Shown here piece by piece: positions 1-33,988 of a stretch of 33,988 nucleotides of DNA; position 1 is the first letter of the stretch; every line of letters starts with the position of its first letter. Both the position numbers and the translations under genes were made by a program. The notes below the pieces were generated by a model, which had not been told where the DNA came from, did no database searches, and was given only the letters and a program-made list of their open reading frames with translations. The stretch is from Amycolatopsis rhizosphaerae (GTDB lineage Bacteria; Actinomycetota; Actinomycetes; Mycobacteriales; Pseudonocardiaceae): positions 1 to 33,988 of the forward strand of contig NZ_VJWX01000018.1 in the NCBI RefSeq assembly GCF_007713715.1, given 5' to 3'.

Positions 1-841
1 ACTCCGTGTTCCAGCCGTCGCACCAGTCGAAGACGAAATTGCCGGTCGAGTACAGGATCAGCCCGTTCCGGTAGCACTCCACGGGGTGCAGGCAGTGCGG
101 GTGGTGCCCGATGACGAGGTCGGCGCCGGCGTCGACCAGACGCCGGGCCAGTGGCTGCTGGTACTGGGCCAGCGGCCCCTGTGCCGCGGGCAGATAACAG
201 TGCGGAACGCCCCAGTGAAGCGCGACGGCAACGTAGTCGTTGCCGCGCTTCGCATCCTGGATCAAAGCCTCGGCTGCTCGAACGTCCGGCTCGTGCGCAC
301 GGGAATGCACGAAGGGCGGCGTGCCCGGCGTTTCGTCCAGGAAACCGCTGTCGTATTCGAAGCTCTGACGCACCCGGATGGCGCCGATGCCCGCGCGGTC
401 CGCGGTCGCGTTGAACCCCAGCGGAAGTGCGCAGCAGAAGCTGAAGAACGCAAGGCTTTCGGCGCCGACTGAGACGACCCGGGCGAGAGTCGCTTCGGTG
501 CGCGATTCGCCGAAGCCGGCGTGCCGGACTCCCGCGGCGTCCAGTGCCTGGACCGTGTCGCGCATCCCGTCGGCGCCGTAGTCCATCGCGTGGTTCATCG
601 CCAGGGACATCAGGTCGAACCCGAGGGCAGCCAGTTCGGCGGCACCCGAGGCCGGGGCACGCATCGCGACCAGCTTCTCCGCGCGCTGCCCGCGTCCGGT
701 GAGCGGAACCTCGAGGTTCCCGATCGTCAGATCACCGCCTCGCAGGAGCTCGAACGCCGAAGCGCCGGGACCACGGTGGCCGGTGACCGGACGGCGCGGC
801 CACCCCGAGACGACGACATCGCCGACAACAGTCAGATCCAT
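1..841 (-). CDS. CapA-family protein (metallophosphatase-like), 3' end cut by window
   Basis: The frame reads inward from an ATG at 841 and is still open at base 1, so about 280 residues are visible and the C-terminus is missing. The N-terminus MDLTVVGDVVV, the NLEVPLTG segment, the NHAMDYG segment and a later stretch HWGVPHCYLP...ADLVIGHHPHCLHPVE...ILYSTGNFVFD are hallmarks of the CapA/PgsA family, calcineurin-like metallophosphatases named for poly-gamma-glutamate capsule synthesis. Asp, Asn and His residues in these segments match the metal-binding positions of that fold. A GGAG lies six bases before the start. No signal peptide is evident. No capsule genes are nearby, so the substrate is unknown. 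It is transcribed away from the IclR gene. Confidence 0.85.
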   Translation of the reverse strand, partial: MDLTVVGDVVVSGWPRRPVTGHRGPGASAFELLRGGDLTIGNLEVPLTGRGQRAEKLVAMRAPASGAAELAALGFDLMSLAMNHAMDYGADGMRDTVQALDAAGVRHAGFGESRTEATLARVVSVGAESLAFFSFCCALPLGFNATADRAGIGAIRVRQSFEYDSGFLDETPGTPPFVHSRAHEPDVRAAEALIQDAKRGNDYVAVALHWGVPHCYLPAAQGPLAQYQQPLARRLVDAGADLVIGHHPHCLHPVECYRNGLILYSTGNFVFDWCDGWNTE

Positions 842-964
842 GCGGGCTCCGTTCCATTCTATAGCACGGTGTGCCGCAGAGTAGTCCGGAAGCCTGGTTG
901 CTGTAAAGCGCCGCCGTGCCGAGATGAGGTACGGCAGTGCGGCCGGTGGTACAGTCGCGACCTC

Positions 965-1777
965 ATGGGCACCAGAGACGACGTCGGCGACTCGGCCGGC
1001 ACGGACAAGCCGAACAGCAGCATCCGTTCGATGAACAGCGTGCTGACCACGCTTCGCGTGTTCGAAGAGGTCGCCGTGCGCCAGCCGATCGGCGTCTCGG
1101 AACTGTCCCGGGCGACGGGCATCCCGAAGAGTTCGGTTCAGCGGTGCCTGGTCACCCTCCAGCAGGCGCGCTGGCTCAGGATCGTGGACCGTGACCACGC
1201 ACGGTGGGGACTGACGATGAAGGCGCTCGTGCTCGGCCTGCGCAGCGCTGGGGAGCAGGACCTGCGCGAGGTGGCGAAACCGGTCATCAAGGGCCTGGCC
1301 GCGGAGACAGGCGAAACGGTTCTCCTCGGTCTGCGCGACGGTGAGGAGTACCTCATAGTCGCGAGAGAGGACAGCACGCAGCTCGTCCGCGTCTTCATGG
1401 AGGTCGGAACGCGCGTGCCGCTCGGTGCGAGTTCCGGGGGCGTCTCGATCATCGCGCGCCTCGAACCCGACGAGATCGATCAGATCCTGCGGTCCGAACC
1501 CAAGGAGTTCGAAGGCACGCCCATGCTCGGTCCCGATGAGATGCGGGAGGAAATCGCCCGGACCGCCGACCGGGGCTACGCCCTGAACATGTCGTCGTGG
1601 TACCGCCCGCAGGTGGCTTCCCTCGGCGCGGCGATCACCAACTCGGCCGGTCGCCCCATCGGGGCGGTCACGCTGAGCATCCCGGAGATGCGGTACGACC
1701 CGTCGCGGGAAAAGGACTTCGCGCAGCGGGTCATCGCGGCCGCGGACGAGATCAGCAGGCTGGTCTCGTCCGCCTGA
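965..1777 (+). CDS. IclR-family transcriptional regulator
   Basis: A 270-residue IclR-type regulator. An N-terminal winged helix (about residues 25-85, with GVSELSRATGIPKSSVQRCL as recognition region) is followed by the IclR effector domain (about 90-268), including ETVLLGLRDGEEYLIVARE and VGTRVPLGASSGGVSIIARL. The frame is open far upstream, but the ATG at 965 fits the usual family length; its ribosome site is poor. It ends 26 bases before the converging end of the alpha/beta hydrolase and lies divergent from the CapA-like gene. Its targets are probably its neighbours. The 842-964 interval holds an imperfect inverted repeat CCGTGCC-N7-GGTACGG (917-937), a candidate operator. Confidence 0.9.
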   Translation: MGTRDDVGDSAGTDKPNSSIRSMNSVLTTLRVFEEVAVRQPIGVSELSRATGIPKSSVQRCLVTLQQARWLRIVDRDHARWGLTMKALVLGLRSAGEQDLREVAKPVIKGLAAETGETVLLGLRDGEEYLIVAREDSTQLVRVFMEVGTRVPLGASSGGVSIIARLEPDEIDQILRSEPKEFEGTPMLGPDEMREEIARTADRGYALNMSSWYRPQVASLGAAITNSAGRPIGAVTLSIPEMRYDPSREKDFAQRVIAAADEISRLVSSA

Positions 1778-1803
1778 CCACGCGGGGCCCGGCTAGGCCG
1801 TCC

Positions 1804-2604
1804 CTACGCGCTCATGACGCCGGCGATGAGTTCGGCCGTCCCCTCGGGCGCTTCCACAAGGAAGTGGTGGCTGCCCAGGTCGACGAGCACCACGTCGATG
1901 CGGCCCTCGAAGCGGTCGAGGGCTTCCTGGGTGACCAGTTCCCGTACTCCGAACACGGTGATCGGCTGTTTCACGTCGGCCAGCGCATTCTCCATGTCCC
2001 AGGCGACCAGGCCTTCGAACGCCCGGGTCCCCGCCGGCTGCCGCACCGCCACCATCTTCTCGAAATGTGCCTCCTTCAGCGCGGAGTCGGTGTCCGGTGG
2101 CGATCCCGCCTCGACCATGTTTCGGACCAGCCCGGCGAAGTCGTCCCGCAGCGGCTGCAGCAACCCCTCGGCCTGCTCTTGGTCCATTGCGCCGAACAGG
2201 AAGAGGTAGTGCAGGGCGTCAAGAGCGACGATGTGGCGGACCGTGCCGGGACACAACCGGCCGACTTCGACGGCCACCGCCCCGCCGAGTGAGTGCCCGA
2301 CGACGACGCACTCGGCCACCGACTCGGCGTCGAGCACCTCGGCCACGTCGTGAGCGAATTCTTCGATCGTCCAGTCGTCGCGCGCCGAGCGCGACTCGCC
2401 GTGCTCGGCGAGATCGACCGCGATCACGCGGTACCGGCCGGGCAGGAATCCGCTCAGCGCGTCGAAGTCCGCCCGGCTGCACGCCCAGCCGTGGACCAGG
2501 ATGACGGTCGGCCCTTCCGCCGGACCGCTGATCGAATACCGGATCAACGTCTCGTTCGACCGCCGGACTTCGCGGCTCTCCGAAACGCGGCCAGTGGTCA
2601 CCAT
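1804..2604 (-). CDS. Alpha/beta hydrolase
   Basis: A 266-residue alpha/beta-hydrolase-fold protein. HGW at 39-41 forms the oxyanion region, GHSLGG gives nucleophile Ser105, and the histidine lies in GSHHFLVEAPE near the C-terminus. The usual acid position reads FGVRELVTQ, so a glutamate may replace the aspartate. The ATG at 2604 was chosen because GAGGAG lies six bases upstream; the frame also permits starts at 2622 and 2748, the latter running over the divergent gene's control region. No lid segment or export signal was recognised. It is divergent from the Old Yellow Enzyme homologue across 134 bases and may belong to the same small IclR-controlled unit. Substrate unknown; hydrolysis of an ester, lactone or C-C bond is possible. 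Confidence 0.85.
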   Translation of the reverse strand: MVTTGRVSESREVRRSNETLIRYSISGPAEGPTVILVHGWACSRADFDALSGFLPGRYRVIAVDLAEHGESRSARDDWTIEEFAHDVAEVLDAESVAECVVVGHSLGGAVAVEVGRLCPGTVRHIVALDALHYLFLFGAMDQEQAEGLLQPLRDDFAGLVRNMVEAGSPPDTDSALKEAHFEKMVAVRQPAGTRAFEGLVAWDMENALADVKQPITVFGVRELVTQEALDRFEGRIDVVLVDLGSHHFLVEAPEGTAELIAGVMSA

Positions 2605-2738
2605 GCTCACTCCTCGTGCCATTATGCGGTACGGCGTATCATCGAGTAGCATGAAGGTAGACATGTCTTCGGCGCCTGTCAATCGTGCGCGACGCCTCGA
2701 CGTGCGGGGTGGCCGCACCGATCGAAGGAGCAGCGGAA
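2605..2738. promoter_or_regulatory. Divergent promoter region, hydrolase / Old Yellow Enzyme homologue
   Basis: This interval separates two divergent starts. It contains the near-palindrome TACG-G-CGTA (2630-2638) within GGTACGGCGTATC. The core GGTACGGC also occurs upstream of the nearby IclR gene (930-937), so it may be a binding site for that regulator. A CATAAT hexamer on the minus strand (2626 down to 2621) is a possible -10, but no convincing -35 was found. An AAGGAG (2725-2730) precedes the ATG at 2739. Confidence 0.35.
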
Positions 2739-3872
2739 ATGTCAGCAACCCTCTTCAGCCCGATCGAGATCCGAGGGGTGCGGTTGAAGAACCGGGTGGT
2801 CGTATCGCCGATGTGGCAGTACTCCGGAGTGGACGGGAGGCCGACGCAGACGCACACCGTCCACTACGGACGGCTGGCCGAGGGCGGTGCCGGCCTGGTT
2901 CTCCAGGAGGGGACGACGGTGACCCGGAGCGGCCGGGGGACCCTGGGAGACCTCGGCATCTGGGACGACAGCATGGTTCCGCTCTACTCACGGCTCGTGG
3001 ACGTCGTCAAAGCCGGTGGCGCCGTGCCGGGCATCCAGCTCATCCACGCCGGACGCAAAGGCCGCAGGAACCCGCCATGGTCCGCGCACACGCCCCGTCC
3101 GGCCGCCAGTGACGATTGGCGGGTGCTGGGGCCCAGCGCGGTCCCCATCGGAGTCGAAGAATTCAGCACGCCCGTCGAAATGTCCCTCGGCGACATCGAG
3201 GACACGGTGACGGCCTTCGCGAACGCTGCTCGACGTGCCGACGAAGCCGGCTACGAAGTTCTCGACCTGCAGGCAGCCCACGGCTACCTGATCCACAGTT
3301 TCCTCTCTCCGTTGACGAACCGGCGTACGGACCGCTACGGCGGATCCACGGAAAACCGGTTCCGGTTCCTCGTCGAGATCATCGACCGCATCCGCGCCAC
3401 CTGGCCGGCCGGCAAGGCCCTGTTCGTTCGCCTCTCGTGCGTGGATGTCGAGTGGACCATCGACCAAAGCGTCGAACTGGTGCGGGAACTCGGCACCCAC
3501 GGCGTCGATGTCATCGACTGCAGCTCGGGAGGAATCACCGGACTGCCGTTCCCGGGCGCGAAAGCGGACTACGGCTACCAGGTGCCGTATGCGGAAGAGA
3601 TCCGCTCACGAACCGGGAGCAGGACGATGGCCGTCGGACACATCGTCCACGCCACGCAAGCCCAAGCCATCGTCGAAAACGGTCAAGCCGACTTGGTTGC
3701 GCTCGGCCGCGAGCTGCTCCACAATCCGCACTGGCCCTTGGACGCCGCTCGCAAACTGGGCTTGCCCGATCCCTACGCCCAAGCCCCGACTCGCATCTCT
3801 TACTGGCTGAGGAAACGCGAAAAGAGCTTCCCAGGCTTCACTCCCTCCACAGAAGGAAGCGGTCTCTGGTGA
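2739..3872 (+). CDS. Old Yellow Enzyme / NADH:flavin oxidoreductase, variant active site
   Basis: A 377-residue FMN-dependent (beta/alpha)8-barrel ene-reductase-type protein of the YqjM/class III group. Conserved signatures include LFSPIEIRGVRLKNRVVVSPM, HAGRKG, AAHGYLIHSFLSPLTNRRTDRYGGS, IDCSSGG and ADLVALGREL near the FMN phosphate site. Two residues that normally contact flavin or substrate differ. The SPMCxYS cysteine (Cys26 in YqjM) is Trp26 here, and the first residue of the HxxH substrate-anchoring pair (His164/His167 in YqjM) is Gln178, followed by a retained His181. Tyr28 is kept. The start is fixed by AAGGAG about nine bases upstream. Likely role: reduction of an activated C=C bond, or a related flavin reaction, in the pathway of the adjacent hydrolase. 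Substrate unknown. Confidence 0.9.
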   Translation: MSATLFSPIEIRGVRLKNRVVVSPMWQYSGVDGRPTQTHTVHYGRLAEGGAGLVLQEGTTVTRSGRGTLGDLGIWDDSMVPLYSRLVDVVKAGGAVPGIQLIHAGRKGRRNPPWSAHTPRPAASDDWRVLGPSAVPIGVEEFSTPVEMSLGDIEDTVTAFANAARRADEAGYEVLDLQAAHGYLIHSFLSPLTNRRTDRYGGSTENRFRFLVEIIDRIRATWPAGKALFVRLSCVDVEWTIDQSVELVRELGTHGVDVIDCSSGGITGLPFPGAKADYGYQVPYAEEIRSRTGSRTMAVGHIVHATQAQAIVENGQADLVALGRELLHNPHWPLDAARKLGLPDPYAQAPTRISYWLRKREKSFPGFTPSTEGSGLW

Positions 3873-3905
3873 TGGCGAGCTGCTCCGTCCGGCGTCTCAC
3901 GAAGG

Positions 3906-4337
3906 TCAGTCGATTCCGCACGCCGAGGACGAAAGATGCAACAGGCCCATGATGACCGAGACCGGGAGCGTGAAGGTGAAAGTCTTCGCAAAGTCGACGA
4001 CACGATCTTCGGGAAATGAGTCCATGAGCGCGTGAGCACTGTCACGCACCACCGGTACGAGTCGACGCGCAAGCCTTGCGTTTATGGTCCGAATAGCGTG
4101 GCGCATGGCCGTGTGGCGCGGAGGGTTCTGCACAATCAGGGCATGTGATTGCCAGTCGAAAAGAGACCCCTCGGTGCAACCGAGCGAAGAAACCAGGCCG
4201 GTCCCAACGTTCCGAAAACGCTTGCGGTCGAGAAAGGCTGAGCGGACGTCCTCGTACCGGAGCAGGGAAATCCGGCCGAACTGATCGACCGCACAACAAA
4301 CAGCAACAGAACGGGGTGGTTGTGCCCCGGTCTGCCG
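3906..4337 (-). pseudogene. Cytochrome P450 N-terminal remnant
   Basis: Read on the minus strand, one frame open between stops at 4340-4338 and 3908-3906 encodes clear P450 sequence: FGRISLLRYEDVRSAFLDRKRFRNVG, then VQNPPRHTAMRHAIR (B-C region), then FTFTLPVSVIMGLL (helix E region). It ends abruptly after LLHL. Nothing corresponding to the I-helix, the ExxR motif or the heme-cysteine loop follows in any frame down to the Old Yellow Enzyme gene. No plausible start codon or ribosome site lies at its head. It covers roughly the first third of a P450 and is therefore a decayed or truncated gene. It may mark a deletion or recombination junction beside the next catabolic module. Confidence 0.75.
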
Positions 4338-4501
4338 TCAGGCGCTGACCGGCAACCTTGTGGCACCGTCGACTGCCCTCAACCTCTCCTCACCGAGAGT
4401 CATCTTGGCTGGTTCGGTCCAGCATGTGCGTGCCACCGGACGTTGCCGACCAGCTTTCGAGACGACCCGTACCTGTTCCCGAACGACACCCAGTTGCCTT
4501 A

Positions 4502-4513
4502 TTGTACACAACT
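4502..4513 (+). promoter_or_regulatory. Putative GntR operator, distal site A
   Basis: TTGTACACAACT. The identical 12-mer recurs at 9689-9700 in the divergent promoter region of the same module. The near-palindromic GTAC-centred core fits sites used by FCD-type GntR proteins. It lies about 119 bases upstream of site B (core to core). Confidence 0.55.
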
Positions 4514-4584
4514 CTCGCTCGCTTGGAGTGAGTGTGCACCCTCGGATCGACCTTCGATGCCTGTTGACGTGCGACGCTGGCTGA

Positions 4585-4614
4585 TTGACAGCAAGACAGA
4601 GTCCTCTCTAGTCT
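4585..4614 (+). promoter_or_regulatory. Sigma70-type promoter of flavin hydroxylase operon
   Basis: TTGACA (4585-4590), an 18-base spacer and TAGTCT (4609-4614). The predicted transcription start near 4621 coincides with operator B, the arrangement expected for repression. The same layout is found at 9729-9758. Confidence 0.6.
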
Positions 4615-4620
4615 CACATG

Positions 4621-4632
4621 TCGTATACAGAT
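4621..4632 (+). promoter_or_regulatory. Putative GntR operator, proximal site B
   Basis: TCGTATACAGAT with palindromic core GTATAC (4623-4628). The identical 12-mer occurs at 9764-9775, again just downstream of a TTGACA-N18-TANNNT promoter. The likely binder is the GntR protein encoded at 7051-7722. Confidence 0.6.
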
Positions 4633-4698
4633 CTATCCCGACTGCGGCCGGGGACGGCGAGTCGGCACCGATCGTGCGCTCTCAGTGAGGAGAGGTTG

Positions 4699-6249
4699 AT
4701 GGCAGTCGACGTGGACGTGGTGGTTGTCGGGTTCGGCCCGGGAGGCGAGGTCGTGACCTCCCTGCTCGGTCAGGCAGGCCACCGGGTGCTGGTGCTGGAC
4801 AAGGCACCCGCCCCCTACGGCCAGCCCCGGATGAGCACCCTCGACGGGGAAATCGCCCGCGTACTCCAGCACGCCGCGGACCGGGCCGAGGCGATGCGGG
4901 AGGCGATCCAGGCACCCAACATCCTGATCTACGGCGCTGACGGCGATCCCGTGCCGCCGATCGACTGGGACTACCGGATCGCCGGACACTGGTCGCACTA
5001 CTCCCTGCACCAGCCGAACATCGAGGCGGCGCTCGAGGCGCGGATCGCGCAAAATCCGTCGGTCGAGGTCCGCTGGGGCGCGCGAGCCATCGGCATCGAT
5101 CAGTCCACGGACGCCGTCCGCGTCACCGTCGAGAATGCCGACGGGGCGCGGAGCGAGGTCTCCGCCCGGTACGTCCTGGGTTTCGACGGGGCCGGCAGCT
5201 TCGTCCGGCAGGCGGCCGGGATCGAACTCGAGGTGCTCCGGGAGCACGACGACCGGTGGATCCTGACCGATTTCGACGCGCTCCGAGCGCTCCCCGAGGC
5301 GATCGCGCGCACCCAGTACCACATGGATCCGGCCCGCCCGTGGTTTGCGGGACCGAACGGCGCCAACCGGTGCCGCACCGACGTCCGGGTCCTGCCGCAC
5401 GAGGATCTCGACGAGATGCTCCACGAGGACTACGGGTACGCGTTCCTGGAGGAACGCTTCGGGCTGACCCGGGAGGACGTGCGGATGACCCGCCGGGTCG
5501 CCTACCGGTTCCGCTCCCACATCGCCCGCGCGTTCCGGGCCGGGCGGGTGTTTCTCGGCGGGGACGCCGCGCACGCCATGACGCCCTACATGGGTCAGGG
5601 TGCCTGCTGCGCCATGCGTGACGCGGCCAACCTCGCCTGGAAGCTGCGCCTCGTGCTCTCCGGGGCGGCCGACCAGTCGCTGCTGGACACCTACGAGCCC
5701 GAACGGCTTCCCCAGTCGGAGTTCTTCGTCCGCGGCTCGCTGGCGATCTTCCAGTACGTCAACGAGTTGGACCCGGAGAAGGCCGCCGCGCGAGACGTCG
5801 CCTCCCGCGCCGGCGAGATCGACTTCCCGCCGATCCCGGGCCTGGTCGCCGGGGTGATCCGGCGGGACGCAGCGGGTGAGCCTGCCCCCTGTGCCGGGCA
5901 GCTGGCGCCACAGGGCGTCGTCCGGCATGGAGACATCGAGGAGCGGCTCGACGATCTCGTCGGCTACGGCGTCCAACTGATCAGTCCGCTGCCGCTCGAC
6001 GAGTTGTTGGGGCCCGATCGGCTCGCCCGCCTCGCCGAACTCGGCGCCCACGTGTTGCGGATCGAGGACAGCGCCGACGCCGACGATACCTACCGCGACT
6101 TCTGGGCGGCCACCGGTGCGACCGCGCTGCTCGCCCGCCCGGACCACTACCTGTTCGGCGTCGCCACGGACGCGGCGGACCTCCCCGTGCTCGTCGACGA
6201 GTTCCTCGCGCAAGTTCCGAGGGCGGCCGTGACGGCAGGCGTCCGATGA
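4699..6249 (+). CDS. FAD-dependent aromatic hydroxylase (MhpA/resorcinol hydroxylase-like)
   Basis: A 516-residue class A flavoprotein monooxygenase. The FAD ADP-binding Rossmann motif is VVVVGFGPGGEV at 7-18. A DG-type motif reads YVLGFDGAGSFVRQAAG around 157-173, and GGDAAHAMTPYMGQGACCAMRDAANLAWKL around 287-316 is the GD motif contacting FAD and NAD(P)H. The C-terminal thioredoxin-like domain is typical of the PheA/MhpA group. The ATG at 4699 was chosen for its GAGGAGAGG ribosome site; starting at 4618 would run over operator B. It is expected to add a hydroxyl to a phenolic ring in the cytoplasm using NAD(P)H and O2, giving a substrate for the module's intradiol dioxygenase. Resorcinol, 3-hydroxyphenylpropionate-like or other phenols are all possible. 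Confidence 0.9.
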   Translation: MAVDVDVVVVGFGPGGEVVTSLLGQAGHRVLVLDKAPAPYGQPRMSTLDGEIARVLQHAADRAEAMREAIQAPNILIYGADGDPVPPIDWDYRIAGHWSHYSLHQPNIEAALEARIAQNPSVEVRWGARAIGIDQSTDAVRVTVENADGARSEVSARYVLGFDGAGSFVRQAAGIELEVLREHDDRWILTDFDALRALPEAIARTQYHMDPARPWFAGPNGANRCRTDVRVLPHEDLDEMLHEDYGYAFLEERFGLTREDVRMTRRVAYRFRSHIARAFRAGRVFLGGDAAHAMTPYMGQGACCAMRDAANLAWKLRLVLSGAADQSLLDTYEPERLPQSEFFVRGSLAIFQYVNELDPEKAAARDVASRAGEIDFPPIPGLVAGVIRRDAAGEPAPCAGQLAPQGVVRHGDIEERLDDLVGYGVQLISPLPLDELLGPDRLARLAELGAHVLRIEDSADADDTYRDFWAATGATALLARPDHYLFGVATDAADLPVLVDEFLAQVPRAAVTAGVR

Positions 6250-7013
6250 GCGAAGTAACCCTCCACTCCGGCCTGATCTACCACGAGATCGACGGCACCA
6301 CGCTGCGCGCCGATCTCCACCTGCCCAAGACCGAACTGCCCCCGCCGGTCGTGGTGTATGTCCACGGTGGCGGCTTTCAGTTCGGGGCACGCACCGACGA
6401 CGCCGAGACACGGCTGTCCGCCCTGGCCGCACACGGCGTCGCGGTGCTCTCGATCGACTACCGGCCGGCCCCCGTCGTCCGGTTCCCCGCCCCGGTCGAG
6501 GACGTCCGCCAGGCAGTGCGGTGGGTGCGGGCCCACGCCGCGGACCTGGACGTCGATTCCCGGCGGGTCGCGCTGTGGGGCGCATCCGCGGGCGCCACCC
6601 TCGCCGCGCTAGCCGCCCTGTCCCCCGGGGAAGACGCCCCGGTCGGGGCCGTGGTGGCCTGGTTCGGCATGGCCGACCTCGCCGAGACCGCCTCGCGGAG
6701 CCGGCTGGAGGCTCGGATCCTGCCCTTCGACTTCGAGGCAGCGTTCCTGGGGGACCTGGGGCGGGCCCGCGAGGCCAGCCCGCTGACCTGGGTCAACCCG
6801 GCCGCACCACCCTTCCTCATAGCCCACGGGGACCGTGACCGGGTCACCCCGGTGAACCAGAGCCACGCGCTGCACGACGCGCTGGTCCGGGCCGGAGCGG
6901 AGTCCACGCTGTTGCTGCTGGGCGGTGCGGGGCACGAGGACCGCGCGTTCGAGTCCCCCGCCCACCTGGCTCTCACGGCCGGGTGGCTCTCATCCACACT
7001 GGGTGCGCGATGA
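6246..7013 (+). CDS. Alpha/beta hydrolase, HSL-type carboxylesterase
   Basis: A 255-residue cytoplasmic hydrolase of the hormone-sensitive-lipase group. The oxyanion motif is HGGGF at 40-44, nucleophile Ser114 lies in WGASAGAT, and the later HGDRDRVTP and GAGHEDRAF segments supply the acid and histidine. The start overlaps the hydroxylase stop (ATGA), so the two are probably translationally coupled and co-transcribed. Placed directly behind an aromatic hydroxylase, it may release the phenol from an ester or cleave a lactone or pyrone formed later. The sequence does not decide between these. It ends 37 bases before the converging GntR gene. Confidence 0.88.
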   Translation: MSEVTLHSGLIYHEIDGTTLRADLHLPKTELPPPVVVYVHGGGFQFGARTDDAETRLSALAAHGVAVLSIDYRPAPVVRFPAPVEDVRQAVRWVRAHAADLDVDSRRVALWGASAGATLAALAALSPGEDAPVGAVVAWFGMADLAETASRSRLEARILPFDFEAAFLGDLGRAREASPLTWVNPAAPPFLIAHGDRDRVTPVNQSHALHDALVRAGAESTLLLLGGAGHEDRAFESPAHLALTAGWLSSTLGAR

Positions 7014-7050
7014 TCGTCGAGTGGCGGGCGGCGGCCGTCTCCCGGACCGC

Positions 7051-7722
7051 TCACTCCTCGGATGGGGTCAGCAGGAGATGACGCTCCATGCGGCGCAACG
7101 ACTGCCGGCCGTGCCGCAGGTGCGCGCGCATGATCGATTCCGCCCATTCCCGGTCCTGAGCCTCGATGGCCTGCACCAGCTCGCGATGGTGTTCGAAGGA
7201 GCGTTCGAGCTCCAGCCGGGTGTGGTGGTGGAACGCCTCGCTGACGAACGGCGGTGCCAGGATGGACGGCACCAGCGCGGCGAGCTGCCGGTTCCCGGAG
7301 GCCTGATGGATCTCGCTGTGGAACTCTATGCTCAGCGTCCCGAGCTGCTGCATCTCCTCCTCGCCGGCGGTGGGCAGCATTTCGTCCATTGTGGTGCAGA
7401 GCTTGTGCAGGCGTTCCAGCTGGTCGGTGGTCCGGTGCAGCGCGGCCCGGCCGGCACCGTAGCCCTCGATCGTGCTCCTCAGCTCGTAGAGGTCGTCCAG
7501 GTCGTCGGCCGTCCAGCCGACGACGAGCGCGCCACGGTGCCGCATGAGCTGCACCAGCCCCTCCGCCTGCAGCCGGTGCAGCGCCTCGCGGATCGGCGTC
7601 CGGCTGACCCCGGCGGCGGCGGCGACGTCCTCTTCCCGCAGCCAGCTGCCGGCCGGATAGGTGCCGTCGGCAATGCCGCGGCGGAGCATGTCATACGCGT
7701 GTTCCCGTGCCGATCCGCTCAT
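7051..7722 (-). CDS. GntR-family regulator (FCD type), probable module A repressor
   Basis: A 223-residue regulator. The N-terminal winged helix (about 5-70) includes LREEDVAAAAGVSRTPIREALHRLQAEGLV. The all-helical FCD effector domain (about 80-210) carries EFHSEIHQASGNRQL and later histidines (MRAHLRHGR) that can bind a metal in this family. GGGAGGG lies just upstream of the ATG at 7722. It sits centrally between the hydroxylase operon and the dioxygenase/lyase operon. The recurring GTAC/GTATAC motifs at 4502, 4621, 9689 and 9764 are its likely operators, and an aromatic or CoA-pathway intermediate is the likely inducer. I saw no matching site in front of its own gene, so autoregulation is not indicated. 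Confidence 0.92.
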   Translation of the reverse strand: MSGSAREHAYDMLRRGIADGTYPAGSWLREEDVAAAAGVSRTPIREALHRLQAEGLVQLMRHRGALVVGWTADDLDDLYELRSTIEGYGAGRAALHRTTDQLERLHKLCTTMDEMLPTAGEEEMQQLGTLSIEFHSEIHQASGNRQLAALVPSILAPPFVSEAFHHHTRLELERSFEHHRELVQAIEAQDREWAESIMRAHLRHGRQSLRRMERHLLLTPSEE

Positions 7723-7897
7723 CCTGCCCTCCCGTCCCGCCGTGCGGTTCCCTCATCATCGCGCATCCGGTACGAGGACGACACGACCACCCGTTTCCTC
7801 CGCAGGGACGGTCGCGTACGCGTCGTGAACCTCGGACAGTGAGGTAGGTCCGCGCCACCCGCGCGGCCAGGACGGCGGGCTCAGGATTCGAGCCCGG

Positions 7898-8803
7898 TCA
7901 AGGAGCGGCCGGCGCCGAGCCTTCCTCCGGCGCGAGGACGACGTCGAAGCGCACGTACCGGAACGGCGCCGAGACCCCGAACCGCTCGGCCTGCGCGTCG
8001 TCGTCGACCACCACGAAGTCGCGGATCAGGGCGCTCTTCACCGCGAACACGACGTCGCGCTCGATGTACTCGCAGTCCGACACGAACGCATGCGTGGTCA
8101 CCGGCTGATAGCCCTCGGCCTCGATGATGAAGTGCAGGTGGGCGGGCCGGTAGGGCTCGCGGCCGGCGCGGACCACCAAGTCACCGGCGGGGCCGTCGAC
8201 CGGGATCGGGTAGTAGCGCGGCATCACGCTGCGGTACCAGTAGTAGCCCTCGTCGTCCGCGGTGAACAGGCCGCGGCCGGTGCCGGCCGGAAGTCCGCCC
8301 TGCTCCTGGACGTCGTACCAGCCTTCGCCGTCGGCGTGCCAGGTGTCCACCCGTGCCCCGGGAATGGCCTTGCCCTGGAGGTCGGTGACGCGACCCTCGA
8401 CAACGAGAGGGGTGCCCTCGCCGGTGGTGTTGATCAGTTCGCCGAGCTCGCGGACCGGGCTTTCGGTCAGGTGGAACGGACCGAGCACCGTGGGCGCTGT
8501 CGGCCGTAGCCCGTCACCCTCGGGCAGGTCGCCCTTGGCGCCGTTGATCGTCTCGACCAGCATCGACACGCCCATGGTGTCGGAGAACAGGATGAACTCC
8601 TGCCGGGTGTCGGTGCAGGCCTTGCCGACGGCGGTGAGGAACTCGATCGCCTGCTCCCACTCGGCGGTGGTCGGGCGGACCTCGCGCACGAAGGAGTGCA
8701 GGTGCCGGACGGCGCTCTGCATGACCTCCTTGAGCCGCGGGTCGGGCATGGTGTCGAAGCTGGCCGCGACGACGTCGGCGGACTGCTCTTCGGTGAAGTC
8801 CAT
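7898..8803 (-). CDS. Hydroxyquinol-type intradiol ring-cleavage dioxygenase (paralogue 1)
   Basis: A 301-residue non-heme Fe(III) dioxygenase with an N-terminal helical dimerisation domain and a beta-sandwich catalytic domain. Predicted iron ligands are Tyr163 (GWYDVQ), Tyr198 (PRYYPIPVDGP), His222 and His224 (RPAHLHF). It is expected to open a 1,2,4-trihydroxybenzene between adjacent hydroxyls, giving maleylacetate or a substituted analogue. It is clearly paralogous to the enzyme at 21431-22306, but has extra residues around 88-101 (GAKGDLPEGDGLRP) and a different loop before the histidine ligands, so a different ring substituent may be accepted. GGAGGA precedes the ATG. It lies 11 bases downstream of the citryl-CoA-lyase-like gene in the same operon. 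Unusually, no maleylacetate reductase is in this module. Confidence 0.93.
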   Translation of the reverse strand: MDFTEEQSADVVAASFDTMPDPRLKEVMQSAVRHLHSFVREVRPTTAEWEQAIEFLTAVGKACTDTRQEFILFSDTMGVSMLVETINGAKGDLPEGDGLRPTAPTVLGPFHLTESPVRELGELINTTGEGTPLVVEGRVTDLQGKAIPGARVDTWHADGEGWYDVQEQGGLPAGTGRGLFTADDEGYYWYRSVMPRYYPIPVDGPAGDLVVRAGREPYRPAHLHFIIEAEGYQPVTTHAFVSDCEYIERDVVFAVKSALIRDFVVVDDDAQAERFGVSAPFRYVRFDVVLAPEEGSAPAAP

Positions 8804-8814
8804 GGTGTCCTCCG

Positions 8815-9624
8815 TCAGTGGGGATGGGTGTAGGTGGTCTCGCGTTCGGCGGTGTCCCAGAGCCAGCGGCCGAGCGGGGCGTGGGCCTCCTCGACGAGAT
8901 GTCCGACGAGGCCCGCGGACCGGGCGACCAGCGCGATACCGCGGAGCGCGGCGGTATCGATGCCCAGATCGCAGAGCAGGGCCCCGCTGGCGCCGCCGGC
9001 GTTGAGCGGCAGGTCCCTGCCGCGCGACGCCGCCTGCTGGACCCGAAGCATCAACCGGGTGTGCGGGCCGAGGAGGCCTTCCTCCTCGGCGATCCGCAGG
9101 AGACGGGCGGTGCGCGGGTCGCCGCCGGTGTGGATGGGGTGGCCGAGGCCGGGCAGGCGGGCCTTGCGGCTGCGGTGGTCCTCGACGACCCGGGTCGCGA
9201 TCGTGTCGAGGTCGGAGTCCGTGCTGTCGGCGGCCGGGGACTCGGCCCGCAGCATGCGGCCCGCGTCCTCGAACACGCCGAGGAACACCGAGCCGGCGCC
9301 CAGCAGCCCCGCCGCCACCGCACCCTGGATCGCCTCCGGCGCCCCGGTGTAGGTGAGCCGGGCGGCGAGCGCGCTTGGGGTGAGGCCGTGATCGGCCAGG
9401 GCGACGAGGACCGCGTTGAACAGCCGGGCCTCGCCTTTCCCCGGGAGCCGGCCACTGACCAGCAGGAAGAACACGGCGGCGAAGTCAACCTCGCCCATGA
9501 GCTCGTCGGTCAGGTTGTGCCCGCACACCTCGACGGTGTCCTTAGTGGAGTGTCCGATAGCGGTGCGGAGCGGGGTGATGGGGTGGGGGTTCGCGTCGGC
9601 GGCCGGCGGTACGTCGGCTGTCAT
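8815..9624 (-). CDS. Citryl-CoA lyase-like protein (citrate synthase superfamily)
   Basis: A 269-residue single-unit member of the citrate synthase superfamily, much shorter than true citrate synthases (about 370-430 residues). Recognisable segments are GAPEAIQGAVAAGLLGAGSVFLG, LGHPIHTGGDPRTARLL (compare GHxxxxxxDPR of citrate synthase) and LPLNAGGASGALLCDLG. The last segment has Asn where synthases keep their catalytic aspartate, as seen in citryl-CoA lyases. Expected reaction: retro-aldol or Claisen cleavage of a citryl-CoA-like thioester. The start at 9624 has AGGAGG five bases upstream. An alternative ATG at 9660 lies only five bases after a CATACT -10 and would be leaderless. It leads the operon with the dioxygenase. 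Confidence 0.8.
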   Translation of the reverse strand: MTADVPPAADANPHPITPLRTAIGHSTKDTVEVCGHNLTDELMGEVDFAAVFFLLVSGRLPGKGEARLFNAVLVALADHGLTPSALAARLTYTGAPEAIQGAVAAGLLGAGSVFLGVFEDAGRMLRAESPAADSTDSDLDTIATRVVEDHRSRKARLPGLGHPIHTGGDPRTARLLRIAEEEGLLGPHTRLMLRVQQAASRGRDLPLNAGGASGALLCDLGIDTAALRGIALVARSAGLVGHLVEEAHAPLGRWLWDTAERETTYTHPH

Positions 9625-9665
9625 GGTCGCCTCCTGCGCGCCGTCGTTGAGCAGCTCCATGGCCG

Positions 9666-9695
9666 AGTATGGCAGAAGTCGGCGGATTTTGTACA
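9666..9695 (-). promoter_or_regulatory. Promoter of lyase-dioxygenase operon
   Basis: On the minus strand, CATACT (9671 to 9666) is a good -10. An 18-base spacer leads to TGTACA (9695 to 9690) as a weak -35, which lies inside operator C. Binding there would block RNA polymerase. Transcription would begin near 9660. Confidence 0.45.
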
Positions 9696-9700
9696 CAACT
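9689..9700 (+). promoter_or_regulatory. Putative GntR operator, site C
   Basis: TTGTACACAACT, identical to site A at 4502-4513. It overlaps the predicted -35 of the leftward lyase-dioxygenase promoter. Confidence 0.6.
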
Positions 9701-9728
9701 TTGGTTCATTGCTTCCCGTAACGCGGGT

Positions 9729-9758
9729 TTGACAGGGCGATATCGCCCTTCCTAGGGT
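9729..9758 (+). promoter_or_regulatory. Promoter of SnoaL-ligase-CoA-transferase-lyase operon
   Basis: TTGACA (9729-9734), an 18-base spacer and TAGGGT (9753-9758). The start is predicted near 9765, on operator D. The spacer contains GGGCGATATCGCCC (9735-9748), a perfect 14-base palindrome that could bind another factor. Confidence 0.6.
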
Positions 9759-9763
9759 GTTGA

Positions 9764-9775
9764 TCGTATACAGAT
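9764..9775 (+). promoter_or_regulatory. Putative GntR operator, site D
   Basis: TCGTATACAGAT, identical to site B at 4621-4632 and placed at the predicted transcription start of the rightward operon. It lies 75 bases from site C (core to core). Confidence 0.6.
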
Positions 9776-9803
9776 GACCGTCGCGTGGAGAGGGAGACGA
9801 ACG

Positions 9804-10277
9804 GTGGACCGAACCCATGACGACGACGCGCGGACCCTGGAGGTCTTCGGTCGTTGGTACACCGCACACGAGTCCGGGGACGTGGCGGGACTCAACGCCA
9901 CCCTCGGCGACGAGGCCACCGTCCACTCGTTGTTCAAGCCCACGCCCGCACGCGGCCGGGAAGCAGCGGTCGCGCACTTCACCGGCGTCAACGCGACCTT
10001 CAGCCCGCTCGCGATGTCGCTGCGTCACACACCCGCCGCGGCCGACGGCCGGGTGTTCGCCGAGGTGGAGTTCAGCGGCGCCTTCACCGGCGAGCTGACC
10101 TGGGGCGGGGTGACGACACGCGGTGCGGGACAGGGATTCCGGGTGCCCGGCGTCGTGGTCGTCCGGGTCGCGGACAGCGCGGTCCGGTCCGTCCGGACGC
10201 TGTTCGACCGCGACGAGTGGCTGCGGCAGATCGGGATCCCCGCGCGGTGGGACGATCTCGAAGGAGCGCGGCGATGA
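9804..10277 (+). CDS. SnoaL/NTF2-like protein
   Basis: A 157-residue protein with the pattern of the NTF2/SnoaL cone fold: an N-terminal helix (RTLEVFGRWYTAHESGDVAGLNATLGDEATVHS) and then strands with AEVEFSGAFTGEL and VPGVVVVRVADSAVRSVRTLFDRDEWLRQIG. Family members catalyse cyclisation, isomerisation, dehydration or hydrolysis, or only bind ligands; no diagnostic catalytic set is visible here. The GTG at 9804 follows GGAGAGGGAGA and is preferred over an ATG at 9774 that lies in operator D. Its stop overlaps the CoA ligase start (ATGA). As first gene of an operon that activates and cleaves a ring-fission product, it may isomerise or hydrate that product, which is inference. Confidence 0.8.
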   Translation: MDRTHDDDARTLEVFGRWYTAHESGDVAGLNATLGDEATVHSLFKPTPARGREAAVAHFTGVNATFSPLAMSLRHTPAAADGRVFAEVEFSGAFTGELTWGGVTTRGAGQGFRVPGVVVVRVADSAVRSVRTLFDRDEWLRQIGIPARWDDLEGARR

Positions 10278-11782
10278 AGGGCGTTCTCACCCTGCCCGAG
10301 TTCCTCGCCGAGGGCGCCGCCCGCTGGCCCGACCGGCCGTGGTGCTCCGCCCCCGACGGCGATGCCACCCGAGCGCAGATGTACACCGACGCGCTGGCCT
10401 GCGCGACCAGCCTGCGCGCGGCGGGGGTCGGCCGTGGTGACCGGGTGGTGATCGTGCTGCCCAACGGTCTGGACTTCCTGCGCGTCTGGCTGGGCACCAT
10501 TCTCGCCGGGGCGGTCGCCGTCGCCGTGAACCCGAAGGCCTCCGAGTCCGAGCTGCCCGCCGTCGTCGCCGCGACCGATCCGGCGATCGTGGTAACCGCG
10601 CCCGACGCCGCCGTGCCGGGCGGGGTCGACGCCGCCACGGTGACGGGTTTGGTCGCCACCGGGAAGCGCGAGGGTGTTCCTGCCACACCGGACACCCACG
10701 CCGGATACATCCAGAGCTCCGGCAGCACGGGCAGGCCGAAGTTCATCATCCAGACGCACGGCATGTACACCATGGCAGGCGAGGGCTTTCCTCACTGGCT
10801 CGGCCTCACCGAGGACGACGTCCTGCTCACCACCCTCCCGCTGGCCCACCTCAACGCCCAGGCCTACTCCGCCCTCGGCTCCTGGGGCTGCGGGGCGCGG
10901 CTGGTGCTGCCGCCCCGGTTCTCGGCCGGCGCGTTCTGGCAGACCGCGCGCGAGAGCGGGGCCACGGTCGTCAACATGATCGGCGCCATGCTCGAGATGC
11001 TCATGAGGCAGGACCCAACGCCCGCGGACCACGAGCACTCGATCCGGCTCTGCTACTCCGCCCCGGCTCCTGACGCGGCACGCCACGCCCAGATCGAGAA
11101 GCGGTTCGGCTTGCGCCTGGTGATCGGCTACGCGCAATCCGAGTCACCGTACGGATTGATCAACCCGGTCGACGAGCCCCCGGTGTACGGCTCCATGGGC
11201 CGGCCCCGTCAGCACCCTCGGCTCGGCCGGATCAACGAGGCCCGTGTCGTCGATCCGGTGCGCGGCACGGAACTCGGCGACGGAGAGGTCGGCGAGCTGC
11301 AGCTGCGCAACCCCGCGATCACTCCGGGCTACGCCGGCATGGCCGAGGAAAGCGCCGCCCTGAAGAACGCGGAAGGCTGGCTGCACACCGGTGATCTCGT
11401 CCGCCGGGACGGCCACGGCCGCTTCACCTTCGCCGGCCGGCTCAAGGAGATGATCCGCCGCCGCGGGGAGAACCTGTCCCCCGCCGAGGTCGAAGCCGTG
11501 CTCGACGCCCATCCCGCCGTGTCGTCGAGCGCGGTCGTCGGAGTACCGTCGGCACTGTCCGAAGAGGACGTCAAGGCCTTCGTCCACGCCGCCGAGGGCC
11601 ACACCGTCACCGCCGCCGAGCTGGCCGAGTGGTGCGCCCACCGGCTCCCACCCTACAAACAGCCCCGGTACATCGAGTTTGTCGACTCCTGGCCGCTCAC
11701 CGAGACGCACAAGATCGCCAAGACGCGCCTGCCCAGGGACCGCAACGACATCGAGGTCGATCTCGTGGAGCACGCCCGATGA
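10274..11782 (+). CDS. AMP-forming acyl-CoA ligase (ANL superfamily, CaiC-like)
   Basis: A 502-residue adenylate-forming ligase. Motifs in order: P-loop SSGSTGRPK at 148-156, GYAQSESPYG in place of the usual YGxTE, GWLHTGDL, the hinge and core RLKEMIRRRGENLSPAEVEAVLDAHPAV, and a C-terminal THKIAKTRL carrying the adenylation lysine. It would convert a carboxylic acid, ATP and CoA to an acyl-CoA, AMP and PPi. It overlaps both the SnoaL-like gene upstream and the CoA-transferase downstream by four bases, so it is part of a tightly coupled operon. A polar or dicarboxylic ring-fission product or side chain is a plausible substrate. The unusual YAQSES motif suggests a divergent acyl pocket. Confidence 0.9.
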   Translation: MKGVLTLPEFLAEGAARWPDRPWCSAPDGDATRAQMYTDALACATSLRAAGVGRGDRVVIVLPNGLDFLRVWLGTILAGAVAVAVNPKASESELPAVVAATDPAIVVTAPDAAVPGGVDAATVTGLVATGKREGVPATPDTHAGYIQSSGSTGRPKFIIQTHGMYTMAGEGFPHWLGLTEDDVLLTTLPLAHLNAQAYSALGSWGCGARLVLPPRFSAGAFWQTARESGATVVNMIGAMLEMLMRQDPTPADHEHSIRLCYSAPAPDAARHAQIEKRFGLRLVIGYAQSESPYGLINPVDEPPVYGSMGRPRQHPRLGRINEARVVDPVRGTELGDGEVGELQLRNPAITPGYAGMAEESAALKNAEGWLHTGDLVRRDGHGRFTFAGRLKEMIRRRGENLSPAEVEAVLDAHPAVSSSAVVGVPSALSEEDVKAFVHAAEGHTVTAAELAEWCAHRLPPYKQPRYIEFVDSWPLTETHKIAKTRLPRDRNDIEVDLVEHAR

Positions 11783-12954
11783 GTCCTCTTCCGCTCGCCG
11801 GGCTGCGCGTCCTGGAACTGGGCAACTACATCGCCGCGCCGACGGCCGGGCGCCTGCTCGCGGACTTCGGCGCCGAGGTGATCAAGGTCGAGCGTCCCGG
11901 GCGGGGCGACGAGATCCGGACCTGGCGGCTCTACCGCGGCCGCACCTCGATGCTGCACCGGACCCTGAACCGCAACAAGAAGTCCATCGAGCTCGACCTG
12001 AAATCCGACGAGGGGCGAATGACCGCGCTGAAGCTCGCCGCGGGCTGCGACGTCGTGCTGGAGAACTTCCGCCCCGGAACCCTCGAGTCCTGGGGCCTCG
12101 GCCCGGAGGAACTCGACGACGCCCGGCCGGGGATCGTCGTGGTCCGGGTGTCGGCTTACGGGCAGAACGGGCCGCTCTCCGGTGAGCCCGGGTTCGCCGC
12201 GGTCGCCGAAGCGGTCGGCGGGCTGCGTGCGCTGGTGGGCGAACCCGATCGGCCGCCCGCCCGGACCGGAGTCTCGATCGGGGACACCCTCGCCGGTATC
12301 TACGGGGCGTTCGGCGCGGTCATCGTGCTACTCGGCCGGGCGCGGGACCCGCGGGCGCCGGTCCCCCCGCTGGCCGACCGGATCATCGACGTCGCACTCA
12401 ACGAGGCGGTCCTGTCGGTCACCGAGTCGCTGGTCCCCGACCACCTCGCCTATGGAGTCGAACGGCGCCGTACCGGCGGGCGTGTCGAGGGCATCGCCCC
12501 CTCGAACGCCTACCGCTGCCAGGACGGGTCCAGTGTGGTCGTCGCCGGCAACGGCGACGCGATCTTCCGCCGGTTCATGGCCGCCATTGGCCGCCCCGAC
12601 CTGGCCGAACGCCCGGATCTGCAGGACAACTCAGCTCGCTGGGCCAATGTGGACGAACTCGATGCGGCGATCGAGGAGTGGAGCTCCGGCAGGCCACGGG
12701 ACGAAGTCCTCGCCACCCTGGCCAAGGCCGGGGTACCGGCCGGCCCGATCTCCACCGCCGCGGACATCATCGCGGACGCGCAGTACGCAGCGCGTGACAT
12801 GATCCAGTATTTCGGCGTCGACACCGGCGACGGGGTGCACCGGGTCGGGTTCCCGGGCATCGTGCCGGTGATCGGCGACCGCTCGCTGCCGATCCGGAGC
12901 CTCGGCCCCGGCCTCGGCGAGCACACCGCCGAGATTCTCGGGGAGCGGCCATGA
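11779..12954 (+). CDS. Class III CoA-transferase (CaiB/Frc family)
   Basis: A 391-residue family III CoA-transferase, close to the typical length. The N-terminal LAGLRVLELGNYIAAPTAGRLLADFGAEVIKVE is a strong family signature, followed by RNKKSIELDLK and LENFRPGTLESWGLG. Asp169 in GVSIGDTLAGIYGAFG aligns with the catalytic aspartate of formyl-CoA transferase. Members move CoA between carboxylic acids (oxalate, carnitine, succinate/citramalate, benzylsuccinate and others). Starts and stops overlap both neighbours by four bases. Between a CoA ligase and an HMG-CoA-lyase-like enzyme, it probably primes a hydroxy-dicarboxylate for C-C cleavage while recycling CoA. The exact donor and acceptor are unknown. 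Confidence 0.92.
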   Translation: MSPLPLAGLRVLELGNYIAAPTAGRLLADFGAEVIKVERPGRGDEIRTWRLYRGRTSMLHRTLNRNKKSIELDLKSDEGRMTALKLAAGCDVVLENFRPGTLESWGLGPEELDDARPGIVVVRVSAYGQNGPLSGEPGFAAVAEAVGGLRALVGEPDRPPARTGVSIGDTLAGIYGAFGAVIVLLGRARDPRAPVPPLADRIIDVALNEAVLSVTESLVPDHLAYGVERRRTGGRVEGIAPSNAYRCQDGSSVVVAGNGDAIFRRFMAAIGRPDLAERPDLQDNSARWANVDELDAAIEEWSSGRPRDEVLATLAKAGVPAGPISTAADIIADAQYAARDMIQYFGVDTGDGVHRVGFPGIVPVIGDRSLPIRSLGPGLGEHTAEILGERP

Positions 12955-13865
12955 CCGTGATCAGGGACGTCACGCTACGGGACGGGCTCCAGCTCGCCGG
13001 CACCGTCCTGCCCACCGAGGCGAAGATCGACCTCGCGCGCGCACTGCTCGACGCCGGCATTCCCGAGCTGGAGATCGGGTCGCTGGCCAACCCCCGGCTG
13101 GTCCCCCCGATGGCCGGCACGCTCGACGTCGTCGCAGCCCTCACAGACGAGGAGCTCGCGCGTTGCTGGGTGTGGGTCGCCACGCCCGGCCACGTGCGCC
13201 GTGCCCTCGACGCCGGCATCCGGAACCTGCAGTACTGCCTTTCGGTCAGCGACGCCCACAACCAGGCCAACCTCGGCCGCGACACCGAGACCAGCCTCTC
13301 CGCGCTGCCCGAGTCCGTGGAGGCGGTGCAGGCGGCGGGTGGGCGGATCGAGCTGTGCCTCGCGACGTCCTTCACCTGCCCGTTCGACGGACCGGTCGAT
13401 CCCGGACGGGTCCTCGCGATCGCCCGCGACCCGCGCGCGGAGGGCACCGAGGACATCGTCCTGTGCGACACCCTCGGCCAGGCGATCCCCACGGAGGTCG
13501 GCGCGCTGGTCCGGCGTGTCCGGGAGGACACCCCGGCCCGGCGGATCGTGTTCCACAGCCACGACACCTGGGGCCAGGGCCTGGCCAACGCGTTCGCCGC
13601 CGTCGCCGCCGGGGCCGAGATGGTCGACGGAACCCTCGGCGCCCTGGGTGGCTGCCCCTTCGCCCCCGGCGCCGGCGGCAACACCTCCACCGAGGACCTC
13701 GCCTTCGGGCTGCGACCGGACTGGCTCACCCCGGAAGTCCTGGCCCGGCTCGTCGTCCTTCAGGAGAACCTGCTCGCCGCGCTCGGGGAGCCCTCCCGTT
13801 CGCGGGCAGCGGCGGCTGTGCGGGCCACCCCGCCGGTCTTCCGCTGGGCGGCCGGGTACCGCTGA
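12951..13865 (+). CDS. HMG-CoA lyase-like DRE-TIM metallolyase
   Basis: A 304-residue (beta/alpha)8-barrel lyase. DVTLRDGLQ near residues 6-14 gives the catalytic Arg10 and metal ligand Asp11. FHSHDTWGQGLAN supplies metal ligands His202 and His204. The loop GGCPFAPGAGGNTSTED holds Cys235 and Asn244, with spacings identical to human HMG-CoA lyase (H235-C266-N275). Family reaction: metal-dependent retro-Claisen cleavage of a 3-hydroxy-3-substituted glutaryl-CoA-type thioester to acetyl-CoA and a keto acid. There are no leucine or ketone-body genes nearby. As last gene of the coupled ligase/CoA-transferase operon, it most likely cleaves a tertiary hydroxyacyl-CoA from the aromatic pathway. A weak hairpin follows the stop. 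Confidence 0.9.
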   Translation: MTVIRDVTLRDGLQLAGTVLPTEAKIDLARALLDAGIPELEIGSLANPRLVPPMAGTLDVVAALTDEELARCWVWVATPGHVRRALDAGIRNLQYCLSVSDAHNQANLGRDTETSLSALPESVEAVQAAGGRIELCLATSFTCPFDGPVDPGRVLAIARDPRAEGTEDIVLCDTLGQAIPTEVGALVRRVREDTPARRIVFHSHDTWGQGLANAFAAVAAGAEMVDGTLGALGGCPFAPGAGGNTSTEDLAFGLRPDWLTPEVLARLVVLQENLLAALGEPSRSRAAAAVRATPPVFRWAAGYR

Positions 13866-13867
13866 AG

Positions 13868-13888
13868 CCTCGCCGCGAAACCGCGAGG
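13868..13888 (+). terminator. Weak hairpin after HMG-CoA-lyase-like gene
   Basis: CCTCGC (13868-13873) pairs with GCGAGG (13883-13888) around a nine-base loop, three bases after the stop codon. There is no T-run. It is a possible terminator only. Confidence 0.25.
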
Positions 13889-14202
13889 GAAACCACGGAG
13901 GCCGGTCACCGGTGATCACCAAAGGCATATCGCCGATTCCATGCGTGGACGGCGCCCAGTGGTCTCGACCAACCCCTCCGACACCGCCCGCTGCCAAGCC
14001 CGCGACGTGGCCGTTTCCTGAAACTGCTTGATTCTTCACCGGCTTCTTGAAAGCGCCTTCTTCGAAGAGGTTGGCGGTCGCCCCGAAGCCCCTGGTGCGG
14101 CACCCGCCGGTTGGCGGGCAATGACCGCCAACCGACGGGGCGCCGTACGCCGCGGTACCACCGAAAATGGAGATCAGAAGTCAGCACCCCGAGGAGTCAA
14201 CA
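13889..14202. other. Intergenic region with palindromes, upstream of esterase-PucR pair
   Basis: No gene is recognised. The DNA holds overlapping palindromes TCACCGGTGA (13907-13916) and GGTGATCACC (13911-13920), then TCTTCGAAGA (14059-14068), then the CGGTTGGCGG repeat group listed separately. A GAGGAG ribosome site ends the region at 14191-14196. It is probably the control region of the esterase/PucR-like unit. Confidence 0.5.
14069..14134. repeat. GGTTGGCGG repeats with perfect 10-bp hairpin
   Basis: GGTTGGCGG occurs at 14069-14077 and again at 14109-14117, and its inverted copy is at 14125-14133. The second and third form a perfect 10-bp stem (CGGTTGGCGG / CCGCCAACCG, 14108-14134) with a seven-base loop. 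This may be a regulator site or an mRNA leader structure for the esterase gene 69 bases downstream. Confidence 0.5.
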
Positions 14203-15213
14203 ATGACGATCTCCCCCTCCGGTTCCCCAGGCGTCCCGGTCGGTCCCCCGCCGCCTTTCGACGCCGAACTCGTGCCCGCCCTGAGGATCATCAACGAGAA
14301 ACTGCCGCCCGGCCTGTTCGGTGACCTCGCGAACCTCGCGACCATACGCCAGGACCCGAACGGCCTGGCACGCGTGCCGGACGAGGAGCTGACCAGGAAC
14401 GGAAGGTTCCTCGTCGAGGAACGCGCGGTGCCCGGCCCGCCGGGTGCCCCGGACATCAGCCTGCTGATCTGCCGCCCGGCCGGTACCACCGGTGCGACAC
14501 CGGTCATCTACCACACCCACGGCGGCGGCATGGTGATCGGCGACAACCGGCAGGGTGTGCCGGCGATGCTCGATCTGGCACAGAAGGTGGACGGCACCGT
14601 CGTATCGGTGGAATACCGGCTGGCACCCGAAACCCCGCACCCCGGGCCGGTCGAGGACTGCTACGCCGGCCTCGTGTGGACCGTCGCGCACGCCGACGAC
14701 CTTGGGGTCGACCCCGCCCGGGTCCTCGTCGCGGGCGCGAGCGCCGGTGGTGGGCTGGCCGCGGCACTGGCCCTGCTCGCCCGCGACCGCGGCGGCCCCG
14801 CCCTGATCGGGCAGATCCTGATGTGCCCGATGCTCGACGACCGCAACGACACCCCTTCGGCACGGCAGATGCGCGGCCTCGGCGTCTGGGACCAGGCCTC
14901 CAACGGTGGTGGGTGGACGGCGCTACTGGGGCAGGCTCGTGGCACCGAGGACGTCTCCCCTTACGCCGCCCCCGCCCGCGCGGACGACCTTTCGGGGCTG
15001 CCTCCCGCGTTCATCGACGTCGGCTCCGCCGAGACCTTCCGCGACGAGGTCGTCACCTACGCCAGCCGCATCTGGCAGGCGGGTGGTCGGGCCGAACTGC
15101 ACGTGTGGCCCGGCGGTTTCCACGGATTCGACGGACTGGCGCCCCACGCGACGCTGTCACAAGACGCTGCCGCGGCCCGCCTGCCTTGGCTGAAAAGGAT
15201 ATTGTCGGACTGA
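14203..15213 (+). CDS. Alpha/beta hydrolase, HSL-type esterase
   Basis: A 336-residue esterase of the hormone-sensitive-lipase family. The oxyanion segment is HTHGGGMVIGD (His106-Gly109), nucleophile Ser180 lies in AGASAGGGLA, DVGSAETFRDEV provides the acid region, and VWPGGFHGFDGLAPHA carries the histidine. The N-terminal cap of about 90 residues is typical. No signal peptide is present, so it acts in the cytoplasm. The ATG at 14203 follows GAGGAG by six bases; an upstream ATG at 14167 lacks a ribosome site. The PucR-like regulator gene follows after 33 bases, so the two are likely co-transcribed. Substrate unknown; small esters or aryl esters are common for this group. Confidence 0.88.
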   Translation: MTISPSGSPGVPVGPPPPFDAELVPALRIINEKLPPGLFGDLANLATIRQDPNGLARVPDEELTRNGRFLVEERAVPGPPGAPDISLLICRPAGTTGATPVIYHTHGGGMVIGDNRQGVPAMLDLAQKVDGTVVSVEYRLAPETPHPGPVEDCYAGLVWTVAHADDLGVDPARVLVAGASAGGGLAAALALLARDRGGPALIGQILMCPMLDDRNDTPSARQMRGLGVWDQASNGGGWTALLGQARGTEDVSPYAAPARADDLSGLPPAFIDVGSAETFRDEVVTYASRIWQAGGRAELHVWPGGFHGFDGLAPHATLSQDAAAARLPWLKRILSD

Positions 15214-15246
15214 AACAGCTCGTGCGCCGTCAAGAGGTGTTGGCCG

Positions 15247-16317
15247 ATGAAGGACTTGACCATTCGCTTGGACGCGCTGGATCCCCAGGCCGGTGCGGCG
15301 CTGCGCGTCATCTCCTACTTCGACGACCTCCTCTCCCACAACGCCGGAGTTCAAGCGATCGTCAGGGGCGCCGCCGTGCTCGGCGCCACCGCCGCCACAC
15401 TGGTCGACAACGACCGGGGCGTGCGCGTCAGGATCGACCGCGCGGGACGCAGCGGCAGTCCGGCGGACCGCTCCCCCGACCCCGCTTGGCCGAGCGCGCC
15501 CGTGGGACCGGGGAACGCCGTGCTCTGGCTGGAGCGATCCGGCCCCAAGCATCCCGTCGACGACATGATCGTCGAACGGGCGGCTTCCGCGGCCACCACC
15601 GTCCTGGAGCGCACGTACGGCCGCGGGTCGAGCCGTGGTCGGGAAGCCGCCTCGCTCGAGGTTCTCCTCGACCCGGCGGCCCCGGCCTCAGCCAGGGCGA
15701 CGGCCGCGCGACGGCTCGGGCTTGACAAGTACGCGCGGGTCCGGGCCGTTGCGCTACCCGGCGGCGCGGCGCGGGTCCTGCCCGCCTCCGGCACTCCCCC
15801 AACGGGATCCGGCCAGGCGATACCCGAAGGCACCCGCGCCGGAATCGGTCCGGCCGTCCCGGTCACCGAACTACCCGTTTCCTGGGAAACCGCCCGGCTC
15901 GCACTGCGCCTGACCGCGCGAGGAACTCCCGCCGACCCTGGCCCCCGCATCGTTCACGCCGACGACAGCGGTGGGCTCCTGGTGCTCGCACGCACCGTCG
16001 GCCCGGACACGCCCAAAATCGCCGATGTGGAGGCCATCGAAACGGCCGGTCGAGCGGCGCCGTGGATGCTCCTGACCCTCGACACGATCGCCGCCACCTC
16101 CAGCTTGCGAGCCGCCGCCACGGCACTGCACGTGCACCACTCCACGTTGCAGGAGCGTGTCGTGCAGGCCGAGCACCTTCTCGGCTGGCCACTCGGCGAC
16201 CCCGCCGGCCGCTTCCGCCTCCACCTCGCCCTCGCGCTGCGCCGGCTCCACCGCGCCCAGCCCGACCCTACCGACGACGACCGCATCGTTCCGGGCGGCT
16301 ACCGGCCCCCCGCGTGA
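15247..16317 (+). CDS. PucR-like helix-turn-helix regulator
   Basis: A 356-residue protein whose C-terminal 70 residues (about 270-340, including SLRAAATALHVHHSTLQERVVQAEHLLGWPLGDPAGRFRLHLALALRRL) match the PucR/CdaR-type helix-turn-helix. The LHVHHSTLQERV core resembles the usual LHVHRNTLRYRL. The region before it has no recognised sensor signature, apart from a GAF-like opening (AGVQAIVRGAAVLGATAATLVD). It probably regulates the adjacent esterase or the wider cluster in response to an aromatic or ester ligand. The start at 15247 is the best in frame, with only a modest GAGGTG ribosome site. It ends 12 bases before the converging IclR gene. Confidence 0.8.
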   Translation: MKDLTIRLDALDPQAGAALRVISYFDDLLSHNAGVQAIVRGAAVLGATAATLVDNDRGVRVRIDRAGRSGSPADRSPDPAWPSAPVGPGNAVLWLERSGPKHPVDDMIVERAASAATTVLERTYGRGSSRGREAASLEVLLDPAAPASARATAARRLGLDKYARVRAVALPGGAARVLPASGTPPTGSGQAIPEGTRAGIGPAVPVTELPVSWETARLALRLTARGTPADPGPRIVHADDSGGLLVLARTVGPDTPKIADVEAIETAGRAAPWMLLTLDTIAATSSLRAAATALHVHHSTLQERVVQAEHLLGWPLGDPAGRFRLHLALALRRLHRAQPDPTDDDRIVPGGYRPPA

Positions 16318-16329
16318 TCGTGCTCCCGC

Positions 16330-17079
16330 TCAGTTGGCCCAGCGGGCGATGCCCAGTGCCGCGGCGCGTACCGCGGGGGCGAGCCGGTCGACGGCCGCCC
16401 GGGAATGTGCCACGATGCCGAGCGCGGCGCGCACGCCACCGTCCAGGCCGACGATCGGAGCGGCCACGGACACCGCCCCCAAGGTCATCTCCTCATAGGA
16501 ATAGGCCACGCCGGACTTGCGGACCTCGGCCAGCGCGGCCGCCAGCCGGCCGGGCTGGGTGATCGTGTGCGGGGTCATCGGAGTCAGTCCGGAGTCGGCG
16601 ACGGCACCGAGCAACTCCTTCCCGGAGAAGGCCAGGAGCGCCTTCCCGACCCCGGTCGCGTGCAGGGGAAGGCGGCCACCGATGTGGGTCAGCGTCGGCA
16701 CGGCCTTGGTGCTGGAGATCTTTTCGATGCACAGCGCCTGAGTGCCCTCCAGCACCGTCAGCTGGATGTTCTCCTGGGTCGCCTGGAACAGATCGTGCAT
16801 ATAGGGCAGGGCCGCTTCGCGCAGCCCACGCTGCCGCGGGGCGAGGGAGCCGATGGTCCACAGCCGCATCCCGATGCGGTAGCGGCCGTCGTCGAGCCGT
16901 TCCAGGCCGCCCCAGCTCCGGAGTTCGTTGATCAGCCGGCGTGCCGTCGAAACGGGGAGGCCGCTGCGCGCGGCCACCTCGGTGAGCGACAGCGCGGGAT
17001 GAGCGACGTCGAAGCAGTCGAGCACGGTGAGCAACCGCCGCGAGACGGACTCTCCGGGCGTGTTCGTTCGGCCTGCCAC
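16330..17079 (-). CDS. IclR-family regulator, probable module B repressor
   Basis: A 249-residue IclR-type regulator. The winged helix (about 10-72) includes LSLTEVAARSGLPVSTARRLINELRSWGGLERLDDGRYRIG. The effector domain (about 80-245) includes VPTLTHIGGRLPLHATGVGKALLAF. It begins with GTG at 17079, only six bases after a TAGATT -10, so its mRNA is probably leaderless; no ribosome site exists. The perfect inverted repeat ATTGCCAC-TGG-GTGGCAAT overlaps its -35 and spacer, implying autoregulation and control of the divergent operon. It is transcribed away from the polyol-type permease operon and is the natural regulator of module B. IclR homologues control gamma-resorcylate/resorcinol degradation in Rhodococcus. 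Confidence 0.92.
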   Translation of the reverse strand: MAGRTNTPGESVSRRLLTVLDCFDVAHPALSLTEVAARSGLPVSTARRLINELRSWGGLERLDDGRYRIGMRLWTIGSLAPRQRGLREAALPYMHDLFQATQENIQLTVLEGTQALCIEKISSTKAVPTLTHIGGRLPLHATGVGKALLAFSGKELLGAVADSGLTPMTPHTITQPGRLAAALAEVRKSGVAYSYEEMTLGAVSVAAPIVGLDGGVRAALGIVAHSRAAVDRLAPAVRAAALGIARWAN

Positions 17080-17085
17080 ACCGCG

Positions 17086-17116
17086 AATCTAGCGGTGATT
17101 GCCACTGGGTGGCAAT
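17086..17116 (-). promoter_or_regulatory. IclR operator and leaderless promoter
   Basis: Inverted repeat ATTGCCACTGGGTGGCAAT (17098-17116; 8-bp perfect arms, 3-base centre). On the minus strand, its TTGCCA forms a -35, with an 18-base spacer to the -10 TAGATT (17091 to 17086) and six bases to the GTG start at 17079. The operator therefore covers the -35. Confidence 0.65.
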
Positions 17117-17197
17117 GAACTCTGGCGCCCGCCTGCGGTAGGACGGCAGCATCGGTGGGTCACTGCAAGAGCGTCGCAGAACAAGGAGGTTCTGAGG

Positions 17198-17257
17198 ATG
17201 GTCACAAGCGTCGAAACGGCCCGCGACCGCGTTGCCACTGGGTGGGTAAACCGATGA
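17198..17257 (+). CDS. 19-codon leader ORF, coupled to permease start
   Basis: ATG at 17198 follows AAGGAGG (17183-17189) by eight bases, the best ribosome site in this intergenic region. It encodes MVTSVETARDRVATGWVNR and stops at TGA 17255-17257, overlapping the permease ATG at 17254 as ATGA. The permease itself has no good ribosome site, so translation probably reaches it by coupling. The operator-like TTGCCACTGGGTGG lies within codons 12-16. The peptide resembles no family I recognise. It may be a leader peptide, or the vestige of a gene once fused to or deleted before the permease. Confidence 0.55.
   Translation: MVTSVETARDRVATGWVNR
17232..17245 (+). promoter_or_regulatory. Second IclR-site copy inside leader ORF
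   Basis: TTGCCACTGGGTGG is identical to bases 17099-17112 of the main operator, 133 bases away. The right arm is degenerate (GTGGGTAA rather than GTGGCAAT). It could serve as a downstream roadblock or looping site. Confidence 0.4.
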
Positions 17258-18510
17258 CCAGGTTCTGGACGCGCCAGGGCATCGTCCCGAATCTCCGCTG
17301 GGGATTCGTGGCGCTCACCTTGTTCATGATCGGCGACGGGATCGAATCCGGCTTCCTGTCCCCCTACCTCGCCGAGCACGGTTTCGGCTCGGGGCGGACA
17401 TCCCTGTTGTGGGGCGTCTACGGGTTCGTCGTGGCCGTCGCCGCCTGGCTCTCGGGCGCACTCGCGGAGGCGCTGGGCCCCCGGCGGGTGATGCTCGCGG
17501 GTTTCGCGATCTGGGTCGTGTTCGAGGTCGTGTTCCTGATCGCGCTCGCGCGGGCCGACTTCGCGTTCATGCTGGTCAGCTTCGGCATCCGCGGCCTGGG
17601 CTATCCGCTGTTCTCCTACGGCTTCCTCGTCTGGGTGGCCATGGACACGCCGGAATCGGTGATGGGCAAGGCCGTCGGCTGGTACTGGTTCTTCTTCGTG
17701 CTCGGCCTGGGCGTGATCAGCTCCTACTATGCGGGCGCGGTCATCCCGCTGATCGGCGAGTTCGCCACCCTCGCCTCCTCGCTGGTCTTCATCGGCATCG
17801 GCGGGATCATGCTGGCGTTCCTGGTCAAGGCGCGTGAGCGGAAACCGGCCGGCCTCGCGAAGAGCATGCGCTCGATTCTCGGTGCGTTCACGATCGTCGC
17901 CGAACGGCCGAAGGTGGGGATCGGCGGGATCGTCCGGGTGATCAACACCCTGGGCTTCTACGCGTTCGTCGTGTTCCTGAGCACCTTCATGGTCCAGGAC
18001 GTCGGACTGTCCACGCCGCAATGGCAGACGGTGTGGGGGACGTTGACCTTGACCAACATCCTCGCCAACATCATGTTCGGGTACGTCGCCGACAGGATCG
18101 GCCGGGTCCGGACCGTGGCGTGGTTCGGCGGATTCCTGTGCGCGATCAGCGTTCCCGCCTTCTACTACGTGCCGGAACTGTTCGGCCCGAACTTCTGGGC
18201 CATTCTCGTGGTCGGCGTCGTGTACGGCGCCGCGCTGTCCGGTTTCGTGCCGCTGTCCGCGATCATGCCGTCGCTCGCGCCGCACCGCGTCGGCAGCGCC
18301 ATCGCCGTCCTCAACCTCGGCGCGGGGGTGAGCCAGTTCCTGGGACCCGTGGTCGCCGGGCTCGTTTCGCCCCTCGGTGTCGAAGGAACACTGTGGACCA
18401 TCGCCGGTATCTACTTCGTCGGTATCGCACTCACCTATGCCCTGCGTGACCGGGGTGCAACCGTGGGCGAAGTGTCCACAGTAGACCATCTGGCGGAAAG
18501 GACAGCGTGA
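17254..18510 (+). CDS. MFS permease, polyol (RbtT/DalT/CsbX) type
   Basis: A 418-residue, 12-helix major facilitator. WGFVALTLFMIGDGIESGFLSPYL, SFGIRGLGYPLFSYGFLVW, GGIVRVINTLGFYAFVVFLSTFM and the tail GAGVSQFLGPVVAGLV follow the pattern of ribitol and arabinitol permeases (RbtT, DalT) and CsbX, rather than aromatic-acid carriers. It most likely imports a polyhydroxylated compound such as a polyol, cyclitol or similar across the cytoplasmic membrane. The ATG at 17254 overlaps the stop of a 19-codon leader ORF and lacks a ribosome site of its own. As first full gene of the IclR-linked operon, it is a strong hint about what module B takes up. The exact substrate is unknown. Confidence 0.85.
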   Translation: MTRFWTRQGIVPNLRWGFVALTLFMIGDGIESGFLSPYLAEHGFGSGRTSLLWGVYGFVVAVAAWLSGALAEALGPRRVMLAGFAIWVVFEVVFLIALARADFAFMLVSFGIRGLGYPLFSYGFLVWVAMDTPESVMGKAVGWYWFFFVLGLGVISSYYAGAVIPLIGEFATLASSLVFIGIGGIMLAFLVKARERKPAGLAKSMRSILGAFTIVAERPKVGIGGIVRVINTLGFYAFVVFLSTFMVQDVGLSTPQWQTVWGTLTLTNILANIMFGYVADRIGRVRTVAWFGGFLCAISVPAFYYVPELFGPNFWAILVVGVVYGAALSGFVPLSAIMPSLAPHRVGSAIAVLNLGAGVSQFLGPVVAGLVSPLGVEGTLWTIAGIYFVGIALTYALRDRGATVGEVSTVDHLAERTA

Positions 18511-19220
18511 TGACCACTCGTCCCACCATCGTTCTCGTGCACGGGATGTGGCACGGCGGCTGGGCCTGGGAGCGCGTCGCGAAGCTGCTCGAGGTGGACG
18601 GCTATCCCTGCGTGCGGGTCACGTTGCCCGGCAGGGACCGTGCTCCCGGCGACCCCACGTTCCGGGGCCACTGCGACCATCTCACCGAGGTCCTCGCCGG
18701 CGTTCCCGGTGACGTCGTGCTCGTCGGGCACTCCTATGCCGGAGCCCTGCTGACCGAGGTCGGCGCCGCGGCCAACGTGCGCGCCCTGGTCTACGTCAGC
18801 GCGTTCTGCCTCGAACCCGGCGAGTCGGTCGCGTCCGTCAACGACGCCAAGGCGGGGTCGCAGGCGGGCAAGGACGACATCCGGCAGGTCGGTGACTTCC
18901 TTGTCATCGATCCGGAAACCGCGCGGCACGCCTTCTACCACGACTGCACTCCGGCCGATGCGGCCAGTGCGGCCGCGCGGCTCACGCCCGAGCACGCGAA
19001 CGCGCGGGCCGCGGTGGTCTCGGCGGCGGCCTGGCGGAGTGTCCCGTCGCATTTCGTCGTCTGCACCCTCGACCGGGCCTGCACACCCGAAGTCCAGCGC
19101 ATGATGGCGGCCCGGGTGGGTTCGTCGAGCGAACTCGAGTCGAGCCATTCCCCGATGCTGTCGATGCCGGAATCCGTGGCGCGGACGATCGCCGGGTTCG
19201 CGACGGAGCACGCGGCATGA
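18510..19220 (+). CDS. Alpha/beta hydrolase (methylesterase-like)
   Basis: A 236-residue alpha/beta hydrolase resembling the plant methylesterase/EstC group. HGMWHGGWAW at 11-20 holds the oxyanion region, GHSYAG gives nucleophile Ser75, CTLDRACTP supplies the acid, and SSHSPMLSMPE the histidine. Two start codons are possible: GTG 18507 overlapping the permease stop, or ATG 18510 with AAAGGA upstream. Its end overlaps the SDR gene by four bases. In the operon it follows a permease and precedes an SDR, so it may remove an ester or acyl group from the imported compound before oxidation. The same fold also performs C-C bond hydrolysis and dehydration. Confidence 0.88.
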   Translation: MTTRPTIVLVHGMWHGGWAWERVAKLLEVDGYPCVRVTLPGRDRAPGDPTFRGHCDHLTEVLAGVPGDVVLVGHSYAGALLTEVGAAANVRALVYVSAFCLEPGESVASVNDAKAGSQAGKDDIRQVGDFLVIDPETARHAFYHDCTPADAASAAARLTPEHANARAAVVSAAAWRSVPSHFVVCTLDRACTPEVQRMMAARVGSSSELESSHSPMLSMPESVARTIAGFATEHAA

Positions 19221-19963
19221 GCGCCCCCGTCGCGATCGTGACCGGCGGCGCCGGCGGGATGGGCATGGCCATCGCCACCGTCCTGCTCGGCGACGGCTTC
19301 CGGGTGGCCTTGTTCGACCGCCACGGCGCGAAGGAAGCCGCCGGGCAGCTCAGTGGCGACGTCCTGGGGGTGGCGGCCGACGTCACGGACGAAGACCAGG
19401 TCCGGGCCGCGATCGAGCAGGTGAGCAGGACGTGGGGCCGGGTCGACGCGCTGGTCAACAACGCCGGTATCGAACCGGCGCACTCGCTGGAGAGCCTGGA
19501 GCCGGACACGTGGCAGGCGACTCTCGAAGTCAACCTGACCGGGCCCGCGCTGATGATCAAGCACTGCATTCCGCTGTGGCGCGGGCAAGGTGGCGGCCGC
19601 GTGGTTTCCCTCGGTTCCCGGGTATGGCTCGGCGGCGGCTGGACGCCCGCATACTCCGCTTCGAAGGCGGGGCTCGTCGGCCTGACCCGGGTGGCGTGCC
19701 GGGAGCTCGGCCCGCTCGGGGTCACCGTCAACGTCGTCGCGCCGAGCTTCGTGCACACCCCGTTCAACGCGCAGAAGGCCGACCCCGAATTCCTCGAGGA
19801 CTACGCCGGCCGGTTCGCCGAAGCCTCACCGCTGGGCAGGCTGGTGGAACCGGTCGACGTCGCCTACGCCGTGGCGTTCCTCGTATCCGACCGCGCCCGG
19901 AACATCACCGGCGAGGTAATCCACGTCGCCGCCGGATCACAACTGGCGCCGGCAATTCGATGA
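19217..19963 (+). CDS. Short-chain dehydrogenase/reductase
   Basis: A 248-residue classical SDR. The cofactor motif is TGGAGGMG at 9-16, NNAG follows near residue 80, and the catalytic Ser-Tyr-Lys set lies in SLGSRVWLGGGWTPAYSASKAG. The acidic residue in FDRHG after the second strand suggests NAD(H) preference. It is likely to oxidise a secondary alcohol or reduce the matching ketone in the cytoplasm. It overlaps the upstream hydrolase and is coupled to the downstream NTF2-like gene. With the following TIM-barrel and NTF2-like genes, a dehydrogenation followed by dehydrations is a plausible sequence, which is inference. Confidence 0.92.
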   Translation: MSAPVAIVTGGAGGMGMAIATVLLGDGFRVALFDRHGAKEAAGQLSGDVLGVAADVTDEDQVRAAIEQVSRTWGRVDALVNNAGIEPAHSLESLEPDTWQATLEVNLTGPALMIKHCIPLWRGQGGGRVVSLGSRVWLGGGWTPAYSASKAGLVGLTRVACRELGPLGVTVNVVAPSFVHTPFNAQKADPEFLEDYAGRFAEASPLGRLVEPVDVAYAVAFLVSDRARNITGEVIHVAAGSQLAPAIR

Positions 19964-19977
19964 AGGAGATTCCGAAC

Positions 19978-20595
19978 GTGCCGACAGGCTTCGAAGACAG
20001 GCTGGCACTCCGCGAACTGGTCGAAAACTGGGCCGTCTGGCGCGATGCCGGGGACTGGGACCGCTTCGCCACCGTGTGGCATCCGACCGACGGGTGGATG
20101 ACCGCGACCTGGTTCCAGGGGCCGGCGACGGAGTTCATCGCGGTCAGCCGCGAGGGCTTCGACCGTGGCGTGAGCATCCTGCACTTCCTGGGCGGGCACA
20201 GCGTGGACGTCCATGGCGACCGGGCCATCGCCCAGACGAAGATGACCATCAACCAGCGCGCGAACGTCGACGGGGTCGAGGTCGATGTGGTCTGCACCGG
20301 GCGCTTCTACGACTTCTGCGGCCGGTACGACGGTGAGTGGAAGATCGTGCGCAGGCAGCCGATCTACGAGAAGGACCGGCTGGACGTCGTCGACCCGGCG
20401 GCGCGGCTGGAACTCGACCCCGAACTGCTGAACCGGTTCCCCGCAGGTTACCGCCACCTGGCCTACCTGCAGACCAAGGCCGGATTCACGGTCAAGGCCG
20501 GACTGCCAGGACTGACCGGCAGGGCGGTGCGACGCCTTTACGACGAGGGCGCGAAATGGTTGGCGGGCTCGGCCTCCGCGGGCGACACCGAATGA
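19978..20595 (+). CDS. NTF2/SnoaL_4-like protein, possible dehydratase
   Basis: A 205-residue protein opening with FEDRLALRELVENWAVWRDAGDWDRFATVWHPTDGWMTATWFQG. This is the helix-plus-tryptophan-rich pattern of NTF2-like proteins related to SnoaL, scytalone dehydratase and the small subunits of ring-hydroxylating dioxygenases. A histidine pair in LHFLGGHSVDV sits where a catalytic His could be. About 60 extra C-terminal residues (from DVVDPAARLELDPELL) extend beyond the core. GTG 19978 follows AAGGAG by nine bases; ATG 19960, overlapping the SDR stop, is the alternative. It is joined by ATGA overlap to the TIM-barrel gene. Scytalone-dehydratase-like removal of water with aromatisation is an attractive but unproven role. 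Confidence 0.82.
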   Translation: MPTGFEDRLALRELVENWAVWRDAGDWDRFATVWHPTDGWMTATWFQGPATEFIAVSREGFDRGVSILHFLGGHSVDVHGDRAIAQTKMTINQRANVDGVEVDVVCTGRFYDFCGRYDGEWKIVRRQPIYEKDRLDVVDPAARLELDPELLNRFPAGYRHLAYLQTKAGFTVKAGLPGLTGRAVRRLYDEGAKWLAGSASAGDTE

Positions 20596-21434
20596 GCACC
20601 GAGATGACCACGAAAACCTTGAACTGCAGTGCGAACACGCTGCGCCTTGCCGACCTGCCCACCCGCGTGGCCGCGGCGGCCGGTGCCGGGTTCGCCGGGA
20701 TCGGCCTGCGGGTGACCGACTACCTCGACGCGAACATGGCCGACGGCGAGATCCGCGATCTGCTCGACCAGCACGGTCTGCGGGTGCTCGAAATGGAGCA
20801 CAACTGGGACTGGGCCCTTGGCGAAGATCCGGTCGAGAAGGCGATGTTCACCTTCGCCGACGAGATCGGGATCCGCCACCTCAACGTCCCGATGTTCGCC
20901 GAGCACCCGCCGGCGGATCTGGTCGAGCCGTTCGGCGCGCTGTGCGACCGCGCCGCCGCGCACGGCGTGCTGGTCGGCTTCGAGTTCCTGCCCTACAGCC
21001 ATGTTCGCACCATCGGCGAAGCCTGGGAGGTCGTCGCCGCGGCGGACCGGCCCAACGGCGGGATCACCGTCGACCTGTGGCACTGGTTCCGGTCCGGCGC
21101 CCAGCCCCAGGACCTCGCCGGCATTCCCGCGTCCGTGATCACCACGGTGCAACTGTGCGACGTGGCGCCCGAGCCCGGGCCCGATATGACCGAGGAGGCC
21201 CGCCACCGGCGGAAGCTTCCCGGGCAAGGCGCCGGAGACACCCTCACCGCCCTCAAAGCCCTGCGGGACAACGGGATGGTCGCACCAGTGTCGGTGGAGG
21301 TGTTCTCCGACGAACTCGACGCGCGGCCACCGGCGGAAGCCGCCCGGCTCGCCTTCGACACGGGCGTGAAGACCCTCGAACGCGCCGAGTTCCCCGCGCC
21401 CGCCTGGACGACGACCCGCGAGGAGGCCCGATGA
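20592..21434 (+). CDS. Xylose-isomerase-like TIM barrel (IolE / sugar isomerase-epimerase family)
   Basis: A 280-residue protein of the AP-endonuclease-2/xylose-isomerase-like barrel family. Expected metal ligands are Glu131 (VGFEFLPYS), Asp161 with His164 nearby (ITVDLWHWF), Asp190 or its neighbour (VQLCDVAPEP) and Glu236 (VSVEVFSDE). The RKLPGQGAGDT segment matches the R-LPGxG motif common in this family. Members include inosose dehydratase, 3-dehydroshikimate dehydratase and various isomerases, all acting through an enediolate on polyhydroxy ketones. It overlaps both the NTF2-like and dioxygenase genes by four bases. That position, directly before a hydroxyquinol dioxygenase, makes dehydration of a cyclic polyhydroxyketone toward a trihydroxybenzene a testable role. 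Confidence 0.85.
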   Translation: MSTEMTTKTLNCSANTLRLADLPTRVAAAAGAGFAGIGLRVTDYLDANMADGEIRDLLDQHGLRVLEMEHNWDWALGEDPVEKAMFTFADEIGIRHLNVPMFAEHPPADLVEPFGALCDRAAAHGVLVGFEFLPYSHVRTIGEAWEVVAAADRPNGGITVDLWHWFRSGAQPQDLAGIPASVITTVQLCDVAPEPGPDMTEEARHRRKLPGQGAGDTLTALKALRDNGMVAPVSVEVFSDELDARPPAEAARLAFDTGVKTLERAEFPAPAWTTTREEAR

Positions 21435-22306
21435 CCAAGCAGTCCTTCTCGGCGGAAGGCTCGGCCGAGATCGTCGCCGAAAGCTTCACCAACACGCCGG
21501 ACCCACGGCTGAAGCAGGTCATGACGAGCCTCGTGACGCACCTGCACGCCTTCATCAAGGACATCGAGCCCACCGAAGCGGAATGGCAGCAGGCGATCGA
21601 CTTCCTCACCGCCACCGGGCACAGGTGCGACGACACCCGGCAGGAGTTCGTCCTGCTGTCCGACGTGCTCGGGGTGTCGATGCTGGTCGACGCGATCAAC
21701 AACCGGAAATCCGCGGAGGCTACCGACACCACCGTTCTCGGGCCGTTTCACCTGGTCGAATCCCCGCCGCGGGAGCTGGGTGCGGACATCTCGCTCGACC
21801 GGAACGGTGATCCGTGCGTGTTCGCCGGGCAGGTCCGCTCGTCCGACGGGACGCCGCTGGCCGGGGCCCGGGTCGACGTGTGGCAGGCCAACGGCGCCGG
21901 GTACTACGACGTGCAGCAACCCGGTGTGCAGCCCGAACGCAACCTCCGCGGGCTGTTCGTCACCGACGAGCACGGCCGGTTCCGGCTGCGGACCGTCGTG
22001 CCCCGCCATTACCCGATCCCGGACGACGGACCGGTCGGCCGGTTGCTGGACGCCACCCAACGGCATCCGAACCGTCCCGCGCACATCCACGTCATCGCCG
22101 AAGCGGGCGGGCATGCCCCGCTCACCACCCACGTCTTCGTCGAAGGCAGCCCGTATCTGGACTCCGACACGGTGTTCGGGGTGAAGGAATCGCTGATCCG
22201 GCCGGTCACGCTCGTCGACGATCCGGCACGCGCCGAGCACTACGGAACGGCCAACCCCTTCCGGCTCATCGAATTCGACATCGTCCTGGACCGGGTGCGA
22301 TCGTGA
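21431..22306 (+). CDS. Hydroxyquinol 1,2-dioxygenase (paralogue 2)
   Basis: A 291-residue intradiol dioxygenase. Iron ligands are predicted at Tyr159 (GYYDVQ), Tyr194 (PRHYPIPDDGP), His218 and His220 (RPAHIHVI). The N-terminal helical domain (PDPRLKQVMTSLVTHLHAF) and the DTRQEFVLLSDVLGVSMLVD segment are typical of hydroxyquinol rather than catechol dioxygenases. It opens 1,2,4-trihydroxybenzene to maleylacetate with O2. The next gene is a maleylacetate reductase starting within its stop codon, which strongly supports the substrate. It is clearly related to the module A enzyme at 7898-8803 but lacks that enzyme's extra loop before the TVLGPF segment. Confidence 0.95.
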   Translation: MTKQSFSAEGSAEIVAESFTNTPDPRLKQVMTSLVTHLHAFIKDIEPTEAEWQQAIDFLTATGHRCDDTRQEFVLLSDVLGVSMLVDAINNRKSAEATDTTVLGPFHLVESPPRELGADISLDRNGDPCVFAGQVRSSDGTPLAGARVDVWQANGAGYYDVQQPGVQPERNLRGLFVTDEHGRFRLRTVVPRHYPIPDDGPVGRLLDATQRHPNRPAHIHVIAEAGGHAPLTTHVFVEGSPYLDSDTVFGVKESLIRPVTLVDDPARAEHYGTANPFRLIEFDIVLDRVRS

Positions 22307-23364
22307 ACCACGACTTCGTCCACGAAGGCCGCCCCGGCCGCGTCGTGTTCGCGGCGGGGGCGAGCACCCGGCTGCCCGGCGAGGTCGAGCGCCTCGGCCT
22401 GCGCAGGCTGATCGTGGTGTCCACCCCGGAGCAGGCCGGTCTGGCCGCCGAACTCACCTCCCCGCTCGGCGACCGGATCGCGGCACCGCACCCGCACGCC
22501 ACCATGCACGTGCCGGTCGCGGTCGCGGCGGAAGCGGTGGCACGAGCGCGGGAGACGGGCGCCGACGGCTGCGTCGCCGTCGGCGGTGGCTCCGCGATCG
22601 GCCTGGCCAAGGCCATCGCGAAGGAAACCGGACTGCCCATCGTCGCGGTGCCGACGACGTACGCGGGCTCGGAGATGACCCCGGTCTGGGGCCTGACCGA
22701 CGCCGACCGCAAAACCACCGGCCGGGACCCGCGCGTGCTTCCCGCCACCGTGGTCTACGACCCGGAGCTGACGCTGACGTTGCCGATCGGGCTTTCGGTC
22801 ACCAGCGGGATGAACGCGCTCGCGCACGCCGCCGAAGGGCTCTACGCGCCCGACGGTTCGCCGATCAGCACGCTGATGGCGGCGGAATCGGCGCGGGCCC
22901 TCACCGGTGCGCTACCCCGGGTGGTCGCCGATCCGCGCGATGTCGATGCCCGCTCGGACACCCTGTACGGGGCCTGGCTCGCCGGCAGCGTGCTGGGCGC
23001 GACCACGATGTCCCTGCACCACAAGCTTTGTCACATCCTGGGCGGCACGTTCGGCCTGCCGCACTCCGAGACCCACACCGCGATTCTTCCTCACGTTCTC
23101 GCCTTCAACCTCCCGGCCGCGTCCCGTGCGCGGACCGCGCTACAGGCCGCGTTCGGCGCCGCCGACCCGGCCGAGCACCTGTTCCACCTGGCCAAGGACC
23201 TCGGGGCCGAAATGTCGCTCAGGGCGCTCGGCATGCCCGAAAACGGCCTGGAAACCGTTGCCGGGCAAGCACTCGCCGCGCCCTACGCCAACCCGAGGCC
23301 GGTTACCGGAGCCGATCTGGAGCACCTCCTCGGGAACGCACTCGCCGGGGCCGCACCCGCGTGA
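22303..23364 (+). CDS. Maleylacetate reductase
   Basis: A 353-residue iron-alcohol-dehydrogenase-superfamily protein. VGGGSAIGLAKAIA is the NAD(P)H pyrophosphate-binding loop, VPTTYAGSEMTPVWG follows, and the stretch SLHHKLCHILGGTFGLPHSETHTAILPHVLAFN is diagnostic for maleylacetate reductases. It reduces maleylacetate to 3-oxoadipate, the second step after hydroxyquinol ring opening. The GTG start lies within the dioxygenase stop (GTGA). Downstream 3-oxoadipate activation and thiolysis genes are not in this window and are presumably elsewhere in the genome. No sign of truncation. Confidence 0.95.
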   Translation: MNHDFVHEGRPGRVVFAAGASTRLPGEVERLGLRRLIVVSTPEQAGLAAELTSPLGDRIAAPHPHATMHVPVAVAAEAVARARETGADGCVAVGGGSAIGLAKAIAKETGLPIVAVPTTYAGSEMTPVWGLTDADRKTTGRDPRVLPATVVYDPELTLTLPIGLSVTSGMNALAHAAEGLYAPDGSPISTLMAAESARALTGALPRVVADPRDVDARSDTLYGAWLAGSVLGATTMSLHHKLCHILGGTFGLPHSETHTAILPHVLAFNLPAASRARTALQAAFGAADPAEHLFHLAKDLGAEMSLRALGMPENGLETVAGQALAAPYANPRPVTGADLEHLLGNALAGAAPA

Positions 23365-23390
23365 CATTCATGCCGTCCAATGGAGGACAC

Positions 23391-24743
23391 ATGTCAAACC
23401 CCGACCTGCGCACTGTCCTTGATCGCAACAGAGTGGGCAGCCTGCAACGCCGGGTCCTGTTGCTGTGCCTGGCGGTCGTGACCCTCGACGGGATCGACGT
23501 CGCGATGGTCAGCTTCATCGGCCCGTCACTCATCAAGGACTGGCACATCACGAAAGCCCAGCTCGGCCCCGTCGTCACCAGCGGGCTCCTCGGCCTGGCG
23601 CTGGGCTCGCTGACCGCGGGCCCGCTAGCCGACCGCCTCGGCCGTAAGAAGGTGATCCTCGCTTCACTGGTCTTCTTCGGCCTGCTGAGCGCGGCGACCG
23701 CGCTGACCACGGACATCCTGTGGTTCTCGATCCTCCGTGTGCTCACGGGTTTCGGTCTCGGCGCCGCGCTCCCCAACGCGACGACGTTGGTCTCCGAGTA
23801 CGCCCCCTCCCGGCAGCGTAGCCACATTATGGCGCTGACCTACTGCGGGATGACCCTCGGTGGTGCCGCCGCCGGTTACCTCACCAACCTGTTCATTCAG
23901 ATCGCGAGCTGGCACTGGGCGCTCGTCGTCGGCGGGATCCTCCCGCTCGCCTGCGCCGTTCTCGTCGCTGCCGCGTTGCCCGAGTCGCCGAAGTTCCTTG
24001 CCCGCCAACCCGAACGCCAGGGTGAGCTGGTCGCACTGATGAACCGGGTCGTGCCCGAGCAGTTCCCGGCGGGCACCCGGTTCTCGCTCGACGAACCCGT
24101 GGTCGCCACCAAGGTCCCGGTCGCCGGGCTGGTGGCCCGCCGCTTCCGGCTGGGCACGATCACCATCTGGGCCGGGTTCGTCTGCGCGTTCTTCATCGTG
24201 TACCTGATGAACAGCTGGCTACCCATCCTGATGACCGACGTCGGCTTCTCGCTGACCGCGGCCGCGACGATGGGGCTGCTGCTGCAGGCCGGTGGCACGA
24301 TCGGAAACCTGATGATCGGCTGGCTGATGGACCGGTTCGGGCTGCACCGCACGGTTGCCGTCGCCATGGGCTGCGCCGGCGTCATGCTCGTGTTCGTCGC
24401 GCTCGCCCCGTCGGACGCGCTCATCCTCGGCATCCTGATCTTCGTGCTGGGCATGTTCACCAACACCGTCGGCACCGGCTTCCCCATCCTGTCGGCCGCC
24501 TTCTACCCCACTTCGATCCGCGCCACCGGCACCAGCTGGGCCACCGGGATCGCCCGCTTCGGCGCCATCGCCGGCGCGGCCGCCGGTACCGTGCTCGTCG
24601 CCGCGGGCCTGCACTATCGGCAGGTCTTCCTCGCGCTACTCGTGCCGGCCGCCACCTGCATCCTGGCGGTGACGGTCAAGGGGCGGTACAAATCCACAGT
24701 GGATACCGGGCCGGTCGCCGAACCCGCTCCCGTGACGAACTGA
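23391..24743 (+). CDS. MFS permease, aromatic acid:H+ symporter type
   Basis: A 450-residue, 12-helix transporter resembling the AAHS family (PcaK, BenK, MhpT). LDGIDVAMVSFIGPSLIKDWHITKAQLGPVVTSGLLGLALGSL fits helices 1-2 with the family's membrane aspartate, followed by the loop 2-3 signature GPLADRLGRKKV. Further support comes from RVLTGFGLGAALPNATTLVSEYAP and the C-terminal half LMIGWLMDRFGLHR. GGAGG precedes the ATG. It is probably the aromatic-substrate importer of module B, complementing the polyol-type permease at the operon's start. Two unlike importers in one operon suggest both an aromatic and a non-aromatic entry compound. Confidence 0.9.
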   Translation: MSNPDLRTVLDRNRVGSLQRRVLLLCLAVVTLDGIDVAMVSFIGPSLIKDWHITKAQLGPVVTSGLLGLALGSLTAGPLADRLGRKKVILASLVFFGLLSAATALTTDILWFSILRVLTGFGLGAALPNATTLVSEYAPSRQRSHIMALTYCGMTLGGAAAGYLTNLFIQIASWHWALVVGGILPLACAVLVAAALPESPKFLARQPERQGELVALMNRVVPEQFPAGTRFSLDEPVVATKVPVAGLVARRFRLGTITIWAGFVCAFFIVYLMNSWLPILMTDVGFSLTAAATMGLLLQAGGTIGNLMIGWLMDRFGLHRTVAVAMGCAGVMLVFVALAPSDALILGILIFVLGMFTNTVGTGFPILSAAFYPTSIRATGTSWATGIARFGAIAGAAAGTVLVAAGLHYRQVFLALLVPAATCILAVTVKGRYKSTVDTGPVAEPAPVTN

Positions 24744-24762
24744 GCAGAAGGGACCCGTTTTC

Positions 24763-25515
24763 ATGCGACTAGCGGACAAGGTTGCCCTGATCACCGGCGC
24801 CGCCGGAGGGATGGGACGGGCCACCGCCGAAGCGTTCGCCCGAGAAGGCGCGAAGGTCGTCGTCGCCGATATCCTCGACGACGACGGTGCCGCCACCGTC
24901 GAGGAAATCCAGGCCGCCGGCGGGCAGGCCCACTACCTGCACCTCGACGTGACCGACGAGAACTCGTGGACAGCCGCGATCGGCGAGGTCCTCGAGGAGT
25001 TCGGCCGGCTCGACGTGCTGGTCAACAACGCCGGGATCAGCGGCAGTTTCGATCCCGACCTGACCAGCACGAGCTTCTTCGACCGGCTCATGCTGGTCAA
25101 CGCGAAGGGTGTCTTCCTCGGGATCAAGCACGGCGCCGCCGCGATGGCCCGCTCCGGCGGCGGCTCGATCGTCAACCTGTCCTCGATCTCGGCCTCGATC
25201 GGCCAGCTCGGCATCCACCTGGGCTACGGCGCGTCCAAGGCCGCGGTGAAATCGATGACCAGGACCGCGGCGGTCCACCACGCGGCCGACGGCATCCGGG
25301 TCAACGCGGTGGCGCCGGGCATGCTGCCGCCGATGCGCACTTCCCGTGGTTCGGCCGATCCGGCCTGGCGGGCCAGGCAGATCGAGGGAGTGCCGATGAA
25401 ACGCACCGGGGAAGTGCGGGAGGTCGCCGACGTCGTGCTCTTCCTTGCCAGCGACGAAGCCTCCTACGTGACCGGGGTGGAGGTCCTCGTCGACGGCGGG
25501 CTGACCGCCGTCTGA
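24763..25515 (+). CDS. Short-chain dehydrogenase/reductase
   Basis: A 250-residue classical SDR. The motifs are TGAAGGMG at 11-18, DVTD for adenine contact, NNAG near residue 89, and the catalytic set in SSISASIGQLGIHLGYGASKAA. The Asp in VVADILDDDG after strand 2 favours NAD(H). It resembles cyclohexanol/hydroxysteroid-type dehydrogenases in general, with no finer assignment possible. It follows the AAHS permease by 19 bases and is probably the last gene of the module B operon. Its final 52 bases overlap, on the opposite strand, the 3' end of the dehalogenase gene, so the two transcripts converge. Confidence 0.92.
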   Translation: MRLADKVALITGAAGGMGRATAEAFAREGAKVVVADILDDDGAATVEEIQAAGGQAHYLHLDVTDENSWTAAIGEVLEEFGRLDVLVNNAGISGSFDPDLTSTSFFDRLMLVNAKGVFLGIKHGAAAMARSGGGSIVNLSSISASIGQLGIHLGYGASKAAVKSMTRTAAVHHAADGIRVNAVAPGMLPPMRTSRGSADPAWRARQIEGVPMKRTGEVREVADVVLFLASDEASYVTGVEVLVDGGLTAV

Positions 25516-26405
25516 GACGGGCTCGCCACTTGTCCCGTCACCCGGCCGAAGAACGCGCGGACGGCGTCCACGACTTCCCCGGGTGCTTCTTCCGGAACGT
25601 AGTGGCCGCCTGGGACGGCGTGACCGCTCACCGCGGCGGGATCGGCGTGGTGCTCCTGCCAGATACGCACCACGTCGCTCTCGCCGAGGCCTCCCTCGGC
25701 ACCCCACAGCAGGAGCAGCGGCGCCCGCACCCTCAGTCCACGGGCGTGATCAGCCTCGTCGCGTTCGAGATCGACCGAGAACCCGGTCCGGTAGTCCTCA
25801 AAGGACGCTCGCAGACGCGCCGGATCGCTGAAGGCCTCGACGTAGTGCTTGAAGGTTTCCTCGTCGACGGCACCGGATTCGCGGACCCTGGCGAAGAAGT
25901 GGCCGAGATACGTTTCGACGTTCCCGGAGACCATCCGCGCCGCCAGCTCCGGGTTCCGGTGGAAGAACCAGTGCCACATCGCGCTCGCCGAGTCACGGTC
26001 GAACGAGTTCATGACCACCCTCGTCGGCAGGATGTCCAGCAGTGCCAGCGCCTTGATGTCCGACGGGTGGTCGAGCGCCCAGCGGTGCGCGACCCTGGCA
26101 CCGCGGTCATGGCCGATCACCGCCGCCGATTCGAATCCCAGGTGGTGAATCAGAGCACTCAGATCGGCGGCGGTGGCGCGCTTGTCGTAGTCCCCGGACC
26201 GGGCCAGCCCCGAGGCACCGTAACCGCGCAGGTCCGGGGCGACGACGGTGCGGCCCTCGGTGAGCGGCGCGATCACGTGGCGCCAGCAGGCGTTCGTCTG
26301 CGGCCATCCGTGGACCAGGACGACCAGCTCCGGCCCGTCACCGGCGATGCGGTAAGCCAGGTCGACGTCGTCGAGGCTCACCGACTCGAGCGTGTCCCGA
26401 GGCAT
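25464..26405 (-). CDS. Haloacetate (fluoroacetate) dehalogenase-like alpha/beta hydrolase
   Basis: A 313-residue alpha/beta hydrolase with an Asp rather than Ser nucleophile. The key positions of fluoroacetate dehalogenase (FAcD) all appear: nucleophile Asp100 and carboxylate-binding Arg101 and Arg104 in GHDRGARVAHR, acid Asp124 in LLDILPT, halide-pocket His145 and Trp146 in MWHWFF and Tyr205 in FEDYRTG, and base His268 in PGGHYV. HGWPQ forms the oxyanion turn. Expected reaction: hydrolytic dehalogenation of a 2-haloacid to a 2-hydroxyacid; epoxide hydrolase is the main alternative. ATG 26405 follows GGGAGA. It lies 52 bases downstream of the LysR gene, same strand. Its last 52 bases overlap the SDR gene. 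Confidence 0.85.
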   Translation of the reverse strand: MPRDTLESVSLDDVDLAYRIAGDGPELVVLVHGWPQTNACWRHVIAPLTEGRTVVAPDLRGYGASGLARSGDYDKRATAADLSALIHHLGFESAAVIGHDRGARVAHRWALDHPSDIKALALLDILPTRVVMNSFDRDSASAMWHWFFHRNPELAARMVSGNVETYLGHFFARVRESGAVDEETFKHYVEAFSDPARLRASFEDYRTGFSVDLERDEADHARGLRVRAPLLLLWGAEGGLGESDVVRIWQEHHADPAAVSGHAVPGGHYVPEEAPGEVVDAVRAFFGRVTGQVASPSQTAVSPPSTRTSTPVT

Positions 26406-26457
26406 CGTTCTCCCTTGCGTTGTTCGAGTGTTCCCGCTTCCACAGTGGACCCGCCGG

Positions 26458-27423
26458 TCAGGAGGCGCCAAGCCCCCGTTGCCACTCAGTGGCAGCCGGG
26501 TGCCGGGCGAGCAGATCGTCGAGCCGGGTACCGACGTCCGGGCAGTTCTGGCGCACCACCGAAAGGAATGCCGCGAGCACGGGCGAGGAATCGTCGGCCC
26601 GGAACGACATCTGCAGATCCGGCAGCCGGAACCGGGGCTCGACATCGCAGAACCAGATGTCGTTGCGGGCGATCAGCCGCATCCGGTTGGGGCCGAGCCC
26701 GACCCCGGCGCAGCACGCGGCCAGCCCGGCGATCGTGTGGATATCGCGTGCCAGCGCGGCGCCGTCGAGAACGGTGGGATCGAACTCGAACACCTGCCGC
26801 AGGTAGGAGGCTGCCGCATCCGGGCTGACCACGAGCGGTTCCTGCGCCAGCTGCCCGGCGTCGACGGACTGGCGCCCGGCGAAGGGATGCGCCACCGAGA
26901 CCACGGCCACCAGGTGGTCCGCGCCGATGGGCACGGTGACCAGGTCCTCCGCTCCGGCGCCGCGAGGGCCGCCGCGCCCCACCGCGACGTCCAGCTCACC
27001 GGCGAGCAGGGCCGCCGACGCGGTCGGCGTGTCCAGTTCCTGCGTGGTGAGCCGGACTTCCCGGTGAGTCCGGCGGAACCGGCCGATCACTCCCGGCAGC
27101 GGGGCGAGCAGTGCGGATCCGATGAACCCGATCCGCAGCCGTCCGGTCTCCCCGCGCGCCGCGCGGCCCGCATCGACCCGGGCGAGGCTCATCTCGGAAA
27201 GCGCGTTGCGCGCCCTGGCGAGGAACGCATCCCCGGCCGCGGTGGGAAAAACCCCGCGCGAGGTGCGGTCGAAAAGCCGCTCGCCGACCTCCCGCTCGAG
27301 CGCGGCGATCTGGGTCGACAGCGGCGGCTGGGCGATGCCCAGCGACGCGGCGGCGCGGCCGAAATGCTGGTGCTCGGCGAGTGCCAGTGCATAGCGGAGA
27401 TGACGGGCTTCCACACCGTGCAT
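26458..27423 (-). CDS. LysR-type regulator (CatM/BenM-like)
   Basis: A LysR regulator of about 321 residues. The N-terminal HTH ARHLRYALALAEHQHFGRAAASLGIAQPPLSTQIAALEREVGERLFDRTSRGVFPT is of the CatM/BenM/CbnR type. An effector domain follows, with GFIGSALLAPLPGVIGRFRRTHREVRL. ATG 27423 was preferred over ATG 27432 because a perfect ATAC-N7-GTAT box lies at 27425-27439, directly upstream, and because the residue spacing to LRY is normal. Neither start has a ribosome site. It probably controls the divergent esterase/exporter pair and the dehalogenase behind it. CatM/BenM relatives respond to muconates and other ring-fission products. Confidence 0.9.
   Translation of the reverse strand: MHGVEARHLRYALALAEHQHFGRAAASLGIAQPPLSTQIAALEREVGERLFDRTSRGVFPTAAGDAFLARARNALSEMSLARVDAGRAARGETGRLRIGFIGSALLAPLPGVIGRFRRTHREVRLTTQELDTPTASAALLAGELDVAVGRGGPRGAGAEDLVTVPIGADHLVAVVSVAHPFAGRQSVDAGQLAQEPLVVSPDAAASYLRQVFEFDPTVLDGAALARDIHTIAGLAACCAGVGLGPNRMRLIARNDIWFCDVEPRFRLPDLQMSFRADDSSPVLAAFLSVVRQNCPDVGTRLDDLLARHPAATEWQRGLGAS
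26480..26494. promoter_or_regulatory. IclR-like palindrome in LysR 3' end, upstream of dehalogenase
   Basis: TGCCACTCAGTGGCA is a perfect odd-centred palindrome. With flanking bases (TTGCCAC-TCA-GTGGCAG) it closely matches the module B operator TTGCCAC-TGG-GTGGCAA. It lies inside the LysR coding end, about 75 bases upstream of the dehalogenase start. It could be a fortuitous coding sequence. Confidence 0.3.
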
Positions 27424-27424
27424 A

Positions 27425-27439
27425 ATACGCATGAAGTAT
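27425..27439. promoter_or_regulatory. LysR-type binding box ATAC-N7-GTAT
   Basis: ATACGCATGAAGTAT fits exactly the ATAC-N7-GTAT consensus known for CatM/BenM sites. It lies immediately upstream of the chosen LysR start in the divergent control region 27424-27534. Confidence 0.6.
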
Positions 27440-27483
27440 CACGGGAGCATTCGTAATATATGACAGTAGATAGGCGGGGCGGT

Positions 27484-27502
27484 CCTGGTGTGACCTGGTG
27501 TG
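27484..27502 (+). repeat. Two CCTGGTGTG direct repeats, 10-base period
   Basis: CCTGGTGTG at 27484-27492 and 27494-27502, one helical turn apart, 33 bases upstream of the esterase start. It may be an activator contact or a chance repeat. Confidence 0.35.
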
Positions 27503-27534
27503 GTCCTTGACCGACGCTTCCGAAGGGCCCCGAA

Positions 27535-28404
27535 ATGACCCGTCCATCCTCGTCCGAAACCGTCGTGCTGCTCGTGCACGGCGCCTGGCACAACGGCCTG
27601 CACTGGACCTCGACCCAGCGCGCACTGGGCCACCACGGCCTCGCCGGCATTGCCATCGACCTGCCCGGCAGCGGGCTCGACGCGCCCGTTCCCAGCGGGT
27701 ACTTCCAGCCGGGCCAGCCCGGGCTCGCGAGCGAGAAGTCGGCGCTGTGTGACGTCACCATGCAGGACGCCACCGATGTTGTGCTCGAGGCGCTGCTCAG
27801 TGCCCGCACCCGGTACCGGAACGTGGTCCTCGTCGCGCACAGCGCCGGTGGGGCCGCGGTGTCGGCCGCCGCGGAGCAGGCTCCCGAACTCGTCGACCGC
27901 CTCGTGTACCTGTCCGCGTTCGTGCCCGCCGGCAGGCCCCGGTTCGCCGACTACATCGGGGCCGAGGAGAACGCCGGCGCCGTCCAGGTTCCGGGGATCG
28001 GTGATCCCGGGGAGCTCGGCGCGTTCCGGATCAATCCGCTCTCTCCCGAGACAGCGGTCACCGACGTCATCCGGCGGGCGTTCCTGAACGATCTGCCATC
28101 GGACGGCTCGGACTCGTGGCGGCAGTTCCTGCACCCGGACCACCCGTATTCGAGCTTCACCACGCCGGTTCCGCTCTCGGCGGAGCGCTGGGGGCGGCTC
28201 CCGCGCTCCTACATCCGCTTGACCGACGACCTCGCCTTGCCGCCGGTGACCCAGGACCTGATGATCTCCGAGGCCGACCAGGTGACGCCGGACAACCCGT
28301 TCGAGGTGCGTTCCCTGCCGGGCGGCCACTCGCCGTTCGTGACTCGGCCGGAGGAGCTGGCGAAGATGCTCGCCGCCATCGCTCTGCTACGGCCCGCCCG
28401 ATGA
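27535..28404 (+). CDS. Alpha/beta hydrolase (methylesterase-like)
   Basis: A 289-residue alpha/beta hydrolase. LLVHGAWHNGLHW at 12-24 forms the oxyanion region, AHSAGG gives nucleophile Ser103, and LPGGHSPFVTRPEEL carries the C-terminal histidine. The acid is probably in MISEADQVTP. It resembles the module B hydrolase at 18510 but has about 50 more residues in the lid region (ADYIGAEENAGAVQVPGIGDPGELG). The ribosome site is weak (GAAGGG). It starts 111 bases from the LysR gene and overlaps the DHA2 exporter by four bases, so it is likely under LysR control and coupled to transport. Substrate unknown. Confidence 0.87.
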   Translation: MTRPSSSETVVLLVHGAWHNGLHWTSTQRALGHHGLAGIAIDLPGSGLDAPVPSGYFQPGQPGLASEKSALCDVTMQDATDVVLEALLSARTRYRNVVLVAHSAGGAAVSAAAEQAPELVDRLVYLSAFVPAGRPRFADYIGAEENAGAVQVPGIGDPGELGAFRINPLSPETAVTDVIRRAFLNDLPSDGSDSWRQFLHPDHPYSSFTTPVPLSAERWGRLPRSYIRLTDDLALPPVTQDLMISEADQVTPDNPFEVRSLPGGHSPFVTRPEELAKMLAAIALLRPAR

Positions 28405-29810
28405 CCGCGTTGCGTTCCCCGACGGCGGCCCGACGACTCCTCCTGCCGATCATCCTGTCCGGCACCTTCGTTCAGCTGTTCAGCGTCACGGTGATGCAGG
28501 TGGGCGTGGTCGACATCCAGCGGGATCTGGGCGCCGGGGCCGGCGAGAGCCAACTGGTTCTCGCCGGCTACACCCTCACCTACGCCTGCTCGCTGATCGT
28601 CTCCGCGCGGCTCGGAGACCGGTACGGCTACCGGAAGATGTTCATCGCCGGAATGGCGCTGTTCACCGTCGCCTCGATCGGGGCGGCCGCGGCGCCGGAA
28701 GCCTGGTTGCTGATCGTCGGGCGCCTGCTGCAAGGGTTCGGCAGCGGGCTGATGGCACCCCAGATCCTGTCCATCATCCAGTCGGCGGTGCCCCCGAACC
28801 GCCGGCCCGCCGCGTTGAGCGCCTTCGGCGCGACCATGGCGGCGGCCTCGCTCGCGGGCCCGGTGCTCGGTGGGGTGCTGATCCAGCTCGACCCGCTGGG
28901 CCTCGGCTGGCGCGCGGCGATACTGCTGACCGTTCCGATCGGGATCGCCGCCCTCGCGCTCTCGCCCAGGCTGCCGGCCATGCACCGTGAACAGGCAGCA
29001 CAACGTGTCGATCCGGTGGGGGCGACGCTGAGCCTGCTGGGCTTGTCCCTGCTGGTCCTCACCCTGACGACGGGGCGGGACAGCGGCTGGCCGTTGTGGA
29101 CCTGGGTGAGCCTGGCGCTGGCCGTGGTACTGCTGACCGGGTTCGCGATTTCCCAGCGCAGGGTGGCCGATCCGCTCGTTCATCCGTCCACATTGGCCGA
29201 TCGGGCGACGCGGTGGGGGCTGGGTGTCGTCCTGGTGTTCAACGCCGGAGTACCGTCCTTCACGCTGCTGCTGTCGATGCACCTGCAGGGCGTGCAGGGC
29301 TGGAGTCCACTCCGGACCGGGCTCAGTGTGACCCCGTACGCCATCGGGGCGCTGGCCGGCAGCGCGATCGCGAACAGCCTGAGCCGGCGCTTCGGCCCGT
29401 GGGCGCTCGCCGCGTCCTCGCTGATTCTGGGACTGGTGTCGCTCGTCGTTCCGGTGACCATCGGCGACCACAACCTGCTGTGGGTGTACTGGCTCGCGCT
29501 GTGCGTCGGCGGCGCCGCTTTCGGAGTGTTCACCGCCTCGGCGTTCACCCAGGTCATCGCCAGGGTCCGCCCCGAGGCCGCGACCTCGGTATCGGGCCTG
29601 CTCCCGACGGCACAGCAACTGGGCGGGACGCTGGGTGTCACGTTCGCCGGCATCGCTTATACGGCACCCACCGGGAACTCCGGGCAGGCGCTGTGGCACG
29701 CGATGACCTACGAGGCGGCAGCGTTCGCACTGGCCGCCGTCTTCGCGGCCGGTCTGGTCGGCCGCACGACTCGAAAGGCACCGGCACGACCCGGCCCGGC
29801 GACCTGCTGA
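28401..29810 (+). CDS. MFS exporter, DHA2 (14-helix, EmrB/QacA-like) type
   Basis: A 469-residue membrane protein with about 14 hydrophobic segments. LSGTFVQLFSVTVMQVGVVDIQRDLG at helix 1, VSARLGDRYGYRKMFIAG at loop 2-3 and GRLLQGFGSGLMAPQILSIIQ followed by AAALAGPVLGG-like sequence (AAASLAGPVLGGVLIQ; antiporter motif C) fit proton-driven drug exporters of the DHA2 group. It starts within the esterase stop (ATGA). Export of a toxic substrate or of the esterase product is plausible. A 19-bp perfect hairpin 23 bases downstream probably ends the transcript. Confidence 0.9.
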   Translation: MTALRSPTAARRLLLPIILSGTFVQLFSVTVMQVGVVDIQRDLGAGAGESQLVLAGYTLTYACSLIVSARLGDRYGYRKMFIAGMALFTVASIGAAAAPEAWLLIVGRLLQGFGSGLMAPQILSIIQSAVPPNRRPAALSAFGATMAAASLAGPVLGGVLIQLDPLGLGWRAAILLTVPIGIAALALSPRLPAMHREQAAQRVDPVGATLSLLGLSLLVLTLTTGRDSGWPLWTWVSLALAVVLLTGFAISQRRVADPLVHPSTLADRATRWGLGVVLVFNAGVPSFTLLLSMHLQGVQGWSPLRTGLSVTPYAIGALAGSAIANSLSRRFGPWALAASSLILGLVSLVVPVTIGDHNLLWVYWLALCVGGAAFGVFTASAFTQVIARVRPEAATSVSGLLPTAQQLGGTLGVTFAGIAYTAPTGNSGQALWHAMTYEAAAFALAAVFAAGLVGRTTRKAPARPGPATC

Positions 29811-29833
29811 ACCGCCCCGGTCGGGTCCGTCTC

Positions 29834-29875
29834 GGCACGAGCCCTGAGCCGGCTTTCCGGCTCAGGGCTCGTGCC
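29834..29875. terminator. Strong bidirectional hairpin terminator
   Basis: A 19-bp perfect stem: GGCACGAGCCCTGAGCCGG (29834-29852), loop CTTT, and its exact complement at 29857-29875. It lies between two converging genes, 23 bases past the exporter stop and 13 bases past the epimerase stop. There is no long T-run, as is usual in high-GC actinomycetes. Confidence 0.85.
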
Positions 29876-29888
29876 ACTCGCGTTTGGA

Positions 29889-30797
29889 TCACGGCAAGGG
29901 CATGTCGTGTTCGATCCAGTGGGCGATGGAGGGACGTGAGGGGCGCCAGCCGAGGGCACGTGCCCGGGTGGCACGCACGCGGCTGTTGGCGCCGAGCGCG
30001 TAGCGGGTGAATCCTTCCCCCCACACGGCCGCGGCGGAGTCCAGATCCCACGGTTCGACCGGCCCGAGACCCAGCCGCCGGGCGATCGCCTGCCCGATCT
30101 CGGCGAACGAGGCGTCCTCACCGCCCTCCACGAAGTAGAACCCCGCGGCTTCGGGCTCGGTGAGAGCCAGGTGGTAAAGGTCGGCCATGTCGTCGAGATG
30201 CACGGTCGACCAGCGGTTGAGGCCGCGTCCGACCACGCGGACGGTTCCACTGCCGAAGGCCTGCGTGACCAACGGCGGGATGAGCACGGTCTGCGGGCGG
30301 GGGCCCGTGCCGTTGCCGTAGATCAGCGAGTTGCACAGCACGACCGTGCGCAGCCCGCGCCCACCAGCATCGACGACAGTGGTGTCGATGGCGTGCCGGG
30401 CCCGTCGGATCTCGTGGTTCCCCGGGCTGAAGGGCACAGCGTCGTCGAAGACGGTCGTTGAGGCGCTTTGCCCCTGGGCGTCATCGCCGATGACGCTGGT
30501 TCCACTGGTGTGGACCAGGATCTTGCCCGAACCGCGCAGCGCACCGATGAAGGTGTCAACGGCGCCGCGGTGATCACTGTGTGCGGTGTTGACGACCGCG
30601 TCCGCCCGCCTCGCTTCTCGCTCGAGCAGGGCGGCGTCGTCGAGGTCACCGACGACCGGTTCGATGCCGGCGGCGGCGAGGGCATCGACAACTCCGGGGG
30701 TGCGGGTCAATCCGCGCACGGTGTGCCCTTCGTGGATGAGGCGTTGGGCGACGGCTCCGCCGATATAGCCGCTCGCGCCGGTGAGGAAGACGTCCAT
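29889..30797 (-). CDS. NAD(P)-dependent epimerase/dehydratase-like protein
   Basis: A 302-residue extended/atypical SDR. TGASGYIGGAVAQRLIHEGHTVRGLTR at 6-32 is the cofactor-binding segment with an Arg suggesting NADP(H). HTSGTSVIGDD contains the usual serine region and NSLIYGNGTGPRP the conserved central part, though the YxxxK pair is not obvious. Family members include nucleoside-sugar epimerases, dihydroflavonol-reductase-like enzymes and NmrA-like sensors. It is the last of three genes read leftward (TetR, SnoaL-like, this one) and is related to the gene at 33071, with similar residue patterns through the N-terminal half. It probably acts as a reductase in the TetR-linked unit. Substrate unknown. 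Confidence 0.85.
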   Translation of the reverse strand: MDVFLTGASGYIGGAVAQRLIHEGHTVRGLTRTPGVVDALAAAGIEPVVGDLDDAALLEREARRADAVVNTAHSDHRGAVDTFIGALRGSGKILVHTSGTSVIGDDAQGQSASTTVFDDAVPFSPGNHEIRRARHAIDTTVVDAGGRGLRTVVLCNSLIYGNGTGPRPQTVLIPPLVTQAFGSGTVRVVGRGLNRWSTVHLDDMADLYHLALTEPEAAGFYFVEGGEDASFAEIGQAIARRLGLGPVEPWDLDSAAAVWGEGFTRYALGANSRVRATRARALGWRPSRPSIAHWIEHDMPLP

Positions 30798-30833
30798 CTT
30801 GAGTCCTTGCCTGAGTTTATCCGGGTGGGTGGT

Positions 30834-31319
30834 CTAGCTGCGGAATCTGCCGGCCGCGCGGAGGGCCTTGTCGAGCGGCATGCGCTGCCACTGGTCGCCG
30901 AACTCGTCGATGCGGGTGATACGGCCATCGTGCACGGTCACCAGCAGACAACGGGAGATGTGCAGCGGGGTGCCGTCCTCCAGATCGCCCGAAGCGGTTG
31001 CTGCCATGGTGAAACCGCCACGGTCGACCCTGAGGGACCAGATCCGGTCGGAGTGGCCACGGACCACTTCCTTGGTCGCGCGCAGCATCCGCAGCATCGC
31101 GCCCGCGAGCTCGCCACCGGGCAGCGACATCGTCTCGGGGTCGAAACTGTGCCAGACCTCCACGGTCTCGGCGAACAACTCGTCGAATTCGGGGTCGACT
31201 CGCGTCAGGCTGTACGTCTGCGCGAATCGGGTGGCGATGGTGTGAACGGGGGTGTTCACCGCCATCGCCGGCGCCGGCAGGCTCCTGAGCTCATTCCTGG
31301 TCGCTTGATCGTCGGTCAC
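30834..31319 (-). CDS. SnoaL/NTF2-like protein
   Basis: A protein of about 161 residues with NTF2/SnoaL-like features: RFAQTYSLTRVDPEFDELFAETVEVWHSFDP near the front and HISRCLLVTVHDGRITRIDEFGDQWQRMPLDKAL at the end, where GRITRIDEF is a common family ending. Catalytic residues cannot be assigned. The start is uncertain: TTG 31334, GTG 31319 and ATG 31265 are all in frame without good ribosome sites. GTG 31319 was chosen because TACCTT lies six bases upstream, consistent with a leaderless mRNA. It sits between the TetR regulator and the epimerase-like gene on the same strand, 36 bases before the latter. Confidence 0.75.
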   Translation of the reverse strand: MTDDQATRNELRSLPAPAMAVNTPVHTIATRFAQTYSLTRVDPEFDELFAETVEVWHSFDPETMSLPGGELAGAMLRMLRATKEVVRGHSDRIWSLRVDRGGFTMAATASGDLEDGTPLHISRCLLVTVHDGRITRIDEFGDQWQRMPLDKALRAAGRFRS

Positions 31320-31430
31320 GCCCGCAAGGTACAAAAAGAACCGAGTCCCGGCCTATTTTCTTTGCCGTTACGGCAAAGCCACTTTCCGAGGGGTTCGAGC
31401 AGGGCTCCGGCGCGAACGAGCGCCGCCGGC

Positions 31431-32060
31431 TCAGTCGGCCGCGGCAGCCGGCTCCTGCTCGGAGCCGGGGTTCGAGTTCCGGGCCGCGTGCTCCGGACTC
31501 GAGTTCGCGGCGACGGACTTGAGTTCCGTCGCCACGCCCGCGATCAGCTGGACCAGTCCCGTATCGCCCGGGTCGGTCAGCCACCGATCGAACGCGGTCA
31601 CGAACGCGACGGTGGCACACTCCGCCGCGATGGCCGCAGTGGTCGCCGGCACGCCGCGAGCCACCATTCCGCGGCTCAGCGCCGCGCTGAGCGAGGACGT
31701 CTTCAGCAACTCGCGCTCACGAAGGTTCGGATTTCCGGCGATCACCCGCGCGCGCCGCGACAGAAAGTCGCGGCGTGATTCGAACACGATCGCGACTCTC
31801 ACGTACGCGGCCGTCGCCATGTCCAGCAGAGGCGCTTCGTCCATGACGGCGATCTCTTCGAGGACACGGGTTTCGAGGTCTTTGGCGCCCGCGAAAAGCA
31901 CTTCGCGCTTGTCCGAGAAGTGCCGGAAGAAGGTCCTCTCCGTGACGCCGGCACGCGCCGCGATGTCGGCGATGGTCGTCGATTCGTACCCCTGTGTCTC
32001 ATAGAGGTCCAGGGCGGCGGCGACCATGCGACCGGACGCGTCGGGTTCCCAGCGGCTCAC
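31431..32060 (-). CDS. TetR-family regulator
   Basis: A 209-residue regulator when started at GTG 32060. This gives the N-terminus MSRWEPDASGRMVAAALDLYETQGYESTTIADIAARAGVTERTFFRHFSDKREVLF, which matches a common actinobacterial TetR opening and contains the HTH. The ligand-binding domain follows; the last 25 residues (SPEHAARNSNPGSEQEPAAAAD) look disordered. Earlier in-frame ATGs at 32117 and 32093 are rejected because they lie in the paired operators. An 8-bp hairpin CCGGCTCC/GGAGCCGG (31448-31468) sits at the 3' end. It very likely represses itself, the divergent SDR and the epimerase gene at 33071 through the TGATGTCA-N5-TGACATCA sites. Confidence 0.9.
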   Translation of the reverse strand: MSRWEPDASGRMVAAALDLYETQGYESTTIADIAARAGVTERTFFRHFSDKREVLFAGAKDLETRVLEEIAVMDEAPLLDMATAAYVRVAIVFESRRDFLSRRARVIAGNPNLRERELLKTSSLSAALSRGMVARGVPATTAAIAAECATVAFVTAFDRWLTDPGDTGLVQLIAGVATELKSVAANSSPEHAARNSNPGSEQEPAAAAD

Positions 32061-32074
32061 CACCTCACGATAGC

Positions 32075-32126
32075 TGATGTCACATGATGACATCAGCGTG
32101 TACGGTGATGTCATCATGTGACATCA
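32075..32126. promoter_or_regulatory. Paired TetR operators in divergent promoter
   Basis: Two sites of the form TGATGTCA-N5-TGACATCA, at 32075-32095 and 32106-32126. The second is the exact reverse complement of the first (spacers CATGA and TCATG), so the 52-base block is symmetric around a 10-base centre. Centres are 31 bases apart, about three helical turns. They lie between the TetR start (32060) and the SDR start (32156). Confidence 0.85.
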
Positions 32127-32155
32127 CGATGGGTGCATGACGACAAGAGGGACGA

Positions 32156-32893
32156 ATGAACTTCACCGGCAAGACGGTGCTCGTCACCGGGTCCGGTTCC
32201 GTCGGAGGACTCGGCCACGTCACGGCCGGACTGATCGCCGCCAGGGGCGGAAACCTGGTGCTCACGGGACGCGACGCGGGGGCGGGGGAATCAGCGCTGC
32301 GGGAAATCGTGGACGCCGGCGGCGAAGCCCGCTTCGTCGAGGCTGATCTCACCACCCTCGACGGCGTGCGCGCCCTCGTCCACGAAGTGAAGGCCGTGGA
32401 CATTTTGATCAACAACGCGGGACTGGTCCCGTTCGGCCCCGCGGAAACACAGGACGAGGACGTGTACGAGGCGGTGTTCGGCGTGAACGTGCGGGCGGCG
32501 TTCTTCCTCACGACCGGCTTCGTCGCCGCGATGCGGGCACGGGGAGGCGGAAGTGTCGTCAACATCAGCTCGATGGCCGCGACACGCGGCCTACCCGATC
32601 TTGCGGTGTACGGGGCGACGAAAGCGGCGCTGGAGTCGCTGACTCGCAGCTGGGCCGCGGAATGGGCACCCGCCGGGATCCGCGTCAACGCGGTGGCGCC
32701 GGGGCCGATGACGACGGCCAAGACGGTCGCCGCCCTGGGTCCGGAAGTGGGCGGCATGGGCAAGACCACCGCATTGGGCCGAGTCTCCGACCCCACCGAG
32801 GTCGCGGAGGTGATCGCCTTCGTCGCGAGCGACCAGGCGAGCTACCTGACGGGCGCGGTGGTCGCGGTCGACGGAGGACGAACAGCGATCTAA
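32156..32893 (+). CDS. Short-chain dehydrogenase/reductase
   Basis: A 245-residue classical SDR. The glycine motif is TGSGSVGGLG at 11-20, a little unusual in spacing. DLTT follows for adenine contact, NNAG lies near residue 87, and the catalytic set is in SSMAATRGLPDLAVYGATKAA. The Arg in LTGRDAG after strand 2 favours NADP(H). GAGGGA lies five bases before the ATG. It is divergent from the TetR gene across paired operators and is presumably repressed by it. A separate operator array follows it, before the epimerase gene at 33071, so the two need not be one transcript. Substrate unknown. Confidence 0.92.
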   Translation: MNFTGKTVLVTGSGSVGGLGHVTAGLIAARGGNLVLTGRDAGAGESALREIVDAGGEARFVEADLTTLDGVRALVHEVKAVDILINNAGLVPFGPAETQDEDVYEAVFGVNVRAAFFLTTGFVAAMRARGGGSVVNISSMAATRGLPDLAVYGATKAALESLTRSWAAEWAPAGIRVNAVAPGPMTTAKTVAALGPEVGGMGKTTALGRVSDPTEVAEVIAFVASDQASYLTGAVVAVDGGRTAI

Positions 32894-32949
32894 CCCCCGG
32901 CGGAAGTCGCCCTGGCAAGCGGGTTCGGGATACGCAAGGCGCCTTGCCA

Positions 32950-33024
32950 TGATGACAGAATCTGACATCAGAGTGATGACAGAGACCGACATGAATGCTA
33001 CGGTGATGTCACTAACTGACATCA
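32950..33024. promoter_or_regulatory. Triple TetR operator array upstream of epimerase gene
   Basis: Three further copies of the TetR site: 32950-32970 (TGATGACA-N5-TGACATCA, one mismatch), 32974-32994 (TGATGACA-N5-CGACATGA, degenerate) and 33004-33024 (TGATGTCA-N5-TGACATCA, perfect). Centres are at about 32960, 32984 and 33014. The array ends 46 bases before the ATG at 33071. Confidence 0.8.
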
Positions 33025-33070
33025 AGGTCCTCGCCCCCGGCGGGGAGCCCGCAGCAGAAGGAACACACCC

Positions 33071-33988
33071 ATGCGCGTATTCGTCACCGGAGCCTCTGGC
33101 CACGTCGGCTCCGCCGTCGTTCCCGCACTCCTCGAAGCGGGACACCAGGTCATCGGGCTGGCCCGCTCGGACAGGTCGGCCGCCGCGTTGACGGCTGCCG
33201 GTGCCGAGGTGCACCGGGGCGACCTCGACGATCCCGGCAGCCTCGCCGCGGCCGCCGCCGCAGCCGACGGCGTCATCCACCTGGCCTTCAAGCACGACGC
33301 CATGTTCGCCGGCGACTTCGACAGCGCCGTCGCGGCGGATCTGCGCGCCATCGACACGCTCGGCAACGCGCTCGCCGGCACCGGCAAGCCTTTGGTGACC
33401 ACGTCGGGAACCATGCTGCTCGCCTCCGCGGGGCTGGAAGACGCCGCCACGGAAGCCGACGCGATCGACGCCGGACCGCGGATCGACGCCGAGAACACGG
33501 TGGTCGCACTTGCGGAACGCGGCATCCGCTCGTCCGTCGTCCGGCTTGCCCCGACCGTGCACAGCACGCTGGACCACAACGGCTTCATCCCGACCCTGAT
33601 CTCCCTCGCCCGGTCGAAGGGCGTCTCCGCTTATGTCGGCGACGGGGCCAACCGCTGGCCCGCCGTGCACACGCTCGACGCGGCACGCCTGTACCGGCTG
33701 GCACTGGAATCCGCGCCGGCCGGGTCACGGCTGCACGCCGTCGACGACGAAGGGATCACCTTCCGCCAGATCGCCGAGGGCATCGGCCGCGGACTGAACC
33801 TGCCCGTGGTCAGCATCCCGCCGACCGAAGCCGAAGCCCACTTCGGCTTCCTCAGCGGCCATGCCACGGCCGACAACCCGTCCTCGAGCACGCTGACCCA
33901 GAACCTCCTCGGTTGGAAGCCCTTGCAGCCCGGCCTCCTCGACGACCTCGCCCAAGGCCACTACTTCGGCGCCCCGGCCACCACACAC
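33071..33988 (+). CDS. NAD(P)-dependent epimerase/reductase-like SDR, 3' end cut by window
   Basis: The frame is open from ATG 33071 to the window edge, 306 codons, which is already near full family length. MRVFVTGASGHVGSAVVPALLEAGHQVIGLARSDRSA binds NAD(P)H, probably NADPH because of the Arg. TTSGTMLLASAGLEDAATE carries the serine region, and WPAVHTLDAARLYRLALE is typical of atypical (SDR_a5-like) members. The ribosome site is AGAAGGAA. It follows three TetR operators, so it should be controlled by the TetR protein at 31431-32060. It is related to the epimerase-like gene at 29889-30797 on the other side of the regulator, suggesting paralogues in one regulon. Substrate unknown. Confidence 0.85.
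   Translation, partial: MRVFVTGASGHVGSAVVPALLEAGHQVIGLARSDRSAAALTAAGAEVHRGDLDDPGSLAAAAAAADGVIHLAFKHDAMFAGDFDSAVAADLRAIDTLGNALAGTGKPLVTTSGTMLLASAGLEDAATEADAIDAGPRIDAENTVVALAERGIRSSVVRLAPTVHSTLDHNGFIPTLISLARSKGVSAYVGDGANRWPAVHTLDAARLYRLALESAPAGSRLHAVDDEGITFRQIAEGIGRGLNLPVVSIPPTEAEAHFGFLSGHATADNPSSSTLTQNLLGWKPLQPGLLDDLAQGHYFGAPATTH

Follow-up and report, generated by a model that had tools for sequence, protein, structure and literature searches.

A hydroxyquinol degradation operon of Amycolatopsis rhizosphaerae with a candidate dehydratase and a candidate decarboxylase in place of an aromatic hydroxylase

A seven-gene block of Amycolatopsis rhizosphaerae ends with genes for a hydroxyquinol dioxygenase and a maleylacetate reductase and, as originally predicted, encodes no aromatic hydroxylase. 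It might belong to an IclR-controlled operon that converts a ring carboxylic acid to a trihydroxybenzene by oxidation, dehydration, and decarboxylation without such a hydroxylase; we give this reading about an even chance. The MFS1 permease would take up the substrate, the EST hydrolase and a probably coregulated Asp-nucleophile hydrolase would carry out ester or other hydrolysis, and two short-chain dehydrogenases (SDR1 and SDR2) would oxidize ring hydroxyls. The TIM-barrel protein would catalyze a metal-dependent dehydration toward an aromatic acid, like 3-dehydroshikimate dehydratase, and the NTF2-fold protein a cofactor-free, AGDC1-like decarboxylation to hydroxyquinol. Intradiol cleavage by the dioxygenase would then yield maleylacetate, which the reductase would convert to 3-oxoadipate. 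We infer in which direction and order the SDR and TIM-barrel steps run, how the operon is regulated, and what its substrate is.

Operon structure, distribution, and regulation

The window, the whole stretch of 33,988 nucleotides that was analyzed (assembly GCF_007713715.1, contig NZ_VJWX01000018.1, positions 1 to 33,988, forward strand), carries the block at 17254 to 23364. The gene order, MFS permease, alpha/beta hydrolase, SDR, NTF2, TIM barrel, intradiol dioxygenase, and maleylacetate reductase, and the four-base overlaps are as claimed earlier; the junctions are ATGA or GTGA, and the coordinates match (Table 1). The first junction, between the permease and hydrolase genes, has a 4-base overlap if the hydrolase gene starts with GTG at 18507 and a 1-base overlap if it starts with ATG. 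Third-position GC is 0.88 to 0.90 for each of the seven genes, so all of them look coding. Profile searches match their products, in order, to TIGR00897, Abhydrolase_6, SDR, SnoaL_4, AP_endonuc_2, Dioxygenase_N/C, and Fe-ADH. The transcription unit very likely extends past the reductase gene through those for the PcaK-like permease (MFS2) and SDR2.

Table 1. Coordinates of the operon and of adjoining features in the window
Feature	Coordinates	Strand	Basis or remark
IclR-type regulator, divergent, PcaR/PcaU/PobR-like	16330..17079	-	142 bits, below 285 cutoff
Operator-like palindrome TTGCCACTGGGTGGCAA	17099..17115	.	Between IclR gene and operon
RbtT/DalT/CsbX-family MFS permease (MFS1)	17254..18510	+	TIGR00897, 479 bits, cutoff 375
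Alpha/beta hydrolase (EST), plant methylesterase/hydroxynitrile-lyase type	18507..19220	+	Domain and structure-entry matches; alternative ATG 18510
SDR1, candidate ring-alcohol dehydrogenase	19217..19963	+	Family level only
NTF2-fold AGDC1-like cofactor-free hydroxybenzoate decarboxylase (predicted)	19960..20595	+	Sequence, fold, residues
Xylose-isomerase-like TIM barrel, Lmo2234/3-dehydroshikimate-dehydratase branch, candidate aromatizing dehydratase	20592..21434	+	Sequence, fold, tree
Hydroxyquinol 1,2-dioxygenase	21431..22306	+	Bit-score comparison with solved relatives
Maleylacetate reductase	22303..23364	+	Comparison with solved relatives
PcaK-like aromatic-acid MFS permease (MFS2)	23391..24743	+	344-360 bits, below cutoffs
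SDR2, near cyclic-alcohol SDRs	24763..25515	+	Sequence matches; conservation in relatives
Convergent alpha/beta hydrolase, GHDRG elbow	25464..26405	-	In 8 of 10 full relatives
Palindrome, second copy	26479..26495	.	74 bp before start codon of the convergent hydrolase gene

Ten other genomes carry the seven genes in the same order, with 72 to 90% protein identity, which places the arrangement beyond chance. SDR2 is present in all 10 of these full relatives, as well as in an operon copy without the dioxygenase and reductase genes. MFS2 is kept in 6 of the 10; it is split over two frames in one relative and reduced to a remnant in another. The convergent hydrolase, whose GHDRG elbow presumably carries an Asp nucleophile of the epoxide hydrolase/dehalogenase type, was not found beside the operon in two of the 10. 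MFS1 would import a polar ring acid, either free or as an ester. The best structure entry for EST is an unnamed alpha/beta hydrolase (9e-15), followed by polyneuridine aldehyde esterase (4e-13) and SABP2 (9e-13). PDB searches with SDR1 and SDR2 yield a family assignment only, with no indication of substrate.

Among 150 genomes of the family, the TIM barrel (E value of 1e-50) is found in 7, all of them among the 14 that encode the NTF2 protein. The corresponding probability of 1e-8 assumes independent genomes, an assumption that does not hold here. The same 7 genomes contain all dioxygenase matches at or above 80%. Sets of NTF2, dioxygenase, and reductase genes, with or without the TIM barrel, also occur in Streptomyces, Embleya, Rhodococcus, and several Proteobacteria. 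The SDRs are a nonobligatory part: among the 14 other loci with both TIM barrel and NTF2, two have an NTF2-TIM-dioxygenase-reductase operon that includes neither SDR1 nor SDR2, and in a third no homologs of EST, SDR1, or SDR2 were found. Nor is the NTF2 gene alone proof of a hydroxyquinol route, since 13 of the fetched neighborhoods contain it without the dioxygenase and reductase genes (5 of these adjoin an IclR gene of 52 to 62%) and one more has the dioxygenase gene but lacks the reductase gene.

The IclR gene adjoins the operon in all 10 full relatives (84 to 90% identity). The palindrome TTGCC-N7-GGCAA is found at 11 of 12 operon loci, including the window, and the twelfth differs by one end base; it also precedes the Asp-nucleophile hydrolase gene in all seven same-genus genomes with a full or split operon. 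The operon might be controlled by the IclR-type protein, and the hydrolase gene is probably coregulated with it. A search of ten genomes for extra sites, with one mismatch allowed, found one further place in G000. A control pattern gave 0 to 3 matches per strand, so that single extra sites are close to background. These include an exact copy in G016, with no homologs of window genes adjacent, and a copy with one mismatch in G015, near pieces 35 to 37% like the hydrolase and MFS2.

The ring-cleavage, NTF2-fold, and TIM-barrel enzymes

Both lower-pathway assignments made in the original prediction hold with wide score margins. The five best entries for the dioxygenase score 222 to 309 bits; three are named hydroxyquinol or 6-chlorohydroxyquinol dioxygenase, one is PnpC, and one is unnamed. 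Catechol and chlorocatechol enzymes score 145 bits or less, the best catechol entry reaching 145. For the reductase, the four best entries have E values of 1e-89 to 1e-115 (304 to 390 bits), and the next one drops to 4e-31 (112 bits or less). Of these four, 3hl0 and 3w5s are named maleylacetate reductases, and 3jzd and 3iv7 are named alcohol dehydrogenases only; 9ph0, labeled MAR1, is among the lower-scoring entries at 89 bits. At seven positions of 1TMX, compared for a preference between hydroxyquinol and pyrogallol, the NTF2-linked and NTF2-free dioxygenases alike have Leu, Asp, Val/Ile, a mixed position, Gly, Pro, and Phe, so that these residues do not discriminate between the two substrates.

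The NTF2-fold protein is a candidate cofactor-free decarboxylase of the AGDC1 type. Among solved relatives, its best matches are AGDC1 and PPP2 (4e-26 and 4e-27), against 2e-4 for scytalone dehydratase. Foldseek places ten AGDC1/PPP2 chains at 2e-15 to 2e-13 and the next entry at 5e-5; scytalone dehydratase comes at 9e-5, and the Pfam Scytalone_dh model scores 24.1 bits, below its cutoff of 27. According to PMC7862292, the critical or substrate-binding residues of AGDC1 are W35, R39, D40, T60, W61, H86, Y150, and Q192. All eight are invariant in the 22 aligned NTF2 sequences, which include the window protein and span two phyla. Of two other NTF2 proteins with 31 to 32% identity, one lacks 1 and the other 3 of these residues; in four short NTF2-like proteins, the numbers kept are 0, 0, 1, and 1. 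The potassium-site Glu88 of AGDC1 is replaced by Leu (Leu77) in 22 of 22 rows; the protein is therefore termed AGDC1-like, presumably working like AGDC1, rather than an AGDC1. The predicted model is of moderate quality (pLDDT of 76), with residues 25 to 31, R28 and D29 among them, below 50.

Scytalone dehydratase has the same His-Asp dyad as AGDC1 (PMC7862292), and the window protein retains it. However, the alignment shows that the carboxylate-anchoring Arg of AGDC1 is kept in the NTF2 protein, where scytalone dehydratase has Tyr. This Arg, the C-terminal Tyr/Gln, and the match to AGDC1/PPP2 imply a ring carboxylic acid as the substrate. A dehydratase role, proposed originally on a neutral cyclitol, is rejected on sequence, fold, and residues.

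The TIM barrel is most similar to Lmo2234 (2e-45; Foldseek 6e-23, TM 0.87) and then to QuiC (4e-17; Foldseek 2e-17). In the tree, it groups with the Listeria protein (99/91), and QuiC-type rows join next (91/82); the IolE-like and isomerase-like rows fall outside this clade, although the program issued long-branch warnings. No match to the IolE model TIGR04379 was found at 0.001. The NCBIfam QuiC model, which describes a two-domain protein, gives 81 bits against a cutoff of 1200; nine QuiC rows of the tree, two-domain proteins of actinomycetes, match it over their full length with 507 to 609 bits. Of the two kinships suggested beforehand, the one with 3-dehydroshikimate dehydratases, on the Lmo2234 side, stands, and the IolE placement is rejected by the tree. 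The protein is a candidate aromatizing dehydratase, similar to 3-dehydroshikimate dehydratase. Two genes away from the gene for the Listeria protein is one for a shikimate dehydrogenase that scores over its subfamily cutoff.

Origin of the trihydroxybenzene

Our best guess for the acid given to the NTF2 protein is 2,4,5-trihydroxybenzoate or a close precursor, since its pocket suggests an acid built on 3,4-dihydroxybenzoate and the 1,2,4 pattern is required by the lower pathway. The conserved catalytic residues do not specify which trihydroxybenzoate the protein binds. One version of this scheme would start from a quinate-type acid and reach hydroxyquinol without an oxygenase. It would take two dehydrogenations, one dehydration, and one decarboxylation, matching the count of SDR1, SDR2, TIM barrel, and NTF2. 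3-Dehydroshikimate dehydratase removes the C5 hydroxyl; if the TIM barrel did so and the C1 hydroxyl stayed, oxygens at C1, C3, and C4 would give the 1,2,4 pattern. No dehydroquinase, which would remove the C1 hydroxyl, is found among the genes of the block. However, the AGDC1 residues fit an acid that is already aromatic, and an SDR would have to perform a desaturation, an uncommon reaction for this family, as the second oxidation. In addition, the Sinorhizobium cluster does contain a dehydroquinase, and identical stoichiometry leads to gallate and pyrogallol if the C1 hydroxyl is lost. We regard this version as doubtful. In the same genus, at least six genomes that have both TIM barrel and NTF2 (G001, G003, G005, G008, G011, and G016) also contain open frames of 640 to 807 amino acids with 29 to 33% matches to the TIM barrel. 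By size these are candidates for two-domain QuiC, which would make a simple quinate/shikimate route redundant.

The main rival, unlikely but ahead of the others, has the NTF2 protein turn gallate into pyrogallol, the dioxygenase produce 2-hydroxymuconate, and the reductase act on its keto form. Gallate could come from galloyl esters, O-demethylated syringate, or oxidized shikimate-type acids. The closest characterized relatives of the NTF2 protein are indeed gallate/protocatechuate decarboxylases, and a Rhodococcus NTF2/MAR/dioxygenase locus carries a DesA/LigM-like O-demethylase (189 and 176 bits, below the cutoffs) and a P450. PMC9204233 describes gallate conversion via pyrogallol to 2-hydroxymuconate in yeast, with the next enzyme unidentified there, but also a yeast intradiol enzyme that accepts both pyrogallol and hydroxyquinol and whose efficiency is about 18-fold lower with the former. 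The wide margins given above assign the dioxygenase to the hydroxyquinol subfamily and the reductase to the maleylacetate subfamily, and the TIM barrel would be left without a task.

Somewhat less probable is an ordinary aromatic-acid operon fed by an unlinked hydroxylase, with NTF2, TIM barrel, and SDR acting on side chains, glycosides, or another substrate. The closest hydroxylase found in the window is MhpA-like (4618 to 6249, in module A; 417.5 bits, cutoff 390), 13.7 kb from the NTF2 gene; together with a second intradiol dioxygenase, 11 to 14 kb upstream of that gene, it fits this reading, as do the many reactions catalyzed within this TIM-barrel superfamily. Yet homologs of seven hydroxylase queries are absent within 5 kb of NTF2 at all 14 other TIM-plus-NTF2 loci, and 3 of 4 NTF2-free loci with dioxygenases of 62 to 64% carry a nearby FAD hydroxylase-like gene (best models below their cutoffs), the fourth being an 8-kb piece outside this test. 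Beyond 5 kb, a weak FAD match lies at 6.2 kb in one locus and a P450 match at 8.4 kb in another.

The original scheme, oxidation of a neutral cyclitol to an inosose-like ketone and two dehydrations by TIM barrel and NTF2 to hydroxyquinol, fits the polyol-type permease that exceeds its curated cutoff, the xylose-isomerase-like fold, and the shared His-Asp dyad, but it is very improbable given the AGDC1-type Arg and Tyr/Gln and the failure of the IolE comparisons. Its hydroxylase-free supply, the dehydratase side of the TIM barrel, and the two SDRs as candidate dehydrogenases carry over to the ring-acid reading.

Relation to known pathways

Hydroxyquinol is usually formed by monooxygenases, in pathways fed by resorcinol, gamma-resorcylate, 4-nitrophenol, and 4-hydroxysalicylate; this operon has SDR, TIM barrel, and NTF2 genes in place of a monooxygenase. 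Keyword searches of the open-license PMC literature, which omits most subscription papers, found no description of such an operon. Dehydration and decarboxylation of a ring acid instead of oxygenation of a phenol would be a new entry into a known pathway. If true, the operon would link the breakdown of alicyclic acids to the hydroxyquinol branch of catabolism and give a function to bacterial proteins annotated only as "nuclear transport factor 2 family protein" (plasmid records). It would also provide bacterial relatives of prFMN-free decarboxylases, wanted for catechol-type chemicals.

Inositol degradation shares the superfamily and cyclic-ketone dehydration through the inosose dehydratase IolE, whose product is nonaromatic, but IolE is distant from the TIM barrel in the tree. 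QuiC and AsbF of quinate/shikimate degradation are the nearest known systems in sequence and fold, with metal-site residues of the same type; that pathway, however, stops at protocatechuate, with neither a decarboxylase nor hydroxyquinol. The Listeria QuiC2 class is reportedly counted with QuiC and AsbF among the TIM-barrel 3-dehydroshikimate dehydratases. A decarboxylating hydroxyquinol pathway of 2020 is said to use a monooxygenase and another decarboxylase, whereas the operon described here has no oxygenase ahead of ring cleavage and a decarboxylase of the predicted AGDC1 type. Carboxyl loss before hydroxyquinol and the lower pathway are alike in both; the 2020 pathway is cited in PMC10815724. 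With fungal AGDC1/PPP2, as described in PMC7862292, the NTF2 protein shares the fold, the His-Asp dyad, the Trp clamp, the carboxylate Arg, and the phenol-binding Thr, Tyr, and Gln. It differs from them in being bacterial, about 29 to 35% identical in fold alignments, with Leu for the potassium-site Glu, and encoded together with hydroxyquinol genes.

Operon conservation and the lower pathway

The seven-gene block, for which a route building hydroxyquinol from a polyhydroxylated ring was originally proposed, is confirmed as observed: its genes are real, collinear, and translationally overlapped. The same order, MFS1-EST-SDR1-NTF2-TIM-dioxygenase-MAR (EST, alpha/beta hydrolase; MAR, maleylacetate reductase), is found at 72 to 90% protein identity in 10 other genomes (Streptomyces sp. 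S465, S. violaceusniger, S. hygroscopicus, Embleya, and six members of the host's family), followed downstream by SDR2 in all 10, MFS2 in 6, and the convergent hydrolase in 8. With the window included, the full block is carried by 11 of the 14 distinct genomes that have a close TIM-NTF2 pair. In genome G003, it is divided between two loci, one (L029) without dioxygenase and MAR and the other (L030) without MFS1, EST, and SDR1; the retention of SDR2 beside TIM in L029 links SDR2 to the upper pathway. The arrangement is permease-hydrolase-NTF2-TIM-dioxygenase-MAR in G016 (L031) and NTF2-TIM-dioxygenase-MAR in G001 (L032), where TIM is only 50% identical. Two loci encode a second TIM barrel after MAR, and an efflux-type gene lies to the right of the operon in the window (see the table).

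The dioxygenase and reductase group by wide score margins with hydroxyquinol dioxygenases and maleylacetate reductases, 3 of the 5 best dioxygenase entries being named hydroxyquinol-type and 2 of the 4 best reductase entries maleylacetate reductase. The predicted types of the last two enzymes thus appear correct, as judged from sequence. Four NTF2-free loci of the family encode dioxygenases that are 62 to 64% similar; in three of these (L076, L077, and L079), genes for a reductase and an FAD hydroxylase-like protein lie close by, and the fourth, L078, is short and falls outside the hydroxylase comparison. Searches with seven hydroxylase queries, of which three came from the comparison loci, found no homologues within 5 kb in any of the 14 other TIM+NTF2 loci. 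This distribution supports the view that the hydroxylase may be replaced in TIM+NTF2 operons.

Module A is a separate aromatic-type cluster. In addition to the two enzymes listed in the table, it contains genes for IclR, Oxidored_FMN, hydrolases, citrate-synthase-like, AMP-binding, CoA-transferase III, and HMGL-like proteins and a PucR-type regulator.

Coordinates of the operon, its surroundings, and selected features of related loci
Feature	Position	Strand	Remarks
Module A	window 521-16317		
MhpA-like hydroxylase	window 4618-6249		over cut-off; module A
Second intradiol dioxygenase	window 7898-8803	minus	54% to first; module A
Palindrome TTGCCACTGGGTGGCAA	window 17099-17115		between IclR gene and MFS1
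Leader ORF (MVTSVETARDRVATGWVNR)	window 17198-17257		19 codons
Seven-gene block	window 17254-23364	plus	
Convergent hydrolase	window 25464-26405	minus	elbow GHDRG
EmrB-type efflux MFS	window 28116-29810		174 bits, below cut-off of 230; long open frame, start uncertain
Second TIM barrel, G001	L032:11797-12615		after MAR; 31-33% to first TIM
Second TIM barrel, Embleya	L052:12867-13760		after MAR; 31-33% to first TIM
Chorismate-binding enzyme, Shinella plasmid	L045:5870-7168		upstream of aldo/keto reductase, hydrolase, NTF2, MAR, dioxygenase

The NTF2 protein, the TIM barrel, and the predicted chemistry

The best solved relatives of NTF2 in phmmer searches are the cofactor-free fungal hydroxybenzoate decarboxylases PPP2 (4e-27) and AGDC1 (4e-26), versus 2e-4 for scytalone dehydratase. 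AGDC1 has an H86-D40 catalytic dyad, W35 and W61 clamping the carboxyl group, R39 anchoring it, and Q192, T60, and Y150 binding the phenol oxygens (PMC7862292). All eight residues are invariant in the 22 aligned bacterial NTF2 sequences, including that of the window, and, when aligned directly to the AGDC1 stretch as printed, they fall at exactly 35, 39, 40, 60, 61, 86, 150, and 192. Such conservation is not trivial: both control NTF2 proteins of 31 to 32% identity lack Q192, one lacks W35 and T60 as well, and four short NTF2-like proteins from such loci retain none or one of the eight. The potassium-site Glu88 of AGDC1 is Leu in NTF2. A fold search with a model of moderate quality is concordant with the sequence placement. 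Because the phmmer ranking, the eight residues, and the fold search agree, NTF2 is read as a probable AGDC1-like decarboxylase; given these scores and the retained AGDC1 residues, the scytalone-dehydratase-type role first suggested for it is not supported.

For TIM (AlphaFold model pLDDT, 92.5), the closest solved relative by both sequence and fold is the Listeria protein Lmo2234, followed by the N-terminal domain of the 3-dehydroshikimate dehydratase QuiC, IolI, and others, with IolE and AsbF weaker. In a maximum likelihood tree of 47 rows, which drew the program's long-branch warning, the window clade is sister to the Listeria protein (99/91). TIM barrels linked to NTF2 in other bacteria branch next, at supports that are moderate to weak (93/81, and 90/68 for the inner group), and QuiC-type domains follow (91/82); the nine QuiC rows match the QuiC model along their entire length at 507 to 609 bits (cut-off, 1200). 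Hydroxypyruvate-isomerase-like and IolE-like rows, scoring below their curated cut-offs, fall outside. Of the two kinships considered for TIM, that with 3-dehydroshikimate dehydratases is thus retained, on the Lmo2234/QuiC side, and that with IolE is not. Glu131, Asp161, and Glu236 are invariant in all 22 rows, and His164 is present in at least 90%. The gene for the Listeria protein is close to one for a shikimate dehydrogenase, with an OYE-like gene in between and permease-like genes behind (the latter two assigned by eye).

In its known reaction, 3-dehydroshikimate dehydratase takes off the C5 hydroxyl. With an extra hydroxyl at C6, a dehydroshikimate-type acid would give 2,4,5-trihydroxybenzoate by the usual dehydration. 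Among trihydroxybenzoates with a 3,4-dihydroxybenzoate core, the one that yields hydroxyquinol on loss of CO2 can only be this acid; a quinate-type acid retaining its C1 hydroxyl would lead to hydroxyquinol directly. Decarboxylase kinship, taken alone, would favor gallate as the acid and hence pyrogallol as the product, but the lower enzymes favor hydroxyquinol. The proposed supply of hydroxyquinol is upheld in part, by the hydroxylase-free context and the lower enzymes, and loses the NTF2 dehydratase and the IolE kinship. The operon would represent a new variant of hydroxyquinol catabolism, whose enzymes are directly testable.

A shared operator-like palindrome

The palindrome, TTGCC-N7-GGCAA, is retained at 11 of the 12 operon loci examined (the window, L021 to L025, L029, L034, L036, L052, and L061) and deviates at one end base at the twelfth, L033; L022 and L025 belong to genomes G008 and G011, respectively. 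Its core also occurs at L030, L031, and, in the opposite orientation, L082; none was found at L032, L043, L057, L059, or L060. When ten same-genus genomes were searched throughout for the pattern, with one mismatch permitted, all seven that have a full or split operon (G000, G003, G005, G008, G011, G015, and G017) showed another copy at the convergent hydrolase; none was present there in G001 and G016, which have variant operons, or in G009, which has no TIM. In the window, this copy lies 74 bp upstream of the hydrolase ATG. The GHDRG elbow of this hydrolase presumably carries an Asp nucleophile; GHDIG is found in hydrolases inside the L030 and L031 operons, GHDRG in one near the Caballeronia locus L048, and neither in the L082 hydrolase. 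The operon and the convergent hydrolase thus probably form one unit under one regulator, with the IclR protein predicted to bind the palindrome.

The leader ORF follows an AAGGAGG motif, and its end falls on the ATGA at which MFS1 starts; a partial operator repeat (TTGCCACTGGGTGGGTAA) immediately precedes the MFS1 ATG. In G015 (contig C50, locus L088), sequences similar to the hydrolase (35%) and MFS2 (37%) occur close to a one-mismatch copy, perhaps a further regulon member.

Related loci and phyletic distribution

In tblastn searches of plasmids, NTF2 relatives were found in 43 records, with the best place at 60 to 80% identity in 18; the neighborhoods of ten of these and of two controls of 31 to 32% were inspected. 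In 8 of the 10 (Rhodococcus, two Sinorhizobium, Shinella, Caballeronia, Agrobacterium, Paraburkholderia, and Embleya), homologues of both the dioxygenase and the reductase are no more than 9 kb away from NTF2, the dioxygenase being close by; no such pair was seen within that distance in the transposase-rich Bradyrhizobium locus or in Cupriavidus. TIM homologues are present at the two Sinorhizobium, Caballeronia, Paraburkholderia, and Embleya loci and absent at those of Rhodococcus, Shinella, and Agrobacterium.

The Sinorhizobium meliloti Rm41 locus (pRM41A) combines TIM, NTF2, dioxygenase, and MAR with an FAD desaturase-like enzyme and a type II dehydroquinase, the latter over its subfamily cut-off; pcaDCHG is adjacent on the opposite strand. 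The FAD enzyme is related to 4-oxocyclohex-2-ene-1-carboxylate 5-dehydrogenase (407 bits, below the cut-off of that model) and exceeds that of NF009477, a model that bears only the name FAD-dependent oxidoreductase. As these two are alicyclic-acid enzymes, a ring acid is favored, and the locus may be an alicyclic-acid cluster that has two aromatic outlets. On the Rhodococcus erythropolis R138 plasmid (L043), NTF2-MAR-dioxygenase genes adjoin those for a P450, ferredoxin, an FAD-dependent oxidoreductase, a DesA/LigM-like protein, and folate C1 enzymes; the P450 and the DesA/LigM-like protein favor a methoxylated aromatic acid as the candidate substrate there. Given these differing contexts, NTF2 may be a common funnel with several feeding routes.

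NTF2 (E, 1e-30) occurs in 14 of 150 genomes of the family; 7 of these, and no others, also have TIM (E, 1e-50). Dioxygenase matches of at least 80% occur in the same 7, the next best being 64%. Within the genus, TIM is present in 9 and NTF2 in 11 of 19 genomes, the 11 including all 9. A phylum sample of 396 genomes has NTF2 (E, 1e-10) in 3, including the window's own. NTF2 without a close TIM is found in five genomes of genus g275, of the window's family (IclR adjoining in 4), G500 (IclR adjoining), G467 (dioxygenase adjoining), G006, and G009. The neighborhood of the G009 copy (83%) encodes a permease, a hydrolase, an SDR, and an AP_endonuc_2 TIM barrel distinct from TIM but no dioxygenase or reductase homologue. 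At the g275 loci L056, L057, L059, and L060, where no ring-cleavage homologues were found near NTF2, its gene adjoins an IclR gene (55 to 62%), an arrangement that resembles a stand-alone phenolic-acid decarboxylase pair.
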